This document shows, one piece after another, positions 1 through 33,412 of a stretch of DNA of 33,412 bases. Position 1 is the first letter of the stretch; each line of letters opens with the position of its first letter. Under the pieces are notes generated by a model. That model was not told the DNA's origin. It made no database searches and worked only from the letters and a program-made list of their open reading frames with translations. Source of the stretch: a virus; the IMG/VR virus record IMGVR_UViG_3300047563_000182, positions 1-33,412 of that record; one strand, given 5' to 3'. The position numbers and the translations under genes are program-made.

Positions 1-23
1 GTCTTCAGGTCCTGCAGATTCAT
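1..23 (-). CDS. 5' end of an unidentified gene, cut by the window edge
   Basis: An ATG on the minus strand at 23 opens a frame reading MNLQDLKT before the window ends. It is preceded by a good Shine-Dalgarno stretch (AAAGGAA) seven bases upstream. It lies downstream of the tRNA genes on the same strand, so it may be read by the same transcript. Eight residues are too few to name a product. Confidence 0.6.
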
Positions 24-182
24 GGTGCGTTCCTTTGTGGTGGTGCCGCCCGCCGTCGTTCCCGGGAGAACGTCGGGAGACTTGTTCTGCTCGCGTCGGC
101 ACCTGCGTCCGTTCGTCGCACGGTGCGCTGGCCGAGCCCGTGGCCGTGCGCTGGCGCGCGAGGATGGCCGGATGGGCTGTGG

Positions 183-257
183 TGGTTGCAGGCCCGGGGG
201 TTGAGCCCGGTATCTCTGGCTTATGGGGCCAGCGGATTGCCGTCTTCCTCGCCTGCG
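183..257 (-). tRNA. Initiator-like tRNA-Met (CAT anticodon)
   Basis: The minus strand folds into a 75-nt cloverleaf with an encoded CCA. The acceptor arms are CGCAGGC and GCCTGCA: pairs 2-7 are perfect, while position 1 is C opposite A72. That C1:A72 mismatch is the hallmark of bacterial initiator tRNA. The anticodon stem is CTGGC/GCCAG around the loop CCCATAA, giving anticodon CAT, and the T-stem is CCGGG/CCCGG. Two of the three initiator-type G:C pairs next to the anticodon loop are present; the innermost pair is C:G. Position 33 is C instead of the near-universal T. An elongator Met or a lysidine-type Ile tRNA is less likely because both start with a paired first base. Confidence 0.85.
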
Positions 258-262
258 GTAGA

Positions 263-335
263 TGGAGCGGGACCGGGAATCAAACCCGGGTAGGCAGCTT
301 GGAAGGCTGCGGCCTGGCCTCTAGGCTATGCCCGC
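263..335 (-). tRNA. tRNA-Gly (TCC anticodon)
   Basis: A 73-nt minus-strand cloverleaf with encoded CCA. The anticodon stem GCAGC/GCTGC carries the loop CTTCCAA (anticodon TCC), the D-stem is GCCT/AGGC and the T-stem CCGGG/CCCGG. The acceptor stem begins GCGGG and pairs with CCCGC. The inner end of the acceptor stem is irregular: the 3' strand is one base short and position 6 is not paired, so the gene may be slightly degenerate. It lies five bases upstream of the initiator-like tRNA in the same orientation, which suggests joint processing from one transcript. Confidence 0.85.
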
Positions 336-682
336 GTGTAGGTGGCCGGCAAACCTTCGATGATCCAGGGATCGGTGCGAAAGCGAGAAGGTGCCGGCCG
401 AAACGGCGAAGCCGCCTCAGTGGGCGGCTTCTGGAAGAAAAACGGGGCCGATCGACGTAGGCAAGAGCTCCGTGAGCCTCGGCCAGGTCGCCCTACGCAG
501 CACCTGGCTCTATAACTTCGACCGCGTGCTTGGATCACGCTTAGGCCCCTGGGGGGTGTATTCGTTCGCGGATGCGGCAGCCTGAACTCGTGTCCCTTGC
601 GGGAGCGCCTGCAACTCAGGCTCGAATTCACCTTGAAGCACCTGCCGTTCGCAGACCCCAGGGCGCCGCACTCTTCCGTGCG
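336..682 (-). ncRNA. Structured non-coding leader between a promoter and the tRNA pair
   Basis: About 345 bases carry no convincing reading frame; the frames that exist are low-complexity Arg/Pro/Ser translations. On the minus strand the stretch has several stem-loops: GCGTG/CACGC around a seven-base loop (524-540), CCAGGT/ACCTGG (483-507), AGCCTGA/TCAGGCT (579-622) enclosing a TCCC/GGGA hairpin, and GCCGCC/GGCGGC near 410-430. A sigma70-type promoter lies directly upstream and two tRNAs directly downstream. It could be a precursor or leader RNA, decayed tRNA genes, or an independent small RNA. No tmRNA tag or complete extra cloverleaf was found. Confidence 0.4.
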
Positions 683-688
683 GGTCGG

Positions 689-716
689 AGTGTAGCGCGT
701 CGCGCTGGGGAGTCAA
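689..716 (-). promoter_or_regulatory. Sigma70-type promoter for the structured RNA and tRNAs
   Basis: Read on the minus strand: -35 TTGACT (711-716), 16-base spacer, -10 TACACT (689-694). It starts just after the stop codon of the gene at 719-1123, and the next thing downstream is the structured RNA/tRNA stretch rather than a protein gene. Confidence 0.55.
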
Positions 717-718
717 GC

Positions 719-1123
719 CTACCGCTCCAGGCCGACGATGGTGCGCAGCGACATCGGGATCGGCAGCACCTTTCCCACCAGGAACCTGAACAGGGCGTGC
801 CAGCCGCCGGTGGCCAGCTGCTGCCCAGCGTGCACCATGGTCAGACTGTCCACCCTGGCCCGGCGCTGGCCGCGGTCGCTCGGCACGGCCAAGTCGCGGC
901 GGATGGTCCAGCCGTTGATGGCGTCGTGGATCTCGATATAGCCAGCGTACTGGCCAGGTCGGCGATCTGGTGGGTAGATCGGCGCCGGGCCGGCCCTGCG
1001 CGCGGCATCGCGGCGCTCGCGGCGGGCGCGTAGCACCTTGACGCCCTGCTCCGGTGGCAGCTTCTTCCAGGCGTTGGCTGGATGGCCCTTCTTCGGGCGC
1101 CACTTACTTTGCAAAGTAGGCAT
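719..1123 (-). CDS. Phage hypothetical protein, left neighbour of the cassette array
   Basis: A 134-residue product with a basic N-terminal third and a C-terminal half containing segments such as GYIEIHDAINGWTIRRDL and DSLTMVHAGQQ. The composition is that of a real protein, but I do not recognise the family. The start ATG at 1123 is preceded by CAGGTAGAT, whose AGG serves as the Shine-Dalgarno. The gene begins nine bases from the left boundary of the cassette array. If the array is removed, the stop codon of the gene at 4733-4933 falls directly upstream of this ribosome-binding site, so the two were probably adjacent operon genes before the cassettes arrived. Confidence 0.75.
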   Translation of the reverse strand: MPTLQSKWRPKKGHPANAWKKLPPEQGVKVLRARRERRDAARRAGPAPIYPPDRRPGQYAGYIEIHDAINGWTIRRDLAVPSDRGQRRARVDSLTMVHAGQQLATGGWHALFRFLVGKVLPIPMSLRTIVGLER

Positions 1124-1125
1124 AT

Positions 1126-1356
1126 CTACCTGTTAGGCCCCAAGATCGACCGCAGCAGGTCCACCGGCACGGTAGAAAACTTCCCTGCCTCGCCGTCGGC
1201 CAAAACGCCTTCCAGCGTCCTCACCCGTTCTTCTAGCTTCCACAGCCTGCGCACTTCGTCGCGGAGCACGCGCGCGGCCATTGGATACTGACCGCGCAAG
1301 TCTTGTTCTTCGGCCGCCGATGCCGCGCCGCACGCCGCCCACAAAGCGGGCGTCAT
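1126..1356 (-). CDS. Small charged phage protein, second gene of cassette 1
   Basis: A 76-residue protein of unknown function with a predicted helical, charged middle (VLRDEVRRLWKLEERVRTLE). The start ATG at 1356 overlaps the stop of the upstream coiled-coil gene by four bases (ATGA), so translation is probably coupled. The reading frame crosses the left cassette boundary at 1132/1133: the core site supplies the codons for Gly-Pro-Asn and the stop TAG lies at 1126-1128, inside the flanking phage sequence. The C-terminus of this protein was therefore set by the insertion site, not by the cassette. Confidence 0.7.
   Translation of the reverse strand: MTPALWAACGAASAAEEQDLRGQYPMAARVLRDEVRRLWKLEERVRTLEGVLADGEAGKFSTVPVDLLRSILGPNR
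1132..1138 (+). other. Left boundary core site of the cassette array (GTTAGGC), attG-like
   Basis: A GTTRRRY core at the left edge of cassette 1. Nothing resembling the paired arms of an attC, or an integrase gene, lies to its left. Recombination is expected between G1132 and T1133. The flanking bases (ACCTG) belong to the ribosome-binding region of the gene at 719-1123, so this looks like a secondary genomic site rather than an attI. Confidence 0.7.
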
Positions 1357-1880
1357 GCCCCGGCCCTTTTGGGTTGCATGGCGGCCCACACGACGGTGGC
1401 GCAAACCTGCACGCCGTTCTTGTACCCATCATCCCAGGGGCTGGTAACGCCCCCAATGGGTGCGCCGAGTCCGCAAGCGGACATCGTGCGCGGTGAACTT
1501 GCTGTGTCCACGGCCTCACCGCAGGCCTTGCGCACAGCCTCAAGCTGCGCCCGTAACTCGTCGTTCTCTTGGGCGGCTCGCAGTTCTTCCGCCTCCGCCT
1601 TGCGCGCTCTGCGCAGGTACTCAACCGCCCGCGTTCCTTCGCTGTCGGCCAGTTCGCGCAAGCGGTCGTTTTCTTCGTCGGCGCGCGCAAGATTCACGGT
1701 CAACTCGTCGCGCTCATCAAGCGCCCGGTTCACGGCGTCCATGTGCTCGCCAGCGCCAAGCAGCGACACACGTTCGCGTGCATACGTCAGCGCGTTGGGG
1801 CCTAACCCCTCGTTCAACTTGAGAGCCAACGGCACCGGGGCGGGCGTGGGGCTGTGGTCTTCGGGTAATGTCGTGGTCAT
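1353..1880 (-). CDS. Coiled-coil phage protein, first gene of cassette 1, starting inside attC1
   Basis: A 175-residue protein. Residues about 50-120 form a Leu/Glu/Arg-rich coiled coil, and the C-terminal part (YKNGVQVCATVVWAAM) resembles the tails of many short phage hypothetical proteins. The ATG at 1880 with GGAGA at 1888-1892 lies within attC site 1. Residues about 17-27 (PLALKLNEGLG) are the antisense translation of the 5' arm of that attC. Similar peptides begin the proteins of cassettes 2 and 3, although the rest of each protein is unrelated. A later start is possible but no ATG with a better ribosome-binding site is seen. Function unknown. Confidence 0.75.
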   Translation of the reverse strand: MTTTLPEDHSPTPAPVPLALKLNEGLGPNALTYARERVSLLGAGEHMDAVNRALDERDELTVNLARADEENDRLRELADSEGTRAVEYLRRARKAEAEELRAAQENDELRAQLEAVRKACGEAVDTASSPRTMSACGLGAPIGGVTSPWDDGYKNGVQVCATVVWAAMQPKRAGA

Positions 1881-1913
1881 CGCGTTGTCTCCAAGTTAAC
1901 TCGAACGTTAGGC
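1800..1913 (+). repeat. attC site 1 (114 bases)
   Basis: R'' GCCTAAC at 1800-1806, followed by a CCCTCG spacer and TTCAACTT; the 3' end reads AAGTTAACTCGAAC then R' GTTAGGC at 1907-1913. The arms AACTT/AAGTT pair as L''/L'. The central part contains the start codon, ribosome-binding site and first codons of the cassette 1 gene, read in antisense. Orientation was judged from the close match of both ends to canonical attC ends (CTAAC..TTCGTTCAA and TTAACTC.A.CGTTAG). Confidence 0.85.
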
Positions 1914-2192
1914 CACAAGGTCCAGCATCGGCTGCGTGGCAGGCGCTGTCTTCTTGCTGGCCGTCTTTTTCCGCAGCTTCGTCACCAGCCGCAGCACGTC
2001 ATCCCGCACGCACTCATCGTGGCCCGGCATGTAGGTGTAGTGACAGCCCTGGAACGTCAGCCCGCCGTAGTGGCGCGCAATGCTGAAGAATCCCTGGCTT
2101 ACGTTGCACAGCGCGTATGGTGCGCGCTGGTGCAGCTTTTGCGCGGCCTGCACCTCGTCTGCCGTCAGGTAGCTGGTCCGTTCCATGCTCAT
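1908..2192 (-). CDS. Phage hypothetical protein, third gene of cassette 2
   Basis: A 94-residue protein. The N-terminal half (YLTADEVQAAQKLHQR) is followed by an aromatic, Cys/His-containing middle (GGLTFQGCHYTYMPGHDECV) and a basic Lys-rich tail. ATG at 2192 overlaps the stop of the DUF551 gene by four bases. The stop codon TAA at 1908-1910 is formed by the attC1 core site GCCTAAC read on the minus strand, directly after Leu-Val-Ala. I do not recognise a family. Confidence 0.75.
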   Translation of the reverse strand: MSMERTSYLTADEVQAAQKLHQRAPYALCNVSQGFFSIARHYGGLTFQGCHYTYMPGHDECVRDDVLRLVTKLRKKTASKKTAPATQPMLDLVA

Positions 2193-2509
2193 ACGTCCTC
2201 CGGCACAGGTGGCAACGCCATCCAATGCGTGATCTGGCCTTGGTACACGGCTAGTGCGGTGTAGTCATCCCAGTTGTCAATCTGCTCGTACCAGCCCTCG
2301 GGGTCATAGTACGTATCTGTGGCTTCGTCGTATTCGCCAATCTCGCTCTCAGGGCCTGATTCGCAGGAATTGGCAGCAACCCATGCCGCGCGGATGCGGC
2401 GCAATTTCCCATTTTCGTTGCGGTAGCAGGCCAGCACGGTCGCGCCATTTTCTGGCATCTGGTCCGTGACGCGGACCCATTGGTTACTGGTGTTTGTTGA
2501 TGTGTTCAT
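2189..2509 (-). CDS. DUF551 family phage protein, second gene of cassette 2
   Basis: A 106-residue protein with the DUF551 layout: an N-terminal WVRVTDQMPENGATVLACYR stretch, an acidic aromatic middle and the near-terminal signature ITHWMALPPVP. DUF551 proteins are widespread in temperate and lytic phages; their role is unknown. The start at 2509 was chosen over the longer frame because ATG 2509 overlaps the stop of the preceding gene by four bases. It is translated as the middle gene of a tight three-gene set within one cassette. Confidence 0.85.
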   Translation of the reverse strand: MNTSTNTSNQWVRVTDQMPENGATVLACYRNENGKLRRIRAAWVAANSCESGPESEIGEYDEATDTYYDPEGWYEQIDNWDDYTALAVYQGQITHWMALPPVPEDV

Positions 2510-3168
2510 GGTCTGCACCGTTGCGCCAAGTTGACAAGCCACGCGGCCAGTGCGGGCGGCGTGTGCTCGCGTTCGGCCTTCGTCACAATCTTCAGCGTGC
2601 GCGGCACACCGCGCTGCGGTTTGATAACGCCAGTTGGCTCGCCACGCGGCGGCATCGGCGGCAATTCATCAGGATGGCAGCCCACGATATACAGCCATGT
2701 CAGTTTTTCGGCTTTGTGGCCCCAGTCGCATTGCCGAATCTCAGCCGTCCAGCCGCCGTACCGATCCGGCGCGCGGCCTGGTGTTGGCAGGCCCATGCAG
2801 GCCCATAGCGTGCTCTCTGCAGGATGCTCCAGCACGCCACCGAAGCGCTGAACGTGTCGCACGGCATCAATCGCAAGCTGTCGCTCCATCGCTGGGTCTT
2901 TTGCCTTGGCAAACTGCCGCAGCTTCGCCCACAGCCGACACGGCGGGTGCGCCACCAGCGGCACACCACCAGGCCAATGGCGCGCGTCTCGGGCCTCGTC
3001 CCACACGTCCACCGCAGGCAGCGCCTTGTAGTGGCTGTCTGCGCGGCAAAACAGAGCAGCTACCGCGCGGGTGAGGCCCAACCCTTCGCTCAAGCGGAGC
3101 GCCAACGGCATGCCACAAAGCCCGCCAGCCGGGTTGGCACATGTTCCGTCCGTCGGGCTTTGTGTCAT
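2506..3168 (-). CDS. Phage protein with HPPCRLW and LEHPAESTLW motifs, first gene of cassette 2
   Basis: A 220-residue protein of a family found in many Burkholderiales prophages, without a known function. Conserved stretches include AHPPCRLWAKLRQFAKA, GGVLEHPAESTLW, CDWGHKAEKLTWLYIVG and a C-terminal EREHTPPALAAWLV. The PPC and EHP motifs are reminiscent of catalytic motif IV and the ENV motif of cytosine-5 methyltransferases, but no full SAM-binding fold is seen, so this is only a resemblance. ATG 3168 lies inside attC2 behind a GGGAGA ribosome-binding site. An alternative start at 3111 (MPLALRLSEGLG) also lies in the attC. The segment encoding LALRLSEGLG is attC-derived. Confidence 0.75.
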   Translation of the reverse strand: MTQSPTDGTCANPAGGLCGMPLALRLSEGLGLTRAVAALFCRADSHYKALPAVDVWDEARDARHWPGGVPLVAHPPCRLWAKLRQFAKAKDPAMERQLAIDAVRHVQRFGGVLEHPAESTLWACMGLPTPGRAPDRYGGWTAEIRQCDWGHKAEKLTWLYIVGCHPDELPPMPPRGEPTGVIKPQRGVPRTLKIVTKAEREHTPPALAAWLVNLAQRCRP

Positions 3169-3201
3169 TCCGTCGTCTCCCGCTTAGCTCAAACGTTGGG
3201 C
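3076..3201 (+). repeat. attC site 2 (126 bases)
   Basis: R'' GCCCAAC at 3076-3082, spacer CCTTCGC, L'' TCAAGCGGAG; the 3' end is CTCCCGCTTAGCTCAAAC then R' GTTGGGC at 3195-3201. An inner perfect stem CACAAAGCCCG/CGGGCTTTGTG is visible. The site contains the start region of the cassette 2 gene in antisense. Its R'' does not match the TTAGGC start of cassette 2, the one exception to the pairing rule in the array. Confidence 0.85.
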
Positions 3202-3671
3202 GTCGCTGCCACCAGTGCGGCACGCGGTACGCCGAAGAATCCCAGCGCACCCTTCCACGGCACGAACGGCAGCGGTCGCGGGTCGCGCAGCACGAAGCCG
3301 TAGCGGCCCATAAACCAGCGCGAGTCGCTGTCTTCCACGCAGTCCACGATTTCCACGCTGCCCACAATCCCGCCGCGCTCAATATTCAAGCGCGTCAGCC
3401 CAGCCTGCATTGCTTTTGGCCCTGCGCCGCTTCCGCTGGCGAACTCCCAGGCGTGGCCCCACTCGTCTTGCGTCATGCCCTTGGCGGCATGCACCAGCAC
3501 ACGGCCGCGCCGCTTCGTCGGCCAGTCGCGGTTTTCGATGTCCTTGCCGCCGTGCAAAATCAGCCAGGCCCACGGCTGGCGAATGCTTAAGCAGGGCAAC
3601 ATCGCGCCGGCAACGCCCAACCCCTCACTCAAGCTGAGCCCCAACGGCCGTTCAAGTTCAGTGGCTTCCAT
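3189..3671 (-). CDS. ASCH domain protein, cassette 3
   Basis: A 160-residue protein. After an attC-encoded leader (PLGLSLSEGLG) comes a clear ASCH core: LSIRQPWAWLILHGGKDIEN, then the RGRVLVHAAKG segment, and a C-terminal strand region ending in WKGALGFFGVP. ASCH domains share the PUA-like fold and bind RNA or modified nucleotides; phage copies are common. ATG 3671 with AAGGA eight bases upstream was preferred to the adjacent GTG at 3674. The start lies inside attC3. The frame passes through the attC2 core (coding Thr-Pro-Asn-Val) and stops with TGA at 3189-3191, so both termini of this gene are built from attC sequence. Confidence 0.85.
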   Translation of the reverse strand: MEATELERPLGLSLSEGLGVAGAMLPCLSIRQPWAWLILHGGKDIENRDWPTKRRGRVLVHAAKGMTQDEWGHAWEFASGSGAGPKAMQAGLTRLNIERGGIVGSVEIVDCVEDSDSRWFMGRYGFVLRDPRPLPFVPWKGALGFFGVPRAALVAATPNV

Positions 3672-3718
3672 CACAGTCCTTCCCGGCCGCTGGGGCCAGC
3701 TTAGTTCGCACGTTAGGC
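3615..3718 (+). repeat. attC site 3 (104 bases)
   Basis: R'' GCCCAAC at 3615-3621, spacer CCCTCAC, L'' TCAAGCTG; the 3' end is CCAGCTTAGTTCGCAC then R' GTTAGGC at 3712-3718. The arms AAGCTG/CAGCTT, GCCCCA/TGGGGC and CGGCC/GGCCG pair in order, with single unpaired bases of the kind attC sites use for strand choice. The R'' matches the TTGGGC start of its own cassette 3. Confidence 0.88.
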
Positions 3719-3725
3719 GTGCTGC

Positions 3726-3977
3726 TCACCGCGAGCAGCCCAAATGCTTACCGTCGCTCGTCATGCGTGGCGTGATCCCGCCGCCCGACGTGCGCAGGTA
3801 CTGGCACCCCGTCAGCGCGTCGGTGCTGGGCACCAATCCACTGCGGGCACCCCACTGGCCTGGGTCGGTGTCATCGCGCCCAAACGGTGTCCAGCCAAAG
3901 ACCACCATCACGGCCACACCAATCAGCAGGTACTTCCCGCACCAGCGGGCGAACATCTGTGCTTCTATCAACGACAC
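3726..3977 (-). CDS. Small membrane-anchored phage protein (DUF6440-like), cassette 4
   Basis: An 83-residue protein with one hydrophobic segment at about residues 14-29 (YLLIGVAVMVVFGW) and a C-terminal motif TGCQYL...GGITPRM..DGKH. That motif is typical of a short phage family (DUF6440-like; name recalled, not checked). It is probably membrane-anchored with the motif outside or periplasmic. The start is GTG 3977, directly against the R'' box of attC4, with AGGGG from the attC spacer as a Shine-Dalgarno six bases upstream. ATG at 3956 is an alternative. The stop is TGA at 3726, eight bases after the preceding core site. Confidence 0.75.
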   Translation of the reverse strand: MSLIEAQMFARWCGKYLLIGVAVMVVFGWTPFGRDDTDPGQWGARSGLVPSTDALTGCQYLRTSGGGITPRMTSDGKHLGCSR

Positions 3978-4079
3978 GCCTAACCCCTCGCTCGAAAGGA
4001 CCGCAAACGGCGGTCGCGTTTTGTGGCTTACTCGGGCTGTGTTGCCGCCGTTTGCGGCCTCTCAGCTCGAACGTTCGGC
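3978..4079 (+). repeat. attC site 4 (102 bases)
   Basis: R'' GCCTAAC at 3978-3984, spacer CCCTCGC, then TCGAAAGGACCGC; the 3' end is GCGGCCTCTCAGCTCGAAC then GTTCGGC at 4073-4079. A 13-base perfect stem CCGCAAACGGCGG/CCGCCGTTTGCGG forms the body. The R' here is the non-consensus GTTCGGC, and its complement GCCGAAC is found as R'' of the next cassette. Confidence 0.88.
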
Positions 4080-4080
4080 C

Positions 4081-4287
4081 TCACGCGGCGCTGACAGTAA
4101 AGCGCGCGGGCGCCAAGAATGCCGACAAGCACTGGCGGCATTCGTCGCGTGTCATTCCCACGAGCACCACCAAGCGACCATCGGCAAGGCTCACACTCAG
4201 CGCGGGCTTGCCGACCATCTGCGCCAGTTCGTCGGCGCCGATGTCTCCAATCTGCACGCCTTCTCCACTTAAGTTCAGCAGTTCCAT
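4081..4287 (-). CDS. Small phage hypothetical protein, cassette 5
   Basis: A 68-residue protein starting MELLNLSGEGVQIGDI, with a C-terminal half (VGMTRDECRQCLSAFLAPA) that looks helical. The start ATG at 4287 is preceded by GGGGAAC and lies outside the attC, unlike the genes of cassettes 1, 2, 3 and 6. The stop is two bases from the attC4 core site, so the gene fills its 336-base cassette almost completely. No family recognised. Confidence 0.75.
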   Translation of the reverse strand: MELLNLSGEGVQIGDIGADELAQMVGKPALSVSLADGRLVVLVGMTRDECRQCLSAFLAPARFTVSAA

Positions 4288-4311
4288 TTGTTCCCCGCTT
4301 CGGCACCAGAG

Positions 4312-4415
4312 GCCGAACTAGTCGCTCGAATCGGAGCCCCAACGGCAGATTGCCGCAGCGCGCTCCGGGTTATTCAGTGTCTGCCGTTGGTGCCCGTTCA
4401 GCTCCAACGTTAGGC
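4312..4415 (+). repeat. attC site 5 (104 bases)
   Basis: R'' GCCGAAC at 4312-4318, spacer TAGTCGC, L'' TCGAATCGGAGC; the 3' end is GTTCAGCTCCAAC then R' GTTAGGC at 4409-4415. An 11-base perfect stem CCAACGGCAGA/TCTGCCGTTGG lies inside. The unusual R'' (G in place of T) is complementary to the GTTCGGC at the start of its own cassette, which is strong evidence that this is a cassette unit and not a generic repeat. Confidence 0.88.
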
Positions 4416-4706
4416 CCTAATCGCGGCGGCCAGCTTCTTGAACCAGTCATAGAAGTTGCTGCCGCCATAAGTCGCGTATTCGTCGGCCATCTTGGCGCAC
4501 CGCTCGCGCTCTGCGGCTACTGCGGCATCAAGCGCAGCCTGGTCATACAGCAGGTGCACGCCTCTCAGGTAGTGCTGAGCCAGCGCGTAATCAGGCTCCG
4601 GTATGTGCCAACGCAACACCCCGCCCACAATCTCAGCGACGGGCCTAACCCCTCGCTCAACCGGAGAGCCAACGGCGGGTGTGGTGGTGTCTTCAGGCTT
4701 TGTCAT
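4410..4706 (-). CDS. Phage hypothetical protein, cassette 6, start and stop in attC sequence
   Basis: A 98-residue protein of a common phage type, with the conserved middle LLYDQAALDAAVAAERERCA and a C-terminal helix ending FYDWFKKLAAAIRA. ATG 4706 follows AGGAG by eight bases; both lie within attC6. Residues about 12-22 (VGSPVERGVRP) are the antisense translation of the attC 5' arm, in a different frame from cassettes 1-3. The stop TAA (4410-4412) comes from the attC5 core site. Function unknown. Confidence 0.78.
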   Translation of the reverse strand: MTKPEDTTTPAVGSPVERGVRPVAEIVGGVLRWHIPEPDYALAQHYLRGVHLLYDQAALDAAVAAERERCAKMADEYATYGGSNFYDWFKKLAAAIRA

Positions 4707-4738
4707 GGGTTGGCTCCTGCTTTTCTCGAACGTTATGG
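4643..4738 (+). repeat. attC site 6, right end of the array (96 bases)
   Basis: R'' GCCTAAC at 4643-4649, spacer CCCTCGC, then TCAACCGGAGAGCCAAC; the 3' end is GTTGGCTCCTGCTTTTCTCGAAC then GTTATGG at 4732-4738. The arms GAGCCAAC/GTTGGCTC pair. The final box GTTATGG is not a consensus R'. Since the bases after the G belong to the DNA into which the array inserted, this box is the right half of the original target site. Confidence 0.82.
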
Positions 4739-4933
4739 CGCACTTTGGCGCGCCAGCAGTGCCCGCACCTCAAGGACCAAGTGGCGCGGGCTCCCGCAGA
4801 AGTTGATGGCGTTCACTTCGGGGTGCTCAAGCACCCACAAAGTGGCCTCAAGCGCACGACGTAGGGCGGCAATGTCTTTCTGATCTTTGGCAATCCCTGC
4901 CGCAGTGAGTTCGTCAATCTCTGCTTGGTTCAT
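4733..4933 (-). CDS. Small phage protein, right neighbour of the cassette array
   Basis: A 66-residue helical protein (MNQAEIDELTAAGIAKDQKD... to LVLEVRALLARQSAP). Function unknown. ATG 4933 overlaps the stop of the ribbon-helix-helix gene by four bases. The stop codon TAA (4733-4735) lies exactly at the right array boundary, within GTTATGG. Rejoined to 1132 across the array, the order becomes TAA, CAGGTAGAT, ATG of the gene at 719-1123. Confidence 0.75.
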   Translation of the reverse strand: MNQAEIDELTAAGIAKDQKDIAALRRALEATLWVLEHPEVNAINFCGSPRHLVLEVRALLARQSAP

Positions 4934-5112
4934 TGCTTCGGCTCCTTGAGCTTGTGCGCTTTCATCAGCGCGGCCTCTATCACTTCTGCGCGCGTGCTGC
5001 CTTGCGCGTCTATCCACTCCACCAGCCATTCCGGCAGGCGCAGCGGCACGTTTACGCGGCGCTGGCCGGGCAGCGGAGGCGGGCGCCCGCCTTTGCTTTT
5101 TTCGCCGCTCAT
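4930..5112 (-). CDS. Ribbon-helix-helix (CopG/Arc-type) DNA-binding protein
   Basis: A 60-residue protein with a basic, Pro-rich N-terminus followed by the ribbon VNVPLRLPEWLVEWID and helices STRAEVIEAALMKAH, the usual RHH length and order. RHH dimers insert the ribbon in the major groove and commonly repress their own operon. It overlaps the genes on both sides by four bases, so it is the middle gene of a coupled three-gene set directly behind a promoter. An autoregulatory role is plausible but not shown. Confidence 0.8.
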   Translation of the reverse strand: MSGEKSKGGRPPPLPGQRRVNVPLRLPEWLVEWIDAQGSTRAEVIEAALMKAHKLKEPKQ

Positions 5113-5336
5113 GCCGCCTCGATTTCGGCCAACTTCATGACGCTGGGCATGTCAGCCGGGGCGCCATCGGCCAGCATCGCGTACGTCCAGCCGTCGATGT
5201 ATGCGCGCATTGCTGCGATTGAATCCACGCTATCCGCAAAGGCTTGAGCCATGAAAGCCTGGTTCAGCGCGGGGGCCCGGCTCTTGCCATTCTTGAATGC
5301 TGATGCGCCCTGGTGTTGCGCTTGCTTGGTGTTCAT
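5109..5336 (-). CDS. Small phage protein with weak resemblance to ribosome modulation factor
   Basis: A 75-residue protein. An N-terminal QAQHQGASAFKNGKSR stretch and a later YIDGWTYAML recall the spacing of A..QG..AF..GK and GW..A in ribosome modulation factor, but the match is partial and the insert longer. ATG 5336 follows AGGAG by nine bases; the longer frame to 5402 would start inside the promoter. It is the first gene after the promoter at 5372-5399. Treat the RMF link as a lead only. Confidence 0.7.
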   Translation of the reverse strand: MNTKQAQHQGASAFKNGKSRAPALNQAFMAQAFADSVDSIAAMRAYIDGWTYAMLADGAPADMPSVMKLAEIEAA

Positions 5337-5371
5337 GTTGCTTGCTCCTGGTGGTATGTTGCAGTGATGTA

Positions 5372-5399
5372 AATGTAGTACGTAAACCAATGCAGTCAA
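5372..5399 (-). promoter_or_regulatory. Promoter for the small-gene operon and cassette array
   Basis: Read on the minus strand: -35 TTGACT (5394-5399), 16-base spacer, -10 TACATT (5372-5377). The surrounding 110 bases are clearly richer in AT than the rest. The downstream genes all point the same way, so this promoter may read through the three phage genes, the six cassettes and the gene at 719-1123. Confidence 0.6.
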
Positions 5400-5445
5400 C
5401 AACTATTTGTAACACGCAAACATGGTCGCGCTTCGGAGACGGCGC

Positions 5446-6186
5446 CTAACGCCGCAGCTTCCGTCCAATCCCACCTGCCGCCTGGGCCATGTCCTTCTGG
5501 ATGTTCCCCATCAGGATGAAAGCGAACCACCGCTGGCGCTGGTTGTTGCCGATGCTGTCGCGCCGGTGGCCGGAGCCCCCGCAGGTGTCGCACTCGCGCA
5601 TGGTCTCGTTGTTGTAGCCACTGCCGATCTGCCCCGTGCCCCAGCAGGTGTGGCAGGCCGGGTCCAGCAGCACGTCCAGGACGCGATTGGCCAGGCGCTC
5701 CAGGATCTGCGGCGCCTCCCGGAAGTTCTGCTGCGCGGCCAGGGTCAAGGTGTAGGCGTAGAGCGCCTGGCGCGCTGGCCGGATGGTCTTCAGGTCCATC
5801 AGCACCAGCATGCTTTCCGACACAGCCCGCTGCTTGGCGATCCGGCGCAGGTTGTCGGCGTCGGCCTGCAGCGCTTCCTTCGAAGACCGCAGCGGCGGAT
5901 GCCAGGCCGCGGACCGCTTGTCCAGGGCCACAGCTGCGCGCAGGTAGCGCGGCATCTCCTGGTCGACGCGCATCAGCGCACCGCGCGCGGCGTCGAATTC
6001 GTTGTGCAGGCGCAGCATCAGCACACCCAGGTCGTGCCCACCGTCCGGCCCATCGCCGGCCACCGCGCCGGCCGCCCAGATCAGGTCCACCGGCGTGCGC
6101 TTCTCCAGGTCGACCCGCAGGTTGCTGGAGTGCGTTGCCACGCCGTATGCCTCACCGATCGTGGCTCTCGTGTCGTCAACTGTCAT
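5446..6186 (-). CDS. Phage protein with DnaJ-type zinc finger
   Basis: A 246-residue protein. Two CxxCxGxG repeats (CHTCWGTG and CDTCGGSG, about 20 residues apart near residue 185) are the zinc-binding pattern of DnaJ; the same pattern occurs in Q-type antiterminators of some lambdoid phages. The rest is mostly helical. The start ATG 6186 overlaps the previous stop by four bases, whereas the longer frame has an unnatural Arg/Gly/Pro leader. It is the last gene of the replication operon, a position where late regulators are often found. The regulatory role is inference only. Confidence 0.72.
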   Translation of the reverse strand: MTVDDTRATIGEAYGVATHSSNLRVDLEKRTPVDLIWAAGAVAGDGPDGGHDLGVLMLRLHNEFDAARGALMRVDQEMPRYLRAAVALDKRSAAWHPPLRSSKEALQADADNLRRIAKQRAVSESMLVLMDLKTIRPARQALYAYTLTLAAQQNFREAPQILERLANRVLDVLLDPACHTCWGTGQIGSGYNNETMRECDTCGGSGHRRDSIGNNQRQRWFAFILMGNIQKDMAQAAGGIGRKLRR

Positions 6187-6437
6187 GAAAAGCCTTTGAT
6201 CGCTGGTTTGACCAGACGCGGCCTTTGCGCATCGACGCGCAAAACCGCCAGCAAAATCAGTCCTACACACCCGGCCGTGCCGCCGCCTGGGCTGCCGGCG
6301 GTGAAGTCCTCCAGGGGCGTGCCCTTGGGCAGGTAGGCCTGGGCACGCGCGCACTTGTTCCACATGGTGCAGGCGCTGCTGTCAGCACTGCAGCGTGACG
6401 ACTTAGGATCAAGCCGAATACGGTCAGACCTACTCAC
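6183..6437 (-). CDS. Small Cys-rich phage membrane protein
   Basis: An 84-residue protein with a motif I recognise from Burkholderiales phages: C..W.KCARAQAYLPKGTPLEDF, a Gly/Pro loop, then a hydrophobic stretch GCVGLILLAVL. The role is unknown. The start is GTG 6437 (GTGA overlap with the HNH gene). Its first residues, SDRIRLDP, are identical to residues 5-12 of the upstream HNH protein but use different synonymous codons, which points to insertion of the HNH gene at the 5' end of this gene. Confidence 0.75.
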   Translation of the reverse strand: MSRSDRIRLDPKSSRCSADSSACTMWNKCARAQAYLPKGTPLEDFTAGSPGGGTAGCVGLILLAVLRVDAQRPRLVKPAIKGFS

Positions 6438-6979
6438 AGGATCGCTCCTGCATGCAGAACAGATTTGGCATAGGCGTATGCCCTAGCCGCCTCGTTCACG
6501 TCATCAAATAGCCCGAGTTGCTTGGTCGTTCCCCTGACACAGATCGTGGCTCTCCACTTCTTGCGTCGCTTGATCCAACTCACACCAAGCGGGGCAGGTA
6601 CTACCTTGTCCTTGTGTGAGCTCTTAAGGTTTTGCCCGTTCAACGATTTGTCCGCATAGCGCAGATTCGCAATTCGATTGTTGGTCTTCACACCGTCAAT
6701 GTGGTCAATGGCACTCGTTGGCCACACACCATGGTGCATGCACCAAGCAACGCGATGTGCCAAGTAGTCGCGGCCATCAAACCCCACCCGCAAATACCCG
6801 TTCCTGTGTTGATTCCCGGCAATTTCGCCGGCCCGCCCCTTCCCCCTTGAAACAAGCCACCTCAGTACGCCGCTTGCTGGGTCGTAAGTCAAAACCTGAG
6901 ACAAGCGTTTGGCCAAGACTTGCGCCTGCGTCACCGTTGACGGAGGGTCCAGGCGGATGCGGTCGCTGCGGTCAGCCAT
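6434..6979 (-). CDS. HNH homing endonuclease with AP2-type DNA-binding domain
   Basis: A 181-residue protein. It contains the HNH core (LAHRVAWCMHHGVWP, then IDHIDGVKTNNRIANLR) followed by an AP2-like C-terminal domain (PLGVSWIKRRKKWRATI... LGLFDDVNEAARAYAYA). Such free-standing HNH-AP2 genes are mobile in phages: they nick DNA at an unoccupied site and spread by repair. ATG 6979 overlaps the LuxR-type gene by eight bases. The gene is visibly richer in AT than its neighbours, a sign of transfer. Its first 12 residues are duplicated in the next gene, as if it had been placed into that gene's start. Confidence 0.9.
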   Translation of the reverse strand: MADRSDRIRLDPPSTVTQAQVLAKRLSQVLTYDPASGVLRWLVSRGKGRAGEIAGNQHRNGYLRVGFDGRDYLAHRVAWCMHHGVWPTSAIDHIDGVKTNNRIANLRYADKSLNGQNLKSSHKDKVVPAPLGVSWIKRRKKWRATICVRGTTKQLGLFDDVNEAARAYAYAKSVLHAGAIL

Positions 6980-7190
6980 CCAGGCCACCATGGGTTTCGC
7001 TGTAGGCCAGGACTTCCAGCTCGCGCACCAGCGCAGTCCGGTGGGGGACATGGAAGCGCTCGCGCAGCCGCTCCGTCCACAGGTTGGCGCGGTAGGTGCT
7101 GATGCCGATGGCCTTGCCGGTGTCGCCCGGGCTCAGGCCGTCCAGCAGGCAGGCGGCCAGGGCGCTTTCGGTGGGGGTGAAGCCGATCAC
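6972..7190 (-). CDS. Short LuxR/GerE-type HTH regulator
   Basis: A 72-residue protein consisting of little more than a LuxR-type helix-turn-helix: TPTESALAACLLDGLSPGDT, then GKAIGISTYRANLWTERLRE. Start GTG 7190 overlaps the preceding stop by four bases (GTGA), while the long upstream frame is an Arg/Gly-rich artefact. There is no receiver or autoinducer domain, so it would bind DNA without an obvious sensor. A role in phage gene control or in hijacking host promoters is likely but not specified by sequence. Confidence 0.8.
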   Translation of the reverse strand: MIGFTPTESALAACLLDGLSPGDTGKAIGISTYRANLWTERLRERFHVPHRTALVRELEVLAYSETHGGLDG

Positions 7191-7648
7191 TTTCCGACGG
7201 CCTCCAGGGCTTGCAGTTGTGCCTTCTGGGCCAGGCCCAACTTGCCACCGCTGCGATCGCGCCTGGCGCGCAGGGCGTCCGCTGCCGCCTTGGCTGGATC
7301 GTGAGCCGCAGGCTTCTGCACCACCGCCTGCATGGCCGCGGCGACCTTTTCCGGGTCGGCCTTGACGGCCGGAGCGGCCAGCGCGGGCACCATCTCCGGG
7401 AAGCCCGTGCACATCTTGCGGAACTGCTCGCTGTTCGGCGGGAAGTCCGGCGGCAGGTTGTTCAGTGCGTGAGTGACGGCCTGGGGCCTGGCGGCGACAA
7501 CCGCGGCCAGCTGTTCGTGCCAGTCAGCCTTCACGGCCGACTCAGGGATGCCTTCCCACTTCCGTGTCCAGGCGTCGCCGTAGCGCACCTGCAGCCTGGT
7601 GAAGAGCGCGTCAACCCAGCGCGGCAGGGGTGATGTCGATGATGTCAT
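7187..7648 (-). CDS. Phage replication-region protein
   Basis: A 153-residue protein. The N-terminal part (PRWVDALFTRLQVRYGDAW) and LNNLPPDFPPNSEQFRKMC resemble a family located beside replication initiators in Burkholderiales prophages, similar in position to lambda P. The C-terminus is Ala/Lys rich and helical. ATG 7648 has GGAG eight bases upstream; ATG 7660 is an alternative. It overlaps the end of the DUF1376-like gene by 38 bases. A helicase-loading role is a guess from position. Confidence 0.7.
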   Translation of the reverse strand: MTSSTSPLPRWVDALFTRLQVRYGDAWTRKWEGIPESAVKADWHEQLAAVVAARPQAVTHALNNLPPDFPPNSEQFRKMCTGFPEMVPALAAPAVKADPEKVAAAMQAVVQKPAAHDPAKAAADALRARRDRSGGKLGLAQKAQLQALEAVGK

Positions 7649-8531
7649 TCGATGCTCCATAGGGCTGCGCGCCCAACATGCCGCCGGTCATGCGGAAAAC
7701 CTTCTCTCGGGCCGCGCGCTCGCGGGGGGTCTCGGCGCCTTGCTGCTGGGCCTGTCGTTCGTGCGGCTTCAGCCAGTCGGCCTGCAGGCCTTGGGTGCCC
7801 CTGGTGCACCAGACCCGCAGGAAGGCTTCAAGGCTCATGCCGGCCTTCGCTGCTTCGGCCACCGCGCCGTCCAGCACCGTCGGGCTCACCGGAGCCTTCT
7901 TCGCCTTGCGCAGGGACAGCCAGTCGCGCCAGACGGTTTCGTCGACGTCGGCGGGCCGATCAACCGCGGGGGCCGGCGCGGCACGCGCCTTCTTCTTCGA
8001 CGCAGGAGAAGAAGAAGTTGTCGGTATTCGGTTATCGGTGCTGGATTCCGCACCGACTTCGGCCGGATTCACCGACGTGTCACTTGTGACATCACCAGTA
8101 CTATCGTGTGACTCCGCAGCTTTCTTGGCCCGAATGGCGGCCTGTCGGTCGGAGTCCGATCGACGGCGGCGCATCATCTCCAACGCGCGGGTCACCAGCG
8201 TGTCGTGGTACAGACGGCCGTCTTCGGCCATCCACCACCCGCGCAGCAGCACGTCGCGGTACTCGCGGAACAGGGCCAGCGGGATCCCGATCGTGCCGGC
8301 CATCTCGCGGTCGTCGGCCGGCAAGCTGCCACACGGCACCTGCTTCCAGGCCGCGTACCACATGGCCAGCAGGAACGGCCTGGCCAGGGGAAGGCCCTCC
8401 AGCGCCAGCGTCATCGCGGAGCTCCAGGTGCTGCTTTGCTCGATCTGTTCGTAGTCCAGTTCGAACCGCCAGCCCTTCGCCCGCGTGTCCGCGGGGTACG
8501 GTGGCGGCGGCGCTTCGAATTCGGAAGTCAT
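7611..8531 (-). CDS. DUF1376/YdaU-like phage replication protein
   Basis: A 306-residue protein. Residues about 35-110 (LALEGLPLARPFLLAMWYAA... GIPLALFREYRDVLLRGWW.. DGRLYHDTLVTRALEMM) follow the DUF1376 pattern seen at the N-terminus of phage replication initiators. A low-complexity Ser/Thr/Lys linker follows, then a C-terminal module (DETVWRDWLSLRKAKKAPVS... GTQGLQADWLKP) found in related proteins. ATG 8531 overlaps the stop of the helicase gene by four bases; the long upstream extension of the frame is a shadow of that gene. It probably acts at the phage origin, which I could not locate. Confidence 0.82.
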   Translation of the reverse strand: MTSEFEAPPPPYPADTRAKGWRFELDYEQIEQSSTWSSAMTLALEGLPLARPFLLAMWYAAWKQVPCGSLPADDREMAGTIGIPLALFREYRDVLLRGWWMAEDGRLYHDTLVTRALEMMRRRRSDSDRQAAIRAKKAAESHDSTGDVTSDTSVNPAEVGAESSTDNRIPTTSSSPASKKKARAAPAPAVDRPADVDETVWRDWLSLRKAKKAPVSPTVLDGAVAEAAKAGMSLEAFLRVWCTRGTQGLQADWLKPHERQAQQQGAETPRERAAREKVFRMTGGMLGAQPYGASNDIIDITPAALG

Positions 8532-9235
8532 GCGGCAAACAGGTCTTGTGTCTTCGTGATGGTGGCAGCGCGCAGATTGGCCACGGCCTGATGAAAGTAG
8601 CTGGCCTTCAACTCTGCACCGATGAACTTGCGGCCCATCTCCAGCGACACGTAGCCCTCTGAACCGATGCCCATGAACGGGCTCAGCACGATGTCGCCGG
8701 GGTTCGTCCAGAGCATCACGCCGCGCTCGTTCGGGGCCGGTGTCGCGGTCGCGCACAGCTTGAAAGGCGTTTCGCGGAAAGCACTCAGCAGCGTCTGCAG
8801 GGTCTTCGTGTCGTGGTGCTTGATGCACGACGATTCGTCCAGCACCACCGCGCCGAAGTCGTCGGGATTGAACTTGTGCAGCCGGTCGTAGTTCGTGATG
8901 TTGATTCCTGGCCCCACGTCTGCGGCTTCGCGGCAAAGCGCTATCCCCAGCGAAAGCGACTGCCCCTCTACGACAGTCTGCGAAGCCACCGCAAGCGGGG
9001 CCAGGATCAACACGGGGCGCTTGGTGTGGCGATGCACGGCATCTGCCCACGCAAGCTGCATTCGAGACTTGCCGAGTCCGGTGTCGGCAAAGATGGCGCA
9101 ACGGCCACGGCGCAAAGCCCACGCGGTCAACGCGGACTGGTGCGGGAACAGAGAGCCGGGAACGCTGAAGCCGTCAGCAATGCCAGTCGGCGGGACGGTA
9201 GACAGCTTGTGCTGTACGTAGTCGGTGTAATTCAT
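8528..9235 (-). CDS. Truncated SNF2-type helicase fused to a DNA methyltransferase C-terminus
   Basis: A 235-residue protein that looks like two part-proteins joined in frame. Residues 1-165 carry SNF2 helicase lobe 1: a Walker A variant (FADTGLGKSRMQLAW), motif II (VVLDESSCIKHHD) and motif III (ATATPAPNE). Lobe 2 is absent. At about residue 170 the sequence switches to the C-terminal SAM-binding part of an N4/N6 DNA methyltransferase (WTNPGDIVLSPFMGIGSEGY... GRKFIGAELKASYF). The methyltransferase catalytic motif is missing. Phages often encode full-length versions of each side by side, so an internal deletion is the simplest explanation. Neither enzyme activity is expected to be intact. ATG 9235 overlaps the preceding stop. 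Confidence 0.82.
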   Translation of the reverse strand: MNYTDYVQHKLSTVPPTGIADGFSVPGSLFPHQSALTAWALRRGRCAIFADTGLGKSRMQLAWADAVHRHTKRPVLILAPLAVASQTVVEGQSLSLGIALCREAADVGPGINITNYDRLHKFNPDDFGAVVLDESSCIKHHDTKTLQTLLSAFRETPFKLCATATPAPNERGVMLWTNPGDIVLSPFMGIGSEGYVSLEMGRKFIGAELKASYFHQAVANLRAATITKTQDLFAA

Positions 9236-9576
9236 GCAGCGGCCCTTTCGTCGCGCTTGGTGTTGACGCGGCGGAATTCAAAAAGGCCAGCGTGTTCGGG
9301 GTTCAAAAGCGCGAACAGCCGGGCCCAGCCTGGCGTCGCGTGATCGTTCAGCTTGAACTGCGCATCGGCGTCGGCCAGCGCTGACTGGTGCCGCAGCACT
9401 TCGATAATGGTTCGCGCGCTGTAGTGCTTCCAGCCGCGGCGAACCACCTGCAGGGCCTCGCGCTCAAAGGCCGCATAGACGTGCAGGTTGTCGGCCAGGT
9501 AGGCCAAGAACTCGCGCGTGAAGGAGTCCGCGTGCATGTGCGCCATGAACAACGGGCGGGGCATCTGGGCGCTCAT
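9232..9576 (-). CDS. Phage hypothetical protein
   Basis: A 114-residue protein of a recurrent phage family, with the signature FEREALQVVRRGWKHYSART and IIEVLRHQSALA, followed by KLNDHATPGWARLFALLNPEH and an Arg-rich end. Function unknown. It is coupled by four-base overlaps to the helicase-like gene downstream and the micro-gene upstream, inside the replication operon. Confidence 0.82.
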   Translation of the reverse strand: MSAQMPRPLFMAHMHADSFTREFLAYLADNLHVYAAFEREALQVVRRGWKHYSARTIIEVLRHQSALADADAQFKLNDHATPGWARLFALLNPEHAGLFEFRRVNTKRDERAAA

Positions 9577-9707
9577 TCCCGGCCGCTCCCGGCTTTGCCT
9601 TCAGCTTTCCCGGAGATTCCCAAGCCGCTAACGCGAGAGGCAATCACACTGGCTGCACGGAGTGCCGTGCCCGCGAAATCGCGACGGGGCAAAAGAGACC
9701 GGCTCAT
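9573..9707 (-). CDS. Micro-gene in the replication operon
   Basis: A 44-residue basic, Ala/Gly/Ser-rich peptide beginning MSRSLLPRRDFAG. ATG 9707 has an AGGTGGA ribosome-binding site and starts ten bases after the stop of the Cro-like gene; its TGA overlaps the next ATG by four bases. That fit into the operon is the main support. No family recognised. Confidence 0.55.
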   Translation of the reverse strand: MSRSLLPRRDFAGTALRAASVIASRVSGLGISGKAEGKAGSGRE

Positions 9708-9716
9708 GAGGTCCAC

Positions 9717-9953
9717 CTAGCGGGTCGCTTCAGCGGATGCGCGCTCGCGGTCGGCATCCAAGTCTTCGAGCTTGATGCCTCGCGGAAGCAGGGGCTTCAG
9801 CTTGAAAATGTGCATCGGTGATGCCCAGCCGCGGCGCAACCATCGCGAAATTTCCTGATACACAGGGCGGCCGCCCAGCTTTTCGGAAAGTGCCACGGGG
9901 CCGCCGTGGTGCTCGACCAGGCGAACGATTGCTGGGGGGTGATGTTTCGGCAT
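9717..9953 (-). CDS. Cro/YdaS-like HTH regulator
   Basis: A 78-residue protein with a YdaS/Cro-type helix-turn-helix: IVRLVEHHGGPVALSEKLGG, then RPVYQEISRWLRRG, and a C-terminal GIKLEDLDAD tail. Such proteins act in the early switch of lambdoid phages. Start ATG 9953 was chosen because the longer frame runs back through the operator and into the divergent gene. The inverted repeat of GCAACAAA at 9986-10014 lies 33 bases upstream and is its likely operator. No CI repressor partner is seen in the window. Confidence 0.82.
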   Translation of the reverse strand: MPKHHPPAIVRLVEHHGGPVALSEKLGGRPVYQEISRWLRRGWASPMHIFKLKPLLPRGIKLEDLDADRERASAEATR

Positions 9954-9967
9954 GGCCCGATGATGCC

Positions 9968-10014
9968 ACAACAAAGCCGCGCGCCGCAACAAATTATGTG
10001 CACGTGTTTGTTGC
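9968..10014. promoter_or_regulatory. Operator region between the divergent early operons
   Basis: A perfect eight-base inverted repeat, GCAACAAA (9986-9993) and TTTGTTGC (10007-10014), has a 13-base centre containing the palindrome GTGCAC. A third half-site, ACAACAAAG, is at 9968-9976 in direct orientation. The right arm overlaps the -35 region of the plus-strand promoter, so a bound regulator could block it. The Cro-like protein encoded next door is the natural candidate. Confidence 0.65.
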
Positions 10015-10039
10015 GCGCACGCTTTGGTTGTGGGAGAAT
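10011..10039 (+). promoter_or_regulatory. Early plus-strand promoter
   Basis: -35 TTGCGC (10011-10016), 17-base spacer, -10 GAGAAT (10034-10039). It lies about 60 bases before the first plus-strand gene, and its -35 overlaps the right operator arm. Confidence 0.45.
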
Positions 10040-10098
10040 TTCTCTGTCGCTTGAAGACAGACCGCCGCCGGCGGTCCTTGAGGCGAGGAAAGGCACCA

Positions 10099-10425
10099 AT
10101 GAAGGCGACTCCGGTTTCAGCAGAAGTCGTAACCGAATTCAGCGCCATCTGCGCCGACATCGTGGCGAAGTGGGATGCGAGCCGCCGCGGGCCGGCCCCA
10201 TCTGCCCCCGCGCCGCAGCCCACTCGCGAACAGCTGCAGGCCGAGCTTCGGAAAGCCCGCTGCGGTTTCGATGCTGCTTACCCGTACACCGACGATCACA
10301 GTTTCTTCTGCGAGCAGCACGCGAAGCACAAGCGCATCAATGCGCTCGAAGCCCAGTTGGCACGTCTGCAGATGTCAGGCCTTTGCCCGGTGCCGGAGTT
10401 CCCCGACGTGCGGAGTGTCCGGTGA
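10099..10425 (+). CDS. Phage hypothetical protein, first gene of the plus-strand operon
   Basis: A 108-residue protein: an N-terminal helix, a Pro-rich linker (RGPAPSAPAPQPTREQ), then a conserved-looking stretch with YPYTDDHSFFCEQHAKHKRI and a helix ending MSGLCPVPEFP. ATG 10099 has AGGAAAGG upstream. The His/Cys content of the second half could bind metal, but the pattern is not a known finger. Confidence 0.72.
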   Translation: MKATPVSAEVVTEFSAICADIVAKWDASRRGPAPSAPAPQPTREQLQAELRKARCGFDAAYPYTDDHSFFCEQHAKHKRINALEAQLARLQMSGLCPVPEFPDVRSVR

Positions 10426-10520
10426 GCGCGCCGATCTACTGGCCGCAAGTGCCCGCCTACACCGGCCAGCGCGCTGTCTGGCCCGCAGGCCTCACCCACC
10501 CGCCAGGAGCAAAGACATGA
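10422..10520 (+). CDS. Micro-gene with aromatic/proline-rich product
   Basis: A 32-residue product starting at GTG 10422 (MSAPIYWPQVPAYTG...). It overlaps the stop of the previous gene (GTGA) and the start of the next (ATGA), so it bridges the two exactly. It would be dismissed by length filters, but the coupled overlaps on both sides and unusual composition support translation. Confidence 0.5.
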   Translation: MSAPIYWPQVPAYTGQRAVWPAGLTHPPGAKT

Positions 10521-10744
10521 ACGTCTTTCTGGTGCTTGTGGTCCTGGCCATTCCCGCACGGCCAGGGTTCTCGGACGTGCAGCAAGTGGTGCACCGCGAA
10601 CTGATCACTTCCAGCGGCCCGGTGGCGTGTCAGCAGCACGCGAACAAGCGAGCAGAGGAACAAAGCGAAAAGCGCGCTGCTGATCTGCAGCGTTTCAAGG
10701 CCCGCATCTACGGCATCTGCATTCAGCAAAAGGATCCGGTATGA
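10517..10744 (+). CDS. Small exported phage protein
   Basis: A 75-residue protein with a hydrophobic N-terminal segment (NVFLVLVVLAIPA) typical of a signal peptide or anchor, followed by a charged helical region (HANKRAEEQSEKRAADLQ) with two cysteines. Probably periplasmic or membrane-associated. ATG 10517 overlaps the preceding TGA, and its own stop overlaps the next ATG. Function unknown. Confidence 0.68.
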   Translation: MNVFLVLVVLAIPARPGFSDVQQVVHRELITSSGPVACQQHANKRAEEQSEKRAADLQRFKARIYGICIQQKDPV

Positions 10745-10929
10745 AAAGAGCTTCTGACTACACCCGCGAACTTGCCGGCGGCATCGCCGACCTGGAAGCC
10801 CGGCGCGCTGCGCCCATCGAGTCGGCCGCCAACGTGATGGCCAAGATTTTCGGCCTGGCCGCCACGGTGGGCCTGGGCGTCTGGTGGCTGCTGGCCCTGC
10901 TGGCTGACTGTGGGGGGTCGACATGCTGA
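10741..10929 (+). CDS. Small single-span membrane protein
   Basis: A 62-residue protein: a charged amphipathic N-terminal half (DYTRELAGGIADLEARRAA) and one transmembrane segment near residues 36-56 (IFGLAATVGLGVWWLLALLA). ATG 10741 overlaps the preceding stop. No family recognised; its early-operon place suggests a host-takeover or superinfection role, which is inference. Confidence 0.65.
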   Translation: MKRASDYTRELAGGIADLEARRAAPIESAANVMAKIFGLAATVGLGVWWLLALLADCGGSTC

Positions 10930-11144
10930 CCGTTCGCCCAACCCAAATTCGCCCGCTGATGCGCCTTCGCATGTTCTTTCGCGCGGCTTACATCCGCCTG
11001 CTGATGCGCTCCTGCGAACAGGACATCCAGTGGCACCAGCAGACCGCCGAACTGGCCCCGCAGCTGGAAGCCCTGGCCCGACAGCGCCTGGATGAGCTTC
11101 GAGTCGAGTTGATCGACTGCGAGCTCTGCACGCGAAACACCTGA
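10923..11144 (+). CDS. Small phage hypothetical protein
   Basis: A 73-residue protein with a basic N-terminus (RLRMFFRAAYIRLLMRS) and a helical second half (ELAPQLEALARQRLDELRVE) ending in a short Cys-containing tail. It overlaps the membrane-protein gene by seven bases. Function unknown. Confidence 0.65.
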   Translation: MLTVRPTQIRPLMRLRMFFRAAYIRLLMRSCEQDIQWHQQTAELAPQLEALARQRLDELRVELIDCELCTRNT

Positions 11145-11160
11145 CCACGAAAGGAGAACC

Positions 11161-11955
11161 ATGAACGCACCCCAACGGGTTGAACTGATCGAGGCCGCCG
11201 AGAACTTGACCGGCGCCCAACTGCCGGACCTCTCTCGCACGCATGCGATGACGACCGCCGCAGTCCAGCCGGCCACACCGACCATGATGCTGGCCATGGC
11301 CGTGGAGCGCGGCGCCAGCCTTGAGTACATCGAAAAGCTGATGGCGCTGCAAGAGCGCTGGGAAGCGAACGAGGCTCGCAAGGCCTTCACCGTGGCGATG
11401 ACGGACTTCAAGGCCGAGCCGCTGGAAATCTTCAAGCGCAAGGCTGTGGGCTACGCGACCAAGGAAGGCGACTTCGTGGGCTACAAGCACGCGGAACTGT
11501 CCGACGTGGCCGACGTGGTGGTGCCGGCCATGGCGCGGCATGGCCTGTCGCACCGCTGGGACGTGAAGCAGGAGAGCGCCCGCGTGATCGTGACCTGCAC
11601 GGTGACGCACCGCATGGGCCATTCCGAGTCGGTGACGATGGACGCGGCGCCCGACGACAGCGGCAAGAAAAACAAGATCCAGCAGATCGCGTCATCGGTG
11701 ACCTACCTGCAGCGCTACACCTTGCTCGCGATCGTGGGCCTGGCAACGAAGAACGAAGACGACGACGGAGCCGGAGGCGGCGACGTGGACGAAGCGGAAC
11801 TGCTGCAGGGCTTCCGCGATGCGTCGCTGCTGGGCACTCCGGCCCTGCGTGCGCACTACACCAAGGTCCAGCCCACCGATGAGTGGTGGGCCGCGAACTC
11901 GAAGGCACTGAAGGAGGCCGCGAAGAAGGCGGACGAAAAGGGGGCGGCCAAGTGA
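11161..11955 (+). CDS. erf: ERF-family single-strand annealing protein
   Basis: A 264-residue protein. Residues about 75-205 match the ERF annealing core: KAFTVAMTDFKAEPLEIFKR, GDFVGYKHAELSDVADVVVP and NKIQQIASSVTYLQRYTLLA. ERF proteins coat single-stranded DNA and anneal complementary strands in phage recombination. The Asp/Glu-rich segment after residue 200 leads into a family-typical C-terminal tail. It has a strong AAAGGAGAA ribosome-binding site. It is followed with GTGA overlap by its partner exonuclease, the usual two-component recombinase. Confidence 0.92.
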   Translation: MNAPQRVELIEAAENLTGAQLPDLSRTHAMTTAAVQPATPTMMLAMAVERGASLEYIEKLMALQERWEANEARKAFTVAMTDFKAEPLEIFKRKAVGYATKEGDFVGYKHAELSDVADVVVPAMARHGLSHRWDVKQESARVIVTCTVTHRMGHSESVTMDAAPDDSGKKNKIQQIASSVTYLQRYTLLAIVGLATKNEDDDGAGGGDVDEAELLQGFRDASLLGTPALRAHYTKVQPTDEWWAANSKALKEAAKKADEKGAAK

Positions 11956-12740
11956 CCATCGTCCTCAATCACCCCCAGGGCTCTGAAGACTGGCTCCGCG
12001 CCCGTTTGGGCGTGTGCACGGCCAGCCGCTTCGCCGATGCCCGCGGCAAGCTGACCAAGGCCAGTAAGAACGGAAACGCAGGCGATCCCAACGGCGACGC
12101 GATCAAGTATTCGTGGCTGCTGGCCGTGGAAACCGTGGCCCAGGAGCCGCTTGACGAAACCTTTGTGACCTACGCGATGCGACGCGGCCGTGACCTGGAG
12201 CCGCAAGCGCGCGCCGTCTACGAAAAGCGCACTGACGCCTGGGTGGAAGAGGTCAGCCTGATCCTGACCGATGACTCGCGTTTTGGCTACAGCGCGGACG
12301 GCTTTCGCGACGACGACGGGCTGATCGAAATCAAGGTGCCGCTGGCCTGCGACAAGCTGGGCCAGGTGTGGGCCAGCCCAGAAACCGCGCATCTGGAATA
12401 CATCGACCAGATCAACGGCGGGCTGTGGATCACCGGCCGCAAGTATTGCGACCTGATCGTCTACTGCCCCTGGCTTGCCCCGGTCGGAAAAGACCTGTTC
12501 GTGAAGCGGATCTACCGAGACGAAGCCGCCATTGAAGCGCTGGAGTCCGACCTTGTGGGCTTCATGCGCCTGGTGGACGCGAACCTGGCCGTGCTGCGTG
12601 CGCCCGCAAAGATGAGCGGCAACCCGAAGGAAGCCGCACCTGCAGCTGCGCCAGCAGCCGCCGAAACGCCGCCCTGGGCCGAAGCGCCCGCGCCGGCACC
12701 CACCGCCAAGGCCGCCGAACTGGCGATGCCGGACTTCTGA
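11952..12740 (+). CDS. YqaJ/lambda-type recombination exonuclease
   Basis: A 262-residue protein with the YqaJ viral recombinase layout: an N-terminal GSEDWLRARLGVCTASRFAD, central FGYSADGFRDDDGLIEIKVP giving the catalytic Asp...Glu-x-Lys, then EYIDQINGGLWITGR with the conserved Gln. It degrades one strand of duplex DNA to feed the ERF annealing protein. A low-complexity Ala/Pro tail follows from about residue 215. Start GTG 11952 overlaps the erf stop; the longer upstream frame is out of character. Confidence 0.92.
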   Translation: MTIVLNHPQGSEDWLRARLGVCTASRFADARGKLTKASKNGNAGDPNGDAIKYSWLLAVETVAQEPLDETFVTYAMRRGRDLEPQARAVYEKRTDAWVEEVSLILTDDSRFGYSADGFRDDDGLIEIKVPLACDKLGQVWASPETAHLEYIDQINGGLWITGRKYCDLIVYCPWLAPVGKDLFVKRIYRDEAAIEALESDLVGFMRLVDANLAVLRAPAKMSGNPKEAAPAAAPAAAETPPWAEAPAPAPTAKAAELAMPDF

Positions 12741-12748
12741 GGCGCGCA

Positions 12749-13135
12749 GTGAACGAAGCCGCCCAACAAACCCCGGAGTTCCGCGTGCAGGAAATCAAAC
12801 TGCGCCGCGCCGAAATCAAGGTCGACTTGACGGCCATGAAGCACGCCTACGTGTCAGGCGGCACCGAACGCCCGCACGCCGAGCGTACTGGCCTGGAAGC
12901 CGAGGACGCCGCGCTTGCGCTGGAACTGCTGCGCATTGGCAGCGATGCCATCAAGGCCAAAGCCCAGCGCCGGCAGACCCTCAATGATGGCCTGTTGGGC
13001 CGCCTGTTGCGCCTGCTCCATGCGCGCGGCGATTGGGACATCGCTGTGGAAGCTGCCGGCGCCGACATAGACCTGTCCGAAATCACACCCTGGAGAACAG
13101 CCTCCACCAACCTTGAGGAAGAAACCCGTGTCTGA
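12749..13135 (+). CDS. Phage hypothetical protein
   Basis: A 128-residue, highly charged and helical protein (VQEIKLRRAEIKVDLTAMKH, DAALALELLRIGSDAIKAKAQ). Start GTG 12749, eight bases after the exonuclease. It may be an accessory factor of the recombination pair by position. No family recognised. Confidence 0.72.
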   Translation: MNEAAQQTPEFRVQEIKLRRAEIKVDLTAMKHAYVSGGTERPHAERTGLEAEDAALALELLRIGSDAIKAKAQRRQTLNDGLLGRLLRLLHARGDWDIAVEAAGADIDLSEITPWRTASTNLEEETRV

Positions 13136-14366
13136 CCTTGCATTCCCCGAAATCCTGGCGCTCGCCGACGCCCACCGCTCGGAACTTGCCACGGCCGCCG
13201 CTGGCGCGCTGGACCTGGAGAAGATCAACCTGACCGACCTGGCGCTGGCCAAGTTCGGCGACTGGCGCGGCAGCGTCGCGGCCGTCACCGCGAACCTGGG
13301 CACACTGGTGCTGGACCTGAGCACGCAGGCCAGGGTGAACGACGCCAAGTCGCTGCGCGAGCGGCTGATCAACGTGCCGCGCGCCGATGCCCGCAAGGTG
13401 TCGAAGGCGCTGCGCTCCAAGTTTGCAGCGACCGGCAAGGACGTGGCCGCCGCTGAGGACCAGATCGTTGCAGCGTGGGACCAAACAGAGACGCTGATCA
13501 CGCCCAAGATCGACGCCGCCCAGCAGACCCTGGACGCGGAGAAGGCCGAGAAGGCGCGCATCGAAGCGGAGCGCGTGACCAAGCACCAGGAACGAATCGC
13601 CACGGTTCGCGCGTACTTGACCCGCTGCCAACAACCAGGCATGACTGCTGAGCGCATCGCGCGCGGCATCGCAGCGCTGGAGCCCCTGACATTCGGCCCG
13701 GAGTTTGAAGAGTTCCAGGTGCCGGCCGCGAATGCGCAGTGCGAGACCCTGGAAGCCATGCGCCAGCTGCACGCGCAGGTGCTGGGCCGCGAGCAAGAGG
13801 CCGCCCGCCAGGAACAGATCCGGCTGGAGAACGAGCGCCAGGCCGAGGCCAACCGCATCGAGCGCGAGCGCATTGAAGCCGAAGCGGCCGAGATCCGCCG
13901 TCAGGCCGCGGAACTGGCCGCCGCGCAAGAAGCGCAGCGCCGCGAACAGGTGATGCTGCACGGCGACCCGACTGCGCCGGTGCCGCCTGCCGAAGCAGTT
14001 GTCGCGAACTACCGCACGCCCGTGACCGCTGCCGGCTTCGCTTCGATGGGCGAGCGCTTCACAGACCCGGACCCGGACGCGGCGACCAAGCTGCCCACCG
14101 ACGAAGTGGTGGAGACCATGGATCCGCAGGAAAGCGTGGGCCTGGCCGAAGTCGCGCCGCTGGTCCAGGTGTTCCGCGAAACGGCCGTAGCCACGCTGAA
14201 GCTGGGCGACCTTTCCGCCTGGGCCGGCTTCACGCTGACGCGCGCTTTTGTCGAAAGCCTGGGCATCAAGCCCACGGTGGATGGCGCCCGCGTGTTGTTC
14301 ACTGCGAGCCAGCGCCGCGAACTGAAGACTGCGCTGCTGCGCCACGTGGAAAGCCTGCAGGCATGA
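13128..14366 (+). CDS. Large coiled-coil phage protein
   Basis: A 412-residue protein. The first 130 residues look globular (DLALAKFGDWRGSVAAVTA). Residues about 130-290 hold two long Glu/Arg/Ala coiled coils interrupted by a conserved-looking RAYLTRCQQPGMTAERIARG. The last 110 residues are again globular. GTG 13128 with AGGAAG upstream was preferred to the TTG at 13113. The gene overlaps the preceding stop by eight bases. I know similar proteins beside ERF/exonuclease pairs but not their function. Confidence 0.78.
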   Translation: MSDLAFPEILALADAHRSELATAAAGALDLEKINLTDLALAKFGDWRGSVAAVTANLGTLVLDLSTQARVNDAKSLRERLINVPRADARKVSKALRSKFAATGKDVAAAEDQIVAAWDQTETLITPKIDAAQQTLDAEKAEKARIEAERVTKHQERIATVRAYLTRCQQPGMTAERIARGIAALEPLTFGPEFEEFQVPAANAQCETLEAMRQLHAQVLGREQEAARQEQIRLENERQAEANRIERERIEAEAAEIRRQAAELAAAQEAQRREQVMLHGDPTAPVPPAEAVVANYRTPVTAAGFASMGERFTDPDPDAATKLPTDEVVETMDPQESVGLAEVAPLVQVFRETAVATLKLGDLSAWAGFTLTRAFVESLGIKPTVDGARVLFTASQRRELKTALLRHVESLQA

Positions 14367-15043
14367 GCGAGATCCACGCCTACCGCAGCCGCCGAGGCTT
14401 CAAGGCCCGCATCGGCCTGGCCGGCTACGTCACCCTGCTGGGCTCCATGAGCCGGCACCCGACGGACATCAACAGCCTGGCCATGCGCCTGGGCTGGGGC
14501 CGCGATACCTGCTACCGCCTGGTGCCGCAGTTCCACAAGCGCGGCCGCCTGCACATCAGCGACTGGCGCATCGCGCCCCGCAAGGTGCCGATCGCGATCT
14601 ACGCCTACGGGCCAGGCGAAGACGCGCCCGCCCCGACGCTCACGCCTGACGGCCGCCAGCGCTCACCTGTCCGCATCCTTCGCCCCGAAAAAATGAGCCC
14701 CGAAGTGATCGCCTTCTGCAACGTGCTGGACGAACTGGAAACCGCCAGCAGCATCAAGGAGATCAAGGCCGCCACCGGCATCCACCACGACACCGCACGC
14801 CAGATCTGCGCCGCGCTTCGTCGCGAGAAGCTGGGCTACATCGAACGGTATCTGCCGCGCGATGGCTGCGGCGGCACCTACATGGCCATGTTCAAGCTGG
14901 GCCAGCGCAAGGACGCTTCCTACCCGAACCCCAAAGCCTTGCGCCGCAAGACGGTCAAGGCCTGGCAACAGCGCAGCGCTGCAAACCAGCCCATGCGCGA
15001 CCTGATCGCAGCCCTGCAGCCGCCGGTTGCTCAGGCCGCGTGA
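14363..15043 (+). CDS. Phage protein with two helix-turn-helix segments
   Basis: A 226-residue protein. Two winged-helix-like parts are visible: residues about 30-65 (PTDINSLAMRLGWGRDTCYR, LVPQFHKRGRLHISDW) and about 125-160 (ASSIKEIKAATGIHHDTARQ, ICAALRREKLGYIERY). The C-terminus is basic. ATG 14363 overlaps the previous stop by four bases. It probably binds DNA, as an early regulator or a replication accessory protein. Confidence 0.72.
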   Translation: MSEIHAYRSRRGFKARIGLAGYVTLLGSMSRHPTDINSLAMRLGWGRDTCYRLVPQFHKRGRLHISDWRIAPRKVPIAIYAYGPGEDAPAPTLTPDGRQRSPVRILRPEKMSPEVIAFCNVLDELETASSIKEIKAATGIHHDTARQICAALRREKLGYIERYLPRDGCGGTYMAMFKLGQRKDASYPNPKALRRKTVKAWQQRSAANQPMRDLIAALQPPVAQAA

Positions 15044-15071
15044 CCTTCCACCACCACCGCAAAGGAATCCC

Positions 15072-15437
15072 ATGCCACGCCCGATAACCGACACCCTGCG
15101 CATCCTTCAAGGCGGCGCATTCCTGGACGAGTGCAGCGACCTGCTGGCCGACGTCGTCAAGTCCGTCGACGAGACCGGCAAGGCCGGCCGCTTGACGATC
15201 ACCCTGGACATGAAGAAGTCCGGCGGCGCCCTGGCCATCACGGCGAAGGTGACCAACAAGTCGCCGGAGAAGGCGCCCGACGCCGACCTGTTGTGGCCGA
15301 CCGTCGAAGGCAACCTGTCGATCGACAACCCGGCCCAGCGAAAGCTGGACCTGCGGCCGGTCGATGAGCCCGGCCGCGTGATGCGCAGCGCCGACCCCCA
15401 GACCGGCGAGATCCCCGCGCGCGTGATCGCCGGCTAA
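15072..15437 (+). CDS. Phage hypothetical protein upstream of DUF2303
   Basis: A 121-residue protein, with a helical N-terminus (GGAFLDECSDLLADVVKSVD) and a strand-rich centre (GRLTITLDMKKSGGALAITA, KVTNKSPEKAPDADLLWPTV). ATG 15072 has AAAGGAA upstream. The same arrangement beside DUF2303 recurs in phages, suggesting a common process, but none is known. Confidence 0.75.
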   Translation: MPRPITDTLRILQGGAFLDECSDLLADVVKSVDETGKAGRLTITLDMKKSGGALAITAKVTNKSPEKAPDADLLWPTVEGNLSIDNPAQRKLDLRPVDEPGRVMRSADPQTGEIPARVIAG

Positions 15438-15462
15438 CCCACCACCACCGAGAGAAAACAAC

Positions 15463-16335
15463 ATGCAAGACGAAGTAGTCGAGAACATCGCCGCCACCCT
15501 GGCGAAGGAACTGCCCAGGCCGCAGATCATCGCGTCCTTCCCGGAACCCGGAGGCAGCGCCGTGCCCGGCCTGATCCATGTGTCCCTGCCCAAGGGCTGG
15601 ACCATGGCCCAGGTGGACAACGAGAAGATGCTGCAGAACCCGCGGCGCATCGCGGCAGAAGCCAAGATGTCGGACGCCGCCAGTTTCATCGCCTACGTGC
15701 GGCGCAACCGCCAGCCGGGCAGTGTGGTCTGGTGCGAGTTCAGCCCGACCAGCTACGCGCTGCAGTTCACGGCCGTGTTCGATGAACACCACGCGATGCC
15801 CGGCTGGCGCTCGCACAAGGCGGCCTTCAAGCCCGCACTGTCGGCCGAGTGGGGCACCTGGACCCGCAGCGACAAGCAGAGCAAAAGCCAGGTGAGCTTC
15901 GCCGAGTTCCTGGAACAGAACGAGCAAGACATCAGCGCGCTGGAAGGCTTCCCGACCAGCCTGGCGATGATGAAGATGGCCACGGAGTTCGAAGCCCGTC
16001 AGGACCAGCGCATCAAGTCCACGATCCGCCTGCAAAGCGGCGGCATCGCGCTGGACTACGTGTCCGACTCCGACGCCGGGACCATCGAACGCATGCAGGT
16101 CTTTGACAAGTTCGTCATCGGCATCCCGGTGTTCTGGACCCAGCCGAAGGCCGGCGAGGCCCTGGCCGCGTACCACGTGAAGGCCAGGCTGCGCTATCGC
16201 ATGGACAAAGGCTCGGTGAACTTCTACTACGAACTGATCCGGCCAGACATGGTGCACCAGCGCGCGGCCCTGGAACTGATCGAAGAGATCCGCGCCGGTA
16301 TCGGCGAAACCCCGCTGCTTATGGGCGGCATCTGA
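15463..16335 (+). CDS. DUF2303 family protein
   Basis: A 290-residue protein of the DUF2303 (YfdQ-like) type: an N-terminal helix, VVWCEFSPTSYALQFTAVFD, AFLDEN-like SFAEFLEQNEQDI, and the C-terminal strand region FVIGIPVFWTQPKAG and YRMDKGSVNFYYELIRPDMV. Full length for the family. The function is unknown, although these genes are abundant in phage early regions. It is preceded by a GAGAG ribosome-binding site. Confidence 0.88.
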   Translation: MQDEVVENIAATLAKELPRPQIIASFPEPGGSAVPGLIHVSLPKGWTMAQVDNEKMLQNPRRIAAEAKMSDAASFIAYVRRNRQPGSVVWCEFSPTSYALQFTAVFDEHHAMPGWRSHKAAFKPALSAEWGTWTRSDKQSKSQVSFAEFLEQNEQDISALEGFPTSLAMMKMATEFEARQDQRIKSTIRLQSGGIALDYVSDSDAGTIERMQVFDKFVIGIPVFWTQPKAGEALAAYHVKARLRYRMDKGSVNFYYELIRPDMVHQRAALELIEEIRAGIGETPLLMGGI

Positions 16336-16377
16336 CAACGGCGGCGGCCACGTGCCGCTGCCAGAAAGGACGCGCAC

Positions 16378-16710
16378 ATGGGTGCGATCGAGAACCTGAA
16401 GCCAGAAGTGCGCGCAGCGCTGCTGTTCGCACTGTGGCACCACCAGGGCGCCAGTAGCCCGGTCGGCCAGCCGATCCGCGCGATGCTGGGCATCGGCGAG
16501 TTCGACCACCTGGACCAGGAGCAGCTGACAACGGCGCGCGGCTTGATGCCGCTGACGCTGGTGCGCATGGCCGTGACCGGCTTCTACACAGCGCTGGACC
16601 AGCGCCAGCACGGCGGCGATGCCATGCACAAGGCTTTCCGCGAGGTAGAGGCCGCGCTGGGCATGCAGTGGGCGCAGGGCGCCACGCTGAAGCAGGGAGC
16701 GCCGGCATGA
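16378..16710 (+). CDS. Phage hypothetical protein
   Basis: A 110-residue, mostly helical protein (KPEVRAALLFALWHHQGASS, PIRAMLGIGEFDHLDQEQLT). A ribosome-binding site AGAAAGGA precedes the ATG. Its stop overlaps the next start by four bases. Function unknown. Confidence 0.75.
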   Translation: MGAIENLKPEVRAALLFALWHHQGASSPVGQPIRAMLGIGEFDHLDQEQLTTARGLMPLTLVRMAVTGFYTALDQRQHGGDAMHKAFREVEAALGMQWAQGATLKQGAPA

Positions 16711-17036
16711 GCGCCGAGCACGTGCCGACCTGCCAGTGCGGTGTCCGGCCCGCGGCCGAATGCCCGGGCGCCTGGGAGCATGGCTGCGACCTGGGCAGCA
16801 ACCCGGACCGCGTCAGCGTGGCGCCGCCCGAGCAATCGGCGGCCGTGGACAAGGCGCTGGGCATCGATCGCACCGCCGATGCGATGCTGGTGGCGCGCAC
16901 CGAGGCGAGCGCCCTGCTGGACTACTGCCGGCAGATGGGCCTGGTGCTGACGATCGAACAGGTGCCGCTGCAGCCACTGGCCATGGGCAACTACGTCAGC
17001 CGCGTGAGCGTGCGCAAGGCGCGGGTCGCGGCATGA
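16707..17036 (+). CDS. Phage hypothetical protein with N-terminal Cys cluster
   Basis: A 109-residue protein with four cysteines in the first 30 residues (CQCGVRPAAECPG.WEHGC), possibly a small metal site, and a C-terminal half that looks like a compact alpha/beta unit (LTIEQVPLQPLAMGNYVSRV). It is coupled by four-base overlaps to both neighbours, directly before ninB. Confidence 0.72.
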   Translation: MSAEHVPTCQCGVRPAAECPGAWEHGCDLGSNPDRVSVAPPEQSAAVDKALGIDRTADAMLVARTEASALLDYCRQMGLVLTIEQVPLQPLAMGNYVSRVSVRKARVAA

Positions 17037-17482
17037 CCGAAGCGCGCATCTTCAACCTGGTGCACGCCGAGGCGCGCCGTCGCGCGGCCGCGTACATCGT
17101 TGACGATGCGCCGGCCGGCTGGCGCGTCACGGTCAAGCCCCAGGCGAAGCGCCGGATCCAGGAAGAGCGCTACCACGCGATGTGCGGCGACTTCGCTGCC
17201 CAGTGGCCTTTCGCGGGCAAGCACTGGCACAAGGACGACATGAAGCGGCTGCTGGTCGACGCCTTCGCGGAAGCGATGCGCCAGGCCGGCACGCCGCTGC
17301 ACCACGACGGCCGCGTCGTGCCCAGCATCGACGGCCTGCGCGTCGTGCAACTGGGCATCCAGACCAGTGACTTCTACGTCAGCGAGGCTTCGCAGTTCAT
17401 CGAGTACCTGTTCGCCTTCGGTGCCGACATCGGCATCAAGTGGTCGGACGAAGCCAAAGCGCCGCGGACGGTGCCGGCATGA
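17033..17482 (+). CDS. ninB: NinB recombination protein
   Basis: A 149-residue protein matching lambda NinB/Orf in length and pattern: GWRVTVKPQAKRRIQEERYH, AMCGDFAAQWPFAGKHWHKD, WK-like KRLLVDAFAEAMRQ. NinB binds single-stranded DNA and SSB and helps load annealing or RecA-type recombinases in place of RecFOR. It fits with the ERF/exonuclease pair upstream. The residue after the lysine-rich loop is E-E-R rather than the more usual D-Q-N. It overlaps both neighbours by four bases. Confidence 0.85.
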   Translation: MTEARIFNLVHAEARRRAAAYIVDDAPAGWRVTVKPQAKRRIQEERYHAMCGDFAAQWPFAGKHWHKDDMKRLLVDAFAEAMRQAGTPLHHDGRVVPSIDGLRVVQLGIQTSDFYVSEASQFIEYLFAFGADIGIKWSDEAKAPRTVPA

Positions 17483-17688
17483 ACCGCTGCGAAGCCTGCG
17501 GCCGCCGCCTGGTCAGCGAGGAAAGCCAGCGCCTGGGCTTTGGCCCGGTGTGCGTTGAGCGCCAGCGCGCCCGCGGCTTCGTCTTCGGCGGCAAGGCCAG
17601 GCCCAGCGTGCTTGTGCGGCCGGCGACCCGCTGGAAGCGCCGCAAGCCAGCGCCTGGCCAGCTGCCCCTGCCGGGACTTGATCCATGA
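17479..17688 (+). CDS. DUF6011-like zinc-ribbon protein
   Basis: A 69-residue protein with the pattern CEACGRRLVSEESQRLGFGP then VCVER, a single zinc-binding knuckle of the DUF6011 type (name recalled from memory). The C-terminus is basic and Pro-rich. It sits between ninB and an HNH gene with four-base overlaps. Confidence 0.75.
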   Translation: MNRCEACGRRLVSEESQRLGFGPVCVERQRARGFVFGGKARPSVLVRPATRWKRRKPAPGQLPLPGLDP

Positions 17689-18011
17689 AGCGCATCAACA
17701 GCGCCGACCGCCGCGAATTGCGGGTGAACCTGTGCAACCGCTACGGCGGCCGCTGCAGCTACTGCAACACGTCGGCAGGGCTGCGCTCTGGCACGGTCGA
17801 CCACTACCTGCCCGAGGCGCTGGGCGGCGGCAACGAGCGAGCGAATCTGCGCTGGTCTTGCTTGGCCTGCAACCATGCGAAGGACTGCATGCACCCGAAT
17901 GAGTGGGAGCGCGTGCGCCCCACCTTGCGGCCCTGGGTCGAAACGCCGGCGGATGCCAAGGTGCGGATCCTGCAGCACATCGCCAGGCTGGCGCGCGGTG
18001 TGTCGGCGTGA
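17685..18011 (+). CDS. HNH endonuclease
   Basis: A 108-residue protein with a classical zinc-type HNH: CSYCNTSAGLRSGTVDHYLP, then EALGGGNERANLRWSCLACN. The first His is in VDHYLP, the Asn in NERANL, and the metal-binding cysteines form two pairs. Short phage HNH proteins act as nicking enzymes in packaging, recombination or homing. Here, among ninB-type genes, a recombination or junction-processing role is possible. Confidence 0.88.
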   Translation: MKRINSADRRELRVNLCNRYGGRCSYCNTSAGLRSGTVDHYLPEALGGGNERANLRWSCLACNHAKDCMHPNEWERVRPTLRPWVETPADAKVRILQHIARLARGVSA

Positions 18012-18505
18012 CCTGGACCACCTTCAAGCCCAAGGGCTACGCACCGAGGCCGGCAAAGCAGCTGGACGGCTACACGCCGCGGCCGCGCGCGCCGGCGCTC
18101 CTGACCATGGCCGGCCCTGGTCTGCTGATGGCGATGGTGAAGCCGGCCCCGAAGTTTTCCTATGTGCGCGATGAGCGACTGCGCGCTATGTGCCGCGCCA
18201 TGGCCTGCCAGCACTGTTTCGGCGCCACCTGCGGCAACCAGGGCGTGACGTGGGCCCACAGCAACCAGGCCCGCCACGGAAAAGGCAAGTCCATCAAGGC
18301 ATCGGACCAGTTCGTCGCGGCCATGGGCACCGCCTGCCACGCGGAACTGGACCAGGGCAAGACACACACCCAGGCGCAGAAGGTCGCGATCTGGGAACGG
18401 GCCCACGCGCGCACCGTCGCGCTGGCGCTGCAGCTGGGAGCCTGGCCGGCCGGCGTGCAGGTGCCGGGGATTGAACTAGGGGCCATCAATGCCGGTGAAA
18501 CCTGA
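18008..18505 (+). CDS. DUF1364/YbcO-like nuclease
   Basis: A 165-residue protein. Residues about 58-120 carry the YbcO pattern: RLRAMCRAMACQHCFGATCG, VTWAHSNQARHGKGKSIKAS, and GTACHAELDQGK. YbcO-type proteins are HNH-related nucleases found in the nin region of lambdoid phages. GTG 18008 overlaps the previous stop (GTGA). It ends 17 bases inside the next gene. Confidence 0.82.
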   Translation: MTWTTFKPKGYAPRPAKQLDGYTPRPRAPALLTMAGPGLLMAMVKPAPKFSYVRDERLRAMCRAMACQHCFGATCGNQGVTWAHSNQARHGKGKSIKASDQFVAAMGTACHAELDQGKTHTQAQKVAIWERAHARTVALALQLGAWPAGVQVPGIELGAINAGET

Positions 18506-18920
18506 GAACGCGGCCCGCTACCCGAAGGACTGGCCAGCCATCAGCCGCGACGCGAAAGAGCGCGCCGGCTGGCGCTGCGTGCACACAGACGAGCACGGCA
18601 GCCGCTGCCGCGCGAGCCAGTACGCCGTCGGTTTCTGGCGCATGGGCGTGTTCCTGCCGAGCGCGGAGGCTGGCGCGACCTTCAAGGAATCCCGCCAGCA
18701 TGCGGCCGAGCTCTATCACTCCCTGGGCGAGGAAGGCGACCGGCCCACCGTCATCGTGCTGACCACCGCCCACCTGGACCACCAACCGGAGAACTGCGCG
18801 CTGGCGAACCTCGCGCCCATGTGCCAAAGACATCACCTGGCATACGACCACCACCACCACCGAGCGAACGCCCAGGCCACGCGCCGCGCGAAGGCCGGCA
18901 CGCTGGAGCTATTCGAATGA
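18489..18920 (+). CDS. HNH-like nuclease
   Basis: A 143-residue protein. It opens with WPAISRDAKERAGWRC, with a second cysteine in SRCRAS, and closes with LTTAHLDHQPENCALANLAP then MCQRHHLAYD, an HNH-type metal site with His, Asn and a terminal Cys-x3-His-His. It is the third nuclease-type gene in a row. It may use a different substrate from the two before it; sequence alone does not tell. Confidence 0.82.
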   Translation: MPVKPENAARYPKDWPAISRDAKERAGWRCVHTDEHGSRCRASQYAVGFWRMGVFLPSAEAGATFKESRQHAAELYHSLGEEGDRPTVIVLTTAHLDHQPENCALANLAPMCQRHHLAYDHHHHRANAQATRRAKAGTLELFE

Positions 18921-18961
18921 GCGCGGCGCCTAACTTTCTTATCTATGGCGCACCTTAACGC

Positions 18962-18990
18962 TTGACGGCTTGTTATCTTTGGCGTACATT
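18962..18990 (+). promoter_or_regulatory. Repeated promoter, copy A
   Basis: -35 TTGACG (18962-18967), 17-base spacer ending CTTTGGCG, -10 TACATT (18985-18990). The block CTTTGGCGTACATT is shared with copies B and C (copy D lacks the CT/TT start). The bases just downstream (TGGTGTGGGTTG) are shared with copy D. Confidence 0.75.
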
Positions 18991-19039
18991 CTTGGTGTGG
19001 GTTGAGCGCTTCGCGAAACCCGGCAACAAGGAGAGCGCC

Positions 19040-19768
19040 ATGCAAGTCGAGTCCAGTCTTCAAGTGGTCAAGGGCCAGTGCATCGTCTATACGGGCGATA
19101 TGTGCAACGCCAGCGGCCGCGGCGCCATTGTGGCCGTGGTGCCGCAAGTGGCACGCCCGGGCGGCCTGGTCGGCCAGATGTTTTCGATGGACTGGAAGGC
19201 CGGCAAGATGGTGCCGGTTGACTCCAGCTTCACGTTCGACGTGGCGCTGGAAGACGGTCGGCTGATCCGCGGCATGTACGTCAGCAGCATCGGCGAAAGC
19301 GGCGGCTGCCGGTTCCGTCTGGTCGAAGGCATGGTCAGCGAAGAAGAGATTGCCGGGCTGCTGGCCGGTGTGGCCCTGAAGAAGGCCAGCGACGAAGCGG
19401 CCGAAAAGGCCAAGAACGAAGCGTTCGCTGCTGCGAAGGCGGTGGCCCTGGAGGCCGGCCTGAAGCTGGGCCTGATCCCCGAAGACAAGTTCCGCGAGAT
19501 GGGCAAGCGGGGCAGCGCCGCGGCCAGCAACATGCGCGCCGAACTGAAGGCGGCCGGCATCAAGGCCCGGGTCAAGCAGGACGGCTACAGCGCGATCAAC
19601 GTCTACGTGGCCAAGGCCGAAGAGAAGGAAGCCGCCAGCGCGATCGCGGACAAGTACGAAGACGGCTACTTCGACGGCATGCAGGACATGCACGTTTCGG
19701 TGCCCAACCCCTGGGGCAGCGCCTTCGGCCAGGTCGACTATGTCTTCTGCTACGTGGAGCGCGAATGA
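19040..19768 (+). CDS. Phage protein with LPD29-like C-terminus
   Basis: A 242-residue protein. The first 100 residues are strand-rich. A Lys/Glu/Ala helical linker (KKASDEAAEKAKNEAFAAAK) follows. The last 80 residues (MRAELKAAGIKARVKQDGYS, AINVYVA, YEDGYFDGMQDMHV) resemble LPD29, a domain of large polyvalent phage and plasmid proteins. AAGGAGA ribosome-binding site, 50 bases downstream of promoter A. Function unknown. Confidence 0.72.
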   Translation: MQVESSLQVVKGQCIVYTGDMCNASGRGAIVAVVPQVARPGGLVGQMFSMDWKAGKMVPVDSSFTFDVALEDGRLIRGMYVSSIGESGGCRFRLVEGMVSEEEIAGLLAGVALKKASDEAAEKAKNEAFAAAKAVALEAGLKLGLIPEDKFREMGKRGSAAASNMRAELKAAGIKARVKQDGYSAINVYVAKAEEKEAASAIADKYEDGYFDGMQDMHVSVPNPWGSAFGQVDYVFCYVERE

Positions 19769-19974
19769 AAGACTACCTGCTGTCTGTGTTCCTTCCCCTG
19801 CCGGCCGGTCACACCTTCGTGCTGGTCTGCCGGGTCAAGGTGGAACAGTCGCTGGCCTGGGTGAAGGCCCACGCCGACGAGATCGCCACGCGGGCGGTGG
19901 CCGATGACAAGGTCGCCCAGAAGATCAACGCGGGCGCTTATGTCGCCCTGAGCGTGGAAGCCGCGCCGGCCTGA
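19765..19974 (+). CDS. Small phage hypothetical protein
   Basis: A 69-residue protein, two predicted strands (YLLSVFLPLPAGHTFVLVCR) then a helix (SLAWVKAHADEIATRAVADD). ATG 19765 overlaps the previous stop by four bases. Promoter B follows its stop directly. No family recognised. Confidence 0.68.
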   Translation: MKDYLLSVFLPLPAGHTFVLVCRVKVEQSLAWVKAHADEIATRAVADDKVAQKINAGAYVALSVEAAPA

Positions 19975-19989
19975 AGTCACAAGTTTTCC

Positions 19990-20018
19990 TTGCGCCTTCC
20001 GCGTCTTTGGCGTACATT
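19990..20018 (+). promoter_or_regulatory. Repeated promoter, copy B
   Basis: -35 TTGCGC (19990-19995), 17-base spacer with TCTTTGGCG, -10 TACATT (20013-20018). The upstream AAGTTTTCCTTG is shared with copy C, so the repeat extends to about 45 bases. Confidence 0.78.
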
Positions 20019-20054
20019 ATCTATATGCCGGGGCGGTCCTGGCGGGAGATGAAG

Positions 20055-20255
20055 ATGGCGGCAAAGGTGGTGATGCTGGTCAGCCCCGAAGGGGAACTTA
20101 TGGGCTGGCGCCGCGAGGTTCCCCGCAGCCTCAAGGCTGCATGGCGCGAGGCCGTGAGCGAAGCACTCAAGGCCGGCGCCGAAGTCTGGGAGTGCGCATC
20201 GCGCAAGCGCGTGATCCCGTGGGACGGCCGGATGTCGGCACTCAAGCTGCGGTGA
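20055..20255 (+). CDS. Small phage hypothetical protein
   Basis: A 66-residue protein (MAAKVVMLVSPEGELMGWRR...) with a short strand start and a helix (LKAAWREAVSEALKAGAEVW). ATG 20055 has GGGAG six bases upstream, which favours it over ATG 20049 and over the earlier ATG that would lie inside promoter B. Function unknown. Confidence 0.66.
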   Translation: MAAKVVMLVSPEGELMGWRREVPRSLKAAWREAVSEALKAGAEVWECASRKRVIPWDGRMSALKLR

Positions 20256-20303
20256 GCAGCGTCCAGCCCTGCGGCTGGCCAGTGTTCACGAAAGGAGAAC
20301 GGA

Positions 20304-20639
20304 ATGGGCTGGACTGTTTTGAACAAGGCACCCGCTGAAGGCTGGAAATCCTTCCTGGATGCGAACTACGCAAGCGCCGAAACGAAGGTGCTGCGGTCGC
20401 AGATCGTTGGCGGCGTCTACTACGCGGCGGTCAAGTGCGCCAGCGGTTCGGTCGTCGCGATCGTCACGCTGATCGAGGGCGGCGGCTGGAAGACGATGGA
20501 CGAGAGCATGGGCCCGTACTACTACGACTGCCCGGCTTCGGTGCTGTCGCTGCTGACGCCGACGAAGTACGAATCGGCCCTGAAGTGGCGTGCGAAGTGC
20601 GGCATGGTCGACATCGCGCAGCAGCTGGAGCTTTGCTGA
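20304..20639 (+). CDS. DUF6927-like phage protein
   Basis: A 111-residue protein of a widespread phage and plasmid family (DUF6927 from memory). Conserved parts: GWTVLNKAPAEGWKSFLDAN, SQIVGGVYYAAVKCA, then KTMDESMGPYYYDCPASVLS and the end WRAKCGMVDIAQQ. Strong AAAGGAGAA ribosome-binding site. Role unknown. Confidence 0.82.
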   Translation: MGWTVLNKAPAEGWKSFLDANYASAETKVLRSQIVGGVYYAAVKCASGSVVAIVTLIEGGGWKTMDESMGPYYYDCPASVLSLLTPTKYESALKWRAKCGMVDIAQQLELC

Positions 20640-20821
20640 TGCCGGCCGACATGGGCCAGGCCCGGCTTGACGCGCTGCGCCAGTCCTTTGAGCGCCTGGT
20701 CGGCGATCGCGATTCCTACGGCCTGAAGCGCTCGCGCCGCGGCACCTACGTGAACCCGGCGATCGCGCGAGACTGGAAGTGGTTTCAACTTGGCGCAGCT
20801 GCGCAGAAAGGATTCCCGTGA
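20639..20821 (+). CDS. Small phage protein
   Basis: A 60-residue protein with an N-terminal helix and a conserved-looking GTYVNPAIARDWKWFQLGAA end, a phrase common near the termini of phage accessory proteins. ATG 20639 shares one base with the preceding TGA; the stop overlaps the next GTG. Confidence 0.7.
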   Translation: MPADMGQARLDALRQSFERLVGDRDSYGLKRSRRGTYVNPAIARDWKWFQLGAAAQKGFP

Positions 20822-21675
20822 GCACAACCGAACTGGTCCCCAGCGTCAGCATTGCCAACATGGTCAACCAGCGCGCGGCCGTCATGGCGCGCCTGGAGCA
20901 GGCCGCCGACCTGATCCGCGAAGCGCACGGCATCGCCGTCGAAGCGCACCTGGGCATGCCCCGCCTGACGGTGGCCACCGGCTTGTCCCGCGGATCCAGC
21001 GAACGCAGCATCGCCGGCGCCCGGCTGAAAGCCCCGAGCCGCGACGGCAGCACCTATGAACAGGATGAGTCCGACCGCGGCGAAGTGGCGAAGATGTTCC
21101 GCCTGGGCGTCGATGCGTCGGCCTGGCAGTACCTGATGCACGAATCCGGCCTGCGGTCGCTCATGGACCAGAAGGCCCGCGAGACCTGGGACAAGGCCAT
21201 CATGGACGGTGACATTCCAGAGCTCACCGATGCCAACATCCGCAGCACCTTCAAGATGCTGCACGACGGCCGCGGCGATATGTTCGAACGCGGCGTGATC
21301 GCGTGCTTCAAGTCTCTGGCCTGGTGCTACAAAACCAACCTGCCGCAGAAGTTCGGCAAGCGCATCGTGGTCAATTACCTGACCAGCGGCTGGAGCAGCG
21401 GCAAGACCGACCACATGGACGACCTGATGCGGGTCCTGAGCGTGCTGGACGGCAAGCCGGAGCCCGACTACCGCGGCGGGATCTATGCGCTGCTGCGCCA
21501 GGGCGGTCTGAGCGGCTGGCCCAGCAAGGCCGGCCAGGTGGAGAACGCCTACATGGTGATCAAGACCTTCAAGAACGGCAACGGCCACGTGACCTTCAAG
21601 CGCCTGGACCTGGTCGACAAGATGAACCTGATCATCGCGAAGCACTACCCCGGAGCGCTGCCGGCTCCGAAATAG
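20818..21675 (+). CDS. DUF4942 family protein
   Basis: A 285-residue protein of the DUF4942 family, which is frequent on plasmids and phages. Visible signature pieces are FRLGVDASAWQYLMHESGLR, SLMDQKARETWDKAIMDGDI, FERGVIACFKSLAWCYKTN and KRIVVNYLTSG, followed by a C-terminal KTFKNGNGHVTFKRLDLVDK. Function unknown. GTG 20818 overlaps the previous stop by four bases. Promoter C lies just after its stop. Confidence 0.87.
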   Translation: MSTTELVPSVSIANMVNQRAAVMARLEQAADLIREAHGIAVEAHLGMPRLTVATGLSRGSSERSIAGARLKAPSRDGSTYEQDESDRGEVAKMFRLGVDASAWQYLMHESGLRSLMDQKARETWDKAIMDGDIPELTDANIRSTFKMLHDGRGDMFERGVIACFKSLAWCYKTNLPQKFGKRIVVNYLTSGWSSGKTDHMDDLMRVLSVLDGKPEPDYRGGIYALLRQGGLSGWPSKAGQVENAYMVIKTFKNGNGHVTFKRLDLVDKMNLIIAKHYPGALPAPK

Positions 21676-21688
21676 TCGCAAGTTTTCC

Positions 21689-21717
21689 TTGTGTTCCGGC
21701 CGTCTTTGGCGTACATT
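21689..21717 (+). promoter_or_regulatory. Repeated promoter, copy C
   Basis: -35 TTGTGT (21689-21694), 17-base spacer ending GTCTTTGGCG, -10 TACATT (21712-21717). It shares AAGTTTTCCTTG upstream and ATTAT.TAT downstream with copy B. The likely 5' leader contains a CCGCGACGGTCGCGG hairpin. Confidence 0.78.
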
Positions 21718-21756
21718 ATTTATGTGCGCCGCGACGGTCGCGGTAAGGGGAACGAG

Positions 21757-22005
21757 ATGGCAAAGCAGGAATGGCGGATGGCCCAGCGGGTCAAGCCCGT
21801 CGGCGTGGCCGGCATCGAAGCGATCATCAAGATCGCCGAAGAGGGTTTCGGCAAGGTCAACGAAGTCGCGGTCGACAGCTTCAGCGCCAGCGCCGTGAAG
21901 GCGGTGTGGGCCGGCCTGAACGAGGCCAACAAGGCGAAGCTGGCGGCCCTGCCGGTGGTGCGGGTCTGTGAGATCAGCCTGAAGCTGTGCCGGGTGGCAG
22001 CATGA
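21757..22005 (+). CDS. Small phage hypothetical protein
   Basis: An 82-residue helical protein (GVAGIEAIIKIAEEGFGKVN, SASAVKAVWAGLNEANKAKL). ATG 21757 has AAGGGGA upstream; the longer frame would begin inside promoter C. Its stop overlaps the ATG at 22002. Function unknown. Confidence 0.68.
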   Translation: MAKQEWRMAQRVKPVGVAGIEAIIKIAEEGFGKVNEVAVDSFSASAVKAVWAGLNEANKAKLAALPVVRVCEISLKLCRVAA

Positions 22006-22513
22006 AGTATTCGAAGAGAAGGCCCAGAAGATCATCGCCTGGGTCATGGCCGAGTTCGGCGCGAAGGCCGACCACAGTGACTTCGAATTCAACGCGCTGC
22101 AGTTGCTGGAGCGGGAGCGGGCGCAACCCACGCGGTTCGCGATCCTGACGGCCCTGGTCGGCGTTTACGACAAGGCCTTCGAAGAGCGCGTGAAGCGTGA
22201 GGCGATGGTGAACGAGTGGGTCGGCCAGGCCGGCCAACGCCGCGACTTCGAAGCGGTGTTCTCCGGCTGCCACAGCTTCGATACGGACTATGGCTGGATG
22301 TGCATCGCCAGGTTCTACACGCCCGAAGGCCTGCTGGTCTACAAGGGCGCGACGGTCTGGTGGGAAGCGAAGGAAGGCGACACGGTCAAGTTCAAGGCCT
22401 CGATCAAGGCGCACGCCGACTGGAAGGGCCAGAAGCAAACGCTAATCCTTCGCGCGAAGCAACTGGGCGCGGCGATCGCGGCGCCGGCGGCTGAAGAAAA
22501 CGCTTGCGCCTAA
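22002..22513 (+). pseudogene. Phage gene with an apparent one-base deletion near its start
   Basis: ATG 22002 overlaps the preceding stop in the usual ATGA way, but its frame soon becomes Arg/Ser-rich. The conserved-looking product (VFEEKAQKIIAWVMAEFGAK onward, ending TLILRAKQLGAAIAAPAAEE) continues in another frame. Adding one A to the ATGAAG at 22002 would give an uninterrupted protein beginning MKVFEEK. Either the gene has a one-base loss or the sequence has an error in the A run. Without repair, the first in-frame ATG is 22046, with no ribosome-binding site, giving 155 residues. Family not recognised. Confidence 0.6.
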
Positions 22514-22532
22514 CGCATCATTGGCGTACATT
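22504..22532 (+). promoter_or_regulatory. Repeated promoter, copy D
   Basis: -35 TTGCGC (22504-22509), 17-base spacer ending TTGGCG, -10 TACATT (22527-22532). The -35 lies inside the last codons of the preceding gene. It shares TGGTGTGGGTTG just downstream with copy A. Confidence 0.75.
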
Positions 22533-22581
22533 AATGGTGTGGGTTGGAGATGTCCTCCGGCCCGGTTCCCTGGAGATCGAG

Positions 22582-22845
22582 ATGGCCTACTACCTTGTCA
22601 AGCACCACAGCGGCGGCGCCGCTGGTGAGGCGGCCGCTGCGGTGATCGTCGCGGAGATGGAAGCGGCCGGCCTGCTGGGCGTGGCGCGGTTCGTGCCGGA
22701 AGTCGGCGGCGGCGCCTGGGTCGAGTTGGTGCGGAGCGAAGCGGAGATCGCGGAAGTGGTGGCCATGGAATTCGCGCTGGGTGAATACCTGGTGGCGATC
22801 GCGGCCGCGAAGAAGAGCGCGAAGGCTGCTCTGGCGGCGGCCTGA
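22582..22845 (+). CDS. Small Ala-rich phage protein
   Basis: An 87-residue protein beginning MAYYLVKHHSGGAAGEAAAA, with a Val/Glu middle and a Lys/Ala helical tail. The ATG has GGAGA seven bases upstream and lies 50 bases after promoter D. No family recognised. Confidence 0.65.
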   Translation: MAYYLVKHHSGGAAGEAAAAVIVAEMEAAGLLGVARFVPEVGGGAWVELVRSEAEIAEVVAMEFALGEYLVAIAAAKKSAKAALAAA

Positions 22846-22864
22846 ACCCTGGAAGGAGAGCGGG

Positions 22865-23089
22865 ATGTGCAAGAAAGTGTCCTACGTCGCGAAGAGCGGC
22901 GCGAAGCAGTGGAAGCCGTCGCTGGCCTGGGCGATGAAGTCTGCCGAACGGTCTGAAGGATTCTGCCTGGCCTGCGGTGAAGTGGCTGACGGCGTCGAGC
23001 CCGATGCCCGGAAGTACGAATGCGAGTGCTGCGGCGCCGCGAAGGTCTACGGCGGCGAAGAGCTCGCGCTGATGGGTCTGGTTCACTAA
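22865..23089 (+). CDS. Small zinc-ribbon phage protein
   Basis: A 74-residue protein with two cysteine pairs (FCLACGEVADG and YECECCGAAKVYGG) forming a plausible zinc ribbon after a basic N-terminus (MCKKVSYVAKSGAKQ). AAGGAGAG ribosome-binding site. A related CxxCG...CxCCG arrangement occurs in many short phage proteins of unknown role. Confidence 0.75.
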   Translation: MCKKVSYVAKSGAKQWKPSLAWAMKSAERSEGFCLACGEVADGVEPDARKYECECCGAAKVYGGEELALMGLVH

Positions 23090-23105
23090 CCTGAAGGAGA
23101 TCGAG

Positions 23106-23414
23106 ATGTTCAACCAAGTGTCAGCAAACATCGCCGCCCAGAAGCAGGCCGGCCTGTTCGAAGACAGCGCCGAAGACTTCGCGCTGGTGGCGCAGGACAA
23201 GAAGGGCAACGATGTCGAAGCCGAAGCGGTCGCCGCGGCGCCTGCAGGGTTCAAGGCGGTCGACGCAGCCGACCCGGAAAAGCCGTGTGTCGGGTGCGCT
23301 TTCTGGGCGTCGCGGAATGGGTCCTGGGCCGGATGCGACAAGCCGATCGGCGCGTGCGGCTGCGCCCCCTTCAGCCGGGACGATGGCCGGCTGGTGATCT
23401 TCGTGAAGGCGTGA
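23106..23414 (+). CDS. Cys-rich phage hypothetical protein
   Basis: A 102-residue protein: an acidic N-terminal half (FEDSAEDFALVAQDKKGND) and a C-terminal Cys-rich unit (EKPCVGCAFWASRNGSWAGC, GACGCAPF) with five cysteines, likely a metal site. GAAGGAGA ribosome-binding site, 16 bases after the previous stop. Function unknown. Confidence 0.68.
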   Translation: MFNQVSANIAAQKQAGLFEDSAEDFALVAQDKKGNDVEAEAVAAAPAGFKAVDAADPEKPCVGCAFWASRNGSWAGCDKPIGACGCAPFSRDDGRLVIFVKA

Positions 23415-23421
23415 CTACAGC

Positions 23422-23441
23422 AGCCTGCCCGGCGGCAGGCT
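23422..23441 (+). terminator. Short hairpin between small genes
   Basis: AGCCTGCC (23422-23429) pairs perfectly with GGCAGGCT (23434-23441) around CGGC. The following CTTGTGG has only a weak T content, so it may attenuate or protect mRNA rather than terminate fully. Confidence 0.45.
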
Positions 23442-23466
23442 CTTGTGGTCGAACTAGGAGAGCAAC

Positions 23467-23712
23467 ATGGGCGAGAAGAAAGTCAGCGCGCTGGCCGAAG
23501 GCCTGGCAGGCGCGATCAAGATGCAGCGCGAGCGCCAGGGCAAGCCGGATCGCGGCTTCGGCAGCTGGCGGGCGCCGAACGACAGTGCCGGCATGCTGTT
23601 CTACCTGGCCGGCTACCTGAACAAGCAGGACCCGGAAGCCAGCGCGCTGCTGCAGGAGATTGGCAACATGGTCCGCGAAGAGCTTGCGGCCGCGAAGGGA
23701 GTGGCGGCATGA
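23467..23712 (+). CDS. Small phage hypothetical protein
   Basis: An 81-residue protein with an N-terminal helix and the piece RGFGSWRAPNDSAGMLFYLA, then a second helix. AGGAGAG ribosome-binding site. It is coupled to the next gene by a four-base overlap. Not recognised. Confidence 0.7.
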   Translation: MGEKKVSALAEGLAGAIKMQRERQGKPDRGFGSWRAPNDSAGMLFYLAGYLNKQDPEASALLQEIGNMVREELAAAKGVAA

Positions 23713-23897
23713 AGGTCTACGTGGCAGGCGCCGGCAAAGACGCCGGCAAGGGCCTTCTGGTGGACGTGGGCGCCATCAAGGGAGCGGAGCGGTGGACGCG
23801 GGACCGCCGCGAGGCGATGCATCTGACGCAGGCCCAGGCCCGCAAAGTGATCGATGTCTTGCGCCGGGCCGGCATCACGGCCGCGGCAAGTTCCTGA
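23709..23897 (+). CDS. Small phage hypothetical protein
   Basis: A 62-residue protein: MKVYVAGAGKDAGKGLLVDV, then a basic helix (LTQAQARKVIDVLRRAGI). The start overlaps the previous stop. The two-strand plus helix outline could suit a small RNA- or DNA-binding unit, but there is no recognised family. Confidence 0.68.
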   Translation: MKVYVAGAGKDAGKGLLVDVGAIKGAERWTRDRREAMHLTQAQARKVIDVLRRAGITAAASS

Positions 23898-23910
23898 AAG
23901 GCGCAGCAGC

Positions 23911-24096
23911 ATGAAGACCTACATCGTCACGGTCCAACAGACCGAGACCCGGAAGTTCACCTTCAAGGCCGCCAGCGAGGCGGAAGCGAAGGCCAAAGCC
24001 GAAGCGTGGAACGAGAGCCCCACGGGCGACTGCCCCGAAGGCTGCGACGACTATGACTTCGGCTTCGTCAGCGACACCATCGTGGAGGAAGCATGA
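23911..24096 (+). CDS. Small phage hypothetical protein
   Basis: A 61-residue protein beginning MKTYIVTVQQTETRKFTFKA, then a helix and an acidic Cys-containing end (GDCPEGCDDYDFGF). The layout is that of a family of short phage proteins with a beta-alpha core. Its stop overlaps the next ATG. Confidence 0.7.
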   Translation: MKTYIVTVQQTETRKFTFKAASEAEAKAKAEAWNESPTGDCPEGCDDYDFGFVSDTIVEEA

Positions 24097-24335
24097 GCGG
24101 CAACCTGATCAAGTTCATGGGCGTGCTGGCCGACCAGTACGCCGTCCTGTTCAAGGAACAGCCCCAGGTCTACAGCCTGGCCGCGCAGCGCTACAGCCCG
24201 TCGGGCCTGGCCGAAAAGATGACGATGAGCCTGAAGAAGCGCGAAGGCGACAAGGACGGCGAAGGCATCAAGCGCACGTGCAAGGCGCTGGGCATCCCGC
24301 ACACCTACAAAGCGATCGAAGCGTACCTGCTATGA
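24093..24335 (+). CDS. Phage hypothetical protein
   Basis: An 80-residue protein of a family I have seen in many phages, with the C-terminal signature KDGEGIKRTCKALGIPHTYK. The N-terminus (MSGNLIKFMGVLADQYAVLF) is helical. Coupled by overlaps to both neighbours. Function unknown. Confidence 0.78.
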   Translation: MSGNLIKFMGVLADQYAVLFKEQPQVYSLAAQRYSPSGLAEKMTMSLKKREGDKDGEGIKRTCKALGIPHTYKAIEAYLL

Positions 24336-24655
24336 GCGACTTCCTAAACCAGGCCGGTCAGATCGCCGGCGCTCTGCGCTTCGCGCTGAAGTCCGCGATC
24401 ACGGAAGTCGGTGCCGTCGAAGCCCTGGCCCTGCGGCCGCTGTCGGCCACCGCGGCGCAGCTGGAAGCGGATCTGCTGGCGCTGCTGGCAGCCCAGGAGC
24501 GCGACAAGCCGCGCCAGGTCGGTTTCATGTACGCCGATGATGCGGCACAATTACCGGTCGTCGGCCGCGCCTTCGTTTACCTGGAGCGGCAGGCCTTCAC
24601 CGTCAGTCAGGACCCCGGCTGCACCCCTGTATTCACCCGTGAGAACGCATCATGA
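24332..24655 (+). CDS. Phage hypothetical protein
   Basis: A 107-residue protein with a long helical first part (AGQIAGALRFALKSAITEVG, AQLEADLLALLAAQERDKPR) and a strand-rich end (VGRAFVYLERQAFTVSQDPG). Overlaps the previous and next genes by four bases. No family recognised. Confidence 0.7.
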   Translation: MSDFLNQAGQIAGALRFALKSAITEVGAVEALALRPLSATAAQLEADLLALLAAQERDKPRQVGFMYADDAAQLPVVGRAFVYLERQAFTVSQDPGCTPVFTRENAS

Positions 24656-24825
24656 ACAAGACCGAAGAAAAGCAGGAGCGCCTGAAGCCTGGCCCGAAGC
24701 CGCTGCCGCCGGAGTACCTGCGCACCGGCCGCCTGAGCATGCGCACGTACCCGGACATCGAGGCGAAGGCGCGCCGGCTGGGCACGGAGCGGGTCGAAGA
24801 GATGATCAGGCGGGCCAAAGAATGA
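24652..24825 (+). CDS. Small basic phage protein, last clear gene of the plus operon
   Basis: A 57-residue protein: KPGPKPLPPEYLRTGRLSMR then a helix (IEAKARRLGTERVEEMIRRA). Start overlaps the previous stop. Two further tiny frames (10 and 14 codons) follow before the terminator and are not annotated. Function unknown. Confidence 0.65.
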   Translation: MNKTEEKQERLKPGPKPLPPEYLRTGRLSMRTYPDIEAKARRLGTERVEEMIRRAKE

Positions 24826-24926
24826 ACACGGCCGCGGTGGAGCCGACCAGATGAGCATTGACCCCCTAACTGACCGCGATCTGCAGGCCTGGTGATCACG
24901 GGCGTGCGGAAGCCATAGCATCCGCC

Positions 24927-24960
24927 AGGCCGGCCGCCCATGAGGGCGCCGGCCTTTGGT
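24927..24960 (+). terminator. Terminator of the plus-strand operon
   Basis: A strong GC hairpin: AGGCCGG, one unpaired base, CGCCC, loop ATGA, GGGCG, CCGGCCT, then TTTGGTT overlapping the last stem base. It sits between the end of the plus-strand genes and the convergent minus-strand HNH-like gene. Confidence 0.75.
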
Positions 24961-24974
24961 TCCACGTTCAACAA

Positions 24975-25292
24975 TTACGCCGGGCTAACGGTCAAGGCGG
25001 CCGCCATCGCCTTGTGGTGCGCCATGTGGCACGAACGACACAGCCACCGGATCTGCAGCGGCTTGTCATAGTCGTCATGGTGCATCTGGGCCTTTTCGGC
25101 GTTGCACGCTTCGCACGGCTGCCGTTGCAGCTTCCCGCGCCGCAGGTACATCCCGGCGTAGCTCCTGGCATTGTCTTTCTTGGCCTGCTCAGGAGTCAGC
25201 GGATGGTCCTTGCGCCAGGCGCGCATATACACAGCCTGGCACGGGTTGCACTTCTTCATGCCAGGACCGTTCGGAGCGCCGCACTTGCACAT
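24975..25292 (-). CDS. HNH-like zinc protein
   Basis: A 105-residue protein. An N-terminal knuckle (CKCGAPNGPGMKKCNPCQAV) is followed by YMRAWRKDHPLTPEQAKKDN and a C-terminal HNH-like site: CEACNAEKAQMHHDDYDKPL then WLCRSCHMAHH. This combination is common in phages and usually annotated as a putative HNH endonuclease. It is the last gene of the late minus-strand block and faces the plus-strand operon. Confidence 0.82.
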   Translation of the reverse strand: MCKCGAPNGPGMKKCNPCQAVYMRAWRKDHPLTPEQAKKDNARSYAGMYLRRGKLQRQPCEACNAEKAQMHHDDYDKPLQIRWLCRSCHMAHHKAMAAALTVSPA

Positions 25293-25474
25293 GCCGAGAA
25301 TTCTACGGCAACAATGCCATCCGGCCTACTTGCACCAAGTGCGACCGCATAGCACAATTCGTGCCTAGCGCGAAAGTCGCACGCCGCGCGTGCAAAAGGG
25401 CTGGCCGGCAGGCAGGCCCGGATTCCCCGAACGGGCAAGCTGACGATACGGTCGCCCGCGCGCCATGGCCAGGA
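25293..25474 (-). other. Non-coding gap after the lysis module
   Basis: No supported gene. The stretch separates the lysis-module hairpin from the HNH-like gene. A TAGAAT close to the HNH start is too near the ATG to be a good -10, and I found no matching -35. Confidence 0.5.
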
Positions 25475-25509
25475 ACGGCCCCGGATGCTCTGCAGGCACC
25501 CGGGGCCGT
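25475..25509 (-). terminator. Hairpin after the lysis module
   Basis: A perfect ten-base stem, ACGGCCCCGG/CCGGGGCCGT, with a 15-base loop and TTCC after it on the minus strand. It lies just after the small membrane gene at 25517-25621. The T run is short, so termination may be partial. Confidence 0.6.
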
Positions 25510-25516
25510 GTCCTTT

Positions 25517-25621
25517 CTACCGGCGCTGCGCGCAGAGATCCCGGACCAGGATGGCCAGCGCCAGCAGCACCAGCGGCGGCATCAGCAGGACACCAAGCAA
25601 CAGGCGGCCATCTGCTTTCAC
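25517..25621 (-). CDS. Small membrane protein after Rz
   Basis: A 34-residue protein, mostly one transmembrane segment (LLLGVLLMPPLVLLALAILV) with a basic Cys-containing tail. GTG 25621 overlaps the Rz stop (GTGA). It ends just before the hairpin that closes the module. The position suggests a lysis accessory role; there is no family match. Confidence 0.55.
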   Translation of the reverse strand: MKADGRLLLGVLLMPPLVLLALAILVRDLCAQRR

Positions 25622-26130
25622 GGCGCGGCCGCCTTCACGGCGCTGTCGTAACTGGCTTCGCAGGCTTGTCCTGCAACCCTGGCGCGGTCAGCGGCGGCAG
25701 CAATTCGTCCAGCAGCGTCGAAAGCCCGGCTGAGCAACTGGGGACACAGATCGGGTCCGGCTTCGGCTGGCGCGCTTGCGCCGGCAGTGGCGGCGGCGGC
25801 ACTGCGACGCTGAGCGGCGCGGTAGCGTTCAGGCAGCCCTGCAAGAGCAGCGGTGACAGCCAGGCGAGCGCGGTCAGCGGCAGCGGTTTGTTCTTCAGCG
25901 GCATGGATGGCCTCCTGTTGGCCAGCAATGGCCCGGGTCAGCGTGGTGACGGTGGTCTGTGCGGCCGCCAGGCGCAGGTCGGCGAGTTCCTGCACGGCCT
26001 TCAGCTTCCCGGCGTGCTCGGTGGCCGCCTGGTGGCGCTGGAAGGCACCCCAGGCCAGCGCGGCGGCCAAAGCCCAGGCCAGCATGGGCACGCGGCCCAG
26101 CAAGGCACGGATGGCGGTCCAGGCGATCAA
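25618..26130 (-). CDS. Rz: i-spanin (Rz)
   Basis: A 170-residue protein with an N-terminal membrane segment (VPMLAWALAAALAWGAF) followed by a long periplasmic coiled coil (LKAVQELADLRLAAAQTTVT, AGQQEAIHAAEEQTAAADRA), the standard inner-membrane spanin. It pairs with Rz1 to fuse inner and outer membranes at lysis. The first codon appears to be TTG at 26130, overlapping the endolysin stop; ATG 26085 is an alternative that would cut the anchor. Rz1 is nested in another frame. Confidence 0.88.
   Translation of the reverse strand: MIAWTAIRALLGRVPMLAWALAAALAWGAFQRHQAATEHAGKLKAVQELADLRLAAAQTTVTTLTRAIAGQQEAIHAAEEQTAAADRARLAVTAALAGLPERYRAAQRRSAAAATAGASAPAEAGPDLCPQLLSRAFDAAGRIAAAADRARVAGQACEASYDSAVKAAAP
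25635..25904 (-). CDS. Rz1: o-spanin (Rz1), nested inside Rz
   Basis: An 89-residue outer-membrane lipoprotein with a signal peptide and lipobox (LAWLSPLLLQGC), followed by a Pro-rich stretch (SVAVPPPPLPAQARQPKPDP) typical of Rz1. It lies completely within the Rz gene in a different frame, as in lambda. ATG 25904 gives a normal signal peptide length; the in-frame ATG at 25928 is less likely. Confidence 0.88.
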   Translation of the reverse strand: MPLKNKPLPLTALAWLSPLLLQGCLNATAPLSVAVPPPPLPAQARQPKPDPICVPSCSAGLSTLLDELLPPLTAPGLQDKPAKPVTTAP

Positions 26131-26882
26131 GCCACACCCTCGCGCCGCTGGCGCAGGAAGTGGTAGGCCAGGAACAGGCCCAGCCCGATCAGCAGCGCAT
26201 AGGGCACGTACTGCGTTGGCAGACCCAGCGTGTCGGCCAGGAACCCCTTTGCAGCGCCCACGGTGTCACCCACCGGGCCCAGCGCATCCTTCGCTTCGCC
26301 CAGCGCGCCCAGCACGCCAGCACCAGCGGCCACGGTCCCGGCCTGCACGCGCGTGCTGGCCACCGGCGGCTGTTCGGGTTCCACGGCCTGCGGCATCGGG
26401 TGCACGCCTTCGCCCGACTTCAGGTACAGGGCGGCTTCGCGCGCCCGCCTGGCCCGCAGGCCTTCGGAGACTTCGAGCTTTCCGGTCGCCGGGTTGCGGA
26501 ACTTGTCGACCGACTGCATGGCGTTCGCAGCGGCCAGGTAGTCGCCGCGGTTGTGGGCCTTCAGCGCGGTGCTGCTGCGCCAGCCGCCGTAGTTGTAGGC
26601 AAAGCTGGTGAGCGCGGCCAGTTGGTTCGGCGTCGGCTCCACGATGCACGCGGCCTTCACGGCGGCCACGCGCTCAGCGATGGAGTCGCAGAAGCGCTGG
26701 TCGGCGTACTCTTGCGTCCAGACGGTGGTGGGCGTCACGCCGTCAGTCTCGCCCCAGCCGCAGGTCCACTTGCCCGCGATGCAGCGGTAGGCCTTGAGCT
26801 TGCAGCCTTCGTCTTCCGCGATCTGCAGGACGCCGGATTCGTAGTCGATGGGCCAGGATATGGCCGGGTTCGGTTTGGTCAT
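26127..26882 (-). CDS. Lysozyme-type endolysin with C-terminal membrane segment
   Basis: A 251-residue GH24-type endolysin. The catalytic region reads DEGCKLKAYRCIAGKWTCGW: Glu, then Cys in place of the T4 Asp (a common E-C-T variant), then Thr. Later LAALTSFAYNYG, ALKAHNRGDY and GLRARRAREAALYLK are family landmarks. Beyond residue 165 there is an Ala/Gly linker and a transmembrane segment (YVPYALLIGLGLFLAYHFL) that ordinary GH24 enzymes lack. There is no N-terminal signal. ATG 26882 overlaps the holin-like gene; the longer frame is not credible. Confidence 0.9.
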   Translation of the reverse strand: MTKPNPAISWPIDYESGVLQIAEDEGCKLKAYRCIAGKWTCGWGETDGVTPTTVWTQEYADQRFCDSIAERVAAVKAACIVEPTPNQLAALTSFAYNYGGWRSSTALKAHNRGDYLAAANAMQSVDKFRNPATGKLEVSEGLRARRAREAALYLKSGEGVHPMPQAVEPEQPPVASTRVQAGTVAAGAGVLGALGEAKDALGPVGDTVGAAKGFLADTLGLPTQYVPYALLIGLGLFLAYHFLRQRREGVA

Positions 26883-27268
26883 GGCGCGCTGCTCCCCTTG
26901 AAGAACGAAACAAGGCCCGGCCAGCCGAAGTAATGCCAGATCACAAGTGCACCGATGCCAAGCCAGAACAAGCGCTTCAGCGCTGTCTTCAGGCCGCCCA
27001 CCAGCCAGGATCCGACCTGCTTCTGGGCCAGCGCGCTGACTTTCTCGCTGCACTTTTCCCAGGTCCTGTCGCTCTCGATGAATTCGTGCAGAGCGGCAGA
27101 GAAGGCACGCTTCATCGCCTCTTCGGTGGCCGGCGGCGCGATACCTTCAACCGATTCGTGCAGGTTTCCCAGCTTCTCGATGATGTGCACCCGAAAGGCG
27201 TGCTCGCTCAACGGTTCGTGTGTCTGGTGGCTGCCGATGATGTGCAGGTCGTCGGCTGATGTGGTCAT
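26879..27268 (-). CDS. Holin-like membrane protein
   Basis: A 129-residue protein. A long soluble, charged N-terminal part (EHAFRVHIIEKLGNLHESVE) precedes one clear membrane segment at about 100-124 (LFWLGIGALVIWHYFGWPGL). Location directly upstream of the endolysin and overlap by four bases support a holin or a holin regulator. The large cytoplasmic domain is unlike the smallest holins. Confidence 0.68.
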   Translation of the reverse strand: MTTSADDLHIIGSHQTHEPLSEHAFRVHIIEKLGNLHESVEGIAPPATEEAMKRAFSAALHEFIESDRTWEKCSEKVSALAQKQVGSWLVGGLKTALKRLFWLGIGALVIWHYFGWPGLVSFFKGSSAP

Positions 27269-29343
27269 GTGAGGCTTGTGATGGAGGCGTCGAAAGAAGC
27301 GGATGCCGAAAGTCCATTAGCGTCGCGCGCGGTCACTGTCAGCGTGGCATAGGTGTCGCCACCCGATGCACAGGTCGCGTACAGGACCACGGTGGCGGCA
27401 TTGATGCTGCTCTGAATCCACATATTCGCCGCGTTGGGTTGTGTGTTGGAAATCGCCCAGCTGTAGGTGATCGGCGCCGTGCCACCGGTGGCCGCAGCCG
27501 TGCGGTGGCCGATCAGCCCCGGCCCGAAGGAAAGCCCTGCCCCCACGGTCTTGAGAATGTCGCCGCCGCCGATCGACACGCTCGGGCCACCGAAGGCAAC
27601 CTGTGCCGCGGGGATGGTTCCGCTGATAGCAATGGCTGGCACGGTCAGCGTGGTGCCGTCAAAGGTCAGGCCGCCGAAACTCAATTTGTAGGCGCCGCCG
27701 CTGTAGCCCAGGAAGAACCCGCCGGCCTGGCCATAGGCACTCACGCCGCCCAGGATGGCGCTGGTGCTGCTCATGGTCAGGTTGCCGGTCACGCTCAGGG
27801 CGCCGGTGTTCGCCGTGATGGCCGACAGGGCGCCCACTTTCAGCGACGCCTGGTAGGGCAGGCCCCAGACCGTGTTCCCGGTGCCTGGGTCATAGACCCC
27901 GTTCGTCTGGAAGACGCTCTGGCCCGCGGTAACCGTGGGCACGGTCGCGCTCCAGCTTTCGCTGCCGCCCCAGGAGTTCGTCGGCGGGAAACTGCTGCTG
28001 CCGCTGGTGGTCAGCGTCGTCGGCGTGGAGTTCAGGCTGAAGCCGGTCACCAGGGCGTAGGCGATGCGGGTCGAAGCGCCGGCTGTGCCGTTCGTGCCGT
28101 TGCTGCCCGCCGCGCCGGTCGCGCCAGTGGCGCCCGTCGCCCCGGTCGCGCCATTCGTGCCGGCATAGCCGCGCGCCGTGATGATCGCGCTGGTCCAGTT
28201 GAAGCCGGTGGTGGTGTTGGCTGCGCTGTCGACCACCTGCACGGTGGCGGCCCAGAGCGTGAAGCCCACCGAAGGCGACGTGCCTGGCGTCAGGGTCCAG
28301 CCGCTGGGTGCCGACCCGAAGCCGCTGGTGGCCCAGGTGTAGGTCGCTGCACCGGTGGGCCCGGATGGCAGCGTGGCCGCCCATTGGTAGACCGTCGGCT
28401 CTGCCGACTGCGTGCCATTGGCCCCGGCCGCGCCGTTGGACCCGGCAGGACCTGCGGGGCCCGTGGACCCGGTCGGTCCCGTGGATCCGGCAGGCCCGGT
28501 GGACCCGGCCGGCCCAGTCGGTCCCGTGGCGCCAGCTGCACCTGCCGCGCCAGCTGCGCCTGCCGCGCCTGCCGTGCCGGCCTGGCTCTTGCTGATGTTG
28601 AAGACCTTGGTCAGCGTCACGCCGCCATAGACGGCCTGCAGCGTGGCGAAGCCGCTGGCCGCCGACATCGCGGTGATCGCGTAGGCGCCTGACGATGCGT
28701 TGATCGTCGCGGTCACATTGGTCGATGACGCCACGCTGTAGACCGGGCCGGCGCCGGTCACGTCGGACGTTCCGTTGAAGACCTTGAAGGTGCCCACGGC
28801 ACCGGAGAAGTCGGAGACCGTGCCGCCGCTGTCGGCACTGACGGCCACCGCTTCGTTGGTCAGCATGCCCACGATGGCATTGGCTCCGGCCGCGCCGTCC
28901 GAGATCCGCACCACCGTGATCTGGTCGCTGTAGATCCCGCTGGTGGCCACCACGACCGCATAGGCCGCTGCCGCGAAGTTGGCCACGGTGAGCGTGCGCG
29001 TCGCGCCGCTGCCGCCAAGGGGAAGCGTGCCCAGACTGGCGCCACTGGAGTCGTATCCCGTGGCCGCGAAGGTGGGCGAGCCCGCCAGGTTCACCAGCTG
29101 CGCCGCGAAGGTGATGGTCTGGCCAGAAGGCGACGCACCGCCAGCCGCGTTGAACTTGAAGGTCTGCGCGGTGGCGCTCATGACCACCATCGACGCGCCG
29201 GTGCCGCCAGAGATGAGGCCATCCACGGCCTGGCTGACGGTGAGCACGCCAGCCGCTAGGCCTGAGAAATTCGCGTCCGCTTCCGCCCACGTGACCTCGC
29301 GGCCGAGGGCTGTGCGGGTAGTGACAGGGACGATGACGGCCAT
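27265..29343 (-). CDS. Tail fibre/tail protein with collagen-like repeats
   Basis: A 692-residue protein. The N-terminus (MAVIVPVTTRTALGREVTWA) is a phage tail-attachment type. Ala/Gly/Ser-rich strand regions follow. Two Gly-x-y tracts are at about residues 250-310 and 400-435, the first including ATGPTGPAGSTGPAGSTGPT. The C-terminal half has repeated beta segments. Collagen-like tracts form trimeric rods in phage fibres. It overlaps the holin-like gene by four bases and is the last structural gene before lysis. Confidence 0.85.
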   Translation of the reverse strand: MAVIVPVTTRTALGREVTWAEADANFSGLAAGVLTVSQAVDGLISGGTGASMVVMSATAQTFKFNAAGGASPSGQTITFAAQLVNLAGSPTFAATGYDSSGASLGTLPLGGSGATRTLTVANFAAAAYAVVVATSGIYSDQITVVRISDGAAGANAIVGMLTNEAVAVSADSGGTVSDFSGAVGTFKVFNGTSDVTGAGPVYSVASSTNVTATINASSGAYAITAMSAASGFATLQAVYGGVTLTKVFNISKSQAGTAGAAGAAGAAGAAGATGPTGPAGSTGPAGSTGPTGSTGPAGPAGSNGAAGANGTQSAEPTVYQWAATLPSGPTGAATYTWATSGFGSAPSGWTLTPGTSPSVGFTLWAATVQVVDSAANTTTGFNWTSAIITARGYAGTNGATGATGATGATGAAGSNGTNGTAGASTRIAYALVTGFSLNSTPTTLTTSGSSSFPPTNSWGGSESWSATVPTVTAGQSVFQTNGVYDPGTGNTVWGLPYQASLKVGALSAITANTGALSVTGNLTMSSTSAILGGVSAYGQAGGFFLGYSGGAYKLSFGGLTFDGTTLTVPAIAISGTIPAAQVAFGGPSVSIGGGDILKTVGAGLSFGPGLIGHRTAAATGGTAPITYSWAISNTQPNAANMWIQSSINAATVVLYATCASGGDTYATLTVTARDANGLSASASFDASITSLT
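28080..28165 (-). repeat. Collagen-like tract 2
   Basis: Codons for Gly-Ala-Thr and Gly-Thr-Asn triplets in near-tandem nine-base units (residues about 395-420 of the fibre). Such tracts change length easily by slippage or recombination. Confidence 0.7.
28425..28585 (-). repeat. Collagen-like tract 1
   Basis: A run of Gly-x-y codons, with Gly-Ala-Ala, Gly-Pro-Thr/Ala and Gly-Ser-Thr units repeated in near-identical DNA. It forms the longer triple-helix segment of the fibre. Confidence 0.75.
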
Positions 29344-29344
29344 G

Positions 29345-30382
29345 TCAGATGCCTTCGACTTCGATCAGCGCCCAGAACTTGGTGCCGCTGACGTTTGTGC
29401 TGTGGCCGTAGAAGGTGATGCCGGTGGCTGAGTGCGACAGCAGCGAGATCACCCCTCCGTGCGCCGCGCCGGCTTGTCCTGCGAGCGACCCCAGATTCAG
29501 GCAGCGGATGGTTTCCACGCCGCTGGCGAAGAGCGTGGCGTTCGGAAAATTCCAGGTGCAGACCGTCGTGCCGGCGTCGTCATAGCACTGCACCGTGGCC
29601 CACTGGCGTCCGCGGCCGTTTGGTTTCCGCTCCCAGCCGCTGGATCCGACGGTGTTGGTCGCCGCGGCCGCGCTGCCGACAGACAAGGTGCTGGTGCCGC
29701 CGGTGGCCCAGCCGCTGGCATTGGCAGAAAGAATGTTCGTGCCGTCGCCGTACATGAAATTCGTACCGGCGCGCACCAGCACGGCGGTGCCGCTGGCCGT
29801 CTTTGCGCTCAGCGCGAAGGCGCCGCTGGTGTTGTTCACCACCAGCCACTGCTTTGTCTGAGCTGGGAGCACCAGGTTGACGTTCGCCGACAGCGTGCCA
29901 GTGACGAAGATGATGGGCTTCGAGGCCTGCAGCGCGGTCAGGGTCACATTGGCGCCGGCCATGGCCTGGCTGGCCGAACCGATGAACAGGATCGGCAGCC
30001 AGTTCGCGCCGCCGGTGTCCGGGTTGTTCGTGTTGCTGTTGGTTTGGTTGACCCAGAATCCCGTGCCGTCAGCCGCTTGCAGGACCGCGCTCAAGGGATA
30101 GCCGCCGACGGCCGTGGAGAATGCGCTGTCGTACATTGGCAGGCCGCCCGCTTCCTGCCACCGCTGCACGGCCGACAGCGCGTAGAAAGCACCATTGAAA
30201 TCGCGGCCGTCCGGGAACAGGCCGCCTGCCGAAGGATCGGTCATCGTCAACGGGGGGAACCCATCCGGGAACGATGCCGCGCCGTCGGTGGTGCCGATGA
30301 GCGAAGTGTTTCCGAGGACGTTGCGGGCGCCGCTGGCCGCAAACGCGGTCTGGATCTTGGTGGGTTCGTCGCTGCGTAGCAT
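29345..30382 (-). CDS. Tail fibre protein
   Basis: A 345-residue protein with a recognisable N-terminal attachment domain: MLRSDEPTKIQTAFAASGAR, GTTDGAASFPDGFPPLTMTD, then DGRDFNGAFYALSAVQRW. The middle contains FWVNQTNSNTNNPDTGGANW, and the C-terminus is a strand-rich, possibly receptor-binding tip. Located between DUF2612 and the collagen fibre, it probably belongs to the same host-recognition apparatus. Confidence 0.87.
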   Translation of the reverse strand: MLRSDEPTKIQTAFAASGARNVLGNTSLIGTTDGAASFPDGFPPLTMTDPSAGGLFPDGRDFNGAFYALSAVQRWQEAGGLPMYDSAFSTAVGGYPLSAVLQAADGTGFWVNQTNSNTNNPDTGGANWLPILFIGSASQAMAGANVTLTALQASKPIIFVTGTLSANVNLVLPAQTKQWLVVNNTSGAFALSAKTASGTAVLVRAGTNFMYGDGTNILSANASGWATGGTSTLSVGSAAAATNTVGSSGWERKPNGRGRQWATVQCYDDAGTTVCTWNFPNATLFASGVETIRCLNLGSLAGQAGAAHGGVISLLSHSATGITFYGHSTNVSGTKFWALIEVEGI

Positions 30383-30402
30383 TGGGTTTCTCGCTTGTTG
30401 GC

Positions 30403-31050
30403 TTAGATGGTGACCACGCTGACCGCAACGCCTACAGGCCTGGGCAACAGGCCCGGCTTGTTGACGATGGCCAGCTGCACCGGCGTGAGCGGGAAATTGA
30501 AGACATAGGTCATCGTCATGTTCCCGTTGTCCACCACATACGCCCGGCTGGAATCCAGGGCTTGGATGTAGCCATCGACCACGTAGCCCGGCGTGACGTA
30601 GTAGAAAGTGGCAACGCCACCCAGCAGCACGCGCGCGATGCGGTTCAGGCTCGGGATGTTCGTGGCCGAAACATTCACGAAGGCCTTGAAGAGGATCAGG
30701 GTCCTGAAGGCGCTGTCCGACAGCAGGTAGGTCGACTGCACCGAAGTGCGGGTCTTGAAGATGCCGTGGCCGAAGTTGCGCTTCGTGGGCTGCGCGGCCA
30801 CCGACAGGCCTGTCACGCTGAAGCCGAAGAAGACCCCGGTGGCCGGCACGTCCAGGCTGCGCGTCACGCCGACGATGCGGCCCCAGACATCAAGCCCATA
30901 CCCGCGCGCGGTGTTGATGTTCCAGATGTTGGCGTAGAAGTCATCGATCGACGTGCGGGGGTCGATCGCGCCGTTGAAAGACTCGATCAGCGCCAGCAGG
31001 TTCGGAGAATTCGCGAACTGCGAGGCGTAGGTGTCCCCTATGTTCTGCAT
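30403..31050 (-). CDS. DUF2612 baseplate-associated protein
   Basis: A 215-residue protein with the DUF2612 pattern: YASQFANSPNLLALIESFNG then IDDFYANIWNINTARGYGLD, VWGRIVGV, and a C-terminal strand region. In myoviruses this gene follows baseplate J, as here, and takes the role of a P2 gpI-like wedge component. Confidence 0.88.
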   Translation of the reverse strand: MQNIGDTYASQFANSPNLLALIESFNGAIDPRTSIDDFYANIWNINTARGYGLDVWGRIVGVTRSLDVPATGVFFGFSVTGLSVAAQPTKRNFGHGIFKTRTSVQSTYLLSDSAFRTLILFKAFVNVSATNIPSLNRIARVLLGGVATFYYVTPGYVVDGYIQALDSSRAYVVDNGNMTMTYVFNFPLTPVQLAIVNKPGLLPRPVGVAVSVVTI

Positions 31051-31054
31051 GGCT

Positions 31055-32464
31055 TCAGCTGAATGCGACCGCGATGTCGGTCAGCGCCAGGGTCGGCACC
31101 TGCGCGATGCCCAGCAGCACGGAGAACTGATTCGCCGTGGTGATGCCGACCTGCACCGAGTAGACCAGCGACCACGGCCCAAGGCCCGCGACGCCGGCAT
31201 AGAACCGGCTGGCGAAGACGTAGCTGCCCACGCGAGCCCGCGCACCACCGTCCTGGCCGTTGAATGCCGCGACGATGGCCGCCTTCACCAGGTCGATCGC
31301 GTTCGAAGGCACCGCAGAATTCGACTGCATGCTGACGGCGAACTTGATCGGCGTGGCCGTCGGGATGTTGAAGGTGATCGCGTAGCTCGGGTAGGGCGGG
31401 GTGTAGTTCACCGAGTCCACCACGGCCTGCGTGGTGTTGCCGTTCATGGCACACCCCGGGCTCTTCTTGGTCTGGATCGCGGTGGCCACGGCCAGGGCCG
31501 CGCCGCCATAGACGCCGACGTACATCGAATAGGGCGCAAGCGGGTAGCCCCCTGGAGCCGATGTCATGCTGACCGATGCCACGGTCTGGCTGATGTTCAG
31601 GATGTAGGTGCCGGTGCCGCCCGTGCCGCTACCCAGCGACTGAATGGCCGTGCCGCCCACCACGCCAGCGCCCGCGACGATGTCGCCCGACGTGATCGTG
31701 CCGGATGTCATCGCGGTGACGGTCAGCGTGGTGCCAGCGATCGACGCGGTGAAAACCGCACCAGAGGTCACTGCCGTGTTGTTTTCGGAAGCGAAGCAGT
31801 CCAGCACGCCAGGCACAGAAAGCACCGCGGCGCGCACGGCCTGCAGCGAGCCCTGCGCGTTGGCTGCCACCGACCGCTGGCGCCGAAACTCAAAGTCCAC
31901 GCGGCTTTCGACGGCAGACCCGATGGTGCCGGCCGCGGCATTCGTGATGCTGTCCCAGCCGGCCACGGCTTGATAGATGTTCGAAAGCGCGCCCGGCGCA
32001 CACGCAATCGCTCCGGTCTGCGCACCCTGGAAGACGGCGCTGACACTACCGCCGCCAGGGATGACGACGGCCGTCAGGTTCAGGTACAGGTTGCCGGCCG
32101 AGTCCGATGCCTTCGCCCCGGCCGGTATCGTGGTGCCGGTAAGGCCGCTGCAGGTAGCTGTGACAACGGTCGCCTGGGCAGGCTTGCGTTCCAGGAAGTA
32201 GATCCGCGCGATCGCGTCCTGCATGCGGCCGTCGGCCAGCGCCGGATCCACGCCGTTGAAGAGCGCGACCAGCTGGTCATAGGCGTCGCCGATGATCGCG
32301 GTGTCCGACTGCGCCAGTTGACCCTGCGGGGTGTCCAGGGCCGTGTTCAGGTCGCCGCCGAAGGCCGCATTGATGTCGGCCAGGCGGCCGGCAAGAATGT
32401 CGGTCTCTGCGGGCACGGTGTAGCCCGTCGGCCCAAGCACCGGCAGTGGGACGTTTGTGGTCAT
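31055..32464 (-). CDS. Baseplate J-like protein
   Basis: A 469-residue protein with the baseplate J layout: [20 protein letters not shown] near residue 40, [13 protein letters not shown], then [20 protein letters not shown] and [20 protein letters not shown]. It contains a Gly/Thr-rich insertion in the middle (about residues 230-285) that resembles a separate beta domain. The protein forms the wedge ring of contractile tails. Confidence 0.9.
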
Positions 32465-32476
32465 GCGGTGATCCGG

Positions 32477-32824
32477 TCAGAAGTTGGCAGCGGAGAGCGC
32501 GCCGGCCCGGTCAGAGACTTGCACCTGGCCAGAAACCACGCGATCGGCTGAAGTGAGGAAGACCTTTGCTTCGACCACGCCTGGCACCGTCAGCGCAGCG
32601 TCAACCATGAGCGACTTCAGCAGTTCCAGCGAAGGGAAGCGGCCCAGGAGGTCGGTCCAGTATGGTAGGCCCAGGCTCTGGTCGTAGTAGCAATCGCCGG
32701 TGAAGGTGCGGATGGCCGTCGCCGCGTCCTGTGCCAGGCGGTAGGGCTCGGTGCACGTGGCGATGTTGCCGGCAGAGTCGACCGTGAGGTCCCAGCTGTC
32801 CGCGGAAAGGTAGAGGCTTTTCAC
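32477..32824 (-). CDS. gp25-like baseplate protein
   Basis: A 115-residue protein with DSAGNIATCTEPYRLAQDAA, TAIRTFTGDCYYDQSLGLPY and a helix around LELLKSLMVDAA, the usual pattern of the short baseplate component between spike and J. Length and position agree with the T4 gp25/P2 gpW functional class. Confidence 0.85.
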   Translation of the reverse strand: MKSLYLSADSWDLTVDSAGNIATCTEPYRLAQDAATAIRTFTGDCYYDQSLGLPYWTDLLGRFPSLELLKSLMVDAALTVPGVVEAKVFLTSADRVVSGQVQVSDRAGALSAANF

Positions 32825-32833
32825 GGTTCGTCC

Positions 32834-33412
32834 TTAGATCGGCGCGCCAGTGTTTCCAAGGCCCGTCGTCACACCGCTGTGCTGGTGCGCGATGCCGGAC
32901 TTGCCGCCGAAGGTGACATTGGTGGTGCCCACCACGTTCGGGGCGGTGACGCTGGCGCCAGCGGTCACGGTGCTGGACGCGGTCACGGCCCCGTTCAACT
33001 GCGTCGCACCGTTCACCGTGAAGGTGGGTGTGGTGACGGTGGCCGAAGTGCTGGCGTTGATCTCCACCGTGGCCGCATCGATCTTCACGTCCGGCGCGGT
33101 CAGGTTGACCTGGGTCGGTGAATGGATCTCGATGCCAGTGGTGGAGAAGCGCACGAACTGCGTGGGCGTGCCGTTCAGGACGCCGCCCAGGTACAGGCCA
33201 TCCGCCATGCTGAACTTGCGCCGGCTGCTCGGTGGTGACTGGGCCTTGGTCTTTGTCGCTGTGGTGATGTCGCGATCGGCGAAGACCGCGATGCCGATGT
33301 CGCCAACTTGCGGGTCCAGGATGATCGCGTTGGCGCCGCCCTGGATCCGCAGGTAGGGGCACTTGAAGATGGTCTTGTGCGGCTTGGTGTTGCCCGCGGA
33401 GTCCGCCATGTT
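32834..33412 (-). CDS. Gp138-like tail spike/puncturing protein (5' end outside window)
   Basis: At least 192 residues, open at the right edge. IQGGANAIILDPQVGDIGIA then VFADRDITT matches the Gp138 OB-fold region. It is followed by a repeated Thr/Val beta-helix stalk and the tip GIAHQHSGVTTGLGNTGAP, where the His-x-His is the iron-binding motif of spike tips. The in-frame ATG at 33409 would remove most of the OB fold, so the true start is probably upstream of the window. Confidence 0.87.
   Translation of the reverse strand, partial: NMADSAGNTKPHKTIFKCPYLRIQGGANAIILDPQVGDIGIAVFADRDITTATKTKAQSPPSSRRKFSMADGLYLGGVLNGTPTQFVRFSTTGIEIHSPTQVNLTAPDVKIDAATVEINASTSATVTTPTFTVNGATQLNGAVTASSTVTAGASVTAPNVVGTTNVTFGGKSGIAHQHSGVTTGLGNTGAPI

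Follow-up and report, generated by a model that had tools for sequence, protein, structure and literature searches.

A putative initiator tRNA with C33 encoded by a phage, and C33 among viral initiator-like tRNAs

In bacteria, position 33 of tRNA is almost invariably U, and the anticodon loop makes its U-turn at this base. Nearly all tRNAs share U33, which does not set initiators apart. Here, we describe a phage locus that appears to encode an initiator tRNA with C33 instead. Is this tRNA really of the initiator type, and what might C33 do for it? Phage-encoded tRNA-fMet is known, and the new element is its C33 variant.

The window (the whole 33,412-base stretch of an IMG/VR virus record, 66% GC) contains phage-type genes, among them those for two recombination proteins (ERF and YqaJ) and for a Baseplate_J protein, with further matches to replication, HNH endonuclease, and endolysin functions. 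It also encodes a 692-amino-acid protein (positions 27265 to 29343, minus strand) with collagen-like, glycine-rich repeats (GAAGAAGAAGATG...), which is probably a tail fiber. A gene at 2506 to 3168 on the minus strand encodes a phrog_12600 protein. Relatives of this protein occur in dsDNA phages and microviruses, and their annotations vary (hypothetical, ParB-like, and DNA methylase).

The CAU tRNA and its class

The CAU tRNA gene occupies positions 183 to 257 on the minus strand and is 75 nucleotides long, including an encoded CCA. From 257 to 183, it reads CGCAGGC GA GGAAGACGGCAATCC G CTGGC CCCATAA GCCAG AGATA CCGGG CTCAACC CCCGG GCCTGCA A CCA. Its immediate upstream neighbor, a few bases away on the same strand, is a tRNA-Gly(UCC) gene with a normal U33 (264 to 336, minus strand; found by ARAGORN and by Rfam with 43.3 bits). 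Downstream is the start of a gene (MNLQDLK..., positions 1 to 24, minus strand) that is preceded by AAAGGA and truncated by the contig end. Default ARAGORN and Rfam RF00005 searches of the window missed the CAU tRNA and reported only tRNA-Gly. However, ARAGORN with a relaxed threshold (-ps90) folded it in the same way as the original prediction. Default tRNA finders can therefore overlook C33 initiator genes of this kind.

In the acceptor stem, positions 2 to 7 of the 5' strand (251 to 257, with C1 at 257) pair with positions 66 to 71 of the 3' strand (187 to 193, with A72 at 187), leaving a C1xA72 mismatch. A73 is at 186 and the CCA is at 185 to 183. The 5' strand of the anticodon stem is CUGGC (positions 27 to 31, at 228 to 232), in which G29 and G30 retain the G29:C41 and G30:C40 pairs and C31 forms a reversed innermost pair, C31:G39. 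The anticodon loop is CCCAUAA (221 to 227), with C33 at 226 and the CAU anticodon at 225 to 223. Thus, the C1:A72 mismatch, the CAU anticodon, the two of three G:C anticodon stem pairs, the reversed innermost pair, and the C33 that had been predicted are all present in the minus-strand sequence and the relaxed ARAGORN fold. All stems are paired except for A13xA22 and the expected C1xA72, and one of the acceptor pairs is A4:U69. Determinants of formylation are in place (G2:C71, C3:G70, and a purine 11:pyrimidine 24 pair); in the covariance model alignment, the latter is G11:C24, as in initiators. Some other positions are unusual. There is G8 for U8, G14 for A14, and A15 and A48 without a Levitt pair. 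The T loop is CUCAACC (199 to 205) with C54, and the window tRNA is the only one with C54 among 179 dereplicated initiator-like tRNAs (among the matches listed).

Thirty-six initiator-like viral tRNAs with T33, excluding the window tRNA, were used to build an initiator covariance model, which we ran on the whole window. The CAU tRNA was the top match (69.2 bits; E value, 1.1e-16), 32 bits clear of tRNA-Gly (37.4 bits), and the next match scored 10.8 bits. A second model, made from 22 viral CAU tRNAs of the elongator-Met and Ile2 types, gave it 46.1 bits. The higher initiator score, together with C1xA72, G2:C71, C3:G70, G11:C24, G29:C41, G30:C40, and A73, argues that the CAU tRNA is of the initiator type, as originally predicted. 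That it might be an elongator tRNA-Met or a lysidine-modified tRNA-Ile2 is scarcely credible. The CAU anticodon and A73 are common to all three classes, but the unpaired C1xA72, purine 11, G29:C41 and G30:C40, and the lower score of the second model all speak against it. A paired first base or an assignment to the Ile2 or elongator class had been named as outcomes that would count against an initiator, and neither was found.

C33 in viral, phage, and bacterial tRNAs

We scanned IMG/VR for a C33 pattern (CCCATAA, the T loop, and A72-A73-CCA) which matched at least 120 stretches. Of the matches listed, 101 fold as full tRNAs, so that such folds occur in at least 101 viral stretches. Dereplication gave 73 clusters below 90% similarity (among the matches listed). 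These take in the window tRNA, one bacterial locus (L237), and two tRNAs from a separate scan with 9 to 11 bases between C41 and T54 (12 is normal), which covered short variable loops only. For 22 of the 73 clusters, the nearest other tRNA had T33 and not C33 (among the matches listed), as in the case of L104 and L181, which are two bases apart. Therefore, C33 appears to have arisen more than once. In a viral sample that allowed either pyrimidine, there were 93 T33 tRNAs and 2 with C33, a C33 share of 2/95 (95% interval, 0.3 to 7.4%). A complete IMG/VR scan for A33 or G33 returned 94 stretches, only one of which folds as a tRNA. This one (L560) is initiator-like and has G33, and it is alone among the folded viral tRNAs of that scan in having a purine there. 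Mutation free of selection predicts far more purine transversions than were seen, which argues that position 33 is kept as a pyrimidine and that the C33 genes probably encode functional tRNAs.

Isolated phages also have initiator-like tRNAs of both kinds. C33 is present in the CAU tRNAs of Pseudomonas phage D3 (83.9 bits with the initiator model) and Janthinobacterium phage Donnerlittchen (82.6 bits). T33 is present in those of Aeromonas AP1, Komagataeibacter phiKX1, Caulobacter CcrSC, Sinorhizobium phiLM21, Erythrobacter ZS04, and Agrobacterium Atu_ph07. The D3 tRNA has 98.7 to 100% identity to those of its close relatives FBPa47, BUCT566, Haboob, and phPA-G, with position 33 read in D3 only. 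Closer to the window phage, none of 35 records sharing the gene at 2506 to 3168 had the initiator pattern, and among 35 records with the baseplate gene in common, 33 had no initiator-like tRNA. The other two had a strong match, and L511, the one that was read, has T33; a third baseplate gene relative had a weak tRNA match. With two strong matches in these two sets of 35, the CAU tRNA does not appear to be a conserved neighbor in the window's phage group.

We also surveyed bacterial genomes, all from a single phylum. The C33 initiator pattern was found in none of 398 Pseudomonadota genomes besides the seed genome, and the T33 pattern was found in 36 of 50, at 57 places. The seed genome is a Defluviicoccus metagenome-assembled genome with one C33 gene plus two T33 copies. 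Its C33 gene adjoins a ParB/methylase-like gene and a gene for a small phage-type membrane protein (both judged by eye, without a family search). With such phage-type neighbors, it is probably in a prophage. All 57 of the T33 Pseudomonadota matches have C39-C40, whereas the raw viral sample contains 93 T33 tRNAs that fold, 51 of which have something other than G31:C39. This suggests that viruses also tend to alter the innermost pair, as the window tRNA does. The G30:C40 pair is kept in 70 of 73 C33 and 101 of 106 T33 viral tRNAs, and U8 is replaced in 20 of 73 and 16 of 106, respectively (all among the matches listed). We considered whether C33 and the reversed innermost pair were peculiar to the window phage, and rejected this because both recur in viral initiator-like tRNAs.

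The scans brought up other forms. At seven loci (L004, L025, L043, L065, L111, L115, and L119), an initiator tRNA is represented by its 3' half alone, as would be expected for attachment sites of elements that integrate into a tRNA-fMet gene. Some viral initiator-like tRNAs (L014, L042, L058, and L141) have odd D-arms, very long or very short; the L014 tRNA is 83 nucleotides and the L141 tRNA is about 71. In three unrelated phages (L121, L504, and L506), an initiator-like tRNA adjoins terminase genes (L121 was judged by sequence only).

Nor is C33 confined to initiators; we rejected this idea because phage elongator tRNAs carry it too. In the either-pyrimidine sample, C33 was present in 12 of 523 (about 2.3%) non-CAU phage tRNAs. 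At loci with a C33 initiator, it was present in 8 of 101 non-CAU tRNAs (among the matches listed), and this contrast has a Fisher P value of 0.008, although tRNAs within a genome are not independent. Because C33 also occurs outside initiators, it seems to be part of a wider looseness of, or pressure on, phage anticodon loops. Among elongators, phage tRNA-Ile(GAU) stands far above the others, with C33 in 8 of 35 distinct genes (e.g., at L136, L148, L178, L207, L208, L272, L275, and L325), and T33 was present in every one of the small number of host tRNA-Ile matches that were sampled. The L208 viral contig has at least seven tRNAs of differing identity, all of them with C33, as if U33 had been widely replaced in that genome.

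What the C33 initiator might do

Several VapC toxins cleave tRNAs at the junction of the anticodon stem and loop, and tRNA-fMet is among their targets (PMC8522696). Phage tRNAs with altered anticodon loops have been proposed to resist nucleases such as VapC, PrrC, and colicin (PMC10264068). We tentatively favor, at close to even confidence, an explanation in which the CAU tRNA is a working initiator supplied by the phage, with an altered anticodon arm that is likely spared by host anticodon nucleases. It would probably be transcribed together with tRNA-Gly. The host MetRS would charge it (via CAU and A73), the host Fmt would formylate it (via C1xA72, G2:C71, and C3:G70), and IF2 would deliver it to the 30S P site (via G29:C41 and G30:C40). 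Initiation could then go on when the host tRNA-fMet is scarce or cleaved. C33 and the reversed 31:39 pair would leave function intact while altering the anticodon arm that nucleases such as VapC recognize, and with this arm altered the tRNA would likely be spared. We infer expression, charging, formylation, and nuclease evasion. Having both C33 and G39 is consistent with evasion without proving it, and it is plausible, in line with the published proposal, that the CAU tRNA would help the phage to survive host tRNA cleavage. A bolder version, in which phages repeatedly evolved a U33C initiator with an animal-like loop as a nuclease-proof starter that keeps translation going while host tRNA-fMet is being destroyed by the host itself, seems unlikely to us.

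A functional initiator might instead just top up the pool, with C33 and the other oddities being tolerated drift that has no role against nucleases. We regard this as a serious possibility, although short of an even chance. Transitions are the easiest change, the window copy has several other unusual positions, and C33 also turns up among phage elongator tRNAs (about 2.3%), which counts against an adaptation specific to initiators. However, the near exclusion of purine 33 and the repeated origins show constraint, although they do not show a benefit of C. We place evasion slightly ahead of tolerated drift. The window tRNA may also be weak in function, because it is without U8, A14, the 15:48 pair, and U54. 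Taken further, the loss of that pair and the presence of G8, G14, and C54 could mean a degenerate gene or a tRNA-like remnant, such as an attachment site, that is inactive in translation. Default ARAGORN and Rfam did miss the gene, and other matches to the pattern are an initiator 3' half (for example, at L004, L025, and L065). Even so, this is improbable. The window gene is full length with an intact CCA, scores 69 bits, and has paired stems except for A13xA22 and C1xA72, and about one in four viral C33 tRNAs likewise has another base in place of U8 (among the matches listed). Finally, the original prediction raised the idea that such a tRNA might shift start codon choice toward GTG, TTG, or overlapping starts. 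Nothing beyond its impression of such starts supports this, and we consider it very improbable. The anticodon remains CAU, and frames starting with GTG or TTG are numerous because ORFs were listed mechanically in a sequence with 66% GC.

Comparison with known initiator and phage tRNAs

The window tRNA shares with bacterial tRNA-fMet the CAU anticodon, C1xA72, G2:C71, C3:G70, G29:C41, G30:C40, purine 11:pyrimidine 24, and A73-CCA. It differs in having C33 for U33, C31:G39 for G31:C39, A4:U69, G8, G14, and C54. Despite C33, we treat it as a tRNA-fMet variant, given that viral initiators which are normal in other respects repeatedly have C33. The two pairs reported to be needed for efficient protein synthesis, G29:C41 and G30:C40 (PMC11231383), are both kept.

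Metazoan cytoplasmic initiator tRNA naturally has C33 rather than U33 (PMC9023262). Therefore, an initiator can work with C33, at least on eukaryotic ribosomes. However, metazoan initiators have A1:U72 and A54 and are not formylated, and their origin is unrelated, so this is a resemblance only. A literature search, in which subscription journals were thinly covered, found no description, for phages or bacteria, of an initiator tRNA with C33. Shigella flexneri phages are reported to generally avoid tRNA-fMet genes (PMC10264068), which counts against our favored explanation, as does the scarcity of initiator-like tRNAs in the records sharing the window's baseplate and 2506 to 3168 genes. Phage tRNAs described in that study share with the window tRNA an anticodon loop that is changed relative to that of the host, and its main text makes no mention of position 33 or U33.

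The D3 tRNA, which is annotated as a plain tRNA-Met, is another known example to compare. Like the window tRNA, it is phage encoded and initiator-like, has the CCCATAA loop with C33, and has a tRNA-Gly nearby (its neighbors are tRNA-Gly for the GGA codon, Asn, and Thr). It differs in having C1:U72, normal G29-G31:C39-C41 pairs, and U54. With D3, a classical laboratory phage, and the other natural C33 initiators, two questions can be addressed by experiment: is U33 needed for bacterial initiation, and do phage initiators resist the toxins that cut tRNA-fMet?

Follow-up and report, generated by a model that had tools for sequence, protein, structure and literature searches.

A repeated promoter-like sequence precedes four clusters of small genes in a phage genome

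The window analyzed here, meaning the whole 33,412-nt stretch of DNA, carries a chain of + strand genes from 10923 to 24825, of which non-coding gaps make up 621/13903 bases. The four longest of the 14 gaps hold copies A to D of one repeat, a ranking that depends on our own choice of genes and gene starts and treats 24332-24655 and 23709-23897 as coding. The gaps and the modules of genes that follow them are as follows.

18921-19039: gap of copy A, 119 bases, longest of the 14
19040..19768, + strand: module A gene 1, 242 aa, LPD29 (Pfam PF18847, E 2.2e-6, 28.7 bits against a cut-off of 27)
19765..19974, + strand: module A gene 2, 69 aa, no family
19975-20048: gap of copy B, 74 bases
20049..20255, + strand: module B gene 1, 68 aa, no family above cut-off
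20304..20639, + strand: module B gene 2, 111 aa, no family
20639..20821, + strand: module B gene 3, 60 aa, no family
20818..21675, + strand: module B gene 4, 285 aa, DUF4942 (Pfam PF13708, E 3e-52, 177.5 bits against a cut-off of 25)
21676-21756: gap of copy C, 81 bases
21757..22005, + strand: module C gene 1, 82 aa, no family
22046..22513, + strand: module C gene 2, 155 aa (start uncertain), no family
22514-22581: gap of copy D, 68 bases
22582..22845, + strand: module D gene 1, 87 aa, no family
22865..24825, + strand: later genes after copy D (22865-23089, 23106-23414, 23467-23712, 23709-23897, 23911-24096, 24093-24335, 24332-24655, and 24652-24825)

LPD29 and DUF4942 are plasmid-type genes, and the N terminus of the DUF4942 protein also gives a sub-threshold match to kleA_kleC (18.4 against a cut-off of 25). 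A Pfam search found no family common to the first genes of modules A to D, and no further copy of the repeat lies on the + strand in 22865..24825.

The core of the repeat, TTGGCGTACATT, matches exactly at four positions in the window, all on the + strand (18979, 20007, 21706, and 22521), and at none in 100 dinucleotide-preserving shuffles.

18962..18990, + strand: copy A, -35 TTGACG, 17-base spacer, -10 TACATT, heading module A
19990..20018, + strand: copy B, -35 TTGCGC, 17-base spacer, -10 TACATT, heading module B
21689..21717, + strand: copy C, -35 TTGTGT, 17-base spacer, -10 TACATT, heading module C
22504..22532, + strand: copy D, -35 TTGCGC, 17-base spacer ending ATTGGCG, -10 TACATT, heading module D
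18936..18958, + strand: A', a degenerate look-alike 34 bases upstream of copy A in the same gap

As the first-pass annotation had described, a TTG at -35, a 17-base spacer ending in TTGGCG, and an identical TACATT are present in all four copies. Its longer motif between the hexamers, TTTGGCG, is found in three of them, copy D having ATTGGCG instead. A motif search across the whole window, which it had proposed as a check, returned no exact copies beyond A to D. These score 38-42 bits against their own profile, values that are high by construction since the profile was built from the same four sites; the next best position in the window reaches 15.8, and the maximum in 20 simulated sequences was 15.5 bits. 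A' differs from A at 6/23 positions, a level that chance also reached in 30 simulated windows, and scores 9.9 against the profile; it is possibly a decayed tandem promoter. On the - strand, 24524-24546 differs from copy D at 4/23 positions (30 simulated windows gave at least 6), but it was not counted as a fifth copy, as it lacks a TTG at -35 and falls within the + strand gene 24332-24655.

All four copies stand where a promoter would be expected, upstream of a gene start and outside coding sequence, except that the -35 of copy D overlaps the 3' end of the preceding gene. The distance from the end of the -10 to the first start codon of each tight cluster is 30-49 bases. Four promoter-like copies are found before four different gene clusters, and this placement, together with the block-wise conservation described below, supports the earlier proposal that putative promoters divide the region into modules.

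The flanks of the copies are shared in pairs. Copies B and C have the upstream sequence AAGTTTTCCTTG in common and copies A and D the downstream sequence TGGTGTGGGTTG, both as originally noted.

19979..19989, + strand: upstream block of B, ACAAGTTTTCC, of which AAGTTTTCC is identical in C
21678..21688, + strand: upstream block of C, GCAAGTTTTCC, of which AAGTTTTCC is identical in B
18993..19004, + strand: downstream block of A, TGGTGTGGGTTG, 12/12 with D
22535..22546, + strand: downstream block of D, TGGTGTGGGTTG, 12/12 with A

Copies B and C are identical at 11/12 positions over -29..-18, and their alignment score with the core masked is reached by 0/2000 shuffles. The downstream regions of A and D share 12/18 positions (core-masked alignment P 0.0005, 2000 shuffles), while the core-masked flanks of B and D align weakly (P 0.047). 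Over the 11 bases from the TTG to the core, identities amount to 3/11 in B/C and 1/11 in A/D, with the TTG retained in 4/4; in B/D, 8/11 are identical (P 0.012 for a maximum this high), so this stretch is not unrelated in all pairs. Kept blocks around a diverged stretch of 11 bases are best read as the probable trace of protein recognition at fixed spacing and not as the scar of recent copying. The patchwork of common flanks (A/D, B/C, and weakly B/D) suggests that the copies arose via duplication or exchange inside this lineage, and drift may then have randomized the parts that are not read.

We consider it probable, judging from sequence features, that the four sites form a family of phage promoters used in a sigma-70 manner, and that the conserved element beside the -10 makes the operons one regulon. 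The host RNA polymerase would read the TTG at -35, the 17-base spacer, and the TACATT at -10. Each site would begin a short leader, 24-43 bases long if the start lies 7 bases after the -10, which would precede its own group of small, rightward-oriented genes. The invariant, asymmetric TTGGCG abutting the -10 is the probable recognition site that would join the four operons, and its reader may be a phage repressor or activator; sigma itself could also read it through direct contacts. The earlier suggestion that TTTGGCG binds a regulator is plausible as a prediction. Since the same promoter-like switch stands before each of the four gene groups, the groups are probably turned on together, and LPD29, the DUF4942 cargo, and the unfamiliar genes would be expressed jointly.

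By consensus, copy A alone resembles a standard sigma-70 promoter. A scan requiring at least 9/12 matches found one site, copy A, compared with a mean of 1.6 in shuffles; copies B, C, and D reach only 7/12 (manual count) because of their -35 hexamers TTGCGC, TTGTGT, and TTGCGC. In the part scanned for terminator-like sites, 12 were found for 11.8 expected, and with no excess, transcription may also run on from one module into the next. The proteins scanned include no convincing candidate for the regulator: 14363-15043 gives a weak match to a PHROG labelled transcriptional regulator (E 0.0019), and 9717-10223 (- strand) a weak match to a PHROG labelled DNA binding protein (E 0.0075).

The repeat might instead be mainly an operator or stoperator-like site, bound across the gaps by one phage DNA-binding protein, with its promoter likeness secondary. 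The invariant 12-mer indeed exceeds what sigma-70 requires, B, C, and D have poor -35 hexamers (3/6 matches, manual count), and the copies all lie in gaps in the same orientation. However, the -35/-10 spacing is 17 in 4/4 copies, and a promoter accounts for a TTG held at this fixed distance despite diverged bases between, which an operator alone does not. Moreover, no dyad is conserved and no binding protein was established among the proteins scanned, so that we regard this reading as unlikely. Indeed, an inverted repeat common to copies A to D was not found, and the scan that detects the inverted-repeat sites of the plasmid pYSCONJ (see below) returned nothing at A to D. Two candidate dyads were rejected as a common element: the 8/10 inverted repeat around the -10 of copy C gives 4/10 in A, B, and D, and the frame seen in copy B (5/6) gives 2-3/6 in the other copies. 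An RNA leader structure was likewise rejected, the four leaders folding like shuffles (z 0.29, -0.42, 0.01, and -0.84). KorC sites are palindromes, whereas the core here is not; no palindromic operator common to A to D was found, and no KorC relative was present among the proteins scanned.

It was also proposed that the repeats serve as recombination points for swapping modules, for instance as short homologies at which the Erf and exonuclease of the phage itself would exchange modules between phages. The phage does encode an Erf-like annealing protein and a RecE-like exonuclease, and the patchwork of flanks, the lack of a Pfam family common to the first genes, and the end of a sister contig at 22555 could all be accommodated. 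Yet the exact common runs are short (12 to ~17 bases), and recombination alone would not retain the TTG while losing the next 11 bases. As a check, it had been suggested to look in related phages for different genes between the copies; relatives of the DUF4942 gene carry no copy of the repeat, and the sole other holder found is the near-identical sister contig, with the same modules and none exchanged. This use of the repeats thus found no support, and we judge it quite improbable.

Single-stranded promoters like the plasmid Frpo, active from folded single-stranded DNA, are most improbable despite the plasmid-type cargo and the folding of the gaps of C (z -3.57, 0/200 shuffles) and, moderately, of B (z -1.77, 9/200), as the gaps of A (z -1.30) and D (z -0.29) are not clearly beyond chance, the pairing frames differ between B and C and are not conserved in A or D, no stable hairpin presenting the -35 and -10 is common to A to D, and tailed phages enter as double-stranded DNA.

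When viral contigs were scanned with a 14-mer, 97 stretches were returned, with more than one copy only in the sister contig (L031); the others, unrelated by eye and mostly AT-rich DNA, are taken as chance. Eight stretches match the pattern with CTTG at -35, the sister contig holding four copies and seven others one exact copy each. In three of these seven (L194-L196), which are low in GC and near-identical to one another in this part, a further site with 2 mismatches lies at a distance of 248 bases. Among 89 loci scanned for at least three such repeats, the only two positives were both the sister contig, and reversed controls gave 0. The sister contig is collinear here and identical in modules A to C, ends within the leader of copy D, and shows 5 differences from the window in 9850 bases, none in 18602-22555. 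The repeat is therefore not common in related phages. As far as tested, it is not a general host promoter either: TTG-N13-W-TTGGCGTACATT occurs in 0/399 genomes of the order of G001 (the genome with locus L199, titled Rubrivivax sp.).

If the promoter reading is right, the repeat marks unfamiliar small genes with joint expression, whose roles would then fall within one and the same infection phase, and it provides a sequence handle for locating the regulator. We further propose, tentatively and with considerable doubt, a plasmid-style establishment regulon, in which cargo and unfamiliar small proteins in four operons would fire together at entry or induction via an asymmetric 12-base element over the -10, read by a phage regulator. 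In that case, module genes without a family would be candidates for host-takeover or anti-defence functions.

Similar layouts are already known in other viruses and plasmids. In halovirus HF2, nine intergenic repeats were cloned and all had promoter activity (PMC8707807), so that HF2, too, is one tailed virus with several near-identical intergenic repeats. Those are archaeal promoters, with repeats of 58 and 29 bases kept across a virus genus (PMC8707807), whereas for the candidate promoters here no related phage beyond the sister contig was found with the repeat. The start-associated sequences of cluster K mycobacteriophages are also short asymmetric repeats before some non-structural genes; they typically lie 3-7 bases from the start codon, at the ribosome site (PMC3203893), whereas the repeat here lies 30-49 bases upstream, with promoter spacing. 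The leading regions of conjugative plasmids have entry-phase gene clusters behind related promoters, Frpo, which are long folding sequences (PMC11541004); the repeat here is short, and its copies have no fold in common.

The klc-kle operons of IncP-1 plasmids, under KorC/KorA, are reminiscent of our modules as several small-gene operons under shared repressors and are switched on upon entering a new cell (PMC7314908); the KleA/KleC-like N terminus of the DUF4942 protein, though sub-threshold, is a further likeness. In the Acidovorax plasmid pYSCONJ (L205), a DUF4942 gene and a second operon ~2 kb downstream carry copies of one promoter, with TTGCA(A/C), the spacer AAGGGCACAAATGCCCT, and TA(T/C)AAT. 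As in the phage, the conserved part is located in the spacer, but it contains an inverted repeat with 7-base arms, is unrelated in sequence, and occurs twice within the 12.8 kb covered. In a Burkholderia contaminans plasmid, too, a long repeat is present in five copies, with the DUF4942 gene among them. That DUF4942 genes recur, in one phage and two plasmids, where copies of one regulatory sequence partition the region suggests a common strategy of cargo expression.

The 33,412-base virus record carries, in its small-gene region, four promoter-like sites of one family, each with a TTG at -35, a spacer ending in TTGGCG, and a TACATT at -10. Each site heads a small-gene cluster, designated here by the same letter:

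18962-18990, + strand, copy A, promoter-like site heading module A
19990-20018, + strand, copy B, promoter-like site heading module B
21689-21717, + strand, copy C, promoter-like site heading module C
22504-22532, + strand, copy D, promoter-like site heading module D

A motif search over the whole window bore out the four copies described in the first-pass annotation: TTGGCGTACATT occurs four times exactly, always on the + strand, and never in 100 shuffles, and the position of the TTG gives a 17-base spacer between the hexamers in each copy. The family ranks first in a repeat search over 10500-25500. In a scan whose profile was built from these same four sites, copies A-D score 38 to 42 bits, the next place 15.8, and simulated sequence at most 15.5 (20 runs).

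The sites were positioned on a chain of 32 + strand genes (10923-24825), all open and with usual starts, which we chose from frame composition and ribosome sites. By this gene choice, the chain contains 14 non-coding gaps, amounting to 621 of 13,903 bases, and copies A-D occupy the four longest (119, 81, 74, and 68 bases), the -35 of copy D extending back into the upstream gene. From the end of the -10 to the next start codon there are 49, 30, 39, and 49 bases for A, B, C, and D, respectively. The genes downstream of the copies are tightly packed; 4-base overlaps with the upstream gene are found at six starts (19765, 20818, 23709, 24093, 24332, and 24652) and a 1-base overlap at one (20639). 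Before the ATG at 22046, an in-frame stretch (22006-22045) is open up to the end of the preceding gene and has no usual start codon, leaving two readings: translation begins at an unusual codon, or it shifts frame out of the preceding gene.

Conservation among the copies is distributed in blocks. The TTG (3/3) and the 15-base core (14 to 15 of 15) are shared by all six pairs. The 11 bases separating them match at only 1 to 3 positions in five pairs and at 8 in B/D. The upstream block is shared by B/C (11/12), less so by A/D (6/12), and hardly by the other four pairs (2 to 3 of 12), while the 18 downstream bases agree at 12 positions in A/D and at 6 to 9 in the other pairs. When core and TTG were masked, the local B/C similarity was reached by none of 2,000 shuffles, A/D remained significant (P = 0.0005), B/D was weak (P = 0.047), and no shared sequence was found in A/B, A/C, or C/D. 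The block-wise conservation and the masked alignments together suggest that copies A-D probably arose by duplication or exchange, after which two parts were probably retained at constant spacing and the bases between them lost. We take this retained pattern as the strongest argument from the sequence that a protein, RNA polymerase for example, would contact the sites at two places.

Copy A passes a sigma-70 consensus scan (9/12); copies B, C, and D do not, and the extended -10 TG is present in none of the four sequences. Hence, TTGGCG may compensate, via a regulator or through direct sigma contact. The TTGGCG element contains no palindrome in any frame common to copies A-D. A scan requiring an inverted repeat that lies between the hexamers or overlaps them returned none of the four; it returned two promoters on the Acidovorax plasmid pYSCONJ and one each at the DUF4942 genes of phage contigs L109 (899-932) and L111 (7950-7982), where the palindrome CCCTGCAWTGCAGGG lies in the spacer and is likely an operator. 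RNA polymerase would most likely initiate at copies A-D, and the element beside the -10 would most likely link the four operons. A 57-aa protein at 24652-24825, without Pfam or PHROG match, resembles by eye small ribbon-helix-helix regulators and might be a candidate regulator of the four sites.

The + strand from about 10.9 to 24.8 kb encodes an Erf-like annealing protein (within the phage collection, Xanthomonas phages carry its best relatives), a RecE-like exonuclease, a DUF2303 protein, NinB, and HNH endonucleases, followed by the small genes. Genes for tail fibre, baseplate, and endolysin proteins occupy the right side of the - strand, and its left side encodes an O-like replication protein; the selection of window proteins scanned included none recognised as a head or packaging protein. 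The first gene of module A encodes a protein with an LPD29 domain (28.7 bits against a cut-off of 27), whose relatives in annotated collections are found in 10 of 72,556 plasmid records and in none of 50,697 phage records. Module B closes with a DUF4942 protein, matching at least 5,000 plasmid records, with a strong Enterobacteriaceae bias, and 31 phage records; its relatives in genome contigs comprise two loci, from one Rubrivivax and one Burkholderiales MAG. For the remaining module genes that were scanned, no family scored above cut-off.

Among viral contigs, the 14-mer TTTGGCGTACATTA occurs in 97 stretches and the pattern with CTTG at -35 in 8; only one, L031, has more than one copy of the former and four copies of the latter. 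This locus belongs to a 15,815-base sister contig, 99.95% identical to the window over 9,850 bases, with five differences (at 17601-18601). The sister contig extends as far as window position 22555, stopping 23 bases past the core of D and just beyond the block common to A and D (a run of only 12 bases there), which could reflect strain variation downstream of D or an assembly accident. It also departs from the window at 8.5-9.2 kb, where about 2.4 kb of different sequence (L112, 140-2501) replaces about 0.7 kb (window 8508-9232); this is a module difference away from the promoter repeats. The change adjoins a single 235-aa ORF (8528-9235, - strand), the first part of which matches a DEAD/SNF2 helicase and the last part the end of an N6_N4 DNA methylase, perhaps a fusion or deletion remnant. 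Of the 89 loci fetched around relatives of LPD29, DUF4942, and Erf (L103-L191), two have at least three identical promoter-like repeats, both from the sister contig, and none does among their reversed controls. The A-D pattern was found in none of the 399 genomes from the order of the Rubrivivax sp. genome G001. Three low-GC viral contigs (L194, L195, and L196), near-identical to each other at this site, have two promoter-like sites 248 bases apart, both with TTGGCGTA and a TTG at equal distance.

Repeated regulatory sequences also lie near DUF4942 on some plasmids. On pYSCONJ, TTGCAAAAGGGCACAAATGCCCTTATAAT and TTGCACAAGGGCACAAATGCCCTTACAAT precede the DUF4942 gene and an operon about 2 kb downstream. 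On a Burkholderia contaminans plasmid (L207), one 18-mer, inside a long repeat, lies in five intergenic gaps, one of which precedes DUF4942. These repeats (at 2075, 4896, 6316, 8547, and 10326; three share 300-base stretches at 95 to 96% identity) split a small-gene region containing DUF4942 and DUF932 genes, and may be single-strand promoters of a leading region. The scan found no promoter with a spacer inverted repeat on the Methylibium (L208) and Pseudomonas (L206) plasmids; near its DUF4942 gene, the latter carries long intergenic repeats of a different type. Therefore, in two of the four plasmids examined, which were chosen by similarity and not at random, copies of one promoter or leader stand before successive gene clusters.

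By analogy, the plasmid comparison suggests control by a repressor that would be absent on entry, as in IncP-1 plasmids (PMC7314908); the lack of a palindrome common to copies A-D argues against the same repressor class. Literature searches by topic, not by sequence, that covered repeated promoters and phage repeats brought up no title reporting the A-D sequence. Repeated promoters in intergenic positions are already known in viruses (PMC8707807), and repeated signals before small genes are already known in mycobacteriophages (PMC3203893, PMC4351075).
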